In this document: positions 1-64,000 of the stretch, in pieces
How positions within the stretch are numbered: the first letter of the stretch is position 1
How the letters are laid out: each line of letters opens with the position of its first letter
The notes under the pieces: model-generated
Database searches by the model: none
The model's input: the letters and a program-made list of their open reading frames with translations, nothing else
What the model was told of the DNA's origin: nothing
Program-made: the position numbers and the translations under genes
Source: Caldicellulosiruptor obsidiansis OB47
GTDB taxonomy: Bacteria > Bacillota > Thermoanaerobacteria > Caldicellulosiruptorales > Caldicellulosiruptoraceae
Assembly: GCF_000145215.1 (NCBI RefSeq)
Contig: NC_014392.1
Span: forward strand, 124,001-188,000
Direction of reading: 5' to 3'
DNA: 64,000 bases

Positions 1-577
1 CCTGCTCTAACCTCACAATTGCAATAATGCCATACTGAAGGCTCTGAATTTCGAGAAACTGCTCTATTTGCCTTAGGTTAAGGTCAGAAAAAAGTTTGTT
101 GTTCAAAATAAAAAACAAAAGTCCATTTTCTATTAAAGATTGCATAGCCTTGATTTTTCTTTTTTTCTCCATTTCCTCCTTTTGCTTAGATAGGATATTA
201 TCAATTTCTTCAAAAGCTTTTTTTGTTATGTTTACAATATCAGATACCAGGTATGGTTTTAGAATATAAGAAAATGCACCAAGTTCAACCGATTTTCTGG
301 CATATTCAAATTTATCATGTGCTGAAATTATTATAAAAAGAGGAAAAGGTTCTTTTTTTGTTTTTCGAATTTCTTCCATAACTTCTATTCCACTCATGTC
401 AGGCATTTGAATATCTATAAAAACTATGTGGTAATTTTCAAACATTAGTTTTTGCAGTGCTTCTTCTCCATCATAAGCTTCATCAATAGTCATCTGCTCA
501 GAAAAATTTTTTCTCAATATATGCGAAATTGATTCAATTACTATAGACTCATCATCACAGATAAGAATTTTTTTCAT
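1..577 (-). CDS. YesN-type response regulator, 3' end cut by window edge
   Basis: The translation from the ATG at 577 starts MKKILICDDESIVIESIS and shows a complete receiver domain in the first ~120 residues: acidic pair D8/D9, phospho-acceptor D55 in FIDIQMPDMSG, the S in IISAHD near 85 and K107 in YILKPY. After it comes a charged, probably coiled linker (KKAFEEIDNILSKQKEEMEKKRK). The frame is open to the window edge, so the AraC-type DNA-binding domain expected of YesN proteins lies outside. It is encoded just downstream of the YesM-like kinase gene on the same strand, 23 bases apart, so the two form a cognate pair. The likely job is to activate the neighbouring sugar transporter. The receiver is certain; the HTH output domain is inferred from the family. 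Confidence 0.9.
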   Translation of the reverse strand, partial: MKKILICDDESIVIESISHILRKNFSEQMTIDEAYDGEEALQKLMFENYHIVFIDIQMPDMSGIEVMEEIRKTKKEPFPLFIIISAHDKFEYARKSVELGAFSYILKPYLVSDIVNITKKAFEEIDNILSKQKEEMEKKRKIKAMQSLIENGLLFFILNNKLFSDLNLRQIEQFLEIQSLQYGIIAIVRLEQ

Positions 578-600
578 TTTTTTCAACTCCTTATAAATAA

Positions 601-2052
601 TTAGTTTATATAGGGAATAGTGATTGTCACTGTTGTTCCAATATTTTTCTTTGACTCAATAAAAATAGGCTCTTTTATTCCAAAGAAAAACTCAAGCCGT
701 TTTTTGATATTTTCAATACCTATACCTGTAGAAGTCTTAGAAACAAAAGATTTTTTTGTAATTTCTTCTAATACTTTAGGTTCTATACCACTGCCATTAT
801 CAATAATTTGAATTTTTACATAATTAGAGTAATGTTTTTTTGCAACTATTTTTATTGTTCCTTCTCTCTTTTTTGCAAATCCATGAACGATAGAATTTTC
901 AACTATGGGCTGAAGTATCATGCTTGGTATTTTTGCATCTTCAATATCTTTTTCGATATCAATTTCAAGATTGATTTTATTTCTAAATCTTATATTATGA
1001 ATAAATACATAATTCTTCACATTTTCAATTTCTTCATTTAGCGTTACAAGTTTATTAATGTTTTGGACAGAATATCTGAGATAATTAGAAGTTTTTATAA
1101 GCATATCATAAGTTTTATCTGCATTTTCCAGCATTGCCATTTGAGCAAGGGTATTTAGTGTATTGAATAAAAAGTGAGGATTTATTTGAGATTGAAGTGA
1201 TTTTAACTCAGCTTCTTGTAGAGCCTGTTGATACCTCACCATTTCTATTTCTTTTTTTGCAAGTTCTTTTTCAAGCTCAGCTTTATCTTCAAGTCTTTTG
1301 AGCATGTCTTTGATGTTTTCAAGCATGTCGCTAAATGAATTATTTAAAATTCCCAGTTCATCTGTAGGTTCAACCTTTGGTATTGAAAAATTGAGTTCTC
1401 CTTTTGCAACCTTATTTGAATAATGTGCAAGCCTTGATATTGGTTCGGTTAACTCTTTTGTAAAAAGGAGACTCACAACTATTGATAGCACAAACCACAA
1501 TACTATTACTACATAATTCGTATTTGTAATTTTTCGAATAGAACTTTTCAAACTATTATAATATTCAACGCTGTGATTTATTTTACTTTGTGTAAACTTT
1601 TGCAAAAAATAATTTGCATATTCTAAGCTTTCAATGGTTTCAGAAAGTTTTTTTGTGTAATCTTTTCCCTGTTTCTTAAAAAGTATCACCATATCAATAT
1701 TGTCATTTATTGTTTTGTATATATTAGTTATACTTCTTTTATAAACAATTTCGTCTTCGCTCTGACAACTGAGCTGATTTAGTTCATAAGATATAGAATT
1801 CAGGCTATCATAAACGTTTAAAATAGAATCTGAGTCTCCTGAAATAACATAAGATTGAATGCTCCTTCTTATTGTTCCAAAGTTATTTGTTATGGTATTT
1901 ATGCTTTCTATGTTGTGGTATGTTCTATCAAAGTAGTTATGAAGAAAATTGACATTAATCTGAATCAAAAGATTTATTGTAATTGTTATAAAAACAAATG
2001 TTAAAATAAAAAATATAAGTTTTGCCCTGTATGTGTTAAAAAAAATTTTCAT
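601..2052 (-). CDS. YesM/LytS-type sensor histidine kinase
   Basis: This 483-residue membrane kinase has transmembrane segments at about 11-32 and 180-197 enclosing an extracytoplasmic sensor of ~145 residues. A HAMP region follows (about 198-250), then a coiled linker. The His_kinase (LytS-class) motif QSQINPHFLFNTLN places the phospho-accepting His at 293. The ATP-binding domain carries an N-box (PIVENSIVHGF, ~382-392), a G1 box (DNGSGI, ~418) and a G2 box (TGIGIENIKKRL, ~441). The gene lies between the binding-protein gene (14 bases upstream) and the response regulator, so all three are probably co-transcribed. The kinase presumably phosphorylates D55 of the regulator when the periplasmic-type binding protein reports sugar. 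The signal is inferred from context. Confidence 0.93.
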   Translation of the reverse strand: MKIFFNTYRAKLIFFILTFVFITITINLLIQINVNFLHNYFDRTYHNIESINTITNNFGTIRRSIQSYVISGDSDSILNVYDSLNSISYELNQLSCQSEDEIVYKRSITNIYKTINDNIDMVILFKKQGKDYTKKLSETIESLEYANYFLQKFTQSKINHSVEYYNSLKSSIRKITNTNYVVIVLWFVLSIVVSLLFTKELTEPISRLAHYSNKVAKGELNFSIPKVEPTDELGILNNSFSDMLENIKDMLKRLEDKAELEKELAKKEIEMVRYQQALQEAELKSLQSQINPHFLFNTLNTLAQMAMLENADKTYDMLIKTSNYLRYSVQNINKLVTLNEEIENVKNYVFIHNIRFRNKINLEIDIEKDIEDAKIPSMILQPIVENSIVHGFAKKREGTIKIVAKKHYSNYVKIQIIDNGSGIEPKVLEEITKKSFVSKTSTGIGIENIKKRLEFFFGIKEPIFIESKKNIGTTVTITIPYIN

Positions 2053-2066
2053 TTATAATCACCAGC

Positions 2067-3032
2067 CTACTTAACAATTATAGATATAGGAATAAATTCT
2101 CCTTTAGAAGATAGCTTTTCAAAGTCTTTCATAATCAAAATAGATCTAATTGCAAGTTCATCGTAATTTGGCATAACAAGCCTATCAATAAGTCCTTCAT
2201 CTCTGTATCTTAAAAGCCGGGAATCATCCCCTGCTCCAATAAAAATAAAGTTTGAGTCTTTAGGAGATTTAACAAAACTATCAATAAATGCAAATGTCTC
2301 AAGCTCTTCTGTTGTATAATAACAGTTGTATTGCTGAGCAGTTATTATGTTATTTAAAAGTTTCTCTGAGATGGCATTTCCATATTCTATTGAAAATAAA
2401 TCTACAGAAAAAGCTATTCCTTTTTCTTTTAAATAGCTTTTTATACCTTCAACTTCAAGCGTATCAGATATACTTTTGTTAATTGTATTTGTTATGACTG
2501 CAATTTTGAGCTTATCTAAATTTTTCTTTTTTGCTGTAGTTTCGATGTTGCTTGCAACAACTCTGCCTTTTTGAAAGTAATCAAAACCCAGCGTAGTATC
2601 AAAAAGGTCTTTGTTTTTGCTGCTTAAGATAGATATCACTTTAATTTTTTGCATTTTCAGCTGGTCAATTAAAGATTTAATCTCCTTGGTGGCAAAAAGA
2701 TCACAGATAATGACAAAATCAAACTTTGAAAAAAGAGCCAGTTTTAACCCAAAAACCTCCTCCTGTTCAGATTCATAAAAGATTGTTTCTGATAAAACCT
2801 TTTGTGCCTGAGCAAATTGTTCAAACTCACCTAAAAATTCTTTCCAATACATTTCATTTTTAGGCAATATAACGGCGCAGTTTATATAATTGTTTTGTGA
2901 AAAGTTATTTAAATTGCCCATTTTACGAATGATTAGAAAATCACTTGCAGACAGCCACACCAGAATAAGCGCGAGTAAAATAAAAACTGTGATTATAAAG
3001 TATTTCAATATGAAATTTTTTGTTGAGGTCAT
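2067..3032 (-). CDS. Membrane-anchored sugar-binding protein (Peripla_BP type) of the two-component cassette
   Basis: About 321 residues from the ATG at 3032, which has an AAAGGAGTG ribosome site about 8 bases upstream; an earlier in-frame ATG at 3116 lacks one. Residues ~10-32 form a hydrophobic helix without a lipobox, so the protein is probably anchored rather than released. The rest resembles the LacI/RbsB-type type-I periplasmic fold: alternating strands such as FVIICDLFATKEIKSLIDQL, KIAVITNTINKS and FIFIGAGDDSRLL. It sits first in the operon with the YesM kinase and YesN regulator and is divergent from mglB. It most likely senses a sugar and passes the state to the kinase, not to a permease. 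The ligand is unknown. Confidence 0.82.
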   Translation of the reverse strand: MTSTKNFILKYFIITVFILLALILVWLSASDFLIIRKMGNLNNFSQNNYINCAVILPKNEMYWKEFLGEFEQFAQAQKVLSETIFYESEQEEVFGLKLALFSKFDFVIICDLFATKEIKSLIDQLKMQKIKVISILSSKNKDLFDTTLGFDYFQKGRVVASNIETTAKKKNLDKLKIAVITNTINKSISDTLEVEGIKSYLKEKGIAFSVDLFSIEYGNAISEKLLNNIITAQQYNCYYTTEELETFAFIDSFVKSPKDSNFIFIGAGDDSRLLRYRDEGLIDRLVMPNYDELAIRSILIMKDFEKLSSKGEFIPISIIVK

Positions 3033-3163
3033 TTTTTTACACACTCCTTTAAAAATTATTTTAACATCTGAATTCAGCAAGTTAAACTCTAATATACAGC
3101 AAAAAATTGACCACAAAAAATTGCAGTAAGTTTTTCATTTAGTTTGTTCATAAAACTGAAAAG

Positions 3164-3194
3164 TTGACAAATAAATTTAGTGATTTGCTATTAA
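3164..3194 (+). promoter_or_regulatory. Candidate promoter of the mglBAC operon
   Basis: A perfect -35 box TTGACA (3164-3169) is followed by TATTAA (3189-3194) after 19 bases, which is long but tolerated. It lies 71 bases before mglB in the divergent intergenic region. The spacing makes this tentative. Confidence 0.4.
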
Positions 3195-3203
3195 TTTTGA
3201 TTT

Positions 3204-3227
3204 AAATTTGATAGTGTAATCAAATTT
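3204..3227. promoter_or_regulatory. Inverted repeat, possible operator for mglBAC
   Basis: AAATTTGAT (3204-3212) and ATCAAATTT (3219-3227) are perfect 9-base arms around a 6-base centre. They lie just downstream of the candidate promoter and upstream of the mglB ribosome site. The symmetry suits a dimeric regulator. In such AT-rich DNA chance symmetry is possible. Confidence 0.4.
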
Positions 3228-3264
3228 TATAGAAAAACTAAATAGTATAAGGAGGTTTTGGTAA

Positions 3265-4335
3265 ATGTTAAACAAAAAGAAATTCTGGGTTGTTTTAGTA
3301 TCAATTGTTTTAGCTATTTCACTTGTTCTTGTTGGTTGTGGCAAAAAGAGCACAAATGAAAATTCGGGTGGAACCTCAGAGGACAACAAACCTTATATCG
3401 GTGTTGCCATCTACAAGTTTGATGACACATTTATGACTGGTGTTAGAAATGCAATTGCAAAAGAAGGCGAAGGAAAAGCAAAGCTTGATTTTGTTGATTG
3501 CCAGAACTCTCAGTCTACTCAAAATGATAAAATTGACCTGTTCATAACAAAAAAGGTTGACGCTCTTGCAATCAATCCTGTTGACAGAACGGCAGCAGGT
3601 GTGCTGATTGACAAGGCAAAACAGGCAAACATTCCGGTTGTATTTTTCAACAGAGAACCGCTTCCTGAAGATATGAAGAAGTGGGACAAAGTTTACTATG
3701 TTGGTGCTAAAGCTGAACAGTCTGGAACTCTGCAAGGTGAAATTATGGCAGAGTACTGGAAATCACACCCTGAAGCTGATAAAAATCATGATGGTATTAT
3801 GCAGTATGTTATGATTACTGGCGAGCCTGGGCACCAGGATGCAATCCTGAGGACTGAATATTCGATCAAGGCAGTTGAAGCAGCGGGAATTAGAGTAAAA
3901 TGCCTTGCACAGGATACAGCTATGTGGGATAGGGTAAAAGGACAAGAAAAGATGCAGGCTTTCTTGGCATCATTTGGTGATAAGATTGAAGCAGTTTTCT
4001 GTAACAATGACGATATGGCGCTTGGAGCAATTGAAGCACTGAAAGCAGCAGGATATTTCAAGGATGGCAAATACGTTCCAGTTGTTGGTGTTGATGCAAC
4101 AACACCTGGACTTCAGGCTCTTGAAGAAGGGACACTTTTGGGTACTGTTTTGAATGATGCAAAGGCACAAGGAAAGGCTACGTTCAATTTAGCGTATGTT
4201 CTTGCAAAAGGTGAAAAACCAACAAAAGAGAATGTTGGCTTTGAAATAACAGATGGAAAATATATCTGGGTTCCGTATCAGAAAGTTACAAAAGACAATT
4301 TAGAAGAGATGAAGAAATATGTTAATGAACAGTAA
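3265..4335 (+). CDS. mglB: Galactose/glucose ABC transporter substrate-binding lipoprotein
   Basis: The 356-residue protein begins with a signal peptide ending in the lipobox LVGCGKK (Cys near 25), so it is exported and lipid-anchored. The mature part follows MglB closely: YIGVAIYKFDDTFM, the DQxD-like segment NDKIDLFITKKVDALAINPVD, VVFFNREP, GEPGHQDA, DTAMWD, NNDDMALGAIEALK and VVGVDATTPG are recognisable landmarks of D-galactose/glucose-binding proteins. An AAGGAGG site lies 10 bases before the ATG. It is followed by the ATPase and permease genes with a hairpin in between, as expected where the binding protein is needed in excess. Sugar specificity (galactose, glucose or a related hexose) is inferred from resemblance. 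Confidence 0.93.
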   Translation: MLNKKKFWVVLVSIVLAISLVLVGCGKKSTNENSGGTSEDNKPYIGVAIYKFDDTFMTGVRNAIAKEGEGKAKLDFVDCQNSQSTQNDKIDLFITKKVDALAINPVDRTAAGVLIDKAKQANIPVVFFNREPLPEDMKKWDKVYYVGAKAEQSGTLQGEIMAEYWKSHPEADKNHDGIMQYVMITGEPGHQDAILRTEYSIKAVEAAGIRVKCLAQDTAMWDRVKGQEKMQAFLASFGDKIEAVFCNNDDMALGAIEALKAAGYFKDGKYVPVVGVDATTPGLQALEEGTLLGTVLNDAKAQGKATFNLAYVLAKGEKPTKENVGFEITDGKYIWVPYQKVTKDNLEEMKKYVNEQ

Positions 4336-4353
4336 TTTATAAAAACTTAGGAT

Positions 4354-4398
4354 TGCCACCTTGTCAAGCAAGTCTTTTTTAAGATTGGCAAGGTGGCA
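4354..4398 (+). terminator. Intra-operon hairpin (attenuator) between mglB and mglA
   Basis: Arms TGCCACCTTGTCAA (4354-4367) and TTGGCAAGGTGGCA (4385-4398) pair over 14 bases with one G-U/mismatch. A T-rich stretch (attttgattttgttttg) follows. It probably terminates some transcripts or protects the mglB 3' end, keeping mglB mRNA above mglAC. Confidence 0.75.
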
Positions 4399-4452
4399 GT
4401 AATTTTGATTTTGTTTTGTTGAGGAAAAATTTTTTCAAGAGGTGTATTTGTT

Positions 4453-5970
4453 ATGGCAAAACCCGAGTATATTTTAGAGATGAACGGTATTACAAAAGAG
4501 TTTCCAGGGGTTAAAGCTCTTGACAATGTGACAGTAAAGATTAAAAAGGGAACTGTTCATGCACTTTTGGGTGAAAATGGGGCTGGAAAGTCTACCTTAA
4601 TGAAATGTTTATTTGGAATTTATAAACCTGACAGTGGCGATATTATTTTAGATGGACAGCATGTTCATATCCACAGTCCGATAGATGCAATAAAGCTTGG
4701 GATTTCAATGATTCATCAGGAACTTCAACCAGTAAACCAGCGTAATGTGATGGAAAATATATGGCTTGGAAGGTTTCCACGACTTACCATTGGACCTTTT
4801 AAATTTGTCAATCACAAAAAGATGTATGAATATACCAGACAACTTTTACAAAAACTTGAGATTGACGTTGACCCGAAAGCCATTGTTGGTCATCTTTCTG
4901 TGTCAAAGGTACAGCTTGTTGAAATAGCAAAGGCTGTATCTTACAACTCAAAAGTAATAGTGATGGATGAGCCTACTTCTTCTTTGACAGAAAATGAGGT
5001 TGAACATCTGTTTAGAATAATAAGAGATTTAAAAGCAAAGGGTGTTTCGATAATTTATATTTCCCATAAGCTTGAGGAAATCTTTGAAATAGCCGACGAA
5101 GTGACAATAATGAGAGATGGCAAGGTTGTAGGTTCATGGTCAATATCAGAACTTACCCCTGACATGATGATTGCGAACATGGTTGGAAGACAGATGTCAG
5201 ATAGATTTCCGCAAAAGACAAATAAACCAGCTGAGGTTATCTTGAAGGTCGAAAATTTAACTTCTATTGATTCAAAGTCATTTAAAAATGTTTCATTTGA
5301 ACTTAGAAAAGGTGAGATTTTAGGTATTGGAGGTCTTGTGGGGGCTCAAAGAACAGAACTTATAGAAGCTATTTTTGGATTAAGAACTATCAAAGAAGGA
5401 AAAATTTTTATAAAAGGCAAAGAAGTTGTCATAAAAAATCCGCAAGATGCTATCAAAAACAAAATTGCATTGCTCACAGAAGATAGAAAATTAACCGGGA
5501 TTATTCCAGAATTAAATATATTGGAAAATACAACTTTAGCAAGTTTGAAAAAATATTTAAATGGTTTTGGGCTTTTGAATGATAAAAAGAGGGTCCTTGA
5601 TACACAAAACTTTATAGATATACTGAGGATAAAAACTCCGTCATATAAAGCTCTTATAAAAAATCTGTCAGGAGGAAATCAACAGAAGGTATTAATTGCC
5701 CGCTGGCTCTTGACAGAACCCGAGATACTGCTTTTAGACGAACCAACACGCGGTATTGACGTTGGTGCAAAGTTTGAAATTTATAACCTTATTAACCAGC
5801 TTGCAACAGAAGGGAAAAGTATTATTATGATATCATCAGAGATGCCAGAACTTTTAGGAATGTCAGACAGAATTCTTGTTATGTGTGAGGGACGAGTTTC
5901 GGGTATTTTAGAGAGAAATGAGGCAACAGAAGAAGAGATTATGAAGCTTGCAACTAAATTTTCAGCATAA
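4453..5970 (+). CDS. mglA: Galactose/glucose ABC transporter, double ATPase subunit
   Basis: At 505 residues this has the usual length of the MglA/RbsA/XylG family, with two fused nucleotide-binding domains. The first has Walker A GENGAGKST (40-48), a degenerate signature (HLSVSKVQ) and Walker B VIVMDEPTSSL. The second has a relaxed P-loop region (GIGGLVGAQRTE), the signature LSGGNQQKV and Walker B ILLLDEPTRGID. This asymmetry is normal for the family and leaves the first P-loop and second signature as the competent pair. It follows mglB after 117 bases containing the attenuator, and the permease gene starts 25 bases after it. It energises sugar uptake at the membrane. Confidence 0.94.
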   Translation: MAKPEYILEMNGITKEFPGVKALDNVTVKIKKGTVHALLGENGAGKSTLMKCLFGIYKPDSGDIILDGQHVHIHSPIDAIKLGISMIHQELQPVNQRNVMENIWLGRFPRLTIGPFKFVNHKKMYEYTRQLLQKLEIDVDPKAIVGHLSVSKVQLVEIAKAVSYNSKVIVMDEPTSSLTENEVEHLFRIIRDLKAKGVSIIYISHKLEEIFEIADEVTIMRDGKVVGSWSISELTPDMMIANMVGRQMSDRFPQKTNKPAEVILKVENLTSIDSKSFKNVSFELRKGEILGIGGLVGAQRTELIEAIFGLRTIKEGKIFIKGKEVVIKNPQDAIKNKIALLTEDRKLTGIIPELNILENTTLASLKKYLNGFGLLNDKKRVLDTQNFIDILRIKTPSYKALIKNLSGGNQQKVLIARWLLTEPEILLLDEPTRGIDVGAKFEIYNLINQLATEGKSIIMISSEMPELLGMSDRILVMCEGRVSGILERNEATEEEIMKLATKFSA

Positions 5971-5995
5971 AATGATTCAAGGAGGTTATTTTAAA

Positions 5996-7009
5996 ATGTC
6001 ATTTACAAAGAAAGCAAGACAGGTATTATCTCAAAACGCAATCTATTTTATTTTGCTTGCTTTAATAGTGGTTATTGCATTTATAAGTCCGGACTTTCTT
6101 TCATGGAGATGCTTCAGAGACATACTTTTGCAGTCATCGACAAGAGCAATCATCGCACTTGGTATGAGTCTTGTTTTGATTACTGGCGGGGTCGATTTGT
6201 CAGCTGGAAGAGCAGTGGGGCTTGCAGCAGTTGTTTCTGCTTCAATGCTTCAGACTGCTGACTATGCAAGAAGATTTTTCCCTGATCTTCCTCAGCTTCC
6301 GCTCATAGTTCCAATTTTGATAGCTATGGTAATAACATTGTTGTTTGGTATTATAAATGGTGTTGCAATCTCTCGTTTAAATTTACCACCGTTTATAGCA
6401 ACATTAGGATCAATGGTTATTATCTATGGTGCTAACTCTTTGTATTTCAATATGCCACCCAACAATTCCCAGCCAATAGGCGGACTGAGACCTGACTTTA
6501 CAAATTTGGGAACGGGTTATATTGGGATTTCAGGTGAGTATTCAATTCCATATATTTTAATAATTGCTCTTATAGTTGCACTTGTGGTATGGGTATTGCT
6601 TAATAAAACAGCTCTTGGGAAGAGTATATATGCAGTTGGCGGCAATGTGAATGCAGCAAGAGTTTCTGGGATAAATGTAACAAAGGTCTTAATTTTTGTA
6701 TATGCATTTGCGGGACTTTTGTATGGGCTTGCAGGTGTGCTTGAAGCTGCAAGGACAGGTGGTGCGACAAATAACTATGGGAATATGTATGAACTTGACG
6801 CTATTGCAGCCTGCGTTGTTGGTGGTGTTTCAACAACTGGTGGAATTGGAACTGTTCCAGGTGTGCTTGCCGGTGTGTTGATTTTTGGGGTTATAAATTA
6901 TGGTCTTACATTCATTGGAGTTGACCCTTACTGGCAGCTTATTATAAAAGGTCTTATCATAGGTGTTGCAGTTGCTCTGGATATAAGAAAGTATCTTGCA
7001 AAAAGATGA
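5996..7009 (+). CDS. mglC: Galactose/glucose ABC transporter permease
   Basis: A polytopic protein of 337 residues with roughly eight to ten hydrophobic helices and the family motifs SLVLITGGVDLSAGRAVGL (an EAA-like/BPD_transp_2 segment), GVAISRLNLPPFIATLG and IAACVVGGVSTTGGIGTVPG. I place the start at the ATG 5996 because GGAGG lies 10 bases upstream (5981-5985); an upstream in-frame ATG at 5948 overlaps mglA and has no such site. It forms the membrane channel for the MglA/MglB system. The operon ends after it with a strong hairpin. Confidence 0.93.
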   Translation: MSFTKKARQVLSQNAIYFILLALIVVIAFISPDFLSWRCFRDILLQSSTRAIIALGMSLVLITGGVDLSAGRAVGLAAVVSASMLQTADYARRFFPDLPQLPLIVPILIAMVITLLFGIINGVAISRLNLPPFIATLGSMVIIYGANSLYFNMPPNNSQPIGGLRPDFTNLGTGYIGISGEYSIPYILIIALIVALVVWVLLNKTALGKSIYAVGGNVNAARVSGINVTKVLIFVYAFAGLLYGLAGVLEAARTGGATNNYGNMYELDAIAACVVGGVSTTGGIGTVPGVLAGVLIFGVINYGLTFIGVDPYWQLIIKGLIIGVAVALDIRKYLAKR

Positions 7010-7099
7010 TATTTTTTAGACTTGAATTTGGCACCTTTTAATCTTACACTTGCTCAAAGGCATAAAAAGATAGTTTTTAGAGTTTTTCAGAGGCAAAGA

Positions 7100-7142
7100 G
7101 GGGCTATCCAGTTATTTTTTTGGACAGCCCCGTTGTTTTCTT
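7100..7142. terminator. Bidirectional terminator between mglC and the NatAB-like operon
   Basis: GGGGCTATCC (7100-7109) pairs with GGACAGCCCC (7122-7131) with one mismatch, and TTGTTTTCTT follows. On the other strand A-rich bases upstream give T's downstream, so it can serve the leftward operon ending at 7141 too. Confidence 0.85.
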
Positions 7143-8346
7143 AATTTCTAAACAGCACCTTTTCATTTTCAAACATTCTTGAGGCAAACATTATTGATAT
7201 CACGATGTAGACAATAGAAGAAATCACAAAAAGTCCAAGATGTTGAAGATTTACAATGTCATAAATTAGCTCTTTCAACACAGATATGGCATTTACAATT
7301 GGTAGTAAAAAGTAGGTGTCTGTAAGTTCATTTGGCATTTTGTACATTGTAAAATAAGGTGGAATTAAAACTATGATACTTATTGGAGAAAGATAAGTTT
7401 GTCCTTCTTTGAACGAGCGGGCATAAGATGCCAGGGCAACTTCAATTGCTGCAAAGATTATTGCTGTCAGGATCACAACAAGAAGCATTATCAGCACAGT
7501 CAATGGCGAAACTGAATAGCCGTAAAACGGACTATTTTTAAAACTTTCACCCAAAACTGACGGCAGAAGTACAAACGATGCAATAATGCCAAAAAGAGAA
7601 GAAAGTCCTGCTAAAAGTGCCATGATACTTACTGCAAGGTATTTTCCTGTTACAAGTGACGACCTTGTTGCTGCTGTTGTCAAAAGAGGCTCTAAAGTTC
7701 CTCTTTCTTTTTCACCTGCAGTTAAATCAATTGCTACATTCATTCCGCCGAGAGTTGCCCAGAGTGTCAAAAACATAGGAATCAAAAATGATAAAATTGT
7801 TGCTGATTGTTTTTTAGGTGGTGCAACATTTTCTTTGTTTATAACAACAGGTTCAATTATAGATGGGTCTAAGTTCTTTTGAATAAGCCTTTGCTTTACT
7901 ATCTGCTTTGAAAATTCGTTTATCATATTGCTGAGGATATTTCCTACATTGGATGATTTCATATCAGCTTCGTTTGTAAGAATCTGTATGTTTACCTGTT
8001 TTCCTTGAGAGAGTAGCTTTTCAAAGTCCTTAGGGATTATTAACACGGCTTTTATTTTACTATCCTGCAGGTCTTTTTTGGGATTGGTTGATTTTACAAT
8101 ATTGAATTCTGATTTTTCAATCATTGAAGAAATTAATTTTGAGTTTTCTAAACCTATGACACATATAGGTGTCTTTTCAGGTTTTACTTCAACTGCGGAT
8201 TTTGCAGCTATGGACGAGATTATGAATATCACAGGGATAAATATCATTGGCAATATTATGTTCACAAGCAGAGCCTTTCTATCTCTGAAAGCATCTTTTA
8301 GCTCTTTTTTAAGCACAATCCAGACATGTTTGAAATTTATTTTCAT
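7141..8346 (-). CDS. ABC-2 type exporter permease, NatB-like
   Basis: The 401 residues show one hydrophobic helix near 28-48, a long extracytoplasmic segment (about 50-180) and five or six helices in the last 220 residues. This is the plan of NatB/ABC-2 permeases. The segment LTAGEKERGTLEPLLTTAATRSSLVTGKY is the characteristic ABC-2 cytoplasmic loop. Its start overlaps the stop of the ATPase gene by four bases (ATGA), so the two are translationally coupled. The role is export, with Na+ in the best-known NatAB case; the substrate here is not shown by the sequence. Confidence 0.87.
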   Translation of the reverse strand: MKINFKHVWIVLKKELKDAFRDRKALLVNIILPMIFIPVIFIISSIAAKSAVEVKPEKTPICVIGLENSKLISSMIEKSEFNIVKSTNPKKDLQDSKIKAVLIIPKDFEKLLSQGKQVNIQILTNEADMKSSNVGNILSNMINEFSKQIVKQRLIQKNLDPSIIEPVVINKENVAPPKKQSATILSFLIPMFLTLWATLGGMNVAIDLTAGEKERGTLEPLLTTAATRSSLVTGKYLAVSIMALLAGLSSLFGIIASFVLLPSVLGESFKNSPFYGYSVSPLTVLIMLLVVILTAIIFAAIEVALASYARSFKEGQTYLSPISIIVLIPPYFTMYKMPNELTDTYFLLPIVNAISVLKELIYDIVNLQHLGLFVISSIVYIVISIMFASRMFENEKVLFRN

Positions 8347-9068
8347 CTTTCATCACCTACCAATCTTAAAAATACTTCTTCAAATGAAGCTCCAGTAAAT
8401 CTGTGTTTTATCTCATCAATAGTCCCAAGCGCAACAAGTTTTCCTTTGTGTATTATTGCAACTCTATCACACAGCTTTTCAACCTCATTCATCGAATGGC
8501 TTGAAAAAATTATTGTTCTTCCTTCCTGTTTACAAAGCTTTATAAAGTCATGCACTTCTTTGGCTGAAGAAACATCTAAGGAGTTTGTTGGTTCATCAAA
8601 AAGCATCACTTCCGGGTTATGGATGATAGACCTTACAAAACAGACCTTTTGTTTCATACCTTTTGAAAATGTCCCTGCAGGTTTGTTTATATAATCCTGC
8701 ATACCAAATCTTTCAGAAAGGTCATCAATTCTTTTTTTCAGCTCATTTTTGTCCATGTCATGCAAAAGTCCAAAATATTCAATGTTTTCACGTGCAGAAA
8801 GCCTTGCATAAAGTCCACTTTCACTTCCAAACAGAATTCCTATTTTTCTTCTGACCTTTTCGGGCTCTTTTGTGATGTCAAGCCCAGAGATGATAGCCGT
8901 TCCAGATGTTGGTTTTAGCATTGTTGCAAGCATTCTAAGAGTTGTTGTTTTTCCAGCACCATTTTCACCAAGGATTCCAAAGATTTCGCCTCTTTCAATT
9001 TTAAACGACAGCCTGTTGACAGCTAAAACCTTTCCAAAGTCTTTGGTAAGCTCAATTAATTCAACCAT
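8343..9068 (-). CDS. ABC transporter ATPase, NatA-like
   Basis: A 241-residue ATPase with Walker A GENGAGKTT (34-42), a signature variant FSKGMKQKV, Walker B VMLFDEPTNSLD and a switch His in FSSHSMNE. CAGGAGGG lies a suitable distance before the ATG at 9068. The next gene is the permease, overlapping by four bases. Together they form a two-gene exporter resembling NatAB. There is no regulator beside it. About 120 bases separate it from the next leftward operon. Confidence 0.9.
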   Translation of the reverse strand: MVELIELTKDFGKVLAVNRLSFKIERGEIFGILGENGAGKTTTLRMLATMLKPTSGTAIISGLDITKEPEKVRRKIGILFGSESGLYARLSARENIEYFGLLHDMDKNELKKRIDDLSERFGMQDYINKPAGTFSKGMKQKVCFVRSIIHNPEVMLFDEPTNSLDVSSAKEVHDFIKLCKQEGRTIIFSSHSMNEVEKLCDRVAIIHKGKLVALGTIDEIKHRFTGASFEEVFLRLVGDER

Positions 9069-9188
9069 AAAATTCCCTCCTGTTAAGTATTGTAAAAATA
9101 TTATCAGTATTTTGACTATTAAAAGCTTGGATTTTTGAAATTATTATATATTTTAGCACAAAATATAACAAGATCTTTTCTTTATTAA

Positions 9189-9866
9189 TTAGAAATCTTT
9201 TGAGTAAATGATTTTTATATTAATCCATAGAGCACATAAGAATAAAATTACTGAGCAAATAGAAAGTAATAAAAGGTTTTTAGGATTGTAATATAAATAT
9301 GATAACAGGGAAGTATTATTTTTTGTTTTGCTCAGTGGAAAAATAAAAAAGTAAAAAGTGCAGAAGAATAAAGAATTAAGCACACCTAAAAGTATTGATG
9401 CAAAATTTTTAATTTTAACAATAGATACTAAAACGGCAAGTATTGAATATACTGAATATATTCCAATAACTACTGTTAATGGAAATACAAAAAGGGGCAT
9501 ATTTAAAGATTTTGAGTAAAATATATAAGGTATGTTAAGGACAAAGATATATATCAGAATAAGGATTACTTCTGATAAAAACTCCATAGTAACGATTGTT
9601 ATTCTTTTAATTGGCAAAGATAATAGCAAAGATAAAAATGATAGAGATACAGTATTATTTTTTCTGGTCATCTCAGCATTTAAGTAAAATCTGCTTTGAA
9701 CAAGGATGGTCAATATAAATATTTCGCTCAGAGAAAAAACTATCTGGTTTATCCTTTGAGGAATTAAAACAAAAAGGAGAATATTTAGCAATAGCAATAT
9801 TAAAAGAAAAATAATTCTGCCACGAAAATTTTTTATATATACCAAATATGTTTTTATTTTTGACAC
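9189..9866 (-). CDS. ABC-2-like membrane subunit (second permease of GntR operon)
   Basis: A very hydrophobic protein of 225 residues with about six helices (for example FLLILLLLNILLFVLIP near 15 and LLSICSVILFLCALWINIKII at the end). I see no catalytic motif. It is the last gene of the leftward run gntR-ATPase-permease-this gene, 10 bases after its neighbour, so it is most likely a membrane partner of the ATPase at 10514-11395. Related YtrA-type operons often encode two such membrane proteins. The substrate is unknown. Confidence 0.75.
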   Translation of the reverse strand: MSKIKTYLVYIKNFRGRIIFLLILLLLNILLFVLIPQRINQIVFSLSEIFILTILVQSRFYLNAEMTRKNNTVSLSFLSLLLSLPIKRITIVTMEFLSEVILILIYIFVLNIPYIFYSKSLNMPLFVFPLTVVIGIYSVYSILAVLVSIVKIKNFASILLGVLNSLFFCTFYFFIFPLSKTKNNTSLLSYLYYNPKNLLLLSICSVILFLCALWINIKIIYSKDF

Positions 9867-9876
9867 CCCCTGTTTT

Positions 9877-10539
9877 TCAAAATTCTTTTTTTGAAAGTAG
9901 ATAGGATGCTAAACCAAAAGAAATAACAAAGATGAAGATGATGTAAATGACAGATGGTAACATTTTATACAAATCAAAAAACTGAGGTTGTAAATTATTT
10001 AAAGGCAAAAGCATAATTATGATGATTAGGATTGACACTATATATAAAATTAAATTAGATAAGTAATTTTTAATTATTTGTACTGAACTCAAGATATTAA
10101 AAGGCACTACTAATAATGCTACCCCAATATTGCAGAATACAAAACCTAAAAACTGAGTTATAAACATATTTCTGTAGATGTCCGATTTTGGTGAGAAGAA
10201 AATAAGTAAGCCAAAGAATAATAATCCAATCAGTTGGGGTATTGCAATAAGCAGGATATTTCTTATCATGAAGAAAGCTACTATTTTCTTTACTTTTATT
10301 GGTATTGACAAAATAAATCTAAGAGTTGCTTGAAAATTTTTTTCATTGTAAAATACAGAAGCCAGAAAATAGATGATAGTACCTATCAAAAACATATTAA
10401 AATAATCATGTGAAGCCTTGCATATTAATATTGCATCTTTAAACGGGAAGTTTATTAGACACGTGACTACAATATATATTAACGAAAATATTCCGAATAG
10501 AAAAATTTCTCTTTTACATAATATCAAGTACTTTTTCAT
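9877..10539 (-). CDS. ABC-2-like membrane subunit (first permease of GntR operon)
   Basis: About 220 residues with six predicted helices; it begins MKKYLILCKREIFLFGIFSL, typical of ABC-2 permeases whose N-terminal tail is basic. I chose the ATG at 10539 because GGAAGG lies nine bases upstream; longer in-frame starts (to 10620) run far into the ATPase gene. It overlaps the ATPase 3' end by 26 bases, which suggests coupled translation. It probably forms the export channel with the following membrane protein. Confidence 0.75.
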   Translation of the reverse strand: MKKYLILCKREIFLFGIFSLIYIVVTCLINFPFKDAILICKASHDYFNMFLIGTIIYFLASVFYNEKNFQATLRFILSIPIKVKKIVAFFMIRNILLIAIPQLIGLLFFGLLIFFSPKSDIYRNMFITQFLGFVFCNIGVALLVVPFNILSSVQIIKNYLSNLILYIVSILIIIIMLLPLNNLQPQFFDLYKMLPSVIYIIFIFVISFGLASYLLSKKEF

Positions 10540-11395
10540 CGTTATCATCCTTCCTGACAAGCATAACATAGAATTTTTCAATGGAAGGTTTTTCAAAAAC
10601 AAAGTAACTTCTAAACTCATCTTTTAAGCAATTTTTTTTGCACAGAGCTTCAAATATCATTGATGATTTTTTCAATGCAATTATAGAACTTTTTAAAAGC
10701 TTATCAACGTCAGCGGCAGAACCTTTTACAATACAGAAGCTATTTTGAATCTCTTCTGTATTTGTGCTGCAGATGATTTTCCCTTTGTCAATTATTGTTA
10801 CAAAGTCTGCAACATTTTCAATGTCAGACACAATGTGTGTTGAGTAAAAGACAGCTTTTTCTTCAGACTGGACAAAACTCTGCAAAATCTCAACGAACTG
10901 ATTTCTTGCAACAGGGTCAAGTCCGGAAGTTGGTTCATCTAATATTAAAAGGTCAGGTTTGTGTGCTAAAGCCAGAGCAATTGAAAGTTTCATAACAGTT
11001 CCTTTGGAAAGCTGAAAAATACTTTTATTTTGCTCAATTTCAAAAAGATCACATAGATTTTTGTAGAGTTTTTCATCCCACGATTTGTAAAACCCTTTCA
11101 TTATTTCTTTCAGTTCTTTTGGCTTTAAATGAGTAGGAAATACAGGATTTTCAAATACAATTCCTATACGCTGTTTTATATCTACTTTATCGCAGTCAAA
11201 AGGCTGCTGAAAAATAAAGACTTCTCCACATTCTTTTTTTGCAAAATCAAGAATACATCTGATCAGTGTGGTTTTCCCCGCACCATTTCGACCAAGAAGG
11301 GCCATAATGTACCCACTTTCAAGAATAAGTTCTGGAATTTCAAGCTTGAAATTTTTATACCTCTTTACAAGGTTTCTTACTGAAAGAGCAATCAT
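10514..11395 (-). CDS. ABC transporter ATPase of GntR-controlled operon (YtrB-like)
   Basis: A 293-residue ATPase with Walker A LLGRNGAGKTT (about 33-43), a signature-like LSKGTVMKLSIALAL, Walker B LLILDEPTSGLDP and a switch His in YSTHIVSD. The C-terminal ~80 residues are an extra domain, as in BcrA/YtrB-type exporters. The start overlaps the gntR stop by four bases. With the two membrane proteins downstream it forms an exporter, perhaps for a peptide antibiotic or envelope compound. That guess rests only on the YtrA-type operon architecture. Confidence 0.87.
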   Translation of the reverse strand: MIALSVRNLVKRYKNFKLEIPELILESGYIMALLGRNGAGKTTLIRCILDFAKKECGEVFIFQQPFDCDKVDIKQRIGIVFENPVFPTHLKPKELKEIMKGFYKSWDEKLYKNLCDLFEIEQNKSIFQLSKGTVMKLSIALALAHKPDLLILDEPTSGLDPVARNQFVEILQSFVQSEEKAVFYSTHIVSDIENVADFVTIIDKGKIICSTNTEEIQNSFCIVKGSAADVDKLLKSSIIALKKSSMIFEALCKKNCLKDEFRSYFVFEKPSIEKFYVMLVRKDDNDEKVLDIM

Positions 11396-11781
11396 TTTTG
11401 AAATTCATCTCCCTTATAGAATTTGTCAACCATATCTATTAATTTATTCAATTCGATACCTAGTTCTTTAGCTTTTAAGACAACTTTTTCTAATTCTTCT
11501 TCTACTTCTTTCGTTTTGATACCTACAATTTTTTCTCTATCAATCTCAGCAACAAATGTTCCTCTTGCCGGAACTGTAATTATAAACCCTTCTTTTTCAA
11601 GCTCTTCATATGCCCTTTTTGTTGTGATGACGCTAACGTTTAGTTCTTTTGCCAAAACCCTGATTGATGGCAAAGCTTCTCCTGCCTTGAGACTTCCTTC
11701 TATTATCTGTTTCTTTATTTGATTTTTGATTTGTTCATATATAGGTTGTGTTGATGTATGCGAAATCAAAATTTTTATCAC
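11392..11781 (-). CDS. GntR-family regulator, YtrA subfamily
   Basis: At 129 residues this is the short YtrA form: a winged helix at about 10-75 (PIYEQIKNQIKKQIIEGSLKAGEALPSIRVLAKELNVSVITTKRAYEELEKEGFI) and a brief C-terminal helical tail rather than a ligand domain. The start codon is GTG at 11781; AGGGG lies about 10 bases upstream. It leads the ABC operon, and its own promoter overlaps a long palindrome, so autorepression with release by an inducer is the simple model. Confidence 0.9.
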   Translation of the reverse strand: MIKILISHTSTQPIYEQIKNQIKKQIIEGSLKAGEALPSIRVLAKELNVSVITTKRAYEELEKEGFIITVPARGTFVAEIDREKIVGIKTKEVEEELEKVVLKAKELGIELNKLIDMVDKFYKGDEFQK

Positions 11782-11798
11782 ATTTTGCTTACCCCTTT

Positions 11799-11845
11799 TA
11801 TATACTGTATATATACAGTATATACAGTTTTGGTTTAGCTGTCAA
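11799..11845 (-). promoter_or_regulatory. Promoter with overlapping 26-bp palindrome (GntR/YtrA operator)
   Basis: Read leftward, TTGACA (plus 11840-11845) and TATACT (plus 11817-11822) are 17 bases apart, a near-consensus promoter. The region 11799-11824 is a perfect 26-base palindrome built on ACTGT...ACAGT arms and covers the -10 box. A dimeric repressor bound here would block RNA polymerase. A further partial copy (TATACAG) lies at 11821-11827. Confidence 0.8.
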
Positions 11846-12047
11846 TATTTTTTGCAAAGTATATTGAAATGATATAAAAATTATGGGAAAATAGTGTCAG
11901 AGTATGTAATCAAATAGTAATATCAAAGACAATTTAAAATTATACAAAAAGCTGCTATCAAGTATGGTTTTATTTAAATATCGTGAATTTTTTAATTTAA
12001 TAGTAGTTTTAACTCTCAATTTTACCATAAAGAGGAGGAATTGAAAA

Positions 12048-12638
12048 ATGAAAAAGAAAAGTTTTGAAAATCCTTTTCTGATAGCATTTATAGTGTATTT
12101 GGTTATGAGCTTGGTTGTTATTTTTATTTTTACTGCTAAAATGAACAGATTAGAAGTATTCAAGACAAACTACAATGCCAAAATACCTAATATCTTTTTT
12201 GCTGAATACTCGCACAATCTCTCTGATGCAAAGGATATACTAAAGCATCTTGTAGAAGATCAAAATGTTGATTTTTCGTACCTGAGAGGGAGAACAGAAG
12301 AATATTTTTTAAACAATACATTGACAATGTCAATTGCAAAAGAACCAGATATCTTTGAAGAAAGGGATATTGGCAGGATAATTGATGAGAGGTATGAACT
12401 TGTTGTTAATGTGAGAGATTTTTTAAAAAAGATAGACGAAAAGATAATTGCGCACAAAGACAAAAATCTTATCCAGAAAACCAAACCCGATATTGAAAAG
12501 ATAATATTTTTACTTGATGCTTTGAATGAAGATTTACAATCATTCAGAGATGAAAATACAAAAAAGGTTTTCAAAGAGTATGAGAAGGAGCTATTGGAGT
12601 ATTTAAATAAGGCTGATAAAATGATTTTGCAAAGCTAA
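12048..12638 (+). CDS. Single-pass membrane protein of unknown function
   Basis: A 196-residue protein with one N-terminal helix (FLIAFIVYLVMSLVVIFIF, ~11-31) and a charged, largely helical remainder rich in Lys, Glu and Asp. AGAGGAGG sits just upstream of the ATG. I do not recognise a family. A terminator follows, so it appears monocistronic, between the GntR operon and the cas operon. The helical part could be a coiled-coil domain on either side of the membrane. Confidence 0.72.
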   Translation: MKKKSFENPFLIAFIVYLVMSLVVIFIFTAKMNRLEVFKTNYNAKIPNIFFAEYSHNLSDAKDILKHLVEDQNVDFSYLRGRTEEYFLNNTLTMSIAKEPDIFEERDIGRIIDERYELVVNVRDFLKKIDEKIIAHKDKNLIQKTKPDIEKIIFLLDALNEDLQSFRDENTKKVFKEYEKELLEYLNKADKMILQS

Positions 12639-12655
12639 GTACAATTCAAACTGAG

Positions 12656-12681
12656 ACTGCCTTAATAGGGCAGTTTTTTTA
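12656..12681 (+). terminator. Rho-independent terminator
   Basis: ACTGCC (12656-12661) pairs with GGCAGT (12669-12674) across TTAATAG, followed by a run of eight T's. It closes the 12048-12638 gene before the cas operon. Confidence 0.8.
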
Positions 12682-12831
12682 TTGTTCTTTATTGACCCAA
12701 TAGAGCATCTTTTGAACATCTAAAAAATTAAAAATTTTTCAAAAATAAAGAAGGGTTTTAGAAATTAATGTCGAAATATAATATTAAATCCCAGATTGAT
12801 GCAAATTATTATAATAGGTGGGATATTATAC

Positions 12832-13617
12832 ATGAGAGCAAAATTTATTTTTGAAGTAAGTGAAAGTCAAAGTGAGTTACATAATCTTCCTGTCTATTAC
12901 AGAACTGTTTTCATGAGCTTTTTAAAAAGAGCACTATCGCTATATAACAAGGATTACTTCGATAGAATTTACTGGTGGGGTGAAAAAAAGAACAAGTGGC
13001 AAAAACCTTTTGTCTTTGCCCTAAATCTTCCAAATATGAATTTTCAAGATGATACAGTTTATTTCAGAGGAGATATCATGTTCAATCTTTCAACATCTGA
13101 CTATGAGTTTTTTGTAAACATGTATAACAGCTTACTCAATAGCAATCTTTATCCGTATCCTTTAACAGATAACTGCAAGATTGCACTCAAGCGAATGTAT
13201 TTAGTAAAAGAACCGGAAAAGTTTGACTCAAAAATGGTCTTCAAAACATTTTCACCAATTTTGATTGAGAAAAAAGAAGGCAACAAAAAGGTGCCTGTTT
13301 TGCCTTTTGATGAAGGGTTTGAAGATGTTTTCAACGAAGTTGTTGATTTTGAAATAAGAAATGTTCGGCTTTTAAGAGGGCAAAATAAAGGACTGCACAA
13401 AAGACTAACTTTCAGACCAATAAATGTTCAAAAGACTGTTGTAAAACATAGAATCTCTGAGTTTGTTGAGAATACAGGTAAAGATATAATGTTTTTGACA
13501 GGGTTTTCTGGAATATTTGAACTATCAGGAGACCCGGAAGATTTAAAAGAACTGTATCAAAACGGCATAGGATTTAGGCGTGGCCAAGGGTTTGGATTTG
13601 TTGAGGTGGCAAAGTGA
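12832..13617 (+). CDS. cas6: CRISPR pre-crRNA endoribonuclease Cas6
   Basis: About 261 residues from ATG 12832, which GGTGGG precedes by ~10 bases; an in-frame ATG at 12796 has no ribosome site. The C-terminus carries the glycine-rich Cas6 loop GIGFRRGQGFGFVEVAK. The ferredoxin-like halves fit (RAKFIFEVSESQSELHNLPVYYRTVFMSFL in the first). Cas6 cuts the array transcript inside each repeat, leaving an 8-nt 5' handle (here ATGTAAAC). It is the first gene of the I-B operon. The Cmr operon 30 kb away has no cas6, so this enzyme probably serves both systems. A TATAAT at 12777-12782 may be the operon's -10 box. Confidence 0.88.
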   Translation: MRAKFIFEVSESQSELHNLPVYYRTVFMSFLKRALSLYNKDYFDRIYWWGEKKNKWQKPFVFALNLPNMNFQDDTVYFRGDIMFNLSTSDYEFFVNMYNSLLNSNLYPYPLTDNCKIALKRMYLVKEPEKFDSKMVFKTFSPILIEKKEGNKKVPVLPFDEGFEDVFNEVVDFEIRNVRLLRGQNKGLHKRLTFRPINVQKTVVKHRISEFVENTGKDIMFLTGFSGIFELSGDPEDLKELYQNGIGFRRGQGFGFVEVAK

Positions 13618-13648
13618 GCAATATAGTAAAAAAGGGGAATATTCAGAG

Positions 13649-15304
13649 ATGTTGGAAAGAGTATATTTAGGAGATTGGGCTTATAATGCAGGAATAATTG
13701 GTTTTATTGAAATTATGCTGGATGGAGAAGATATAGCTTCTCAAAATATCATCACAATTGGCTCAAACTATATAGAGTTTGACAGAAATAATTTAAAAGG
13801 GTTTTCTGACAAGTTTTTTAAAAAAGCTTATCAGAGGTATCCCAGAACAGATGAGTTACTTGATTTGGGGAATAAATTATTGCAAAGATTAGAAAATAAT
13901 GATTTTGATAAAAATTTAAAACAAGAAATAAGTAACTTTAAAAAGAGAGTAGAAGGATTTTCCAAGTTAAAGCAATTGGTAGATAGCTATAAGCTAACTT
14001 TGCCAAGAAATTTTAATAACGTTGACGCTGAACAGTATATATCTCAAATAATTGATTTATTGAATGCAAATAAACAAGAGTTAATCGAAGATAATGTTAA
14101 AACTTATCTTAAAAATACAAGTTCAATATGTGGTGATAGAAGTTTTCTAAATAGGAATTTTAAAGGAGAATTAAAAAAGAAATTTTTTGATGATTTTGAA
14201 GGACCAATAGTTAACCAAACAAATAGGCAAGACAAAAATCATGATTGCATCTTTTGTGGACTAAGACCTGCAAAAAAGGATGCTTTATTAGACACGGGAC
14301 TTGTAAGCTTTTTGGGTGCTAATAAAGATAACAAGAATTTTTTCTGGAATTTCAAGCCGCAGCTGCCTATTTGTGAGATTTGTGAATTAATATACTTTTG
14401 CATATTTGCAGGCTTGACCGAATTTAGAATAGGACAAACCAAAAAGTTTTATTTTGTAGATAGGAATACCTCTGTGTTGGAGCTTTATCAAACAAATAAG
14501 CTGTTTATGGAGATGATGGCAAAAGAAGAAAACATATTAAAAGAAAAAGGTATTTTGAATTTTATTAATGACTATTTGTTGACAAAATTTAAAGAAGAAA
14601 GTAAATTTAGATTAACCAATAATATTATGTTCATTGAAATAGATTTAACTTCTTCTGTAGCACCAAAGCTTTATGGCTTTAGTATCACAAAACAAAAAGC
14701 AGAATTTATAAATTCAAACTATGATTTACTTAAAAAAACAACGGGAAGTTACATTAGAATTAAAGAAAATGTTTTATATCCTTTTAGCGAATTTATGCAA
14801 AAGTTTATAAACAATACATTAAGCTCTCAATTTTTATCGTTTTTAGAATACCAATACTTGAATTCCCAAAAACCAAATTCCAAGATAAAAACAAATCTTT
14901 CTCCTTATAGGTTACAAATTTACAACATGCTCATATATAAATATCTAAAAAGTGTAAAGAGAGGTGAAGATTTAATGGATGAAAAATGGTTGTGGAAAAT
15001 GTATTTCTTTGGTCAAGAGCTGAAGAAAAAATTCTTGGAATCAAAAGCTGAAAATAAAGTGACCAGCCTTGCTTACAGATTAATTTCAGCTCTAAGGATT
15101 GGCGATATAAATACATTTATGAATCTTATTATTAGAACGTATATGAGCTATAGTATGGAAGTTCCTGCTTTGTTTGTGTCGTGTATCAAGAATGAAGAAA
15201 ATTTTTGTGCACTTGGTTACAGCTTTGTAAATGGACTTCTTGGTGTTGAAATTGAAAAGGATGGAGAGATAGAAAACAGTGAGGAGGTTGAAGAGAATGT
15301 TTAA
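13649..15304 (+). CDS. cas8b1: Type I-B Cascade large subunit Cas8b1 (Cst1)
   Basis: About 551 residues from ATG 13649, which AAAGGGGA precedes; an upstream GTG at 13580 would overlap cas6. Two cysteine pairs, CIFCGLRPAKKD (near 215) and PQLPICEIC (near 260), match the CXXC-CXXC Cst1 family of the Tneap I-B subtype. The rest is Lys/Ile-rich and helical. In Cascade this subunit recognises the PAM and recruits Cas3. It lies between cas6 and cas7, the usual order. Sequence divergence in this family is high, so the call rests on the zinc motif and position. Confidence 0.87.
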   Translation: MLERVYLGDWAYNAGIIGFIEIMLDGEDIASQNIITIGSNYIEFDRNNLKGFSDKFFKKAYQRYPRTDELLDLGNKLLQRLENNDFDKNLKQEISNFKKRVEGFSKLKQLVDSYKLTLPRNFNNVDAEQYISQIIDLLNANKQELIEDNVKTYLKNTSSICGDRSFLNRNFKGELKKKFFDDFEGPIVNQTNRQDKNHDCIFCGLRPAKKDALLDTGLVSFLGANKDNKNFFWNFKPQLPICEICELIYFCIFAGLTEFRIGQTKKFYFVDRNTSVLELYQTNKLFMEMMAKEENILKEKGILNFINDYLLTKFKEESKFRLTNNIMFIEIDLTSSVAPKLYGFSITKQKAEFINSNYDLLKKTTGSYIRIKENVLYPFSEFMQKFINNTLSSQFLSFLEYQYLNSQKPNSKIKTNLSPYRLQIYNMLIYKYLKSVKRGEDLMDEKWLWKMYFFGQELKKKFLESKAENKVTSLAYRLISALRIGDINTFMNLIIRTYMSYSMEVPALFVSCIKNEENFCALGYSFVNGLLGVEIEKDGEIENSEEVEENV

Positions 15305-16226
15305 AAATGCAGGAATTACATTGACAGTTGTGTTTGAAGCGATGAGCTTGAACTATGGTGAGAGTATAGGAAACATTTCAGAGCTTAAAAAGCTTACGAG
15401 AGAAAATAAGGTATATACTTATATGTCGAGACAAGCTTTGAGATTTGAAAAGTACAAATTTATGATGGAAAACGCTGGTATCAAGGAAACTCCAGTAACA
15501 GGTGATGAGCAGGTGGTCCAGTTTAAAAAAGAAGCAACAATTACAGAGTATCCAGAGATAGACTTGTTTGGTTACATGAAAACATCAGGGCAAGGTCAAA
15601 ATGCGCAAACACGAACAGCAGTTGTAAAAATCACACCAGCCATTTCTTTAGAAGAGTACAAGAATGATATGGAATTTGCTACAAACTTAAATTTGGCAAA
15701 AAGAGCAAATACTAATCCAAATCCATATCAGCTTGAACAGCACAAATCCTTATACACTTATACAGTAGCAATTGACTTGGACAGACTGGGTAAAGATTTT
15801 AATGAAAAGGGAGAATTGGTTGAAGAGATTCCAGCTGATGAAAAACTTAAGAGGCTTTGTAGCTTATTTGATGCAATAAAGTTTTTGAGCAGAGAAATTA
15901 AGGGAAGAAGAGAAAATTTAAGCCCGCTTTTTGTGATAGGAGGGCTTTATCCAGTAAAAAATCCATTTTTCTTAAATAGAATAAAGCTTATAAAAGAAGA
16001 TTCAGCCTATGCAATTGATCCAAGGCTTCTTCGTAGCACATGTGAGCTAACTCTACCAAATGGGAAAAAGGTCTTTGATTACACTCTATTGGGAATATTA
16101 GAAGGCTTTTTTGTAAATGAGGAAGAGTTCAAAAAACTTCTCCCAGCTTCAAGTGGCACAATTGATTACTTCTTTGAGAATTTGAAGGAAAGAGCAAGAA
16201 AATATTATGAAGAGGGGACAGTTTAA
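15297..16226 (+). CDS. cas7: Type I-B Cascade backbone Cas7 (Cst2/DevR)
   Basis: About 309 residues from ATG 15297 with GGAGG 11 bases upstream; it overlaps the cas8b1 stop by eight bases. The start GITLTVVFEAMSLNYGESIGNISELKKL and the later FVIGGLYPVKNPFFLNRIKL are typical of Cst2/DevR Cas7 proteins, which polymerise along the crRNA spacer. The neighbours cas8b1 and cas5 confirm the assignment. Confidence 0.9.
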   Translation: MFKNAGITLTVVFEAMSLNYGESIGNISELKKLTRENKVYTYMSRQALRFEKYKFMMENAGIKETPVTGDEQVVQFKKEATITEYPEIDLFGYMKTSGQGQNAQTRTAVVKITPAISLEEYKNDMEFATNLNLAKRANTNPNPYQLEQHKSLYTYTVAIDLDRLGKDFNEKGELVEEIPADEKLKRLCSLFDAIKFLSREIKGRRENLSPLFVIGGLYPVKNPFFLNRIKLIKEDSAYAIDPRLLRSTCELTLPNGKKVFDYTLLGILEGFFVNEEEFKKLLPASSGTIDYFFENLKERARKYYEEGTV

Positions 16227-16228
16227 AG

Positions 16229-16975
16229 ATGCTCAATAGCCTTTTAAAAATTAAGATTTATCAGCCTTTTGCAAATTTCAGAAAACCATTTTCATATGGG
16301 ATAGTAGACTCTTATCCTCTGCCACCACCATCTACTGTGAAGGGGTGGCTTCACAATATTTTAGGTGCTAAAAATGGTGAGTATTATGAAATGGCAGTAT
16401 CAGTATGTGGGAGATTTAATTCTATTTCATATGATATTCAAAGGATAGTAAAATTTGATAGACTGAGGAAAGAAGACACTATTGCTCCTGTTGTAAATGA
16501 GGTTTCTGCAAGAGTACAGAATAGCATTATATATGTGACAAACCTTGTTGATGTGCAGCTGTGTATTCATGTAAATGCTGAAAGGAATGTTTTAGAAAAA
16601 ATATACAAAAACATCTTTGATTCTTACTGGGGTTTGGGTCGAAAAGAGGATTTGATGAGGATAGACGAGATAAAATTCTTTGAGCCAAGAAAAGTAGAGT
16701 ACAGAAAATATATAAAGAAAAGACCTCCAGAGATAGGAATGTATTTGAAAAGCTCAACTGCTGAGACACTAATGATTGATGGAATCAGATTCAGGCTCAA
16801 CAATAGATATGAAAAGACCAAAGATGGTTTGAGGATATTTACTGACAAAAAAGATGTTGTTTTTGTTGAAACGTTGGTTCAGTTAAACCCAATGGCAATC
16901 ATTGAAAAAGAGGTTTTTGTAGATGATGAGGACATTATCATTGATTTAATAGGTGATGAGATGTATGAAAATTGA
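16229..16975 (+). CDS. cas5: Type I-B Cascade subunit Cas5 (Cas5t)
   Basis: The 248-residue protein opens LKIKIYQPFANFRKPFSYGIVDSYPLPPPSTVKGWLHNILG, the N-terminal Cas5 signature, in which the PPPSTVKGWL motif packs against the crRNA 5' handle. It begins two bases after cas7 ends, and its own 3' end overlaps cas3 by 11 bases. Its role is to cap the Cascade backbone at the 8-nt handle. Confidence 0.9.
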   Translation: MLNSLLKIKIYQPFANFRKPFSYGIVDSYPLPPPSTVKGWLHNILGAKNGEYYEMAVSVCGRFNSISYDIQRIVKFDRLRKEDTIAPVVNEVSARVQNSIIYVTNLVDVQLCIHVNAERNVLEKIYKNIFDSYWGLGRKEDLMRIDEIKFFEPRKVEYRKYIKKRPPEIGMYLKSSTAETLMIDGIRFRLNNRYEKTKDGLRIFTDKKDVVFVETLVQLNPMAIIEKEVFVDDEDIIIDLIGDEMYEN

Positions 16976-19298
16976 TATATATAAGGATATAGAACTTTAT
17001 GCAAAGAGATTTAAAAGTAATAAGGGAAATAAGTATCAAACTATCTATCAACACACGATGGATTTATTAAACAATATGGAAAAACTATTTGAAGAGTATA
17101 ATGAAGAGATTGAGGAAAGTTGCATAAAACTGCAAATAAATTACCAAAAGCTCAAATATCTTTTAAAATTAGCAATAATATATCATGACTTGGGCAAGGC
17201 AAATTCGAAATTTCAGCAAAAAATAAGGGATAAGACAAGAGTAAAGGAGGTACCTCAAGTTAAAGGTTTGTCTAAAGAGGTGCCTCATAACTTTATATCT
17301 ATAGCTTTTGTCGATTTGGAAGATGAGATAACAGCAGGAAATATCACTGTTGAAGATTTAGAAAATCTACTTTTTGCAATTGCGTTTTCGCATGATAGAG
17401 ATTTTGATTTTAATTGTCAGTATTTTGAAAAATATATTTGTGAAGATGTTTCAAAGTATATAGAGAATAAGACATTAAAACCATTATTAGAACTCCTTCC
17501 CTCAGTTCTTGATAGGGATTTAATAATAAATAATTCAAACTATACATACAGAGTAATTAACCAATTAAGAGAATTAATGCTCAAAGATTCATATAATTTT
17601 TCCAACAAAAATACAATTTTCAGGACATTTTTGAAAGGTTTATTGCACAGACTTGATCATTCAAGTTCTGCAGGAATTAGCACAGAAGAACCAAAAATTA
17701 AAAATTTTCCTGAAAAGGTTGAAGTTTATTTAAAAAGCAAGGGGAGTTTTAGTGGGTTTAAGGATTTTCAGAAAAAAGCAGTGGAACTTTCAGGAAGAAA
17801 TATTATTTTATTTGCTCCGACTGGAAGTGGGAAAACAGAGTTTGGAATAAACTGGGCATTTAAAAGTAAGTTAATTTACACTCTTCCAATTCGTGTTTCG
17901 ATAAATGCAATGTATGAAAGACTTGCGAAAATCTTTGGTGAAGATAAAGTTGGAATTTTACATTCTGATAGTATGATATATCTGCTTGAAAGATATATGG
18001 AAATATATCGTGAAAATCAAGAATTAGAAACTCTATTTGATAGTGTTGATCTTGCTAAGAATATGAGTCTACCAATAATTGTTACCACAGGAGACCAGAT
18101 TTTTACCTCGGCTTTGAAGTGGCCAGGCTTTGAAAAGATTTATTCTCTGTTTTTATATACAAAGATTATAATAGATGAGCCGCAGAGCTATTCACCAGAA
18201 TCTTTGGCAATTATAATAAAAGCATTACAAGAAATTATAAGTTTAAACGGCAAGTTTTGTTTGATGAGTGCAACAGTTAATCCACTTATTTTGAAATACC
18301 TTGGGAATTATGCTGATTATATACAAGCATATTCAGATGAGGAATTAAAAAAGAAATATTCTCATATTATTAAAATCAGGCAACTTTCAATTTTAGATTG
18401 TATTGATGAAATAATTGAATGTGGAAGGCGAAAAAATGTACTTGTTATATGCAATACCGTAAAAAGGGCACAGGAAGTTTACAAGGTTATACATGAAAAT
18501 TTAAGAGGATTTGAAAAAATTCATGTTGAGCTTTTACATTCACGCTTTTTAGAAGGGCAGAAGACACAGAAGGAAAAAATTATTATTTCAAATCAGATGA
18601 GAAACGGGATTGTAATTTCAACTCAACTTGTTGAAGCATCGCTTGATATAGACTATGATATATTGTTTACCGAGCTTGCCTCAGCAGATTCTTTACTTCA
18701 ACGAATGGGAAGAATATATAGAAAAAGACAATATGAAGAAGCGGTTCCGAATGTCATCATTTTAACAAAAGAGCCGAGTGGAATTGGAAAGGTATATCAG
18801 AAAGAAATTGTTGAGAGGACAGAAACATTTTTAAAAAAATTTCACGAGAATAAAATTACAGAGTATGATAAAAAAGAACTTAATGAGTATGTATATGATA
18901 TCGATGCACTTTCAGCTACAAATTTTATAAACAAATTTAATAAAGCATATGAAATTTTAAAACTTGGATTTAGATCGGAGAAAAAAATTGAGGCTCAAAA
19001 AATTTTTAGAGATGTTGTTACGATATCAGGGATACCAAGAGAGGTATTTAACAAAAATATTGACGAGATAGAAGAAATTGTTGATAAGATAAACTCAAAA
19101 GATTTGAATTCTATTGAGAAATTAAAGTTAATTTCTCATATCAGAAAATATACAGTAACTGCCCCGCTATACTTTTTTGAAAAAGGTGGAATAAGCTGTT
19201 ATGATAAAAAGTTAGGATTATATCTTCTTGATTGTGAATATGATGAACAATTGGGTTTAAAGCCACCAAAAGATATAGAAAAATCTGATATATGGTAA
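16965..19298 (+). CDS. cas3: CRISPR helicase-nuclease Cas3 (HD + DExD/H)
   Basis: About 777 residues from ATG 16965, with AGGTGA eight bases upstream; earlier in-frame codons lack spacing. The N-terminal HD nuclease shows IYQH, then the metal-binding pair in IIYHDLGKAN (H74-D75) and later FSHDRDF. The helicase follows: Walker A LFAPTGSGKTEF (~285-295), Walker B IIDEPQSY (a DEPQ variant of DEAD/H), motif III MSATVN, and motif VI region ADSLLQRMGRIYRK. Cas3 is recruited by Cascade and shreds the target strand. HD and helicase are in one chain, as usual for I-B. Confidence 0.93.
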   Translation: MKIDIYKDIELYAKRFKSNKGNKYQTIYQHTMDLLNNMEKLFEEYNEEIEESCIKLQINYQKLKYLLKLAIIYHDLGKANSKFQQKIRDKTRVKEVPQVKGLSKEVPHNFISIAFVDLEDEITAGNITVEDLENLLFAIAFSHDRDFDFNCQYFEKYICEDVSKYIENKTLKPLLELLPSVLDRDLIINNSNYTYRVINQLRELMLKDSYNFSNKNTIFRTFLKGLLHRLDHSSSAGISTEEPKIKNFPEKVEVYLKSKGSFSGFKDFQKKAVELSGRNIILFAPTGSGKTEFGINWAFKSKLIYTLPIRVSINAMYERLAKIFGEDKVGILHSDSMIYLLERYMEIYRENQELETLFDSVDLAKNMSLPIIVTTGDQIFTSALKWPGFEKIYSLFLYTKIIIDEPQSYSPESLAIIIKALQEIISLNGKFCLMSATVNPLILKYLGNYADYIQAYSDEELKKKYSHIIKIRQLSILDCIDEIIECGRRKNVLVICNTVKRAQEVYKVIHENLRGFEKIHVELLHSRFLEGQKTQKEKIIISNQMRNGIVISTQLVEASLDIDYDILFTELASADSLLQRMGRIYRKRQYEEAVPNVIILTKEPSGIGKVYQKEIVERTETFLKKFHENKITEYDKKELNEYVYDIDALSATNFINKFNKAYEILKLGFRSEKKIEAQKIFRDVVTISGIPREVFNKNIDEIEEIVDKINSKDLNSIEKLKLISHIRKYTVTAPLYFFEKGGISCYDKKLGLYLLDCEYDEQLGLKPPKDIEKSDIW

Positions 19299-19319
19299 AA
19301 ACCAATTGGAGTGGTGAAA

Positions 19320-19832
19320 GTGGAAGACGCCATGGAATTTTCTGACCTCAAGTTCCAAGGAATAAAAATCAACTACCTTTACATCTGCAAAAGAAAACTT
19401 TGGCTATTTAGCAAGAACATAACTTTTGAGAACAAGTCTGACAAGGTGCTTCTGGGCAAAGTGTTGCATGAGTACTCGTATCCCAAAGAGAATACAAAAG
19501 AGGTTTTGATAGACAATCTTATCATGATAGATATTTTATCAGATGGCAGCATCAGAGAAGTAAAGTACAGTAGTAAGATGAAAGAAGCTGATATAATGCA
19601 GGTTATGTACTATCTTTACTATCTTAAGCAAAAAGGAATTCACAAGCAGGGGATAATAAATTATCCCAAGGAAAAAAGAAAAGAAGTGTTAGAACTTACA
19701 CCTGATTATGAAGAAAAAATAAAACAGGCACTAAGAGAGATAGAAGAGATAACAACAAAATCAATTCCGCCACCTGCGCAAAAACAAAAGATTTGTAAGT
19801 CGTGTGCGTACTTTGAGTTTTGCTGGGGGTAA
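19320..19832 (+). CDS. cas4: CRISPR adaptation nuclease Cas4
   Basis: About 170 residues. The Fe-S cysteines are visible: one in YLYICKRKLW and three at the C-terminus in KICKSCAYFEFCWG. RecB-type nuclease residues lie in IDILSDGSIREVKYSSK and QVMYYLYYL. The start is uncertain: GTG 19320 has GGAG eight bases upstream, while ATG 19332 would also give a complete domain. Cas4 trims prespacers and helps choose PAM-bearing ends in type I-B adaptation. It is followed four bases later by cas1. Confidence 0.9.
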   Translation: MEDAMEFSDLKFQGIKINYLYICKRKLWLFSKNITFENKSDKVLLGKVLHEYSYPKENTKEVLIDNLIMIDILSDGSIREVKYSSKMKEADIMQVMYYLYYLKQKGIHKQGIINYPKEKRKEVLELTPDYEEKIKQALREIEEITTKSIPPPAQKQKICKSCAYFEFCWG

Positions 19833-19836
19833 AATC

Positions 19837-20817
19837 ATGCAGAAAACATTGTATATTACTTCAAATGGAAGGCTACGAAGACATGAGAATACTTTGTATT
19901 TTGAATCTGGGGAAGAAAAAAGAGCAGTTGATATAGAAAATATTGAGCAAATTCACATCTTTGGAGAGGTAGATTTGAACACAAAAGCTTTAAATTATAT
20001 CTCTCAATATGGAATTATTCTTCACTTTTACAATTATTACGGATTTTACTCTGGAAGTTTTTTGCCTCGCAAGAAAAATGTATCTGGAGAAGTAGTAGTA
20101 AGACAGGCTCTGCATTATCTAGAGAGAGAAAAAAGATTGTTTTTGGCATATTGTTTTGTTGAATCAGCTGTGCATCACATGATGCGAAACTTAAGAGAAA
20201 GAAAAGAAGCTGAAGCCTTTTTGACTGCAATTGAAGATGAGTGGGAAAAGGGAAGATTTGCTATATCGAGCGTTACAGAGCTGATGGGCCTTGAGGGGAG
20301 AATTCGCAATATATACTATCAATCTTTCAATCAGTTTTTACCAGATGATTTTGCAATTGAAAAAAGAGAAAAAAGACCACCTACAAATCCTATTAATGCT
20401 TTGATTTCGTTCGGGAATAGTCTGATTTATAGTCATACACTTTCTCAGATTTATCAAACCCAGCTTGATCCAACAATTAGTTTTTTGCATGAACCAAGTG
20501 AAAAGCGATTTTCTCTAAGTCTTGATATTTCAGAAATTTTTAAACCACTGATTGTTGACACTGTAATATTCAAACTTCTAAATAACCATCAAATTACTCT
20601 TGAACATTTTGATGAAGATTTGAATTATTGTTATCTTAATCAAGATGGAAGGAAGATATTTATAAAAGAGCTTCAAACCAAGCTTGAAACCACAGTGCGA
20701 CACAGACAGCTCAATAGAAATGTTTCTTACAAGGGTTTTATAAGACTTGAATGCTATAAGTTGATAAAGCATTTTATAGGTGATCAGGTTTACTCGCCAC
20801 TTAAGGCATGGTGGTAG
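19837..20817 (+). CDS. cas1: CRISPR integrase Cas1
   Basis: About 326 residues from ATG 19837, with GGGGG seven bases upstream. Catalytic metal ligands are visible: E153 in LMGLEGRIRN, H218 in ISFLHEPSEKR and the acidic D230/E233 in LDISEIFKP. The length and the opening KTLYITSNGRLRRHENTLYFE are typical of I-B Cas1. With Cas2 it integrates new spacers at the leader end of the array just downstream. Confidence 0.95.
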   Translation: MQKTLYITSNGRLRRHENTLYFESGEEKRAVDIENIEQIHIFGEVDLNTKALNYISQYGIILHFYNYYGFYSGSFLPRKKNVSGEVVVRQALHYLEREKRLFLAYCFVESAVHHMMRNLRERKEAEAFLTAIEDEWEKGRFAISSVTELMGLEGRIRNIYYQSFNQFLPDDFAIEKREKRPPTNPINALISFGNSLIYSHTLSQIYQTQLDPTISFLHEPSEKRFSLSLDISEIFKPLIVDTVIFKLLNNHQITLEHFDEDLNYCYLNQDGRKIFIKELQTKLETTVRHRQLNRNVSYKGFIRLECYKLIKHFIGDQVYSPLKAWW

Positions 20818-20841
20818 ATAAATTCAAGGGAGTGAAAAAAG

Positions 20842-21105
20842 ATATTTGTCATAGTCACATATGATATCAATGAAAAAAGAGTTAACAAGGTGAGAAAGAT
20901 TTTGAAAAAGTACTTCACATGGGTTCAAAACTCAGTGTTTGAAGGTGAAATTACGCTGGGCAAGCTTGAAAAATGTAAACGTGAACTTTTATCGGTTATA
21001 GAAAAAGATGAAGATTCAGTGTATTTTTATGAAATGGAATATAAACTTGTGTGCAATAAAAAGATTTTAGGTCAAGAGAAGAATTATGATTCTATTATAA
21101 TTTAA
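20842..21105 (+). CDS. cas2: CRISPR adaptation protein Cas2, start codon unusual
   Basis: The frame gives FVIVTYDINEKRVNKVRKILKKYFTWVQNSVFEGEITLGKL, a clear Cas2 with the N-terminal Asp of YDI. No ATG, GTG or TTG occurs in frame before the conserved residues: a TGA stands at 20833 and the first codon after a well-placed AAGGGAGTGA ribosome site is ATA (20842). Either translation starts at AUA, or one base of the A6 run at 20835-20840 is extra. With five A's, GTG 20832 would read MKKIFVIVTYDI. The next usable start, GTG 20890, would remove the catalytic strand. The protein is ~87 residues, the normal Cas2 length. Confidence 0.85.
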   Translation: MFVIVTYDINEKRVNKVRKILKKYFTWVQNSVFEGEITLGKLEKCKRELLSVIEKDEDSVYFYEMEYKLVCNKKILGQEKNYDSIII

Positions 21106-21342
21106 AAATTTCAGGCCAAATCTATTGATGAACTCGTATTCCATAATAATCCATTTTGCAGCGAGGCTTATAACTATTTTAAAGTTTCTATCTTCTTTTC
21201 CTCCAAGCTTCTCAAGACTCTTTGCTATTTTATTACAAAAACCCAACTATCCCCTCGCTGCAATTTATTCTTATTGTGGAAAATTTGCTGATAGGGTATA
21301 ATATAGATGTAAGATGGGAAAAGGGATATTTATTATTAATGG
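21106..21342 (+). promoter_or_regulatory. CRISPR leader
   Basis: This 237-base stretch lies between cas2 and the first repeat and has no gene. It holds a promoter near its end and a widely spaced perfect inverted repeat: TTGCAGCGAGG (21156-21166) and CCTCGCTGCAA (21253-21263). The position next to cas1-cas2, and the fact that degenerate repeats occur only at the far end of the array, identify it as the leader. Confidence 0.85.
21274..21302 (+). promoter_or_regulatory. CRISPR array promoter in the leader
   Basis: TTGTGG (21274-21279) and a perfect TATAAT (21297-21302) are separated by 17 bases. Transcription would begin about 35 bases before the first repeat at 21343. Confidence 0.7.
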
Positions 21343-24300
21343 GTTTTATCTGAACTATGAGGGATGTAAACTCTTTTTTCTCTTTAACAAATCTTGATAT
21401 GCCAACTCTGTTTTATCTGAACTATGAGGGATGTAAACAACGACAAGCTAACGTACAGGAAAAACTCCCATGACGGTTTTATCTGAACTATGAGGGATGT
21501 AAACGTTCAATTCTGATTATATCAGACTTAAAGTCCGTTGGTTTTATCTGAACTATGAGGGATGTAAACTCAGTAGAATTTTTAAAAGATTATTTGACTT
21601 TAGGTGGGTTTTATCTGAACTATGAGGGATGTAAACGACAATAGATTATACGTGCACGTTTCAAACGGCAAAGGGTTTTATCTGAACTATGAGGGATGTA
21701 AACGTTCTAAGTCATCAATTAACTCATCAATTATTTGTACGTTTTATCTGAACTATGAGGGATGTAAACAGCAGACACACTCTATCAAATTCCCTGCCGT
21801 CTGTTCGTTTTATCTGAACTATGAGGGATGTAAACGTATATGATTTAGAGAAGAACGATATAAGGTCGTTTAGTTTTATCTGAACTATGAGGGATGTAAA
21901 CTGATATATCAAATACACCTTAAAGCCATCATCATGACGTTTTATCTGAACTATGAGGGATGTAAACAGGGGCGGGGGAAGAAAAAAGAAAAAAAGCTAT
22001 CGGTTTTATCTGAACTATGAGGGATGTAAACTTCTTTTATTTGAATATCTTTACTTTAGTCGCTATAGTTTTATCTGAACTATGAGGGATGTAAACACTC
22101 AAACAATTTGAAGAACGATACGAAATATTAAAAGTTTTATCTGAACTATGAGGGATGTAAACATACTATATCATAGCCCAATTTCCTACTCTGACTAAAG
22201 TTTTATCTGAACTATGAGGGATGTAAACACATTCGATACAAAGTCATTCTCATCATCAAAAGCAGGTTTTATCTGAACTATGAGGGATGTAAACTGCAAG
22301 CATTACTATTGCCTCTTCCCTCGTTATAATAGTTTTATCTGAACTATGAGGGATGTAAACACATCACGCATTAAATTATACTGTCGTATAGTAACTTGTT
22401 TTATCTGAACTATGAGGGATGTAAACGAGGCTATATTATTATTTTTAGAAGCTTCTTTGCTTAGTTTTATCTGAACTATGAGGGATGTAAACTTATACAC
22501 CCTAACACTGCCAATTGTCAATATATTTAAGTTTTATCTGAACTATGAGGGATGTAAACTTGAAAGTGCATGTGCGTGTTACATTTTGGTATGGTGAGGT
22601 TTTATCTGAACTATGAGGGATGTAAACACGTATAATTTAACTGCTACAAGCGGTAAGGACTATGGTTTTATCTGAACTATGAGGGATGTAAACAATTTTC
22701 TTTCAAATCATTTATACTCACATCTTTTATAGTTTTATCTGAACTATGAGGGATGTAAACAATACTACTAATTTTTCTTGTATACCCATACTCAAAGTTT
22801 TATCTGAACTATGAGGGATGTAAACAACCATTGTGGCGAATCCTTTTCCATATCTATCTGGTTTTATCTGAACTATGAGGGATGTAAACTAAATGTATCG
22901 AAACTGTCTAAGCGATCAGGAACTAAAGTTTTATCTGAACTATGAGGGATGTAAACTCCCATTACTCCATTCAATTCCTGTTGCATCTTATTGTTTTATC
23001 TGAACTATGAGGGATGTAAACAAAAAATCTTTTTTAGAAAAGATTTTTCATTTTCTTGTTTTATCTGAACTATGAGGGATGTAAACGATACTATTCGAAT
23101 GCACACCAGAAAACTTATTTTAGTTTTATCTGAACTATGAGGGATGTAAACGTGCAATTAAAAACTTTATTTGCGTATTTGAATTATTGTTTTATCTGAA
23201 CTATGAGGGATGTAAACCACACCAAACAGCAGTAAACTCTAACATGTCTTCAATGTTTTATCTGAACTATGAGGGATGTAAACGTGCTTCATCTATTACT
23301 AAAAGACAACTACCTTCCTTGTTTTATCTGAACTATGAGGGATGTAAACGAGAAGCCTGTTTTTGATTTTAATTTTAAGTTGTTGGGTTTTATCTGAACT
23401 ATGAGGGATGTAAACCTTCAGCTATAGCCTGTGCTATCTTGTCCTGAACATTGTTTTATCTGAACTATGAGGGATGTAAACGATTCTCCTTTTCGAACTA
23501 TAACATTTCCGGTGCAAGTTTTATCTGAACTATGAGGGATGTAAACGCTGTTGTAATTGCAAAATATATAGCTCGTTTAGCAGGTTTTATCTGAACTATG
23601 AGGGATGTAAACATAGCCAAACATCACCTCGTTGAGTGCAAGGTTGAGGGTTTTATCTGAACTATGAGGGATGTAAACCTACAAAATCACCAAAAGCCCA
23701 CGCATTAATGATGTAGTTTTATCTGAACTATGAGGGATGTAAACTTCTTTCTGTGTATGATATCTTTGTAATAAATTTGGTTTTATCTGAACTATGAGGG
23801 ATGTAAACAAAGGCTTGTCGAGGAAGCATTAAAAGAACTTTTTGGTTTTATCTGAACTATGAGGGATGTAAACAGGGGTTAGTTTATGCGATAAAAGTTG
23901 AAGAGTTTTGGTTTTATCTGAACTATGAGGGATGTAAACTATCTCTGCCCCTGAACTATTTAATTTTCTAACATTTGTTTTATCTGAACTATGAGGGATG
24001 TAAACTTTCTTTACAGTGATTCTTATTTTGCCCTCAACAAGTTTTATCTGAACTATGAGGGATGTAAACCATTTTTTGTCTCCTCCAGTTTTCTTAGTGT
24101 TGCTTCGTTTTATCTGAACTATGAGGGATGTAAACTTGTCAATAGACTTGAAGTTCGAAAAATCGAACTTCAAGTTTTATCTGAACTATGAGGGATGTAA
24201 ACGTTTGGGGCACTCTTCAGGGGCGCCTTGCTTTCCCTGGTTTTATCTGAACTATGAGGGATGTAAACCCGGTTGCGGTTTTCTTATTTTTCGCTGGAGG

Positions 24301-27300
24301 CTTTCGTTTTATCTGAACTATGAGGGATGTAAACGTTCTAAGTCATCAATTAACTCATCAATTATTTGTACGTTTTATCTGAACTATGAGGGATGTAAAC
24401 TCGCTATCTCAGCATCAGTTCGGGCACGGTTGGAGATGTTTTATCTGAACTATGAGGGATGTAAACTTTTTCTATCTTTTCAGCTTTAACAATTTCACAA
24501 TGTTTTATCTGAACTATGAGGGATGTAAACCACTTACTTTTTGTTTTACAACCTCGTTTATTTGCTCGTTTTATCTGAACTATGAGGGATGTAAACGTCG
24601 TTTTGCAGCCTGTAAAAAAGTTAGCTGATATGGTTTTATCTGAACTATGAGGGATGTAAACGTCTTTATAGCTGGATGAACAACGTCAAAAGCAATTGGT
24701 TTTATCTGAACTATGAGGGATGTAAACCACAGTAAGAGAAAAGCTAAAAGCTCTAAAAATCAATTGTTTTATCTGAACTATGAGGGATGTAAACTCCTAT
24801 AGGGAGTACAGAACTATAAGAATAAGAACCGCGTTTTATCTGAACTATGAGGGATGTAAACTTGTACGTGCGGCTTCCACCGCCTCTGTTTCCATGTCAG
24901 TTTTATCTGAACTATGAGGGATGTAAACATTATTATCCTTAAAAATTCTTTGCCAGCCCGCGTTTGTTTTATCTGAACTATGAGGGATGTAAACATTCAG
25001 TAACGGTTTGTTCAGGTACTTTAGGTGAAACGGTTTTATCTGAACTATGAGGGATGTAAACTATTTACTTGTATTCCTGCTCACATTAGCCAAAACGGGT
25101 TTTATCTGAACTATGAGGGATGTAAACACCGCTGCGACCTGCAGCGTAAATTGTGTTTTGAGGCGTTTTATCTGAACTATGAGGGATGTAAACAGTGTGG
25201 TGCTTTGAAAAAAAGGCAAAAACAAAACTGAGTTTTATCTGAACTATGAGGGATGTAAACCTTTCTTTTTTAAAAAATCAATTATTTGAGACAATCCGTT
25301 TTATCTGAACTATGAGGGATGTAAACTTGATGGTTTTAAAGAACCACCGGGATGGTTATGCGGTTTTATCTGAACTATGAGGGATGTAAACAAATTGTGG
25401 CGGAAAAAATTTTGAGTTATACTTTCGGTTTTATCTGAACTATGAGGGATGTAAACTTCTTCTTTGCTTTTTTTGTCTTTCATTATGAAGCTGGTTTTAT
25501 CTGAACTATGAGGGATGTAAACTTGAAACTATATCGGGTTGTGGGTCTACAGAAAAATGTTTTATCTGAACTATGAGGGATGTAAACACAGCTCTGGACA
25601 ACACGGATATGTCGGACGTACCGGTTTTATCTGAACTATGAGGGATGTAAACCGTAACGAAAGAGAAGGGGAATATCTTACTAATACAGTTTTATCTGAA
25701 CTATGAGGGATGTAAACATAGAGCTTTAGAGATAGTTAAAAAGGCTATGGAGAGTTTTATCTGAACTATGAGGGATGTAAACTTTGAATATATTTCAAGA
25801 AAAGGAATTGTTTGTTGTGGTTTTATCTGAACTATGAGGGATGTAAACAATTAGAAGAAATTAATAGAGAATTATCAAATTTAGGTTTTATCTGAACTAT
25901 GAGGGATGTAAACGAACAAAGAAAACTTTATAATGCTATTAGAAAAGAAGGTTTTATCTGAACTATGAGGGATGTAAACAATTGTGGAGAGGTTATAGTG
26001 TTAGAGGGGGATAGTGCGTTTTATCTGAACTATGAGGGATGTAAACATGTCGAGACTTTTAGACATTGCTATAAATGAATTGTGTTTTATCTGAACTATG
26101 AGGGATGTAAACAGAATGACTATTTTAGGGTTTGATACGGGTGTTTTATGTTTTATCTGAACTATGAGGGATGTAAACAGTCCTAAAATTTGGAAATGAT
26201 GGCAGGGGGTTCAGAGTTTTATCTGAACTATGAGGGATGTAAACCACAATAGGTTCTCTTTTTATTCCCACAGGTATGTTTTATCTGAACTATGAGGGAT
26301 GTAAACTTGTAATTTTTTGCTTCATCTTCTTTACCTATTAATCTGTTTTATCTGAACTATGAGGGATGTAAACATTGATGAAAGACGTAAGCGAGAGTGA
26401 GGAAGGTTTTGTTTTATCTGAACTATGAGGGATGTAAACCTATAATAGGGTTCATCCTGATAGAAACTGGACATAAGTTTTATCTGAACTATGAGGGATG
26501 TAAACTTATCAAGCATAACGAAAGCATTATCGTCGAGTAAAGGTTTTATCTGAACTATGAGGGATGTAAACTCTATTGAATTATTATCATAATTTACTTT
26601 AAAAATTTTGTTTTATCTGAACTATGAGGGATGTAAACTACTCTTAAATTTAGAAAACACAATACATTTTTCTTCAGTTTTATCTGAACTATGAGGGATG
26701 TAAACAAAACTTTCTCATATTCAGGCTTAACAACCCATGTATGTTTTATCTGAACTATGAGGGATGTAAACTTGCATGGGAACAAGTACGTAATAATTAA
26801 AAGTGGTAGTTTTATCTGAACTATGAGGGATGTAAACACAGCAGAATCATTAGAAGAGTTAGAAAAGCTAATTAAGTTTTATCTGAACTATGAGGGATGT
26901 AAACTAATTATTTTACTTGGTTATTAGTTTAATCATTAGTTTTATCTGAACTATGAGGGATGTAAACTATACACAACCTCCTTTTTGTGTTCAAAAGTAT
27001 TTACAGTTTTATCTGAACTATGAGGGATGTAAACGATTTGAACAAGTTAAAATCTTCGAGGTATGGATATGTTTTATCTGAACTATGAGGGATGTAAACA
27101 AAGCATAGTTGTTAAGAACAAAATTTATCAACTCTTGTTTTATCTGAACTATGAGGGATGTAAACGTAAGATTCAACTATATTGTTAAAATAATTAGTCT
27201 GCGTTTTATCTGAACTATGAGGGATGTAAACCTTTATTACTCAAAAAATATTCATAAGCCCTGTTTAAGTTTTATCTGAACTATGAGGGATGTAAACCTA

Positions 27301-30300
27301 ATTCCCAATTCCTTTTAAATATATACGAATCTTTGTTTTATCTGAACTATGAGGGATGTAAACATACTTATCTCTTCTAAATGGTATCCGTCATAAATTT
27401 GTTTTATCTGAACTATGAGGGATGTAAACTAGTAATGCACTGTAACTTTTACCAGAACCTGGTGTAGTTTTATCTGAACTATGAGGGATGTAAACATAAT
27501 CAAACGGCAAACTAAAAGGAAACTTTCTCGATATGTTTTATCTGAACTATGAGGGATGTAAACATGAATGAGATAGCTAATTTACTTAATTCTGAAGATG
27601 GTTTTATCTGAACTATGAGGGATGTAAACTTCGGCAAGTACCCATGAATGGTGAACAGTCCGTTATGGTTTTATCTGAACTATGAGGGATGTAAACCATA
27701 CTAACGTATGCGTTAACACTGATTGCGGCTAAGTTTTATCTGAACTATGAGGGATGTAAACAATTTTTTTGCGACGTTAGTAAAGCTTAGTCGTTAGGGT
27801 TTTATCTGAACTATGAGGGATGTAAACGTTAATAGTGAGTACAGTTGCAGTGCGTTTCCCTGTCTGGTTTTATCTGAACTATGAGGGATGTAAACAAGCT
27901 TTCTTTTTTTTTTTCTTTTAAGCTCTCTTCCTGTTTTATCTGAACTATGAGGGATGTAAACTATCTAAAAACTGAATAAATCTCTCCTCAGATACATTTG
28001 GTTTTATCTGAACTATGAGGGATGTAAACTTCTCAATCTATCAATTTTATAGTCTATGAAAAATATGTTTTATCTGAACTATGAGGGATGTAAACACTTT
28101 CTTTTGTCTTATCCATAATAAATGAGTTTTTAGTTTTATCTGAACTATGAGGGATGTAAACGATAATTTTATAGATTGTTCGTCGAAGAATGTTAAGGAG
28201 TTTTATCTGAACTATGAGGGATGTAAACGATATTCTCTTCTTTTCGAACTCTGCACATTTGGCTCGTTTTATCTGAACTATGAGGGATGTAAACACATTT
28301 AACTTGAGAGATGTTTGTGATGCAGTTATAGGTTTTATCTGAACTATGAGGGATGTAAACCGTATTACTTGTAAATATTTTACGCTTGTCATTTTTTCGT
28401 TTTATCTGAACTATGAGGGATGTAAACGTAGTAAAGGTGAGTATTTTAGGTGATGATGTGAGGGGTTTTATCTGAACTATGAGGGATGTAAACATAGCAT
28501 AACTAAAAACTTTTCTATCAAAATCTTCACGTTTTATCTGAACTATGAGGGATGTAAACGATAGAGGGTTATTTGAAAGAGACAGCTAAGCATTTTGTTT
28601 TATCTGAACTATGAGGGATGTAAACATGGATTGGAACGAGCAGGAGCAGAAATATAACTGGGGTTTTATCTGAACTATGAGGGATGTAAACTTTATATCC
28701 TATGTAAGTTCGACAGAAGCACTATAGTGGTTTTATCTGAACTATGAGGGATGTAAACAGGAACTTTTTCTAAAATAATTACCTTCTGTCCTTTGTTTTA
28801 TCTGAACTATGAGGGATGTAAACAGAAATTATTCTAATGCTGAAGGTAAAATTACAAAAAGGTTTTATCTGAACTATGAGGGATGTAAACATAATTTTAA
28901 TGATTTTTATGCGAGGGCTGATTTAAGTTTTATCTGAACTATGAGGGATGTAAACATGGATTGGAACGAGCAGGAGCAGAAATATAACTGGTTTTATCTG
29001 AACTATGAGGGATGTAAACGTGAGGATAAAGGGAGATATGAGCTCAGGTCTAAAAAGGTTTTATCTGAACTATGAGGGATGTAAACATAATTTTAATGAT
29101 TTTTATGCGAGGGCTGATTTAGTTTTATCTGAACTATGAGGGATGTAAACTAACAACAGCTGCCTCTGTATTAGCTACCTCACCAATAGTTTTATCTGAA
29201 CTATGAGGGATGTAAACTCAGCAAGATACCAGATAAGAATTCGATCATTTTCTGTTTTATCTGAACTATGAGGGATGTAAACAAGCAGGAAGTTGGGTTA
29301 TGATGTAGTGCTGATTACGTTTTATCTGAACTATGAGGGATGTAAACAATGTTAGGGGGTTAGTTTTTTATTTTGTAGTAACAGGTTTTATCTGAACTAT
29401 GAGGGATGTAAACATAGGCTGTATGCATTAGGGTTAATAGATCGGATAAGTTTTATCTGAACTATGAGGGATGTAAACATATACCTGACATTATTAAATT
29501 TAACAGTGCTATTAAGTTTTATCTGAACTATGAGGGATGTAAACACGTATAATTTAACTGCTACGAGCGGTAGGGATTATGTTTTATCTGAACTATGAGG
29601 GATGTAAACAATTTTATAAGTGGTTTGAGTGATTATGATATAGTAGTTTTATCTGAACTATGAGGGATGTAAACGACGGAAGCTATAAATTGTCGATAAC
29701 AGCTTTAGTAGTTTTATCTGAACTATGAGGGATGTAAACTATTATCAGATAAAGTTCCTTTCAGGACCAAATCTTGGTTTTATCTGAACTATGAGGGATG
29801 TAAACTCAGAATCTCTAAAAATATTCTTTCTAATTATACTGGTTTTATCTGAACTATGAGGGATGTAAACCATTATAAACATTATGTTTGCGTAAAGTGT
29901 TTTTAAGTTTTATCTGAACTATGAGGGATGTAAACATGATATGTCTGAAATACTTAGTGATAACACTGTGAGTTTTATCTGAACTATGAGGGATGTAAAC
30001 TAGGTTCCGCTTCAAGCATACTCACTAAATGCACTAAGTTTTATCTGAACTATGAGGGATGTAAACTTACTTAAAACCTTACCCTCTAATCCTTTAATAT
30101 ACGTTTTATCTGAACTATGAGGGATGTAAACTTCTCTTCACGTATAATGTCTTTTAAGCACAGGTAAGTTTTATCTGAACTATGAGGGATGTAAACTCAG
30201 AACTATATGCATTAAGCCAGCGTTGCATAGTAGGTTTTATCTGAACTATGAGGGATGTAAACAAAGCCGTTTCTGTTGGATAATACGCTGAGTAATAAGT

Positions 30301-33300
30301 TTTATCTGAACTATGAGGGATGTAAACCAAATTTCTCTACATGTAACCTTCACTGTCTACCACCGTTTTATCTGAACTATGAGGGATGTAAACGTCAATG
30401 GGTTTACTAACCTTAACCAGTTTGAACCTTGTTTTATCTGAACTATGAGGGATGTAAACGGTTAACTGTTATGTATAATGGTCCTTTAGGATATTTGTTT
30501 TATCTGAACTATGAGGGATGTAAACCCTTATAACCATTCTTCTCACGCGGAACAAACACATCGTTTTATCTGAACTATGAGGGATGTAAACACTCTTTAA
30601 ACAGTGCTTTCATAAGATTTTCGGCATCGTTTTATCTGAACTATGAGGGATGTAAACTTGCACAACCTTCAGCCCATCCCATCCTTAAGCTTTGTTTTAT
30701 CTGAACTATGAGGGATGTAAACGCACTTAAGGTTATAGGTATGTTTACTACTGGAATAGGTTTTATCTGAACTATGAGGGATGTAAACTTCTCTTCACGT
30801 ATAATGTCTTTTAAGCACAGGTAAGTTTTATCTGAACTATGAGGGATGTAAACTCAGAACTATATGCATTAAGCCAGCGTTGCATAGTAGGTTTTATCTG
30901 AACTATGAGGGATGTAAACGGATATATTTTAATAAGGGTGATGGATTTAAAGAGAGTTTTATCTGAACTATGAGGGATGTAAACATTCTCCATGCAACCC
31001 GCCATTAATTTAATAAATTAAGTTTTATCTGAACTATGAGGGATGTAAACAGTTATGTACCGTTGTTCATAGACCAGCCCGAATAGGTTTTATCTGAACT
31101 ATGAGGGATGTAAACATAAGGGGTAAGAGATATAGATTCGGGAAGTTTAAAAGTTTTATCTGAACTATGAGGGATGTAAACAAACGACAACGTATGTGGA
31201 GTATACAGGAAATGGTAGTTTTATCTGAACTATGAGGGATGTAAACGCGACGCTAAAAGGTTGACAAGGGAATCCTGCACAAGTTTTATCTGAACTATGA
31301 GGGATGTAAACGAGGCTAAAATCTTTATCTCCATCAGAAATCTGGCCCGTTTTATCTGAACTATGAGGGATGTAAACACATGGCGATAGGTAAGTTCGTG
31401 GCTGGTGAGGCTGGGTTTTATCTGAACTATGAGGGATGTAAACGCTCTGGAACGGAGCTGGCACTGTGAAGGTGGTTATTGTTTTATCTGAACTATGAGG
31501 GATGTAAACTTCACCGCCGTAATGGTCACGGTGCCAGCAGCGCCAGGTTTTATCTGAACTATGAGGGATGTAAACTTCCAGTTATGCAATCTATATTGCC
31601 TAAAGCTCTGATAGTTTTATCTGAACTATGAGGGATGTAAACTCTACTATCATCTCTTCTGTTCCTTCAACCACATCAGGTTTTATCTGAACTATGAGGG
31701 ATGTAAACGATTACAGACTTTTGGCACAGATAGAATGGTACGATGGTTTTATCTGAACTATGAGGGATGTAAACTGTGGGGATTGGGAAGGTGTTTGTCA
31801 AATTGGTTATAGTTTTATCTGAACTATGAGGGATGTAAACAAGGGAGAGCTGTTCAGAGACACAGCAAAATTTCTCGGTTTTATCTGAACTATGAGGGAT
31901 GTAAACATCTCAAGACGCTTTTATAGTCTGTTGCTGTATCTGGGTTTTATCTGAACTATGAGGGATGTAAACAATTAGAAGAAATTAATAGAGAATTATC
32001 AAATTTAGGTTTTATCTGAACTATGAGGGATGTAAACGTTAGAAGACGCAGAAGAATATTAGAACTGTTACAGGGTTTTATCTGAACTATGAGGGATGTA
32101 AACAGAATAAAGAAAAACAGGGAGAGCTCAGGAGTCTGTGTTTTATCTGAACTATGAGGGATGTAAACGAGACAGTTGCAGGAATACTTGTAGGATTGGG
32201 TGTTAGTTTTATCTGAACTATGAGGGATGTAAACTAGACATAGTGTAAAAGAATTATATCATTCTTTAGAGTTTTATCTGAACTATGAGGGATGTAAACC
32301 AAGTGTTACTATCATTTTCATTAGCCCCCAATTTAGTTTTATCTGAACTATGAGGGATGTAAACTCTATCAATTGTTGGTCTGCTTTTGGAATATTTTTG
32401 AGTTTTATCTGAACTATGAGGGATGTAAACAGGTTTGCGATAGCAAGAACTTTTGTAACAGAACAAAGTTTTATCTGAACTATGAGGGATGTAAACTTAA
32501 TTCTTGATTTAATTGAGTATAAAAGACGATAACAGTTTTATCTGAACTATGAGGGATGTAAACATGATAAAAGTTTTGGGAATAGATGCTTCATTAACCA
32601 AGTTTTATCTGAACTATGAGGGATGTAAACAAAAAATAGTCTTTGTAATAAAACTTTCTTAAGTGAAGTTTTATCTGAACTATGAGGGATGTAAACTAAG
32701 CTTTTAGTTTCTGAAGAGGTGGAATTTTCGTTGGTTTTATCTGAACTATGAGGGATGTAAACGCGTGTTCGTGTATAATGTCTCAAAACCTCGTCAATTG
32801 GTTTTATCTGAACTATGAGGGATGTAAACGAAAAGGACAAAGAAGCTATCAAACGTAAAATAGCAGTTTTATCTGAACTATGAGGGATGTAAACACAAGC
32901 GAAAAAAGCACATTCGAGTGTTATGGACTAAGTTTTATCTGAACTATGAGGGATGTAAACTTGCTCGCACTGACGATGAGATAGCGGCGGCATATGCAGT
33001 TTTATCTGAACTATGAGGGATGTAAACTCAATGGCTAAAGGTTTTATCTGAACTATGAGGGATGTAAACTCAAAATTTACAACAGACATTTTCTCTTCTT
33101 TCTTCTCGTTTTATCTGAACTATGAGGGATGTAAACGCACAAAAACTGTGGACTACACTTTTTAAATCATTAAAGGTTTTATCTGAACTATAAGGGATGT
33201 AAACGATACTATTCGAATGCACAATAAAAAACTTATTTTAGTTTTATCTGAACTATGAGGGATGTAAACTTGAGAATAAGGATAATCTAACGAAGGGGTA

Positions 33301-34051
33301 ACACCAGTTTTATCTGAACTATGAGGGATGTAAACTCTCTACAGGAAATAATTTCATTAAATTATTCATAAAGTTTTATCTGAACTATGAGGGATGTAAA
33401 CGCGTCTGTTATGGTTTATGCAAGGAAGCTTCTTTGTGTTTTATCTGAACTATGAGGGATGTAAGCCAGGGTTTTGCATTTGGAACGACTTGCTCGAAAT
33501 AGGTTTTATCTGAACTATGAGGGATGTAAACTTTTCTTTTCATTTGTGGATTATACTTAATTACAAACGTTTTATCTGAACTATGAGGGATGTAAACATG
33601 ACACAAATTCAAATTTTGCAACAAGCAATAAACAGTTTTATCTGAACTATGAGGGATGTAAACTCAAGCACATCGTTGTTTGCTTCTCTGACACTATAAA
33701 GTTTTATCTGAACTATGAGGGATGTAAACGAATTCCAATTATCTGGGTTAAATATATTGTTTTTAAAGTTTTATCTGAACTATGAGGGATGTAAACAAGA
33801 ACGTATCTGTCTGTCAATCATTCTGTCAAACTGGTTTTATCTGAACTATGAGGGATGTAAACGATTCACCTTTTCAGGGTATAGACGCTGGAGTAATAAA
33901 GTTTTATCTGAACTATGAGGGATGTAAACAAATATGCCCGTCTTGGAGAAAAGTCTTTCATTTTTAGTTTTATCTGAACTATGAGGGATGTAAACTTTAT
34001 AGATGTATTTTTCATAGTACAGATATGCAACAGTTTTATCTGAACTATGAG
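21343..34051 (+). CRISPR. Giant type I-B CRISPR array, about 190 repeats of 29 bp
   Basis: The repeat is 29 bases, starting GTTTTATCTG and ending GGATGTAAAC, with spacers mostly 35-38 bases. With a ~66-base period I estimate about 190 units; I did not count every one. The 3' ATGTAAAC is the expected 8-nt crRNA handle, so transcription is rightward. Only late repeats deviate: 33176-33204 (G to A at position 17) and 33438-33466 (AAAC to AAGC). One spacer (33028-33040) is just 13 bases. Several spacers are repeated exactly or nearly (see findings). The last unit here is cut after base 19 of the repeat, at 34051, by an IS110-family element. Apparent open frames inside repeat FYLNYEGCK or YIPHSSDKT and are artefacts of the repeat. 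Confidence 0.98.
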
Positions 34052-34110
34052 CATTCCTGTAATGAACGAAAATGAGTGAAAATGACGAAAAATGAGATTT
34101 GAAAAGATAA

Positions 34111-34178
34111 GGTACCTCCTGGTAAAATACAGAATGTAAGTTGTACAACTTACGACAAAACACAACAAAGGAGGTACC
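34111..34178 (+). promoter_or_regulatory. Hairpin that would hide the transposase ribosome site
   Basis: GGTACCTCCT (34111-34120) is the exact complement of AGGAGGTACC (34169-34178), which contains the Shine-Dalgarno GGAGG for the TTG start at 34183. Within the loop lies an 18-base perfect palindrome (34136-34153, GTAAGTTGT/ACAACTTAC). RNA that enters from outside the element would fold and shut off translation, whereas RNA started inside the loop would not. This resembles the read-through protection known in other insertion sequences. Confidence 0.7.
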
Positions 34179-34182
34179 CTCT

Positions 34183-35468
34183 TTGAAGTATACACAAAAT
34201 GAAAAGATATTACAAGTAACAGAAAAAACTTTAGTTGTAGGAGTAGACATAGCGAAGGAAAGGCATGTTGGAAGAGCATTTGATTTTAGAGGAGTGGAGC
34301 TTGGCAAGAGAATAGAGTTTGAGAATAGAAAAGAAGGTATGGAAAAATTTTTGGATTGGGCAAATAAGATAATGAAAGCCAATGGCAAAGACAACATGAT
34401 AGTTGGGATAGAACCTACAGGGCATTACTGGCTGTGCTTTGAGCAGTACTTAAGAGAGAATGGCATAAAAGTGGTTTTAGTGAATCCTTTTCACGTAAAA
34501 AGGAGCAAAGAACTCGATGATAATACACCAACAAAGAGCGATATAAAGGATCCGAAGACGATAGCGATGCTTGTGAAGGATGGAAGATACACAGAACCAA
34601 ATATACCCGAGGGTATATATGCTGAGATGAGAGTAGCGATGAACATATATGAAAGGCTACAAAAACAGCTGAACGTTTTAAAAAATCAAATAATCAACTG
34701 GCTGGATATCTATTTTCCAGAGTTTTTAGAGGTATTTTCTGATTGGGAAGGCAAGGTAGCGCTATTGACCCTAAAAGAGATGCCATTGCCAAGTGATGTA
34801 ATAGAAAAGGAAGTAGAAGGGATTATAGAGTACTGGCGTGACAAAGTAGATAAACGTGCGATTAGTCGCAGGAGGGCGATGGATTTAGTAGAGACTGCTA
34901 AAAGGAGTATAGGTAAAAAGAAGGTAGAAAGCTGGCAAGACAAGAGATAAAATATTTGCTTGAAGAATATGAGCTTTTAAAGAAGCAGGTAGAAGAGATA
35001 GAAGGTGAGATGGCAGAGCTTTTGAAAGATGTGCCGAATGGTGATAGGCTGCTTGAAATAAAAGGTGTTGGTGTAAAAACAGCAGTTGGGTTTATTTCTG
35101 AGGTTGGAGATATAAGGAGGTATGAGGATGCGAGACAGATCCAGAAATTAGCTGGTCTTAATATAATTGAGAATAGTTCTGGCAAGTACAAGGGGCAGAC
35201 ATGTATAAGCAAAAGAGGGCGAGGGCGGCTTCGAAGTAGTTTGTTCAGGGCCATGATTACAATAGTAGCAAAGAATGAAGAATTTAAACAGCTGCACATG
35301 TATTACACAACGCGGCAGAACAATCCATTGAAGAAGAAGCAATCACTGATAGCGCTTTGCTGTAAGTTGATAAGGATATTTTATGCGATTTTGAAAAAAG
35401 GGATAAGGTATGATGGTAATAAGATGTTGAGCGATATAAAGAGAGAGACATTAGCAAGAACAGCGTAA
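34183..35468 (+). pseudogene. IS110-family DEDD transposase, frameshifted
   Basis: The first part (TTG 34183 to ~34950) begins KYTQNEKILQVTEKTLVVGVDIAKERHVGRAF; the D of GVDIAK, the E of GIEPTGHYW and the later DIKDPKTIA belong to the RuvC-like DEDD domain. The second part (to 35468) contains the Transposase_20 helix-hairpin-helix (LLEIKGVGVKTAVGFISEVGDI..A.QIQKLAGLN) and the serine-bearing NSSGKYKGQTCISKRGRGRLRS. The frames differ by one at a run of five A's near 34914. One more A would restore SIGKKEGRKLARQEIKYLLEEYELL. So it is a one-base disruption, a sequencing error, or low-level slippage. Length if joined is ~428 residues, normal for the family. Confidence 0.85.
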
Positions 35469-35698
35469 AAGAATAAAAAGATAACTTGAGAAATCTTAGT
35501 TTAAAGTAGGAGCAATAGTTTGAGTGATTCACATCTGAAGGGGTAAAAGTTTCTTAGCTTTGCGAATGGAATAAAGTCATGTCAAGAAGCAAAGCGCCCC
35601 TTTTGGTAGGAGTTCAAATCATAGAGAATGTGTTGAGGGTAAGAAGTGAAGGAAAAAGGAATTAAATGATTTTTTATAGGTAGATTGAAAAATGAGAG

Positions 35699-35860
35699 CG
35701 GGTGGTCGGAGTACATCCCCCATAAGGGCGAAGACCCTGCATACGAGCATAACCGACTTCCACGCCATGGTAGATGGGACGAAGGAATTGAGGGCAAATA
35801 AGCAAAGACCCTGAGAGACATGAGAGGGTAAACGCCATGGTTATTGTGGGTAAAAACCCG
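35699..35860 (+). ncRNA. Candidate bridge RNA (seekRNA) of the IS110/IS1111 element
   Basis: Downstream of the transposase, a GC-richer block holds two consecutive stem-loops, each with an internal bulge and an AGGG/CCCT apical hairpin. Loop 1: stem GTGGTCGG (35702-35709) with CCGA (35753-35756) and CCAC (35760-35763); apical hairpin 35725-35738; its 5' side has TACATCCCCCATA (35712-35724) and its 3' side TACGAG (35742-35747). Loop 2: CCATGG copies at 35765-35770 and 35835-35840; apical hairpin 35791-35812; its 5' side has AGGAAT (35783-35788) and its 3' side ACATGAGAG (35818-35826). Loop 1 resembles the CRISPR repeat and loop 2 the element ends, the arrangement of target- and donor-binding loops. 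A further hairpin GGGTAAAAACCC follows near 35849. The RNA boundaries are not determined. Confidence 0.65.
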
Positions 35861-36030
35861 CCGTAATATGGTAAAATATCTAAATTAATACAAAAAGTAG
35901 GTTGAGTTTAATCTTCGCATGGTAGAATAAAGCAATAATAGCAATATCAAGAATGATATTATTTGTTTCGATAGCGAAATTTAAAGAAATCGAGAGATAT
36001 TTTGAGAAAATCAAAGATACATTGAGAGAG

Positions 36031-36295
36031 GGATGTAAACTGAAAACAAGAAAGATTTTAATATCAAGCCTTTGAACAGTTTTATCTGAACTATGAGGGA
36101 TGTAAACTTCTTCAAAGCTTGCTGAAGTTCTTGAACTCTCTTATGTTTTATCTGAACTATGAGGGATGTAAACTCAACTTTAAGTTGCTGTAACAACGCC
36201 TGTGCTGACGGTTTTATCTGAACTATGAGGGATGTAAACACAAGATTTTAATGATTGATGCTGTTATTCCGGATGAGTTTTATCTGAACTATGAG
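36031..36295 (+). CRISPR. Array remnant beyond the insertion: rest of split repeat, three full repeats, one truncated
   Basis: After GGATGTAAAC (36031-36040) come full repeats at 36079-36107, 36145-36173 and 36211-36239, with 36-38-base spacers. The last repeat (36277-36295) stops after base 19, CTATGAG, and then AGACTTGTC begins. This is the leader-distal end of the same array. Confidence 0.93.
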
Positions 36296-37610
36296 AGACT
36301 TGTCAAGAATTTTGTGTCTCCAATTTATAACGTAAATTGTAAAGTTGGGTTATGTTGTTAATGCATTTTCTAATACTGGGAACTCCATTTTTCCATTTTG
36401 TACGGCGTAAGTTCTCTCGCTGTAAGTAAATATTAATTTCTAAGACACAGGCAGCTTAAAGTATCCACCTGAATTTACTTCTTGCCTTCTCAATCATGCT
36501 ATTTACACATAAAGCGGTGTTTGTAGAAAGAGATTTCTTAATTCCTCAGGGTATTTCATATGGACAGAATAAAACTCTGCTTTTTCTGATATTGCAGCAA
36601 TAAAATCGAGGATATTTTGGAAGGTATCCATCTCAAAGTTCTTTAAATTTCAGTACAGCTCAATCAAAAAATCGGAGGAAGAAATTCTAAGTTTGTTCTT
36701 AACTCTTGTTAAAAGCGGAAAGCTTTATCTTTTGTCATATGTTTTCTGCTATTTTGTTGGAGGTGGACAAAAGCAAGCTAAAGGTCAGCAAGAGGGTAAG
36801 CAAGTTTGACAGCATCTATAATACCAGGAAAGTCATCGCTTATGACAATTAAAACTTCTTTAAGACCTGTTGTAATTAAATCGTCAAAAACTTTCATCCA
36901 GGTAAGCCTTATTTTCTTTGCCGAAGAAAGGGCAGAATACCAAAAATATCTTTTTTACCTTCTAAGTCGATGCCGAGGACAACATAACAAGTAGCTTGTT
37001 TAACCTTAGAATGATCCTTAACTTTACTTTTGAATAACTATCGATGATAAGAGCAAAAGCACTTGCAGGTAAGTTCTCTTTGTTTGGGAAACTCAAGCTC
37101 ATTTTTAAGGTCTTCTTTGATTTTTAGTATTTCATTTTCGGAATATGGAAGATTCAAAGCTTTCAAAGTTTGAACAAGGGAACGCTCAAGAATAACCATT
37201 GGCATACTTGCGACATAAGCAGGTAAGTAGGAAAACTATCAACTCTTTTGTAGCGGGAAGAAGAGGATAGAAGGTCGGAAATTGGAAGTAGCGTGTGCGA
37301 GGGACAGAGATTTCAAGACTTGAGGCAGGTGTTGCAAGTTTTGTTTCAATAAAAACCATTGCCTTTGTCATTGTCATTTTTAGCAAGGTATACTGCTCTT
37401 TCCGATAACATAAAGCAATCGAGCAAGTTTTACTTTTAGTTGTTTTAGAGCTGGGCGGTTAGGATCATCACAGGAAGCAATACATATTTAATACTTGCTT
37501 CTTTTGCCATGTTTTTAGCAGTCTCAATAATTTCGTTTTTATTCATTCTTAAGTAGCCCCCTTTGATGATTATTTCAATACTAATTATACAGTGGACACA
37601 ATTTTATTTT
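36296..37610 (-). mobile_element. Decayed IS256-family element abutting the array
   Basis: The two edges carry related inverted ends: AATTTTGTGTCTCC near 36309-36322 and, read from the right, AAAATTGTGTCCACTG near 37581-37600. Between them lies a shattered mutator-type transposase on the minus strand. The left edge directly follows the truncated CRISPR repeat; the right edge directly precedes an istB fragment that lacks its N-terminus. I see no target duplication. The exact ends are approximate. Confidence 0.7.
36330..37546 (-). pseudogene. IS256/mutator-family transposase remnant, several frameshifts
   Basis: Reading leftward from ATG 37546, segments of a Transposase_mut protein appear in shifting frames: MNKNEIIETAKNMAKEAS, then an N-terminal stretch with LATPA..LEI.VPRTR, then ERSLVQTLKALN, SENEILKIKEDLKNELEF, QATCYVVLGIDLEGKKDIFGI, ISDDFPGIIDAVKLAYPLAD and near 36330 RKCINNITQLYNL. 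The conserved Asp of VVLGIDLEG and of ISDDFPGI are still visible. At least three frame changes and stops rule out a working enzyme. The element is old compared with the IS110 copy beside it. Confidence 0.85.
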
Positions 37611-37621
37611 AACTCCCGAAA

Positions 37622-38375
37622 TTATCTGGGATAATAAAAAGTTTTGATTTAAGAGTAGAGGAAGCTATCAAGAATAATTTTTCGTATCAAGAGTTTTTTG
37701 AGATATTGATAAATGATGAAGTGAGTAACAGGAGAATAAACAGTAATCAAAAGAGGATAAGCAAAGCGAGGTTTCCATGGCACAAGACATTAGAGGAATA
37801 CAATTTCAGTTATCAGCCTTCGATAAATAAGAGGTTTATATACAATTTGGCGACCTGTGAATTTGTCCACAAGAAAGAGAATGTGGCTTTCATAGGACCG
37901 CCAGGGACAGGGAAAACACATCTTGCAATAGCAATAGGACTTAAAGCTGTAGCACTTGGATATAGAGTTTTGTTTACCACAGCAAACGAGATGTTAGAAG
38001 AGATGTATATTTCAAGGGCTGATAATTCGTATCAACAAAAGTTAAAAAACTATGTTAATGTGGACCTTTTGATAATAGACGAACTGGGTTTGCGGAAATT
38101 TAATCAAAGCAGTGTAGATGATTTTTATGAGATAATATCGAAGAGGTATGAGAGAGGATCGATAAATAATAACTACAAACAAGGTATTTGAAGAGTGGCC
38201 GAGGATATTTTATGATCCAGTTTTAGCGACAGCGATTTTAGATAGATTTGTACATCACTGTCATTTTGTAGTTATCAAAGGTGAAAGTTATAGGATGAAG
38301 CAAAGAGAGGGTGCTATAAAAGCTTTAACAGATGATTCCAAGAATGAGTCAAATCAGTTAGATAATGATAATTAA
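37622..38375 (+). pseudogene. istB: IS21-family helper ATPase IstB, truncated and frameshifted
   Basis: The frame starts without a start codon at LSGIIKSFDLRVEEAIKNNFSYQEFFEILINDEVSNRR, so about ten N-terminal residues are missing at the junction with the IS256 remnant. Walker A IGPPGTGKTHLAIAIG and Walker B VDLLIIDELG are intact. Near 38168 the frame breaks (KRYERGSINNNYKQGI*). The other frame continues ITTNKVFEEWPRIFYDPVLATAILDRFVHHCHFVVIKGESYRMK to a stop at 38375. No istA is present. It is a fragment of a lost IS21 element. The 218 bases after it hold no gene that I can support. Confidence 0.88.
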
Positions 38376-38593
38376 ATTTTTTTGAAAACAGGTGGGGAAA
38401 AAATATTATCAAAAGTGGGGAAAAGGTATTGACAATAACAGGTTGGTAGTTTACTTCAGATTACTATCGATGAAAAATATTGGTGCAGGGCTATCATTAC
38501 AATGGATGAAATTAAAGATAGTATTTAGAAGAAGTATTAAGTTGGGTAAATATATCATATCCCAAAAATTTTTTGTTAGAGAGGTTAAAGGTG

Positions 38594-39145
38594 ATGAGAA
38601 GAATAAGAATAAAGTCGAGAGTTGTTGTAACTGCAGCTTTCATTATAATTGCAGTTTTGCTTGTTGTTCCTGTAATTGTATGGTTTTTAAAACCTGCAAT
38701 TTTGCTAAATATGTGGATTGTTGATAAAACAGTACCCCAGAATGATTTTAGAGAACACGGTGGGCTATTCTGGATTTTCAATTTTGAAAAAATAAAAGAT
38801 AAAAATCAAAATCCATATAATCTAAAAAAAGACTATTTCGGATTTCATCCCGATTCAAAAAATTACAGAATAAGAGATATTGGTTTTAAGGATATACAGC
38901 AAAAATATTATCCAGATATAATTTATCTTACAGATGCCTATGGTGTGTACAAAGACGATTTAAATAAAAATTCAAAACTTGACACAAAATCTGAACTTAT
39001 ATATGGTGGAATAACTAAAAACGACCTTTTATATATCAATGCAAGTCTTAAAAATAATATCCTGGTAGGGGAATTTAATATATTCCAGTATCCTACTGAA
39101 AAGGCTGTGTCTGAAAGACTTCAGGATATTTTTGGGGTAGAGTAG
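38594..39145 (+). pseudogene. N-terminal part of a large membrane-anchored glycoside-hydrolase-like protein, stopped by in-frame TAG
   Basis: From ATG 38594 (AGAGG nine bases upstream) the protein has a basic start, then a helix TAAFIIIAVLLVVPVIVWFL (~12-32), then an extracytoplasmic domain with NFREHGGLFWIFNF-like text (DFREHGGLFWIFNFEKIKDK). The reading frame meets TAG at 39143-39145 (..IFGVE*) and continues unchanged beyond it as TGWYGRYYLDLSKGIEVPDF, which joins the next entry. A single TGG-to-TAG change would explain it. So the two parts are one gene of ~1050 codons. As written, this piece is ~183 residues and lacks the catalytic barrel. Confidence 0.8.
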
Positions 39146-39169
39146 ACTGGTTGGTATGGAAGATATTAC

Positions 39170-41752
39170 TTGGATTTGAGCAAGGGGATTGAAGTACCAG
39201 ATTTTATTGTTGAACTTTTTGAGAATAGATACAAAACAAAATGGAATTTCAAGGGACCAGGCATTATTATTTTGTCTGAGTCAGGAGATATTGTGGTTTT
39301 AGAAAAAGGGAAGGATTTTTCAAAAAGACCTATTACAATAGAGTTTTATAAGAATTACAGAGATTATTACAATGCAAGCAACAATGTTGCCTTTTATTAC
39401 TGGTTTGAGATTGTAAAACCAAATGGTGCTCAGAAGATTGCAGACTTTAAGTTGAATCTCACACAGCAAGGCAAGCAGCGACTGAAGAATTTAAATATAC
39501 CCATGATATTTCCTGCAATTTTGAAAAATGGATCAAACGAGTATACTTCATATTATTTTGCAGGAGATTTTGCTGATTTTAAAATAAAAAATGGTGTATA
39601 TTTTTACAACATAGCAGACAAACTTCATCAAATATTTACGTTTGAAAAGAGTGGTTTTCAGGACGCATTTTACTGGAAGGTATATGTACCTGTAATGAAA
39701 AAAATTATAGCTGAGGCAAGCAAGAAAGAAAATATTCAGAAAGATTTGGTAGAAAAACTTGCTAATGAAGATGGTCTTACTTTAAAGTCAAGTATAAAGA
39801 ACAAGGAATTAGTTATATACGATGAAAACAAATGGGAGAAATTCTTTATAAAAGGAGTAAATTTGGGTTTGGCACTTCCTGGTAAGTATTTTACACAGAT
39901 GCCAGATGACCCGAATATATATTACCAGTGGTTCAAGATGATAACAGATATGAATGCAAACACAGTAAGGCTTTACACACTTGCACCACCGGAGTTTTAT
40001 CAAGCTTTGAAAGTTTTTAATCTCAAAAGTTCCAAAAAGGTGTATCTTCTGCAAGAAATATGGCCTGACGAAAATGTGCCTGATAAAAATTATTTCAACA
40101 AATCATATACTGAAGAATTTAAAAAAGAGATAGAACATGTTATTGATGCACTGCATGGCAATGCTGATATTCCAAAAAGAACAGGTAGGGCATATGGTAA
40201 ATATAATTTTGATGTTTCAATGTATACAATTGCAATACTTCTTGGAAGAGAACTTGAACCTGATGAGGTTATTGAAACCGACAGAAAAAATAATATTAAC
40301 GAATATAGTGGCAGATATGTAAAGGTTAAGGGGAGTCCATCGGAAGTTTGGCTTGGTATGTGTTGCGATTATGCATTTGAGTATGAAACCAGAAAGTATT
40401 CAATGCAACACCCTGTTGGTATAGTTTCTTGGCCGACTCTTGACCCGATTAACCATCCGTCTGAGTTCAACGCTCAAGGTAGGAAGGATTTAGAATACAA
40501 CGACAAAGCACAGATTCAAATTGACGATTTTGACATTGGTGAGAAAAATAAAGCGGGGTTGTTTATAGCATATCACATATATCCTAACTACCCTGATTTT
40601 ATGAATAATGAAGAAAAGTACAAGTCATATAGAGATGAAAAAGGGCAATTTTTGTATGGTGGATATTTAAGGGAACTTAGAACAGCTCATAAAAAGTTTC
40701 CTATACTTGTAGCAGAGTTTGGGCTTTCAACCTCTGTTGGGGTAGCTCATAAAAATCCAGACGGATACCATCACGGAGGAATTGACGAAAAGACACAGGG
40801 GGAAGGAATTGTAAGGATGATGAAAGTAATCAAAAAAGAAGGTTATATGGGTGGTATAATTTTCGAGTGGATGGATGAGTGGGCAAAAAGGACATGGATA
40901 ACAGAACCTTTTATGATTCCATACGACAGACATGTTCTGTGGCACAACAAGCTTGACCCGGAACAAAATTATGGGATTTTAGCAAATGAATCTCTGCCTC
41001 CGGATGAAAAAGTGAAAGTTTCAGACAGCAAAAGGGTAAAAAATATAGAGATATCATCCAATCCAGAGTATTTGTACTTAAGAATTAATTTAAGTAATGA
41101 ATTTTCGAGCCGTACAAGTCTTTTGGTTGGTATTGACACATATGACAGGCAAAGAGGAGAGTTTGTTGTTGTCCAGAGTGATAAAAAAATAAATCTTCCA
41201 ACGGGTATAGAATTTTTATTGAAGATATCCTCAAATGAAACAAAACTTCAGGTAATACCAAATTACAATTGGGCGAAATCAAGGTATTCATCAGTAAAAT
41301 CTTATTCAGGGAAATTTGAAGATATCATTTTTGAAATAAACAAAGAAAGAGTTACACAGGATGGTAAAAGAATACCTGCAATATATCATAACTTTAGTAT
41401 ACTTCCAAAAGGTAAATTCGACGATTCTAAAAGTACATGGTATATAGATAAAAACACTGTTTTTGTTCGTATACCATGGGGACTTTTGAACGTCTCTGAT
41501 CCTTCAAGCAGGACTGTTTTGGATGATAGCAGAACAATTTATCAGCCAGGAAGGGATATGCTAAAAACATCAAAAACAGATAGTTTTGTATTCTATTTTA
41601 TACTACTTCAAAATGGAAAAACTGAAGATGTGTTACTAAAACAAAATGAAAAGCTTATAAGTTTTCCGCTAAGTAAATGGGAGGATGTCAATTTTTCCTG
41701 GCGACTTAAAAAGAGCTACTATATAATTCAAAAATTTTTTTGCAACAATTAA
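39170..41752 (+). pseudogene. Glycoside-hydrolase-like (clan A type barrel) remainder of the interrupted gene
   Basis: This part is 860 residues and in the same frame as the preceding fragment; its TTG 'start' has no ribosome site. The middle resembles a GH2/GH5-like TIM barrel: KFFIKGVNLGLALPGKYFTQ, a strand with ITDMNANTVRLYTLAPPEFYQAL, then IAILLGRELEP where the acid/base Glu could sit, and FPILVAEFGLST, whose Glu suits a nucleophile, then GGIIFEWMDEW. The last ~250 residues are beta-rich. The likely role is attack on an extracellular or cell-surface glycan, since the fragment upstream has a membrane anchor. The substrate is unknown. A terminator follows, so it is monocistronic. It is functional only if the TAG is read through or is an error. 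Confidence 0.75.
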
Positions 41753-41810
41753 GTAGGTTAATGTGATTGTAATTAAAAATATTACTGACTTTTGCAGATG
41801 ATTGAAATAA

Positions 41811-41854
41811 AAATAGCCTGCAATTCTTTAGGAAGAAAGGATTGCAGGCTATTT
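41811..41854. terminator. Strong terminator, probably bidirectional
   Basis: AAATAGCCTGCAATTCTTT (41811-41829) pairs with the mirrored arm 41836-41854 at 18 of 19 positions, and TTAGTTTT follows. It ends the glycoside-hydrolase-like gene and can also serve the leftward cmr operon, whose last gene stops at 42015. The 160 bases between hold nothing else that I can identify. Confidence 0.85.
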
Positions 41855-42014
41855 AGTTTTAGCAAAAAGTCATAGTGGAAAATCACTTATTTGTTTCACC
41901 TATGTAGTCTGTATTTTAATATTCCAAAGTCCTTTATAATGTTTATTATCTTCTTCGGCAATTTTTGTACATTCTTACAAAAATAGCATAGTATCCTTCA
42001 AATTCTTCTTTTTT

Positions 42015-43085
42015 TTAGTTATCTCTACGAACTTCTTCAAATAAACCATAACCTAATCGTGTTTTTGCACCTATGCCATAAAAGTTTAAAGCGGTTTTTA
42101 TTATGTTTTTAAAGATTTTAAAATTATCTTTTTCTAGTAATTGGATTAGCTCAAAACATATGCTTTTTGTTTCACATGTGCTTTTTGTTTCAAAAAATTC
42201 TACTAACTTCTCGGCCCGGTGTTTGTCATAAAACACAATGAATTTAAATTCAATTCCTGGTTTGACTGCTAAGAAGTTAACAGGTTGTGGGTTGTACCAG
42301 TCCCCAGCTGGATTGTTTATAGGATTGCTGTAATAATCAGGGTAATGGGAATTTATTATATCTAATTCAAATATAGAGGTTAATTCCGATAGATTTTGAG
42401 GATATGCATCTAAAAATGTAAATAACCCTTCAAAATTCTTTGTCCCAAATATAAGTTTATATAGTAAAATTCTTTTATTAATATCGCTAAGATCTAATAG
42501 TTTATAGTTTTCAAAATAAATGTCTTCATTATATAAGTTTTGGAAAACATATTTTGCTACTTCATTAATTTCGTCTTGAGAAATTTCTTTTTGAGATTCT
42601 TTTTTATCATAGTTATTTAATATTAACGAAACTATTTCCCAGAATGCAGCAGCCTTACATCCACCTTTAACAGCAGAAGATGGTATATAAGGAATTCCCC
42701 AAATATAATCAAGAGTTAAGGATGTTTCGAATACATGTTCAGAACCTAAACCAACAACGAGTCTTGATATATTTTTCATATTAATATCAATAACCTTTAA
42801 AAAGTGATTAGCAAGCAAGTATTCTTCAATACTTTTCAATTTGTAATTTATTTGATTTTGAATAAGAGGTAATTTTTCTTTTGCTTTGCTAATAGAAATT
42901 GATTGTAAGTATACTTTTTTGCTTTTTTGATTTATAAGATCAAAATTTTTATTTTTGCGTATTTCAAAAGAAACACCTTTTAAAAAAGCAAGTGAAAAGT
43001 TATCCCACTCTGCTATAGCTGAATTTAACTGCCGATTTGCTTGTTGATCACTTTTCAAATTTTTACTCTTCTGTTGTTTTGACAT
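42015..43085 (-). CDS. cmr6: Type III-B Cmr complex subunit Cmr6
   Basis: A 356-residue RAMP protein. The Cmr6 hallmarks are LVVGLGSEHVFETSLTLDYIWGIPYIPSSAVKGGCKAAAF (about 110-150) and the C-terminal glycine-rich GIGAKTRLGYGLFEEV. The N-terminal ~90 residues are charged and helical. It overlaps cmr5 by 23 bases and is the last gene of the operon. In the complex it caps the 3' end of the crRNA-bound backbone. Confidence 0.92.
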   Translation of the reverse strand: MSKQQKSKNLKSDQQANRQLNSAIAEWDNFSLAFLKGVSFEIRKNKNFDLINQKSKKVYLQSISISKAKEKLPLIQNQINYKLKSIEEYLLANHFLKVIDINMKNISRLVVGLGSEHVFETSLTLDYIWGIPYIPSSAVKGGCKAAAFWEIVSLILNNYDKKESQKEISQDEINEVAKYVFQNLYNEDIYFENYKLLDLSDINKRILLYKLIFGTKNFEGLFTFLDAYPQNLSELTSIFELDIINSHYPDYYSNPINNPAGDWYNPQPVNFLAVKPGIEFKFIVFYDKHRAEKLVEFFETKSTCETKSICFELIQLLEKDNFKIFKNIIKTALNFYGIGAKTRLGYGLFEEVRRDN

Positions 43086-43434
43086 CTTTTATTTCCACCT
43101 CAACAATTCTTTTTAACCAATTAGCAAGTTTAAGAACTTCGGAGGTTTTAAAAAGAAGATCTTCATAATTTTCTTTAGTTAAATATTCAATTAAATCAAT
43201 ATTTTGTAGCTTGTTTGAAAACCAGCCATTTATGATATTATAAACATTTTCATTAGATTTTTTAAAAAATACTAAGGTTGCCAGAAGACCATTATTGGTT
43301 ATCATAGCAGGAAGTCTTCTTATATCAGATTTAAACTTTAAAAGTTCATCACTTTTATCTAATTTGATTTTATAGCTTGAAATTTCATTGAAACAAAACT
43401 GAGCCATTTCTTGTTCTATGCTTTTTATATTCAT
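43063..43434 (-). CDS. cmr5: Type III-B Cmr complex small subunit Cmr5
   Basis: A 123-residue, all-helical protein. MNIKSIEQEMAQFCFNEISSY and KFKSDIRRLPAMITNNGLLATLVFFKKS match Cmr5 (the conserved PxMIxxNGLxxTLxF run). It lies between cmr4 and cmr6. Cmr5 units line the target-RNA groove opposite Cmr4. Confidence 0.92.
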   Translation of the reverse strand: MNIKSIEQEMAQFCFNEISSYKIKLDKSDELLKFKSDIRRLPAMITNNGLLATLVFFKKSNENVYNIINGWFSNKLQNIDLIEYLTKENYEDLLFKTSEVLKLANWLKRIVEVEIKDVKTTEE

Positions 43435-43453
43435 TTAGCTATCTACCTCCTGA

Positions 43454-44509
43454 TTATCCTTGGAGTTTTGAAGTAGCTTTTACCTTTACAAAACCTCTTC
43501 CAAGAGTTGAATCTGCACCAAGTTGAAGAAGTCCATTGTCAAGTAGTTTTTTAAGTTGATTTATAACATCTTGAGAAGACAAATACCTGTCTTCACATTT
43601 TTCTCCAGCTGCTTCTTTTAATATGTTTAACTTTTCGGTGGAAACAGAACTACCCAATTCTTCCCAATCGACAGATGATAATTTCAATTTGTTGTATAAA
43701 TCATTACCAATACCAAAAAACGGGTCGGTTGAAAAAATAAAACCGTAAAAAATACTCTCTGAAGGCAAAAGTTCTTCAGTAAATAGTGCTTTATCGTCAA
43801 CAACACCTGTTATTTGGTCTATTCTTATTCGAGTTCTAATTTCAACAGCATATTTAACAAAAGCTGAAAAAATATTGTCTGAAACTATTGCTAATCTCTT
43901 TTCAAGTTCTTCTGTGAGTGTATTTGTTGGGAGAATTTCTTTAAAAAAGCCAATAATTTTATCATTGCTTACAACTTCTGATGAGAATTCAAATTCTTCC
44001 AGCATTACTTTTTCTGAAGAATTTTTTATACAGCTATTTTCATCAATCAACACTACTTTGTTTTGAGATATAGGAGTTTCTATAGAAGTAATCCACTCAT
44101 TTATTGCTTTTAATATATCAGGATTATCGCATAAAATACCAGTATATTCCATTTCTTGGATAAATCTTTTTATAACAAATGGACAGGTTAACCAAGCAAA
44201 GATGCCGTTTGCTGAACGCACAGGGTAAAAAAGTATTTTTGCATCAGTAAAGCTTATACATGATGCAACTAAATTATCAGAAGATTCTTCTGCCTCAGAA
44301 CCAAAGATATATAAAAGTTTTGTTTTACTCCATCCGCTTCTCAAAGCTTTATCTCGGGCAACACCTTTGATACTGCTTGACCAGATAACAGGGAAGTCTG
44401 TGTGTTTTTCTCTTTGAATTGGCAGGTCTACGTATGATATACTTTGTCCAGAACCCATATGTAGAGGAGTTTCACAATAATATGTTGCCAAGATTACATC
44501 TTTGAACAT
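43454..44509 (-). CDS. cmr4: Type III-B Cmr backbone and RNA-cleaving subunit Cmr4
   Basis: A 351-residue RAMP beginning MFKDVILATYYCETPLHMGSGQSISYVDLPIQREKHTDFPVIWSSSIKGVARDKA, a textbook Cmr4 N-terminus. D28 in the VDLPIQRE motif corresponds to the Asp that cuts target RNA at 6-nt steps in studied Cmr complexes. The glycine-rich C-terminus LQLGADSTLGRGFVKVKA is present. Target-RNA cleavage is therefore probably intact. It follows cmr1 after 28 bases. Confidence 0.94.
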   Translation of the reverse strand: MFKDVILATYYCETPLHMGSGQSISYVDLPIQREKHTDFPVIWSSSIKGVARDKALRSGWSKTKLLYIFGSEAEESSDNLVASCISFTDAKILFYPVRSANGIFAWLTCPFVIKRFIQEMEYTGILCDNPDILKAINEWITSIETPISQNKVVLIDENSCIKNSSEKVMLEEFEFSSEVVSNDKIIGFFKEILPTNTLTEELEKRLAIVSDNIFSAFVKYAVEIRTRIRIDQITGVVDDKALFTEELLPSESIFYGFIFSTDPFFGIGNDLYNKLKLSSVDWEELGSSVSTEKLNILKEAAGEKCEDRYLSSQDVINQLKKLLDNGLLQLGADSTLGRGFVKVKATSKLQG

Positions 44510-44537
44510 TTTACCACTCCTTTAATTTTATTCTCTA

Positions 44538-45773
44538 TTAAAAGTCTAATTTATCAATTAGATCACAATATTTTAAGGTATTAATAAAACTATCTATAGC
44601 ATTCCAATTATTTGTTGAACATTTTATTTCATTATTTTCATTATTTTTATTATTTTGAATATTTAAAAGTATTTCCATGTTGTTTGGTAAAAAATCAGAC
44701 TTCATTACTATAAACAAACATTCAACACTGTTTGAAGAATTTGAGGGAGAATTTAATAATAATATTTTGAACCACAAAGGTGATGCCCGTCTACTTTTAG
44801 AGTTTTGTGATTGTTTGTAACAGGCATCTACAGAATAATTATAATTCCCAATTCTAAAAGGCAAAGGCAAACCAAACACAGATCTTTCAATTGTTATTCC
44901 ATTATTTTTTGCCGACAAAGGATTTTTAATTGCAGAAATTAAATTTTTATAATCAGGCATATAATAATTTCTAAATTCCATGAGTAAACAACCCATAAAT
45001 GACAATGCTTTTAAAGGGTTACCCAGCTCAAAATCTAATGCTTTTAAATGAGGCATATATTTATTTTTTTTCTTGTTTTTGTATATTTCACTGACCCATT
45101 TTTTATATGAATCTTCCAAATTGCCTTTTTTGAGATAATATATTTCTACACTATTGTTAAACAAACAAGGAATAGACTCTCTTTCTTTTGAAAACAAAAT
45201 ACTTTTTATCGAATTAAGATTTTTATTAAACCAATCTTTTAAAGGTGCTGTAGGAATAAATTCAAGGAATTTAAATATTTCATCACTACCATCTATTTTA
45301 TTAACTTTTACAGACCCAAAACCTCTTCTTGCTCTTGCACCAAAGTTACCAAGATTCATAGCAAGCCATACACTGCAAAAAAACTTCTTTATATCATCTT
45401 CTGTTGCTAAAGGTGAAAAACGGAAGGTTAGCTTAAACTGTTGTCCACATTGAAAACAAAAATTTTCTCGTTTTCTTAAAAAATAATTCAGATAATCAAA
45501 GCCTTTTTTTAACTCAAAGTTGAGTTTCTCGCTCCTTTGATAAGAATCTTTATTAGAAGTTTGTTCTACTATTATCTGCACAAGTCCTTTTCTGCCATTG
45601 TTTCCTCCAAAACCAAATATTCTTTTTTCATCTTCTAAATCTCCTCCTCCAATTCGAAACCAATACCTAAAAAGCCCATTAAAAGACTGACTTCTTAACT
45701 CTAATTTTTCTTTTTCACTCCCACACATATAAAGAGGAGTAACAATTTCACAGTGAAAGTTGTATTCCCTCAT
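44538..45773 (-). CDS. cmr1: Type III-B Cmr complex subunit Cmr1
   Basis: A 411-residue protein with the Cmr1 N-terminal RAMP FHCEIVTPLYMCGSEKEKLELRSQSFNGLFRYWFRI and the GARARRGFGSVKV glycine-rich loop. A run of Asn/Glu near residue 375 (NIQNNKNNENNEIK) is low-complexity and probably a surface loop. It starts two bases after cmr3 ends. Cmr1 sits at the crRNA 3' end with Cmr6. Confidence 0.92.
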   Translation of the reverse strand: MREYNFHCEIVTPLYMCGSEKEKLELRSQSFNGLFRYWFRIGGGDLEDEKRIFGFGGNNGRKGLVQIIVEQTSNKDSYQRSEKLNFELKKGFDYLNYFLRKRENFCFQCGQQFKLTFRFSPLATEDDIKKFFCSVWLAMNLGNFGARARRGFGSVKVNKIDGSDEIFKFLEFIPTAPLKDWFNKNLNSIKSILFSKERESIPCLFNNSVEIYYLKKGNLEDSYKKWVSEIYKNKKKNKYMPHLKALDFELGNPLKALSFMGCLLMEFRNYYMPDYKNLISAIKNPLSAKNNGITIERSVFGLPLPFRIGNYNYSVDACYKQSQNSKSRRASPLWFKILLLNSPSNSSNSVECLFIVMKSDFLPNNMEILLNIQNNKNNENNEIKCSTNNWNAIDSFINTLKYCDLIDKLDF

Positions 45774-45775
45774 TT

Positions 45776-47032
45776 TTAGGTTTTCTCCTTTCTAATAAGA
45801 ACAAGATTTGAACCAATAAAACTATTTATTGGCAAAGATGAAATATTTCCTGATGAAATTTCAATATCTTTTTCAGCAATAGCCCAAATTACTGTACCAG
45901 CCGGAATTGCTTTTGAGAAAAATCTTGTATTTTTTGATGAATATAGTGTTATATTAAGACAACTGTTCATTGTCATGGTGATAGTTCTAAAACCGCATTT
46001 GTCGAGCAAATCTGGCAAAAAGTTATCAAATACCCCATGGGTAAGAAATAAAATTTGAATTTGTTCATCTTTTTGTATCTCTATAATTTTTCCTGGGAAT
46101 TCTGGGAATATTAATAAATTATTATTCTCAAACTTTAAAAATCCAACAAAAGTATTTTCAACTTTAAGAAGATCTTTTATTTCATCAAAAAAAGACACTT
46201 CTTCAATCTTGTAAGATACTATTCTTGACTCACCACCAACTTTCAGTACACGTGGTGATTTTTCAAAAATTGCTTTTATTTGCTCATATCCTAAATTAGT
46301 TTTTTTGAGATTTTCATCTTCAAGATTAAATTCTACCCATACAACAAATGAGAACTTTTCTGCAGGCTCAATTTTGAGCTTTTTAAAAGATACTCTGTAA
46401 ACACCACTTTTTTTTTCAACAGTTCCATCTCTATGATTTATTTTTATACCAATTCTGTTATCGTTTTGGCATATCTCATCAAGCTTAATAATATTTTTTT
46501 TGTTTTCAATATCAATATTTGTATTTGAAAGTTTATTTTCTAACGAACCTTCTAACCAATGTTTTAAATATTCTATTGAAATAAACCCAGTAAAAGGTTC
46601 AATTTCAGTTTCATCTTTAGTGTAAACACAAAATGTAGAGATTTTATCTGGCTTGTTAGTATTTTTAGAAAAAAATAACTTCAATGCTCGATTTTCTAAC
46701 GGCTTTAATATACAGAAAAAATTAGGATTATCTTCTTTTCTGGCAGTGTATATATTTGAAGGTATAGAAAAAAATATAGTTTCCTTTTTCTGACATGAGT
46801 TTGTTTCTTCATTGTATGTTTCTGTAAGTCTTTTCACAAAAGGACCATATATATATTTTATTACTTTTGAAGATTCTATATTGAGAAAAGTTGCAAGTTT
46901 TTTTGATATTGCTCCGGCAAAGGTATGCGAAAACGGGGGAAAGATGGAACTTGCATCATCTCCCCTGTTAAAAGCTTTTCCACTTCCAAAAAACAAAACA
47001 TCAAAAGGTTCAAATTCAAATTTTAGCATCAT
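45776..47032 (-). CDS. cmr3: Type III-B Cmr complex subunit Cmr3
   Basis: A 418-residue protein opening MLKFEFEPFDVLFFGSGKAFNRGDDASSIFPPFSHTFAGAISKKLA, typical of Cmr3 (the FR..S.FPP..T..GA signature). GAGGTGG lies eight bases before the first ATG. Cmr3 holds the 5' handle of the crRNA and binds Cmr2. The C-terminal SKAIPAGTVIWAIAEKDIEI is also family-like. Confidence 0.92.
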   Translation of the reverse strand: MMLKFEFEPFDVLFFGSGKAFNRGDDASSIFPPFSHTFAGAISKKLATFLNIESSKVIKYIYGPFVKRLTETYNEETNSCQKKETIFFSIPSNIYTARKEDNPNFFCILKPLENRALKLFFSKNTNKPDKISTFCVYTKDETEIEPFTGFISIEYLKHWLEGSLENKLSNTNIDIENKKNIIKLDEICQNDNRIGIKINHRDGTVEKKSGVYRVSFKKLKIEPAEKFSFVVWVEFNLEDENLKKTNLGYEQIKAIFEKSPRVLKVGGESRIVSYKIEEVSFFDEIKDLLKVENTFVGFLKFENNNLLIFPEFPGKIIEIQKDEQIQILFLTHGVFDNFLPDLLDKCGFRTITMTMNSCLNITLYSSKNTRFFSKAIPAGTVIWAIAEKDIEISSGNISSLPINSFIGSNLVLIRKEKT

Positions 47033-47057
47033 TATTTAAACCACCTCAGGTATAATT

Positions 47058-50015
47058 TTATAAATCAAGATCATTCTTACCTGTCAAAAATTTTGCTAAA
47101 GCAAAAAGATAACCAAACATTAAGATATTTTGTGTTTTGAATTTATTGCAATTCTCCTCTTTTTCAGTTATACATTTTCTAAAACAATAAATTATATCTT
47201 CTATCTTTAAGACAGATTTTTTATCTTCATTTTTCTTCTTTCTTTTCCACAACCTTTTTATTTCCAGTTCTAAAATATCTACTATTTCCTCTGAAACATA
47301 TTCCTTTTCAGTATCTAATAAACGATTTATAACCTCAATAATTTGATTGCAAATAACTTTAGGGACTGAACCATTTTGAAATTCATTTTTTACCTTATTT
47401 ATAAATTCCACTAATTCCCATTTGCCACCACATTCTTTAATTTCGCCAGAGTGGGTTATAAGCTGAACACAAAAAGCATTTCTGCCAAGCTTATTTTTTG
47501 CTTTTTTTTCTGCACTTCTTACTGCTTTTAAAGCAAGTGATAAAGGATATTTATGATAAGCTATAACAATTCCTGCACTCATTGTAGCCCGGGAGATTAC
47601 TGTTTTTTTGTATCGCTCTTGAAGTTCATACGCACAATTTAAAACAGTATTTACAGGAAGCAATGCTAAAACATCATCGCCACCCGCATATATCAATTTT
47701 CCGAAATATTTTTCTTCAACAATTTTTCTTACGTCATATAGGGCAAAAGAACATAATCTACTGCTTAATATTTGATGGTATGTAGGGGTAGCAGGATGTA
47801 TTTTATTAAAAAGTTCCTCAATACCATTAGAATTTTTTAACAACTCATTATATACATCAGGATGAATAGTTTCGCCAATTGTAGGAAATTCAATGTTGTC
47901 ACCCTCACTTTTCCCAAATCCTCTAATCCATTTGCCCATATGGTCGCCATCCATTTGCAAAATTGCAAAGTATCTTGAAAAATTTAAGTTTGCGCTTTTC
48001 AAAAAATTTCTCATATTTTCAAGAATGCTTTCATCAATATTTTCGATACCTAACTCATTTTTAAGATAATCTTTTGTGTAACTTTCTTCCATAAGCCACT
48101 GACCATCAATAAAAGCGAAATCTTGGTATTTAGTACCAAAAAATTTTTTCAAAGCAGGTACTGTTTCAGATGAAGGAAATTTTTTGCCACTTGATTCTAT
48201 CTGCGTTTTAAATTGGTTATATTTCTCTATAAATTCTTCAATAAATTTTGGATTAGTTTTTAACAGTTTTTCTTTGACTGGTATACAAGCAATTTCTGAA
48301 GTAGATGGGAATGATGAAATTTCAAAACCAAATTCTTCCTCAAGCAGTTTTGGAAAAAGTCTTTTAAATAAACATACCCCACAAAGCCTTTCATTTTGTT
48401 TCAAAAGACCAGGGTTTTTTTCTCTTAGTTTGTGCCAATATAGTTTATTTTTCTCTTCATCCTTAGCTAAAAAAACTATTTCATTTTCGCCACACAAATG
48501 GCATTTTTCTCTATTATAATAGGGGATAAATTTAATTTCTCGAACACTTTTTCGTGCACCTAAAAGTTTTTCTAAAAGATCGATCAACAAAGGATATGCC
48601 CTGCCTATGCCAACCTTAGAAAAATCAATATCTTCTTTATTTTCAAGCCCTTGCTCAATTCTAATTATTTCTTCTATTAAATTTCGAATTTCGCTTTCTT
48701 CAAATAAAATTTTATGGTCATGAAATACATTTTCGCTTGTTAGTCCACCAGGAATTTTGCCAGAATTTTGCAGGTTGCATTTATTAGTAGTCCAAGGTAA
48801 TATTGCATAATAAACTTGAAAATATGACAAAAGTTGAGTTTCAATTTCATCACAAATAGAGGGATTGATTTCTAATTCATCTGAATGCTGATTTTTAACA
48901 AATTTTTTATTTTCCTCTTCTTCTGAAAGTTGTTTTTTGATAAAATTTACGATTTTCTTGGCAAAGTTTTTAAGTGCATTTTCTAGAGCTTTTTTGCATT
49001 CCTCAACAATTGTGTTTTTGCTATAAGGAATAATTGCCAAAAATCGATTGGGAATATTTGCAATTAACAATTTACTGTTATCTTCATTTTCCGCTTTACA
49101 GTATATTCCTTTCAGCAATTTGATAATCTTTTCAAGACAATCATTTTCGTCTTCAAAAGTTTTATAAAGCCATCTTTTTTCTATTAAAGGTTGCCCTCTC
49201 AAATTAGGATAAATTACAATATCAGGTCCAAGTTGGTCTATCAGAGGCTCTAAGCACTTATATGTAAGGTAAGAAAGAATGTAACTTCCTGCCCATAAAT
49301 CTTGAGTTTTACGTGCTGTTGCAATAAAGCTTTGAACAGGACCAATAGTAAAAATTAAAAATGTTGGGATACTACCTACTAAATCTCCCGAGGAAAGTTT
49401 ATCAACATCTACAATGGCTGTTGTGATAGCACTTGTCTGAACTAAATGGTTGTAAATTGAATGAGAAGGTATTCTACTATCTGCTGGGTGGATATTTACC
49501 CATTTGAATAAATCGGGAACATACAGCCAGAGAAGTAAAAAGGCTAATTTTGCTTTATCATCATTACAGGTTAGCACAGAACAAATATTTCCCAATAATT
49601 TGAAAAATTCTTCAAGTTCTTGATGCTTATTTTCAAAATCTTTACAAATCACATTTTCTTCAAGCTTTTCTATATAAATATTTCGAAAACAAATATCTTT
49701 ATGGTCTCTAATTTTTTCTGTTTTACTTTTAAGTTTTTCACTTAATACTTCATTCATCGGGTAAGAAATTCTATCTGCAATTTTAATGATTGGTAATAAT
49801 TCCTCTATACATTCTCCAGGAAGAATATAATTAAGAAATTTTTCTGCTACTATTTCGTGGATTGCTTCTTTGTGATTTTTGTTTTTTGGGCAAGTAAATT
49901 TATCTATATTGAGCTGAGCTTTAGTGTTGGGATCATCATTATCAAAGCTAAGTATCCATTGCTTATCGAGAGGGTCATGCAAGAAGGCTTTCAGTTTTAA
50001 TTTCCATATGCTCAT
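47058..50015 (-). CDS. cmr2: Cas10/Cmr2, cyclic-oligoadenylate synthase of the type III-B complex
   Basis: About 985 residues from ATG 50015 (AAAGGTGAT six bases upstream; a GTG three codons earlier overlaps that site). Order: an N-terminal HDPLDK motif near 13, a first cyclase-like domain with TIGPVQSFIATARKTQDLWAGSYIL (~225-250), a zinc finger with cysteine pairs near 505/508 and 545/548, MDGDHMGKW (~688) and then YAGGDDVLALLP with GGDD at about 778-781. An intact GGDD predicts that cyclic oligoadenylate is made upon target binding. The HD-like motif is at the extreme N-terminus as in Cmr2, so DNase activity is uncertain. The neighbouring Csx1 is the logical receiver. Confidence 0.95.
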   Translation of the reverse strand: MSIWKLKLKAFLHDPLDKQWILSFDNDDPNTKAQLNIDKFTCPKNKNHKEAIHEIVAEKFLNYILPGECIEELLPIIKIADRISYPMNEVLSEKLKSKTEKIRDHKDICFRNIYIEKLEENVICKDFENKHQELEEFFKLLGNICSVLTCNDDKAKLAFLLLWLYVPDLFKWVNIHPADSRIPSHSIYNHLVQTSAITTAIVDVDKLSSGDLVGSIPTFLIFTIGPVQSFIATARKTQDLWAGSYILSYLTYKCLEPLIDQLGPDIVIYPNLRGQPLIEKRWLYKTFEDENDCLEKIIKLLKGIYCKAENEDNSKLLIANIPNRFLAIIPYSKNTIVEECKKALENALKNFAKKIVNFIKKQLSEEEENKKFVKNQHSDELEINPSICDEIETQLLSYFQVYYAILPWTTNKCNLQNSGKIPGGLTSENVFHDHKILFEESEIRNLIEEIIRIEQGLENKEDIDFSKVGIGRAYPLLIDLLEKLLGARKSVREIKFIPYYNREKCHLCGENEIVFLAKDEEKNKLYWHKLREKNPGLLKQNERLCGVCLFKRLFPKLLEEEFGFEISSFPSTSEIACIPVKEKLLKTNPKFIEEFIEKYNQFKTQIESSGKKFPSSETVPALKKFFGTKYQDFAFIDGQWLMEESYTKDYLKNELGIENIDESILENMRNFLKSANLNFSRYFAILQMDGDHMGKWIRGFGKSEGDNIEFPTIGETIHPDVYNELLKNSNGIEELFNKIHPATPTYHQILSSRLCSFALYDVRKIVEEKYFGKLIYAGGDDVLALLPVNTVLNCAYELQERYKKTVISRATMSAGIVIAYHKYPLSLALKAVRSAEKKAKNKLGRNAFCVQLITHSGEIKECGGKWELVEFINKVKNEFQNGSVPKVICNQIIEVINRLLDTEKEYVSEEIVDILELEIKRLWKRKKKNEDKKSVLKIEDIIYCFRKCITEKEENCNKFKTQNILMFGYLFALAKFLTGKNDLDL

Positions 50016-50054
50016 TTTGATCACCTTTCAAGCTTTAGATAAATTTCAACATGT

Positions 50055-50110
50055 TTGGACAGACAAAGAAAGATTTTGTATAATTATATCATATATGTGA
50101 AATAAATCAA
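50055..50110. promoter_or_regulatory. Overlapping divergent promoters for csx1 (+) and cmr operon (-)
   Basis: Rightward: TTGGAC (50055-50060), 18 bases, TATAAT (50079-50084). Leftward: TTGATT (plus 50105-50110), 16 bases, TATAAT (plus 50083-50088). The two -10 boxes share two bases within TATAATTATA. Polymerase can hold only one side at a time, so the operons should compete. Confidence 0.65.
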
Positions 50111-50144
50111 CAGAAATTATTTTACATAAAAGGGAGGATTAAGA

Positions 50145-51557
50145 ATGAAGTTAATATATCAATTAGGTCGTTTGGATACTAATATGGAGCAACAAAAGTT
50201 TAAAATTGGTAAAGATAATGAAGATTATACTGAAAAAGCCGAGCTGAGCTCTCTTTTTTTAAAAAAGTATTTCAAAGAGAAGAACAATGATGAAGTAAAG
50301 GTAATACTTCTCTACCCAGTTAGTTTACCTTTTAATCCTAATTTGATTAGAGATAATTCTAAACTACATGAAATATCTAAAAAAAAGATTGAAGAGATTT
50401 GGGAAAGAGAGGATGAATACTTTAATAATCCATATAACTATTTTGAAAGTTATTTTCCTTATTGTAATGAGAAAGATGACTTTAGAATTATTCATTCGTT
50501 GGGTAGCTATTCATATGGTAAAAAAAGAGATGATGCTAAAAAAGTTCAATTTGATACCACTTATGGAGACATTGTGCTTGAGATTTTTCTTGACATGATA
50601 AAAAGATACCTCAAAATGAATAATTCGATTTCAGAAATTTACATTGATATTTCAAGTGGTCACAATATTTACATTTCCGCAATGCTTGAGGCGTTTAGGC
50701 ATTTTGCTACATTTACAAGTTTAAGACACTGGGTAGATAAAAGAAAAAGGCCAAAATTTTTCATCACAATCTGTGACCCTATTTTACCTGGAAGTGAAAA
50801 TATCTATCAGGTGTATATTGAAGAGCAGAGATTTAATGTTTTTTTGGAGTCTCCTATAAAAAGGTGGGAGTTTGAAGATATAAAAAGTGAGAATTTTGAA
50901 GACATGAAAAAGATGTTATTTGATAAGCAGACCTGTGAACTTCTGGTAGCTGTTTTAGAAAGATTTCTAATGACTTTTAGTGCTATAAAAAACAATATAC
51001 CTCTTTATCTATTTGATACTTATACTATTATTGATGAACCAGATGAAATTCAGAAGTTACTGGATGAAATAATTGAATACTTGCATGTTGAAATAGCAAA
51101 AAACTACAAAAATTCGCCGAAATTAGACAAAAATAAATGGATTAAAATAATAAATACTCTTGGATTTTATTTAGGGATAATTGATGTGATAAATCATGCA
51201 AACATTTTAAAATATAAAAAACAAAAAGGTGTTAAAAAAGATGATATAAAGAATATAATGAAGAATATATATAATAAATTTGGTCTTACTAATAACATTG
51301 ATATTCTATCTGTTGAACTAGATAAACTTAGTCCTCCAGACAGAAGAATAGCCGCAGATATCTTGAGGAGCAATTTTAGGAACCTTCTTAATAGAAAAAA
51401 TAGAGATAGAATACAACGTAATTTTTTTGCTCACTGTGGCCTCGAAGAAAATTTTGTTATTGTAAATGAAGAAAATGGAGATATTTATGTAGAATACATA
51501 GATGATTTGCCCGAATTAAGAGAAATGGTGGGAAAGATGCTTCTTGAACGAATATAA
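50145..51557 (+). CDS. csx1: Csx1-type CARF-HEPN ribonuclease
   Basis: A 470-residue protein. The N-terminal part is a Rossmann-like CARF domain; IYIDISSGHNIYISAMLEAFRHF (~165-190) is the ligand-loop region that binds cyclic oligoadenylate. The C-terminal HEPN domain ends with RNFFAHCG, the R-x4-H nuclease motif (R425, H430). GGGAGG lies upstream of the ATG. It is divergent from cmr2, which makes the second messenger. The role is general RNA degradation when the Cmr complex finds target RNA, causing dormancy or phage arrest. It resembles the MJ1666-type Csx1 group. Confidence 0.88.
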   Translation: MKLIYQLGRLDTNMEQQKFKIGKDNEDYTEKAELSSLFLKKYFKEKNNDEVKVILLYPVSLPFNPNLIRDNSKLHEISKKKIEEIWEREDEYFNNPYNYFESYFPYCNEKDDFRIIHSLGSYSYGKKRDDAKKVQFDTTYGDIVLEIFLDMIKRYLKMNNSISEIYIDISSGHNIYISAMLEAFRHFATFTSLRHWVDKRKRPKFFITICDPILPGSENIYQVYIEEQRFNVFLESPIKRWEFEDIKSENFEDMKKMLFDKQTCELLVAVLERFLMTFSAIKNNIPLYLFDTYTIIDEPDEIQKLLDEIIEYLHVEIAKNYKNSPKLDKNKWIKIINTLGFYLGIIDVINHANILKYKKQKGVKKDDIKNIMKNIYNKFGLTNNIDILSVELDKLSPPDRRIAADILRSNFRNLLNRKNRDRIQRNFFAHCGLEENFVIVNEENGDIYVEYIDDLPELREMVGKMLLERI

Positions 51558-51564
51558 AAAAGCG

Positions 51565-51611
51565 GAGCAGATGTTAACTCTAAAGCTGTGTTACATCTTT
51601 CTTTCCTGCTC
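51565..51611 (+). terminator. Weak hairpin after csx1
   Basis: GAGCAG (51565-51570) and CTGCTC (51606-51611) pair, with GATGT/ACATC inside. No long T-run follows (TTATAATG), so termination is only suggested. The 233 bases from here to the SPFH gene contain no gene that I can support. Confidence 0.35.
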
Positions 51612-51844
51612 TTATAATGTCTAACTCTTTTGTGTTTTAATTTTTTAAATAACATTTTAATAAGCATTAGCGTTGTTAAATATAAAAAGCGTATCACTTT
51701 TAATAGCAATATTGTAAAAGTAATGGCAATATGATATTATTAAATGGTAATTAATACAGCAAAATTTGTAGATAACACAAAAAGTCGAATTTTGTCGAAA
51801 AATGAAAGAAAGTAAAAGTAAAAAAGAGGGGTGAAACGGATAAG

Positions 51845-53869
51845 ATGATAGAATTGTTATTCATGCTGGGTATTTTACTTATTTTGGTTTATCTTTTATT
51901 AAAACTTATAGGGCTCAGAGTTATTCCAAACGACAAAGTGGGTATTGTTGAAAAGTGGTGGTCTTTCAAAGGTTCGCTGAATGAGCAGATTATAGCCTTG
52001 AGGGGTGAAGCAGGGTTTCAGCCAGAGGTTTTAAGAGGTGGTATTCATTTTAGGACTCCGCTTATGTACAAAGTCCACATTGTTCCACTTGTTACAATTC
52101 CACAAGGGCAAATTGGTTATGTTTTTGCAAGGGATGGTAAACCCCTTGAACCTACCCAGACGCTTGGCAAAGTGATTCCGGAATGTAATAATTTCCAAGA
52201 TGTCAGGGCTTTTTTGGAAAATGGCGGGCAAAGAGGTCCGCAGCGGGCGATCCTTCGTGAAGGAACATATGCATTTAACCTTGCGCAGTTTATAGTTATC
52301 ACAGAAGATAAGATTTACTATCTTCCAATGGGTAACAAAGAAGAAAAAGAGATGATAGAAAAGATGGTCCAGACTTTAAAGTCGCGAAATGCTTTCAGAC
52401 CAATTGTGATAACAGAAGATAAGGTTGGTATTGTAACAGTTCATGATGGACCATCACTTCCAAGTGGAGACATAGTTGCACCAACTGTTGGGGATGACCC
52501 ATCCAATCCTGAGACATACCATAATAACTTCCAGGACCCAGAAAAGTTTTTGAAAGCAGGAGGGTTCCGTGGAAGGCAGCTTCAAGTTCTTGTTGAGGGA
52601 ACATATTTTATAAACCGGTTGTTTGCAACTGTAGAGCTTATAGACAAAACGGTCATTGAAGTTGGATATGTCGGAGTTGTTGTATCGTATGTAGGACCAA
52701 AAGGGCAGGATACATCAGGTGAGGACTACAAACATGGTGAGCTTGTTGAAAGGGGATTTAGAGGTGTGTGGAAAGATCCTCTGATGCCTGGCAAATATGC
52801 GTTTAACACATATGCTGGAAAGATTGTAAAAGTGCCAACAACAAATATCATACTAAAATGGATAAGTAACCAGACAGGCACTCACCGCTATGATGAGAAT
52901 CTTAAAGAGGTAAGTCTTATCACCAAAGATGCATTTGAACCATCGCTGCCGCTGGCAGTTGTTCTTCACATAGATTACAGAAAAGCTCCGCTTGTTGTGC
53001 AGAGGTTTGGAGATTTGAAAATGCTGGTTGAACAGACTCTTGATCCGATGGTATCTGCATACTTTAAAAACATAGGGCAAAGGAAGACGCTTATTGAGCT
53101 AATTCAGCAGAGAGATGAGATTCAAAAGATAGCATCAGAAGAGATGAAAGAAAGGTTTGCGCATTATAATTTAGAGCTTGAAGAGGTTTTGATTGGAACA
53201 CCTATGTCATCTCCAAACGATAACAAGATAGATGCAATTTTAGAACAGCTTCGAGACAGACAAATTGCCCTTGAGCAGATAGAGACATACTCACGCCAGC
53301 AAAAAGCGGCAGAAAAGGAAAGAGAGCTCAGAGAGGCTGAGGCAAGGGCTGCTCAACAAAAACTTCTTACAGAGTCTGAGATAAACATTCAGATTCAGAC
53401 AAACCAGGGTAAAGCAGAGTATCAGCGTTCTATTCAAGAAGCTCAGAAGATAAAAGCTTTGGCAGAGGCAGAAGCAGAGAAAGAAGCACGAATTGGTATT
53501 GGACGGGCAATTGCCATAGAAGAGCAGGTAAAAGCATACGGCGGACCTCAATATCAAGTTCTGCAGGATGTCATGGGCAAATTTACGCAGGCTTTAGAAA
53601 AGACAGGCATAGATATTGTTCCAGAAACTGTTGTTGCAATGGGCGAGAAGGCTTCTTCTGCATCTTTCAATGCGTTTGAAATGCTATTAACTTTGCTTTT
53701 GACAAAAGAACTTGGTGTTGAGTTCAAAGGAAAAGAGACAGAGGATGAGAATGTCAAAAAGATAAAGCAGGAGATACTAAATTCAATACTTCTTGCAAAG
53801 GAAAGTGATAAGAAGGAGAAAACTGAAGAGATTTCTCAGGATTCACAACAGCAAAATGCTGTATCTTAA
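51845..53869 (+). CDS. SPFH/band-7 (flotillin-like) membrane protein with internal domain repeat
   Basis: A 674-residue protein: an N-terminal helix (LLFMLGILLILVYLLLKLIGL, ~4-24), then two similar modules, about 85-155 (IGYVFARDGKPL ... NNFQDVRAFLENGGQRGPQRAILREGTYAFN) and about 190-265 (VGIVTVHDGPSL ... NNFQDPEKFLKAGGFRGRQLQVLVEGTYFIN). A band-7 domain follows (LPLAVVLHIDYRKAPLVVQRFG), then a long Glu/Ala/Gln-rich coiled coil (~480-560) and a KE-rich tail. Such proteins scaffold membrane domains. A GAGGGG site precedes the ATG. A terminator follows, so it is monocistronic. Its specific partner is unknown, and the CRISPR neighbourhood alone is no proof of a defence role. Confidence 0.82.
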   Translation: MIELLFMLGILLILVYLLLKLIGLRVIPNDKVGIVEKWWSFKGSLNEQIIALRGEAGFQPEVLRGGIHFRTPLMYKVHIVPLVTIPQGQIGYVFARDGKPLEPTQTLGKVIPECNNFQDVRAFLENGGQRGPQRAILREGTYAFNLAQFIVITEDKIYYLPMGNKEEKEMIEKMVQTLKSRNAFRPIVITEDKVGIVTVHDGPSLPSGDIVAPTVGDDPSNPETYHNNFQDPEKFLKAGGFRGRQLQVLVEGTYFINRLFATVELIDKTVIEVGYVGVVVSYVGPKGQDTSGEDYKHGELVERGFRGVWKDPLMPGKYAFNTYAGKIVKVPTTNIILKWISNQTGTHRYDENLKEVSLITKDAFEPSLPLAVVLHIDYRKAPLVVQRFGDLKMLVEQTLDPMVSAYFKNIGQRKTLIELIQQRDEIQKIASEEMKERFAHYNLELEEVLIGTPMSSPNDNKIDAILEQLRDRQIALEQIETYSRQQKAAEKERELREAEARAAQQKLLTESEINIQIQTNQGKAEYQRSIQEAQKIKALAEAEAEKEARIGIGRAIAIEEQVKAYGGPQYQVLQDVMGKFTQALEKTGIDIVPETVVAMGEKASSASFNAFEMLLTLLLTKELGVEFKGKETEDENVKKIKQEILNSILLAKESDKKEKTEEISQDSQQQNAVS

Positions 53870-53904
53870 GCTTTAAGATTTTAAATACCCGATCCATGAA
53901 AAGT

Positions 53905-53956
53905 GCGGCTCTGGGAAGGAAGATTTTATAATATGTGCCAGAGCCGCTTTGCTTTT
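53905..53956 (+). terminator. Rho-independent terminator after SPFH gene
   Basis: GCGGCTCTGG (53905-53914) and CCAGAGCCGC (53938-53947) form a perfect 10-bp stem, followed by TTTGCTTTT. Confidence 0.85.
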
Positions 53957-54013
53957 CAGAAAAAGCCACTACAAATTTTAAATTTTGTATGCTAAAATAA
54001 TTTCATATAAATT

Positions 54014-54025
54014 GCAAACGTTTGC
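54014..54025. promoter_or_regulatory. LacI-family operator-like palindrome upstream of maltosyltransferase
   Basis: GCAAACGTTTGC is a perfect 12-base palindrome with the central CG typical of LacI/CcpA-type sites, 64 bases before the GH13 start. It suggests sugar-dependent repression by a LacI-family protein encoded elsewhere. Confidence 0.7.
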
Positions 54026-54088
54026 TCAAAATAAGCTATGGGTATAAATTAATTAGAAGCAAACTGAAAAAGGGGAGAAATAAGAAAG

Positions 54089-56176
54089 ATGTCAGCATTA
54101 AAAGAGCTTGTTGAGATTCTGAATAATAAAGCAAAAGAGTGGGATGGAAAAAACGATTTCAGAATACCAAAGTTGTGGGACAGTTTTGGCTATGATGGGC
54201 TTGAGAAAAAAGAAAACAATGATGGCACAATATCAGTAAACCCTTATAAGTTTGTTGCAAGGGCTGTAGAAAAAGCAATTTTGCCTTATCAAAAGGAAGG
54301 AGTTGACTATCTTCAGTCGCTTTCAAAGATATTATCTCAAGACAGAAGCGTATCTAAAAAACCATATAGTAACTGGATTGAAAAGAGCAGCGTATATGGT
54401 ATGCAAATAAGAACATTTTCTGCATGGGACCATGACTGTGATAGAAAACTTGAACTTGAAAATGCTTTTGGACTGAAGGATACAGGGACGTTTATAAAAA
54501 CAATTGCACTTTTGCCGCTTATAAAAAAGATGGGTTTTGATGCTATCTATACCCTTCCAATTACAAAAAACAGCACAAAGTATAAAAAAGGTGAGATGGG
54601 TTCACCGTATGCAGTCAAAAACTTTTTTGAACTTGACCCTGTTCTTTATGATCCTATGGCAGACCAGCTTTCGATAGATGAACAGTTCAAGGCTTTGATT
54701 GAGGCATGCCATATTCTTGGAATAAGATTTATAATTGATATTATTCCAAGAACATCTGCCAGAGATTCAGATTTTATTCTGGAACACCCGGACTGGTTTT
54801 ATTGGATTAAAATAGATGATTTAGAAGATTACGGACCACCAAAATTAACTTTGATAAAAGAGTTTACAAAAGCAAATGAAGAAAACATTGAGCTTATATA
54901 CAAAGACCCGGCTGTGCTAAAGCACATAAGAAAGTTTGTTCAATCACCTGAAAAATACGCACCTGAAAAGTGGCAGAGTATAAAAGAAAGGTGTGAAAAA
55001 GACAAGAACCTTGACTTTTTTGAACTGATAGAAAAAGAGATAGGTCTTACCACTGCCCCGGCTTTTTCAGACTGTCTGAACGACCCGCAACCTCCATGGA
55101 CAGATGTAACATATTTGAGACTTTATCTTGACCATCCTGTTCAATCTGCAAAGTATATCGACAGCGATCAACCACCATATATTTTGTTTGATATTATAAG
55201 AGGCAATATATTCAAAGGAAGAAAACCAAACAGTGAACTCTGGGAAAAGATTTCAAATATCATTGTTCACTATCAGAAAAACTTTGGAATAGATGGTGCA
55301 AGGATTGATATGGGGCATGCTCTTCCCAAAGAACTGGAGGATATGATAATTTCAAATGCCAGAAAAGAAGATCCACAATTTTGTTTTATTGCAGAAGAAC
55401 TTTCAATGGATGCACATAAAAAAGCTAAAAAGTCAGGCTATGACATGATTATTGGTGACCTTTGGGCAAGAGAACCACGATACTATCAAGGGACTATGAA
55501 GAAGATTTTAGACATACTTGTTCAGCTTGAAGTTCCTGTTTTTGCAGCATGTGAGATTCCAGACAGTCCGCGTGCAGCTTCAAGGCTTGGAGGCAGGGAT
55601 TTTTCTCGTTTTGCCACAGTATTGAATTTCTTTTTACCCAACAGCGTGCCTTTTGTCACGTGCGGGCAGGAAGTTTATGAACTTCAACCTATGAACTTGG
55701 GACTTGACCCACAACCAGATGGCAGGTTTTTACTTCCAAAATCAGACCCTCTTTATGGGAAACTTGCCTTTTTTGATAAGTACGCTCTTCACTGGACAAA
55801 CCAGGGTGCTGATGAGATGATAAACTTAATTCAAACTGCAGCAGATTTGAAAAAGAGGTTTTCACAGTTTATATCAAAAGAGAACTTTTTCAAAATACCA
55901 TATAATGGAAAAATGATACTGTCATTTGGCTACAAACTTATTTCAGAATCTGAAAATGAGTATTTTGTTATAGTTGCAAATTCCGACAATTTAAGAAAGA
56001 AAACTGCTAAATTGAATCTTTTTAAATCAGGTATTTTTAATGCCCAGCGAGCAGAAAATATTGATTGTCTGTTCAGTTTGAAAGGAGAGGTTGATTATCA
56101 TTACTCTTATCCGAATCTGATTGTTAATTTAAATCCACTTGATATAAAAATTTTTTATTTCAAAATAGAAAATTAA
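54089..56176 (+). CDS. GH13 maltosyltransferase (Thermotoga MTase type)
   Basis: The 695 residues match the plan of the Thermotoga maltosyltransferase as I recall it: IPKLW..FGYD near 25, WIEKSSVYGMQIRTFSAWDHD, SPYAVKNFFELDPVLYDP, the (beta/alpha)8 barrel with FIIDIIPRTSARDSDFILEHPDWFYWIK, the nucleophile Asp in DGARIDMGHALPKEL, the acid/base Glu in FCFIAEELSMD, the third Asp in CEIPDSPRAASR, and VPFVTCGQEVYELQPMNLGLD. The family moves maltosyl units between alpha-1,4-glucans. No signal peptide is visible, so it acts in the cytoplasm on maltodextrin or glycogen. AAAGGGGAG precedes the ATG, and a LacI-type operator lies upstream. Confidence 0.88.
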   Translation: MSALKELVEILNNKAKEWDGKNDFRIPKLWDSFGYDGLEKKENNDGTISVNPYKFVARAVEKAILPYQKEGVDYLQSLSKILSQDRSVSKKPYSNWIEKSSVYGMQIRTFSAWDHDCDRKLELENAFGLKDTGTFIKTIALLPLIKKMGFDAIYTLPITKNSTKYKKGEMGSPYAVKNFFELDPVLYDPMADQLSIDEQFKALIEACHILGIRFIIDIIPRTSARDSDFILEHPDWFYWIKIDDLEDYGPPKLTLIKEFTKANEENIELIYKDPAVLKHIRKFVQSPEKYAPEKWQSIKERCEKDKNLDFFELIEKEIGLTTAPAFSDCLNDPQPPWTDVTYLRLYLDHPVQSAKYIDSDQPPYILFDIIRGNIFKGRKPNSELWEKISNIIVHYQKNFGIDGARIDMGHALPKELEDMIISNARKEDPQFCFIAEELSMDAHKKAKKSGYDMIIGDLWAREPRYYQGTMKKILDILVQLEVPVFAACEIPDSPRAASRLGGRDFSRFATVLNFFLPNSVPFVTCGQEVYELQPMNLGLDPQPDGRFLLPKSDPLYGKLAFFDKYALHWTNQGADEMINLIQTAADLKKRFSQFISKENFFKIPYNGKMILSFGYKLISESENEYFVIVANSDNLRKKTAKLNLFKSGIFNAQRAENIDCLFSLKGEVDYHYSYPNLIVNLNPLDIKIFYFKIEN

Positions 56177-56302
56177 CCTTTCCATGCGTATATAATGGAG
56201 TAAAATTAAAATATAAACTTTATAAATTTTTGTGCATGGAAAGGAGATAAAAATGAAAAAATATATTTTTGTTTTCCCGGCGGTAGATTTAAAGCTCTGA
56301 CA

Positions 56303-57049
56303 ATGAGCTATGATGACGGGAAAAAACAGGACAGAAAACTTGTAGAAATATTCAATAAGTATGGTATTAAGGCAACTTTTAACATCAATGCAGGACTTTT
56401 GGGTAAAGATGATAGAATCGCAGCCGAGGAAATTGCAAACCTCTATCAAGGACATGAGGTTGCAGCTCATACATTTAACCATCCAACAATTGCAAGGTGT
56501 CCTCATGATCAAGTAGTACAGCAAATAATAGAAGACAGAAAGATATTAGAAGACATTGTGGGCTATCCAGTGAGAGGACTTGCTTACCCAAATGGGTCGT
56601 ATTCCCCTGATATAAAAAGCTTTCTTCCTTACTGTGGAATTGAATATGCAAGGATTGTTGGAAATAGTAATGATTTTTCAATTCCAGTTGATTTTTATGA
56701 GTGGAAGGCAACCTGTCACCATAATCATAATCTTTTAAAACTTGCAGAGCAGTTTTTAAACTTTTATAAGAAGCAATATCTGTATCTTTTTTATGTCTGG
56801 GGACACAGCTATGAGTTTGACAATGACAACAACTGGGATTTAATTGAAGAGTTTTGCAAAATGGTTGGGAACCATCCAGATATCTGGTATGCAACTAATA
56901 TCGAAATTGTTGACTACATAAATGCTTTTCGTAATCTTAAATTTTCTGCAAAGGGTGACTTTGTTTTCAACCCATCTGCAATCGACGTTTGGATTTCAGT
57001 AGATGATAAGATTGTCAAGGTTGATGGTGGGAAGATAACAAGGCTTTGA
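56303..57049 (+). CDS. Polysaccharide deacetylase (NodB/CE4-like), 5' end frameshifted
   Basis: The visible frame has MSYDDG (metal-binding Asp pair), AAHTFNHPTIA (the His-x-x-x-His motif) and GLAYPNGSYS, so the CE4 metal site is complete. The true start is probably ATG 56253, which has GGAGAT upstream and reads MKKY, but its frame stops after 15 codons. One more A in the run of six after that ATG would give MKKIYFCFPGGRFKALTMSYDDG, continuous with this frame. The ATG at 56303 has no ribosome site. So either the gene is disrupted or an A was miscalled. No signal peptide is apparent; it may act on small N-acetyl substrates. Confidence 0.8.
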   Translation: MSYDDGKKQDRKLVEIFNKYGIKATFNINAGLLGKDDRIAAEEIANLYQGHEVAAHTFNHPTIARCPHDQVVQQIIEDRKILEDIVGYPVRGLAYPNGSYSPDIKSFLPYCGIEYARIVGNSNDFSIPVDFYEWKATCHHNHNLLKLAEQFLNFYKKQYLYLFYVWGHSYEFDNDNNWDLIEEFCKMVGNHPDIWYATNIEIVDYINAFRNLKFSAKGDFVFNPSAIDVWISVDDKIVKVDGGKITRL

Positions 57050-57077
57050 AATTATCCGAATAATAATATTAATACAA

Positions 57078-57112
57078 AGGGCTGAGGTTTTTGCCACAGC
57101 CCTGATTTTTTT
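57078..57112. terminator. Terminator shared by convergent genes
   Basis: AGGGCTG (57078-57084) and CAGCCCT (57097-57103) pair with GG/CC inside, then GATTTTTTTA. It lies between the rightward deacetylase and the leftward flavin protein, so it can work for both. Confidence 0.82.
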
Positions 57113-57743
57113 ATCTTATGAAATTAGTTCTTACCTTTTCTTCTTTTTCAGGTGCCACTATTTTTCCTTTTCCATTTTCAATAAGTTTCAAAAGCCATGC
57201 CATGTTTTTGCCAAGCACTCTCATAATCTGAACACCTTCTTCATCTTGCAAAACTTCACCTGGCAGAGTGCCGTGAATAATGTTCCAGTAGTTTGATGAT
57301 GCAATCAGCATCTCTGCATAGTTTAGGTATTGCATAAGCTGCAAAAAAGCTTGTGTTCCACCAGAACGTCTTACTGCAACCAGAGCTGCACCTACTTTGT
57401 GGCGCAACAAATTTCCATTTGCACCAGAGACATAAAAGGCTCTGTCCAAAAATGCTTTCAGTGTAGCTGAAATTGAAGAGTAGTGAACAGGAGAACCCAA
57501 GATTATTCCATCTGCGTTTTTCATAAGCCCAATCCACTCGTTTACCTCATCATCAATTACGCATTTTTCGTTTTTGTTTTTTGCACACATACCGCAGGCA
57601 AGACAACCCTGAATCAATTTATCACCAACATGAACAATTTCAACCTCTATTCCTTCTTTCTCTAACTCATTTGCTACTATTTTAATAGCATGATATGTAT
57701 TTCCTTCTTTTCGCGGGCTCCCATTGAATGCAACAACTTTCAC
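57111..57743 (-). CDS. NADPH-dependent FMN reductase / iron-sulfur flavoprotein-like protein
   Basis: A 210-residue flavodoxin-fold protein starting MKVVAFNGSPRKEGNTYHAI, in which the SPRKEGNT loop binds FMN phosphate. GCLACGMCAKNKNEKCVIDDEV adds a compact cluster of four cysteines, as in iron-sulfur flavoproteins. GIILGSPVHYSSISATLKAFLDR is the second FMN loop. The role is electron transfer or reduction of quinones or nitro compounds; the physiological substrate is unknown. It is monocistronic and leftward, between two rightward units. Confidence 0.87.
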   Translation of the reverse strand: MKVVAFNGSPRKEGNTYHAIKIVANELEKEGIEVEIVHVGDKLIQGCLACGMCAKNKNEKCVIDDEVNEWIGLMKNADGIILGSPVHYSSISATLKAFLDRAFYVSGANGNLLRHKVGAALVAVRRSGGTQAFLQLMQYLNYAEMLIASSNYWNIIHGTLPGEVLQDEEGVQIMRVLGKNMAWLLKLIENGKGKIVAPEKEEKVRTNFIR

Positions 57744-57908
57744 TTTTAAATCACCTCATGCTCATAGTCTCAATCTTTTAAATATCACTATACTCCTTTG
57801 TCTTTTAGCAGTCAATATTCTTCTTCACTTTTCACAATATCATCTTATCATGTATGTGCAAATCAAACAAATTTAAACAAGAAGGCATATATTTTTTGTA
57901 AAAGGTGC

Positions 57909-57937
57909 TTGACAGGGTAGTTTTCATGTTTTATAAT
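57909..57937 (+). promoter_or_regulatory. Consensus promoter of the fructose operon
   Basis: TTGACA (57909-57914) and TATAAT (57932-57937) are 17 bases apart, both perfect, 73 bases before the DeoR-family gene. Confidence 0.88.
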
Positions 57938-57949
57938 GAAATTAATCGC

Positions 57950-57997
57950 AAATGAGCATAAATGATTAAATTCATTCATCAAAATGAGCACAAACGA
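57950..57997 (+). promoter_or_regulatory. Two direct-repeat operator sites for the DeoR-family regulator
   Basis: AAATGAGCATAAATGA (57950-57965) and AAATGAGCACAAACGA (57982-57997) match at 13 of 16 bases and are 32 bases apart, three helical turns. They lie just downstream of the predicted transcription start, where a bound repressor would block the operon. Confidence 0.7.
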
Positions 57998-58009
57998 AAG
58001 GTGAATAAA

Positions 58010-58762
58010 ATGTTTGCAGAGGAAAGAAAAAGCAAAATAGCGCAGATGATAAAAAGTGGGCAGAGCGTTAAGGTTTCAGAGCTTGCAAAGTTGTTTGGTG
58101 TATCAGAGTCTACTATAAGAAGAGATTTGGCTGAACTTGAAACTCTGGGTGTAATAAAGAGGACTCATGGAGGGGCTGTTAACAATTTTCTAACCTCTTT
58201 TGAGCCTTCATTTGCAGAGAAAGAAGACAAGTTTGCAAAAGAAAAGGAGTACATAGGGAAGCTTGCAGCAAGCTTTATTCACGATGGTGACACCATCATC
58301 CTTGATTCTGGAACAACAACCCAATACATTGCACGAAACATAAATGCAAAAAATATAACTATAATAACCAACTCAGTAAATATAGCATACGAACTTTCGA
58401 ACAATGAAAATGTTGAAGTGATTGTAACAGGAGGAGTTATAAGAACAAAAACAAAAGCTCTTGTTGGAGACATAACGCAAAGCATACTCAGACAATTTAG
58501 GGTTGACAAGGCTTTTGTGGCAGCAAACGGAGTGTCGATAGAATTTGGAGTTACAACGCCAAGCCATGTTGAAGCTGCTATAAAAAGAGCAATGATAGAA
58601 AATGCAAAAGAGGTGTTTTTGGTTGCAGACAGTTCAAAATTTGGTCAGGTTACTTTTTCACTCATATGTCCTGTACAAAGGTTTGATTATATTATAACTG
58701 ATAAAATGGATGAAGAAAAAAAATCTGAATATGAAAAACTGGGTGTGAAGGTCATAACGTAA
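58010..58762 (+). CDS. fruR: DeoR-family repressor of the fructose operon (FruR-like)
   Basis: About 250 residues from ATG 58010 (AAAGGTGA upstream; an in-frame ATG at 57962 lies within the operator region). The N-terminal winged helix is EERKSKIAQMIKSGQSVKVSELAKLFGVSESTIRRDLAELETLGVIKRTHGGAV. The sugar-phosphate-sensing domain has DTIILDSGTTTQYIARN and the C-terminal ADSSKFGQVTFSLICP. It leads fruK, so fructose-1-phosphate is the likely inducer. It is probably autoregulated through the two sites upstream. Confidence 0.88.
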   Translation: MFAEERKSKIAQMIKSGQSVKVSELAKLFGVSESTIRRDLAELETLGVIKRTHGGAVNNFLTSFEPSFAEKEDKFAKEKEYIGKLAASFIHDGDTIILDSGTTTQYIARNINAKNITIITNSVNIAYELSNNENVEVIVTGGVIRTKTKALVGDITQSILRQFRVDKAFVAANGVSIEFGVTTPSHVEAAIKRAMIENAKEVFLVADSSKFGQVTFSLICPVQRFDYIITDKMDEEKKSEYEKLGVKVIT

Positions 58763-58789
58763 AATTTTAGATTTTGAGGTGGGATAAAA

Positions 58790-59725
58790 TTGATTTATAC
58801 GATTACCCTAAACCCAGCAATGGATATGACAGTATACATCGATGTTTTAAAAAAAGGTCAAGTAAATAGAAGCCATTATTGTTTGATGGATGCTGGTGGT
58901 AAAGGTATTAATGTCTCAAAGGTTATAAAAGCACTGGGTGGGCAGTCAATCGCTCTTGGTTTTTTAGGAAATGACAACAAGGATTGGTTTTTGAAATATT
59001 TAAAAGACATGCAAATTGATTTTGATTTCATTTTTGTAGATGGACTTACACGAACAAACATCAAGATTGTTGAGACAGCGCAAAAGGTTTATACCGACCT
59101 CAATCAAAATGGTTTTGAAGTGAAGAAGAAAGACATAAGTCTTTTGTTTGAAAAAATAGATAGGATAGCAAAAACTGATGACATCTTTGTGCTCTCAGGA
59201 AGCCTCCCGCCAGGTGCAGATGAAGATGTGTATGTAGAGCTTATAAGAATGCTAAAACAAAAAGGTGCAAAGGTTATATTTGATGCTGACGGAAAAGCAC
59301 TTGAAAGGGGGATTATAGGAAAACCAGATGTTATAAAGCCCAATATCCATGAGTTTAAGTGTCTTTTTGATGTTGATGAAAATGATTTAAATTCTATTGT
59401 AAATTCAGCAAGAAAGCTCATAGAAAATGGGATAAAAAAAGTTTTGATTTCAATGGGAGCAAAGGGTGCAGTTTTTGTCACAGAAAACTTGGCATTGTTT
59501 GCAAAAGCAGCTGAGGCTAAAGTAAAAAGCACAACAGGTGCAGGTGATTCAATGGTTGCAGCTATTTCTTATGGGCTTTCACAAAATATGGATGATATAT
59601 CTATTTTTAAACTTTCTTTAGCATGTGCAGCAGCAAAAGTTTCAAAAGAAGGTGTGAAGCCACCTGAGAAAAATAAGATTGAAGAGTTTTTGGAAAAAAC
59701 AAAATTAGAAAGGCTGGGAGAATAA
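58790..59725 (+). CDS. fruK: 1-phosphofructokinase
   Basis: A 311-residue PfkB-family kinase starting at TTG (GAGGTGGG nine bases upstream): IYTITLNPAMDMTVYID, the sugar-binding GGKGINVSKVIKALGG, FVLSGSLPPGAD, and the ATP/anion-hole motif TTGAGDSMVAA, which holds the catalytic Asp. It phosphorylates fructose-1-phosphate to fructose-1,6-bisphosphate in the cytoplasm. The gene follows the regulator after 27 bases and is followed two bases later by a fruA remnant, so in this strain the matching PTS importer appears to be lost. Confidence 0.93.
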   Translation: MIYTITLNPAMDMTVYIDVLKKGQVNRSHYCLMDAGGKGINVSKVIKALGGQSIALGFLGNDNKDWFLKYLKDMQIDFDFIFVDGLTRTNIKIVETAQKVYTDLNQNGFEVKKKDISLLFEKIDRIAKTDDIFVLSGSLPPGADEDVYVELIRMLKQKGAKVIFDADGKALERGIIGKPDVIKPNIHEFKCLFDVDENDLNSIVNSARKLIENGIKKVLISMGAKGAVFVTENLALFAKAAEAKVKSTTGAGDSMVAAISYGLSQNMDDISIFKLSLACAAAKVSKEGVKPPEKNKIEEFLEKTKLERLGE

Positions 59726-59727
59726 AA

Positions 59728-60029
59728 ATGGATGTAAAAGCTTTGTTTTCACCATCACGAATGAGTTTTGATTTGCAGGCAAAAACAAAAAAGCAGTTAT
59801 CGAAGAGCTCATCAAGCTTCTTTATAATGATGGAAAAATATCAGATAAAGAAAAGTTTAAAAAAGCGGTTATGAAACGTGAAGAAGAATTTTCGACAGGT
59901 ATAGGTATGGGCATTGCAATTCCTCATGGGAAAGATAGCTCAGTTTTAGAACCTTGTGTTGCATTTGGAGTTTCAAAAAAGTTTGTTTTTTTAAATATAC
60001 ATTGCCTTAGCTTTTTCTTTTCAAAATAA
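59728..60029 (+). pseudogene. fruA: Fructose PTS EIIA remnant (fruA), frameshifted and truncated
   Basis: ATG 59728 gives MDVKALFSPSRMSFDLQAKTKK, then the frame must shift at a run of six A's (~59785) to continue AVIEELIKLLYNDGKISDKEKFKKAVMKREEEFSTGIGMGIAIPHGKDSSVLEPCVAFGVSKK. The IPHGK holds the phospho-His of EIIA-Fru. Similarity then ends abruptly near 59980; nothing of IIB or IIC follows, and a different gene starts at 60083. A deletion has removed most of the gene. Confidence 0.85.
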
Positions 60030-60082
60030 TTAAAATGTGGTATTTTAAATATATAAGTTATTTTACAGTAAGGAGGAGAATT

Positions 60083-61006
60083 TTGAGTTTATTTAAAGAT
60101 TTTTTGAAAGATTCCTTTTTGTTTACTAAAAAGTATTATGGCTATGTATTTGGTATCATAGCTCTATCATTTATTTTTCTTCTCATATCATTTGTAATTT
60201 TACTTATAGTTGGTATTTTACTTGCATTGATTATGGGCGTTGATATGTCAACAATTTCTTTATTAAATGATGTTGAAGTTTTTCGTTTTTTAAGTAGCAA
60301 ATTTGTTTTATACCTAATTTTGATGGTAATAATTTTTATCATATGGATATTTTTAATTTTGGTTTTTATCCAGTACCCTTTTATGAAAACCTTTATTGAA
60401 ATTACAAGAGATAGAGATGCAAACAAAAGTGCTTTTAAAATTTTCTTTGATACTATGAAAGAGAAAAATTTTTCGATAGCTTTGAAAATGATTGCGCTTG
60501 GATTTTTACTGGCACTCATTTTTGGTGCTATCTTTGGAATAGGTATTTTATGTATTGTTTTTGGCATAGCTTTGAAAAACCTTGTAGGACGTATATTATT
60601 GCTCATAGTTGGTGTTATTGGCATTTTGCTGGGGATTTATATATTGTTAAGATTGATGTTTGCCAATATGATTTTGATAGACAGAGATACAGGAGTTGTG
60701 ACAAGTATTAAAGAAAGCGCAAGGCTTACAAAAGGCAAAGTTATATTTGTTTTAGCAGTACTAATTTATAACTCACTTATATCGGCAGTTTTCCAAATAC
60801 CGGTGTATATTTTTGATACAATGTTCAACCAAAATTATCAATATAATATATTCTTTATTGTTTTAAGTTTGGCAGGATTTATTTTTTACCTTGTAGCAAT
60901 TCCTTATCTTATTGTATTAAATTACCTACCATATAATGTTTTAAATGTACATTCTGCAAATATTCAAAATGGTTCGGAAAAATCTGATGATTACATCCTT
61001 GGATGA
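60083..61006 (+). CDS. Multi-pass membrane protein of unknown function
   Basis: About 307 residues starting at TTG 60083, because AAGGAGG lies six bases upstream; an ATG at 60035 lacks a ribosome site. Six or so hydrophobic stretches are visible, among them YVFGIIALSFIFLLISFVILLIVGILLALI and ILLLIVGVIGILLGIYILLRLMF. The layout resembles the membrane domains found in DUF975/GPDPase-membrane-like proteins, with a central conserved-looking ILIDRDTGVVTSIKESARLTKGK. I cannot assign a role. A strong terminator follows. Confidence 0.75.
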   Translation: MSLFKDFLKDSFLFTKKYYGYVFGIIALSFIFLLISFVILLIVGILLALIMGVDMSTISLLNDVEVFRFLSSKFVLYLILMVIIFIIWIFLILVFIQYPFMKTFIEITRDRDANKSAFKIFFDTMKEKNFSIALKMIALGFLLALIFGAIFGIGILCIVFGIALKNLVGRILLLIVGVIGILLGIYILLRLMFANMILIDRDTGVVTSIKESARLTKGKVIFVLAVLIYNSLISAVFQIPVYIFDTMFNQNYQYNIFFIVLSLAGFIFYLVAIPYLIVLNYLPYNVLNVHSANIQNGSEKSDDYILG

Positions 61007-61039
61007 TGAATTTAAATTTTGAGTTTTAAAGAATGAACT

Positions 61040-61079
61040 AAAAAGAGCTGTACGTTTCTCTTTTGTGCAGCTCTTTTTT
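61040..61079 (+). terminator. Rho-independent terminator
   Basis: AAAAAGAGCTG (61040-61050) and CAGCTCTTTTTT (61068-61079) form a stem running into a T-run; A-rich bases on the other side allow both directions. Confidence 0.88.
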
Positions 61080-61493
61080 GCATTCTCTATAGAATAAAAC
61101 TTAAGTTTTAATTTTTTTGCAGTCTAAATTGCAATGTTAAATGTAACGTTTTTTAGAAGGAATTGAGAATTGAAAATTGATTATAACAACAATCATGTAT
61201 GATATTAGTTGCCAACATATTCCAGCTTCTCTGCAGTAAGAGTGGAACTTTTATTTTGTATATTCTTTTTTTAGATAATACACTCTACACCTCTACTGTA
61301 AGTATTTCTAACATCTTTAAAATAATCTATTGCTTTAAAAGAAAATGATTGCAAGTTTTATTTTGAAGTTTTAAAATTAAAGTTGTTTTTTATAAATTCA
61401 AAAGAAAATTAAAATCAGTATGACAAATTTCGACAATCTACAAAATGGGTATTAATAAATTAGGAAAAGAAAATTAGTTAAGAGGGATAAAAT
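61080..61493. other. AT-rich intergenic region, no gene seen
   Basis: About 410 bases before the glycosyltransferase cluster. I see no coding frame, no strong hairpin and no consensus promoter. It probably holds the promoter of the cluster, but no candidate stands out in such AT-rich DNA. Confidence 0.5.
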
Positions 61494-62300
61494 ATGAGTA
61501 CAGAAAAATTTTTAAAAGATGAACTAATAAGTGTCATAATTCCCTGTTATAATGAAGCACAAAATATTGAACAAACCCTTAAAGAAATTTACGAATATTT
61601 CGACGAGTCTGTACCCGAATATGAAGTAATTGTAGTAGTTGAAAAAAGTACTGATAATACCTTAGAAATAGTAAACTTATCAAAAAACCAAAGAACAATT
61701 GTATTAGAGAATGCCAAAAAATTTGGTAAGGGATATAGCTTAAAAAAAGGTATATATTTTGCAAAAGGACAATACATACTTACTTGTGACGCAGATCTTC
61801 CTGTGGATATAAAAAAATATTTTCTTCCTATGTTAGAACTACTAAAGAAAAATGAAAAGGTCGGTGCAGTTTTTGCAACTGCCTTGGCTATAAAAACATG
61901 CAGGAAGGAGAGAGGTTTTGTAAGAAGTATTGTTTCACTGATATTTTTTGTTTTGAGACAGTTGTTTTTACAATTACCTGTGAGTGACACACAATTGGGT
62001 TTTAAACTGTTTAGAGCAGATGTGCTAAGAAAATGCTGTGAAAAAGTTAATGAGAATGGATTTTTGTTTGATTTGCTATTAACAGATTTGATGTTAAATG
62101 CAGGATATCAAATTGAAGAAATAAATGTAAAAGTTGTAGAAAGAAAAATCAAATCTTCTGTTTCTGTCGCTGAAATAATAAAAACTACTTATAAGTTTTG
62201 CAAGTATGTATTGTTTACGCGATCAAAATTACTTAGAGAATGTACAGATAAAGTTATGATAAATGATAAAAATAAAAGCGTAAAAGCATCAAGTATCTGA
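61494..62300 (+). CDS. Family 2 glycosyltransferase (DPM1/polyprenyl-phosphate type)
   Basis: A 268-residue GT-A enzyme: ISVIIPCYNEAQNIEQTLKEIYEYF opens the nucleotide-binding fold, VVVEKSTDNTLEIV follows, and TCDADLPVDI holds the DxD metal-binding motif. SDTQLGFKLFRADVLRKC is the acceptor-side motif shared with dolichyl/undecaprenyl-phosphate sugar transferases. No membrane helix is obvious beyond one hydrophobic patch (RSIVSLIFFVLRQLFLQL). It probably starts a cluster making a surface glycan. The next gene follows after 20 bases. Confidence 0.87.
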   Translation: MSTEKFLKDELISVIIPCYNEAQNIEQTLKEIYEYFDESVPEYEVIVVVEKSTDNTLEIVNLSKNQRTIVLENAKKFGKGYSLKKGIYFAKGQYILTCDADLPVDIKKYFLPMLELLKKNEKVGAVFATALAIKTCRKERGFVRSIVSLIFFVLRQLFLQLPVSDTQLGFKLFRADVLRKCCEKVNENGFLFDLLLTDLMLNAGYQIEEINVKVVERKIKSSVSVAEIIKTTYKFCKYVLFTRSKLLRECTDKVMINDKNKSVKASSI

Positions 62301-62320
62301 ACATTATAGGTGGGGATAAA

Positions 62321-63457
62321 GTGAACGAGCGGAAAAAAGAAATTGTATATATTGTTCTTGACTTATTCATTGCTGCCATTCCATTTTTGTACATTACCTA
62401 TCTCTATAGGTTAGGGGTTGCAAATTTGGAAAGTTTGAAGGAGGTAGTATTTGCTAATTCGCTTTTGAGTACTGTTTTTTATATTTCCAACATTGTTATG
62501 TTTCTCAAAATAGAATATAATGTCAGTTTTTGTACAACTTTTAAAGTAATAAGCATAATTTCATTAATTTTGGGAATTATATTGTATATCTTATATCCAT
62601 CTTATGGATGGGCAATAAGTATACTTTTGTTAATAGACAGTTTTGTTATTTTTCTAAGAGGAACTATGTTGATTGAGAGAAATTACATAAAAGGGGCTTT
62701 AATTAATTTTTTGTTGCACACAAGTAGGTTTGGGATATTAATATTGTTTCCTTTAAATGGACTTTTGACAAGATGGATTGTATCAAATATCGGTGGATAT
62801 TTGCTGGTATTGGCAGCGTATTCATATTTGATAAAATGGATTTTGAAAGGAGAAAACAAGAATAGCTTTGCAAACATAAACATTAATGAAATTAGAGAAA
62901 GAGCTTATTATTTATTTTTTGTGATGATGATTTTCGTAATTCAAAATATTGATCTATTAGCATTAAAGGGAATGAACTTTTATAACTCGCTTGTTTTAAC
63001 AAGGCCGTGGGGAACAGTTACTTATGTTGTTACAGTATCGATTGGAAATCTTGTTTTGATTAATAAAAAAACATATCCCTATTGGATTTATCTAACTGTG
63101 GCATGGGCTGGAATTTTCATTGGTTATATTTCATTGGGGGGATATATAAATTACTATCTTTTCAAAATTCCATATTCATTTAATTTGAGTATATTACCAA
63201 TTTTATTTTACCTTTTAATGGCTACAATATTATTTGTAAATTACTCAAATTACATAAAAAAGAAACAATTAATAATTGAACCATTGTGTTTATTCATATT
63301 AATTGGAAGTTTAAAAAATAAAGTTTCATTGGTGAGAGAATTAAAATTTGAGGTATTAATTTTGATTTTAATATTTTTAATAATTTTTCACGTGTTTATG
63401 ACTTTTTTATATTCAACTTATAGTAAGTGTAAAGAAAAATATAAAATAACAAGTTAA
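62321..63457 (+). CDS. Polytopic membrane protein in glycan cluster
   Basis: A 378-residue protein starting at GTG 62321 with AGGTGGGG upstream. About ten hydrophobic helices are visible (for example IVYIVLDLFIAAIPFLYITYLY at the start and LIFLIIFHVFMTFLYSTY at the end). I recognise no motif. The size and context would suit a polysaccharide flippase- or transporter-like protein, but the sequence does not show that. It lies between two glycosyltransferase genes on the same strand. Confidence 0.72.
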   Translation: MNERKKEIVYIVLDLFIAAIPFLYITYLYRLGVANLESLKEVVFANSLLSTVFYISNIVMFLKIEYNVSFCTTFKVISIISLILGIILYILYPSYGWAISILLLIDSFVIFLRGTMLIERNYIKGALINFLLHTSRFGILILFPLNGLLTRWIVSNIGGYLLVLAAYSYLIKWILKGENKNSFANININEIRERAYYLFFVMMIFVIQNIDLLALKGMNFYNSLVLTRPWGTVTYVVTVSIGNLVLINKKTYPYWIYLTVAWAGIFIGYISLGGYINYYLFKIPYSFNLSILPILFYLLMATILFVNYSNYIKKKQLIIEPLCLFILIGSLKNKVSLVRELKFEVLILILIFLIIFHVFMTFLYSTYSKCKEKYKITS

Positions 63458-63475
63458 ATATTGCGAGGGGAAGAA

Positions 63476-64000
63476 ATGAAGACTATTTTAGTGTTAACAC
63501 AAAGGGATATATATCATAAAAAAGCTGGTGGTGCAGAAAGATACTTATTTAATGTGCTAAAAGGTTTGAGTAATCATTACAAAATCACGTGTCTATGTCA
63601 AAATGATGGTACTCAGAAAGATTATGAAGTGTATGATAATATAACGTTTATTCGGTTTAAAACTAATTTAATTAGCCTAATTTTCAAAGCAATGTTCTAT
63701 TATAAAAAAAATAAGGAAAGTATTGATTTAGTAATTGACCATACAAACACGCATCAGTTTTTCACTTTTTTATACGTTGCGAAAAATAAGAGATTATTAA
63801 TAGTTCATCAGCTTGCACTTGAGATTTGGGAATATTATTTTCCAATGTGCATTGGTAAGGTGTTCAAATTGCTCGAAAAACTCCTTTGGCGTCTTTCATC
63901 TGGAATGGCAGTAACAGTTAGCCAGTCAACCAAAGGGGATCTGCAGAGGTTTGGGTTTAAAGAAGAATTTATATGGGTTATAAAAAATTCAATAAGGCAC
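63476..64000 (+). CDS. GT4-type glycosyltransferase, 3' end cut by window edge
   Basis: The frame from ATG 63476 (GAGGGG upstream) reads MKTILVLTQRDIYHKKAGGAERYLFNVLKGLSNHYKITCLCQ. The AGGAERYLFNVLKGL stretch is the donor-loop opening of GT-B family 4 enzymes. SGMAVTVSQSTKGDLQRFGF and then VIKNSIRH match the NG/NSI interdomain motif. The catalytic C-terminal half lies outside the window. It is co-directional with the two genes before it. Confidence 0.87.
   Translation, partial: MKTILVLTQRDIYHKKAGGAERYLFNVLKGLSNHYKITCLCQNDGTQKDYEVYDNITFIRFKTNLISLIFKAMFYYKKNKESIDLVIDHTNTHQFFTFLYVAKNKRLLIVHQLALEIWEYYFPMCIGKVFKLLEKLLWRLSSGMAVTVSQSTKGDLQRFGFKEEFIWVIKNSIRH

Follow-up and report, generated by a model that had tools for sequence, protein, structure and literature searches.

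Bidirectional promoters have been described by Warman, Grainger, and colleagues, and in the excerpted text of one of their reports they are defined by divergent start sites 7 to 25 bp apart and overlapping −10 elements (PMC10268837). Excerpts of a second report state that such promoters sterically prevent the simultaneous binding of two polymerases (PMC12825309). The common spacings between the two starts are 10, 18, and 23 bp, with 18 bp as the optimum, but this is a preference rather than a requirement and small variations are allowed (PMC12825309, same excerpts). As reported there, all five of the bidirectional promoters tested in E. coli were too weak at their basal level for competition between the two directions, and strengthening one −35 element greatly cut transcription in the opposite direction, with one exception in which strengthening failed (PMC12825309). 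Start-site data exist for C. bescii, as far as excerpts of PMC8579813 indicate. The class of promoter is thus known. We found no earlier report of a promoter shared by csx1 and cmr2, or of this type III CRISPR pairing, in the open-access literature searched, at the level of listings and the openings of abstracts.

Here, we analyzed a divergent csx1-cmr2 pair in the window, the whole stretch of 64,000 nucleotides under study (G000:C1:124001-188000). The preliminary description of this DNA had named both genes, and family matches bore out both names. The csx1 gene (50145-51557, + strand) encodes a CARF-HEPN RNase of 470 amino acids that matched TIGR01897 in NCBIfam (151 bits against a cutoff of 110) and both PF22230 (CARF) and PF09455 (HEPN) in Pfam. 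Csx1 proteins are type III CARF-HEPN RNases in which R-X4-6-H is the HEPN motif. We found both domains and the motif in this protein, with the motif represented by R425 and H430, and its RNFFAH region was unchanged in five proteins except at one F/Y position. The cmr2 (cas10) gene occupies 47058-50015 on the − strand and matched TIGR02577 (315.7 bits). Its start is approximate; we favored the ATG at 50015 over the GTG at 50024 because the GTG lies inside a conserved Shine-Dalgarno-like stretch. The HD (H13 D14) and GGDD (positions 778 to 781) motifs of Cmr2 were invariant across six proteins, and the gene is followed by cmr3, cmr1, cmr4, cmr5, and cmr6 in that order (42015-47032, − strand; NCBIfam and Pfam). 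The Cmr2 domains, the two motifs, and the adjoining cmr1 and cmr3 to cmr6 are those of a type III-B Cmr2/Cas10. The divergent csx1 and cmr2 genes are separated by a gap of 120 to 130 bp.

The same window holds a very large CRISPR array (21343-36239) with 196 copies of a 29-nt repeat, each with at most 3 mismatches; the repeats all lie on the same strand at a spacing of ~66, and the array is interrupted for 2.1 kb after 33967. A type I-B set (cas6, cas8b1, cas7, cas5, cas3, cas4, and cas1; 12796-20817) adjoins the array and might supply the Cmr complex with crRNAs. A second csx1 is present in the same genome (L041:8175-9596), with TnpB nearby, and among the eight ORFs scanned at that locus no cas family other than csx1 itself scored above its cutoff. 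Homologues with ~38% identity to the Csx1 of the window occurred in all 12 genus genomes, and the copy in G011 contains a stop.

We scanned the csx1-cmr2 gap for promoter elements. Toward csx1, the + strand carries TGGACA-17-TATAAT, with the −35 element at 50056-50061, a 17-bp spacer, and the −10 element at 50079-50084. This site has 11 of 12 consensus matches, a score that ranks second within a 14-kb stretch. Toward cmr2, the − strand carries TTGATT-16-TGATATAAT, which has 10 of 12 matches; here the −35 element TTGATT lies at 50105-50110, the spacer is 16 bp, and the −10 element TATAAT lies at 50083-50088, with the TG of an extended −10 at 50091-50090 (within the preceding TGA). The two opposed −10 hexamers have 2 bp in common (50083-50084) and jointly form a perfect palindrome, TATAATTATA, at 50079-50088. 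This agrees with the overlap of the csx1 and cmr2 −10 boxes that had been noted earlier, and the same core was present in all five genus loci compared. The overlap had been called face-to-face, but the transcripts would diverge, and the term suits only the overlapping polymerase footprints.

We placed the start sites at the usual distance of 7 bp downstream of each −10. The predicted starts are at 50076 on the − strand and 50091 on the + strand, 15 bp apart, each at an A, with leaders of 61 nt for cmr2 and 54 nt for csx1. The remaining predicted cmr2 leader (50016-50075, − strand) contains a Shine-Dalgarno-like AGGTGA and TCACCTTTC, which was invariant in all five loci, and the remaining predicted csx1 leader (50092-50144, + strand) contains a Shine-Dalgarno-like GGGAGG. 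The full predicted csx1 leader (50091-50144) gave a hairpin z score of −4.0 in G000 and −3.6 in the near-identical G002; the hairpin was absent from G006 and G011. The predicted cmr2 leader had no significant fold.

As in the bidirectional promoters described by Warman, Grainger, and colleagues, the −10 elements here are opposed and overlap (50079-50084 and 50083-50088, in five of five species), the predicted start spacing of 15 bp falls within the 7- to 25-bp range, and the site lies between divergent, functionally linked genes (PMC12825309 and PMC10268837, as excerpted). Measured against the same excerpts, the site differs from the class: the predicted 15 bp is not the preferred 18 bp (nor 10 or 23 bp), there are two hexamers with a 2-bp overlap instead of one shared −10, and the genes belong to a type III CRISPR system.

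To what extent could such a site arise by chance? The palindrome TATAATTATA occurs once in the window and at least once in 39 of 100 shuffled windows; across the genome there are 21 sites in 2.53 Mb, compared with 12 for the reversed control. We therefore rejected the palindrome as standalone evidence, as it could be due to chance. Under a simple length criterion for ORFs, 5 of the 21 genomic palindromes lie between divergent ORFs, and among these five only the one between csx1 and cmr2 matches the −35 at 4/6 positions or more on both sides. A palindrome in a tandem context, at L045, likewise has −35 matches of 4 and 5. Overlapping opposed promoters in which each side scores at least 10/12 occurred twice in the window, whereas 30 shuffles averaged 0.43; pairs whose scores summed to 21 or more occurred once, against an average of 0.1 in the shuffles. 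A search for the full pattern found it in 0 of 100 shuffles; we gave this test no weight because the site itself had supplied the pattern, which makes the test circular. The palindrome alone is weak evidence, the whole site is beyond chance, and its conservation is strong evidence.

To follow the site within the genus, we searched 12 genomes and found a cmr2 match in 6, with no match in G007. The match in G001 was weak (E value, 8.8e-4) and was excluded, leaving five loci (G000, G002, G003, G006, and G011). In all five, the best site in each direction falls on the core. The cmr2-side site scores 10/12 with the extended TG in every locus, and the csx1-side site scores 11, 11, 10, 11, and 10 of 12. 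Alignment of the five gaps revealed a single 17-nt invariant run, TTTGTATAATTATATCA, at 50075-50091; this core contains both −10 elements and the extended TG and spans almost exactly the two predicted starts. The alignment was also invariant at the cmr2 −35 element (AAATCAA), at the Shine-Dalgarno-like stretch of cmr2, and in a few other short runs. Pairwise identity of the gaps was 65 to 77%, except for G000 and G002 (98%). With G002 left out, 67 of 129 columns were invariant and the 17-nt run remained at 50075-50091. Against a background of 45% invariant columns, a run at least this long arose 22 times in 100,000 permutations of the columns; this frequency is only a rough guide, because permutation treats the columns as independent.

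A perfect 10-bp dyad that is invariant in five species might instead serve as an operator through which a repressor or activator governs both genes. However, the symmetry ends at 10 bp, whereas the invariant block is 17 bp long and asymmetric, and the block stops at the predicted start sites. We searched the 12 genus genomes for the 17-mer, allowing up to 2 mismatches, and found exact copies only at the five csx1-cmr2 loci; the near-copies inspected, at five loci, were in or at the ORFs of other genes. On the copies inspected, we rejected the idea of a regulon sharing this sequence, and an operator function is very improbable.

Outside the core, the two sides are not conserved alike. The csx1 −35 element drifts: it is TGGACA-17 in two loci and TTGATA-18, TTGAGC-18, or TTGAAC-18 (or TGAACA-17) in the others, so that G003, G006, and G011 read TTGNNN with an 18-bp spacer in the alignment. 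In contrast, the −35, spacer, and extended −10 of cmr2 are invariant in all five loci. This would be expected if the site were mainly a cmr2 promoter, with selection holding the cmr2 elements and csx1 transcribed weakly from the core or from elsewhere. The csx1 −10 would then be conserved because it coincides with the discriminator and start region of cmr2, and the intact core of G003, which has no csx1, fits the same account. Nevertheless, on the csx1 side the TATAAT is complete and the TTG of the −35 is invariant in five of five loci, and we found no better promoter-like site for csx1 in the scanned region. We consider it unlikely, though worth keeping in mind, that the promoter serves mainly cmr2.

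The fate of csx1 itself varies among these loci. The gene is divergent from cmr2 in four of the five but intact in only two, G000 and G006. In G002 it is a shortened, broken copy; in G011 csx1 is interrupted and cmr2 is truncated; and in G003 csx1 is lost, and a frameshifted TnpB-like remnant, named from a reading of its translation and not from a family search, lies directly behind the core (L037:5769-6857). Despite these losses, all five loci carry the same 17-mer. Either the losses of csx1 would be recent or the cmr2 side alone would hold much of the core.

The preliminary description had proposed a seesaw, in which polymerase directed toward csx1 comes at the expense of cmr transcription, and vice versa, so that the level of a toxic RNase is tuned relative to that of the complex producing its activator. 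The overlap of the −10 boxes fits this proposal, as do steric exclusion and the competition seen once one side was strengthened in the excerpted E. coli work (PMC12825309), and the near-consensus boxes (11 and 10 of 12) could give higher occupancy than the E. coli examples. On the other hand, the same excerpts report no basal competition in five of five E. coli cases (PMC12825309). In addition, csx1 is broken or absent in three of the five loci (G002, G003, and G011) while the core is unchanged, cmr2 to cmr6 remain in two of these three (G002 and G003), and no regulator gene was found among the neighbors scanned. Because the core is unchanged in G003 and G002, balancing alone cannot account for its conservation, and its persistence without an intact csx1 appears to weaken the case for a dedicated ratio device. 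Cyclic oligoadenylate from Cas10 gates the activity of Csx1. This control is more direct than promoter choice, so a balance at the protein level would be further removed. We therefore regard the seesaw as improbable. One part of the proposal fared better: sequence and conservation suggest that one core probably starts both genes, whereas the claim that more of one normally lowers the other finds no support in the five E. coli cases as excerpted (PMC12825309).

To compare the arrangement outside the genus, we searched 37 genomes of the class for cmr2 and 398 genomes of the phylum for csx1. A contig scan gave 13 loci, of which 6 (L089 to L094) were examined together with L057 (in G030) and L058 (in G024); the more distant L095 to L101 were left out. 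All eight loci examined have cmr2 homologues, and L058 and L090, which score alike, may be from the same species. A csx1-like ORF adjoins cmr2 in three of the eight (G030, L091, and L092) and is always co-directional with it, downstream and split into two ORFs in G030 and upstream in L091 and L092. We did not find a csx1-like ORF in the other five, an absence that is weak since some loci were incomplete. The type III-B loci of G030, L091, and L092 thus resemble the one described here in that homologous csx1 and cmr2 genes adjoin, but there the genes are co-directional and nearly touch or overlap, whereas here they diverge from a common core. Among the loci examined, the divergent layout was seen in this genus only. 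The co-directional adjacency in the three relatives would fit a requirement for linked expression, and in this genus the shared core may take the place of operon coupling.

On the evidence of the gap and its conservation, we concluded that it probably contains a single bidirectional promoter of the housekeeping (sigma-A) type that gives coupled, modest output of both genes. In this model, each of the overlapping −10 elements would use its own −35, 16 to 18 bp away, and RNA polymerase would start csx1 rightward near 50091 or cmr2-3-1-4-5-6 leftward near 50076, with cmr2 to cmr6 presumably made as a single transcript. Two polymerases likely cannot occupy the core at once, and this exclusive occupancy would keep both directions from starting at the same instant. 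The most likely effect would be that the Csx1 effector and the signal-producing complex are expressed in a coupled manner and at modest levels, with the shared promoter standing in for the same-strand linkage of the relatives. By the E. coli precedent, as excerpted (PMC12825309), the default here would be linked modest output, and negative coupling would be expected only with one direction strongly activated. Against a shared promoter stand the drift of the csx1 −35 and spacer between species and the size of the comparison, which comprises five species only, with G002 nearly identical to G000 in this region (98%). Since the core is kept in G003 without csx1, much of the conservation may reflect selection on the cmr2 side or common ancestry.

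A bolder reading, which we judge quite improbable, is that this is an unusually strong conserved bidirectional promoter at which each initiation would choose between the effector and the sensor complex. A rise in cmr transcription would then cap csx1, and the reverse, with less cell-to-cell variation in a potentially self-harming immune pathway and without a regulator protein. More generally, a shared csx1-cmr2 promoter would add a defense-system example to the bidirectional promoters beyond the E. coli cases tested, and it would raise the question of whether the proportion between a cOA-activated RNase and the complex producing its activator is set at the DNA level. Our comparison suggests that in one lineage csx1 and cmr are coupled by a promoter that they share, while the examined relatives with both genes carry them on the same strand.
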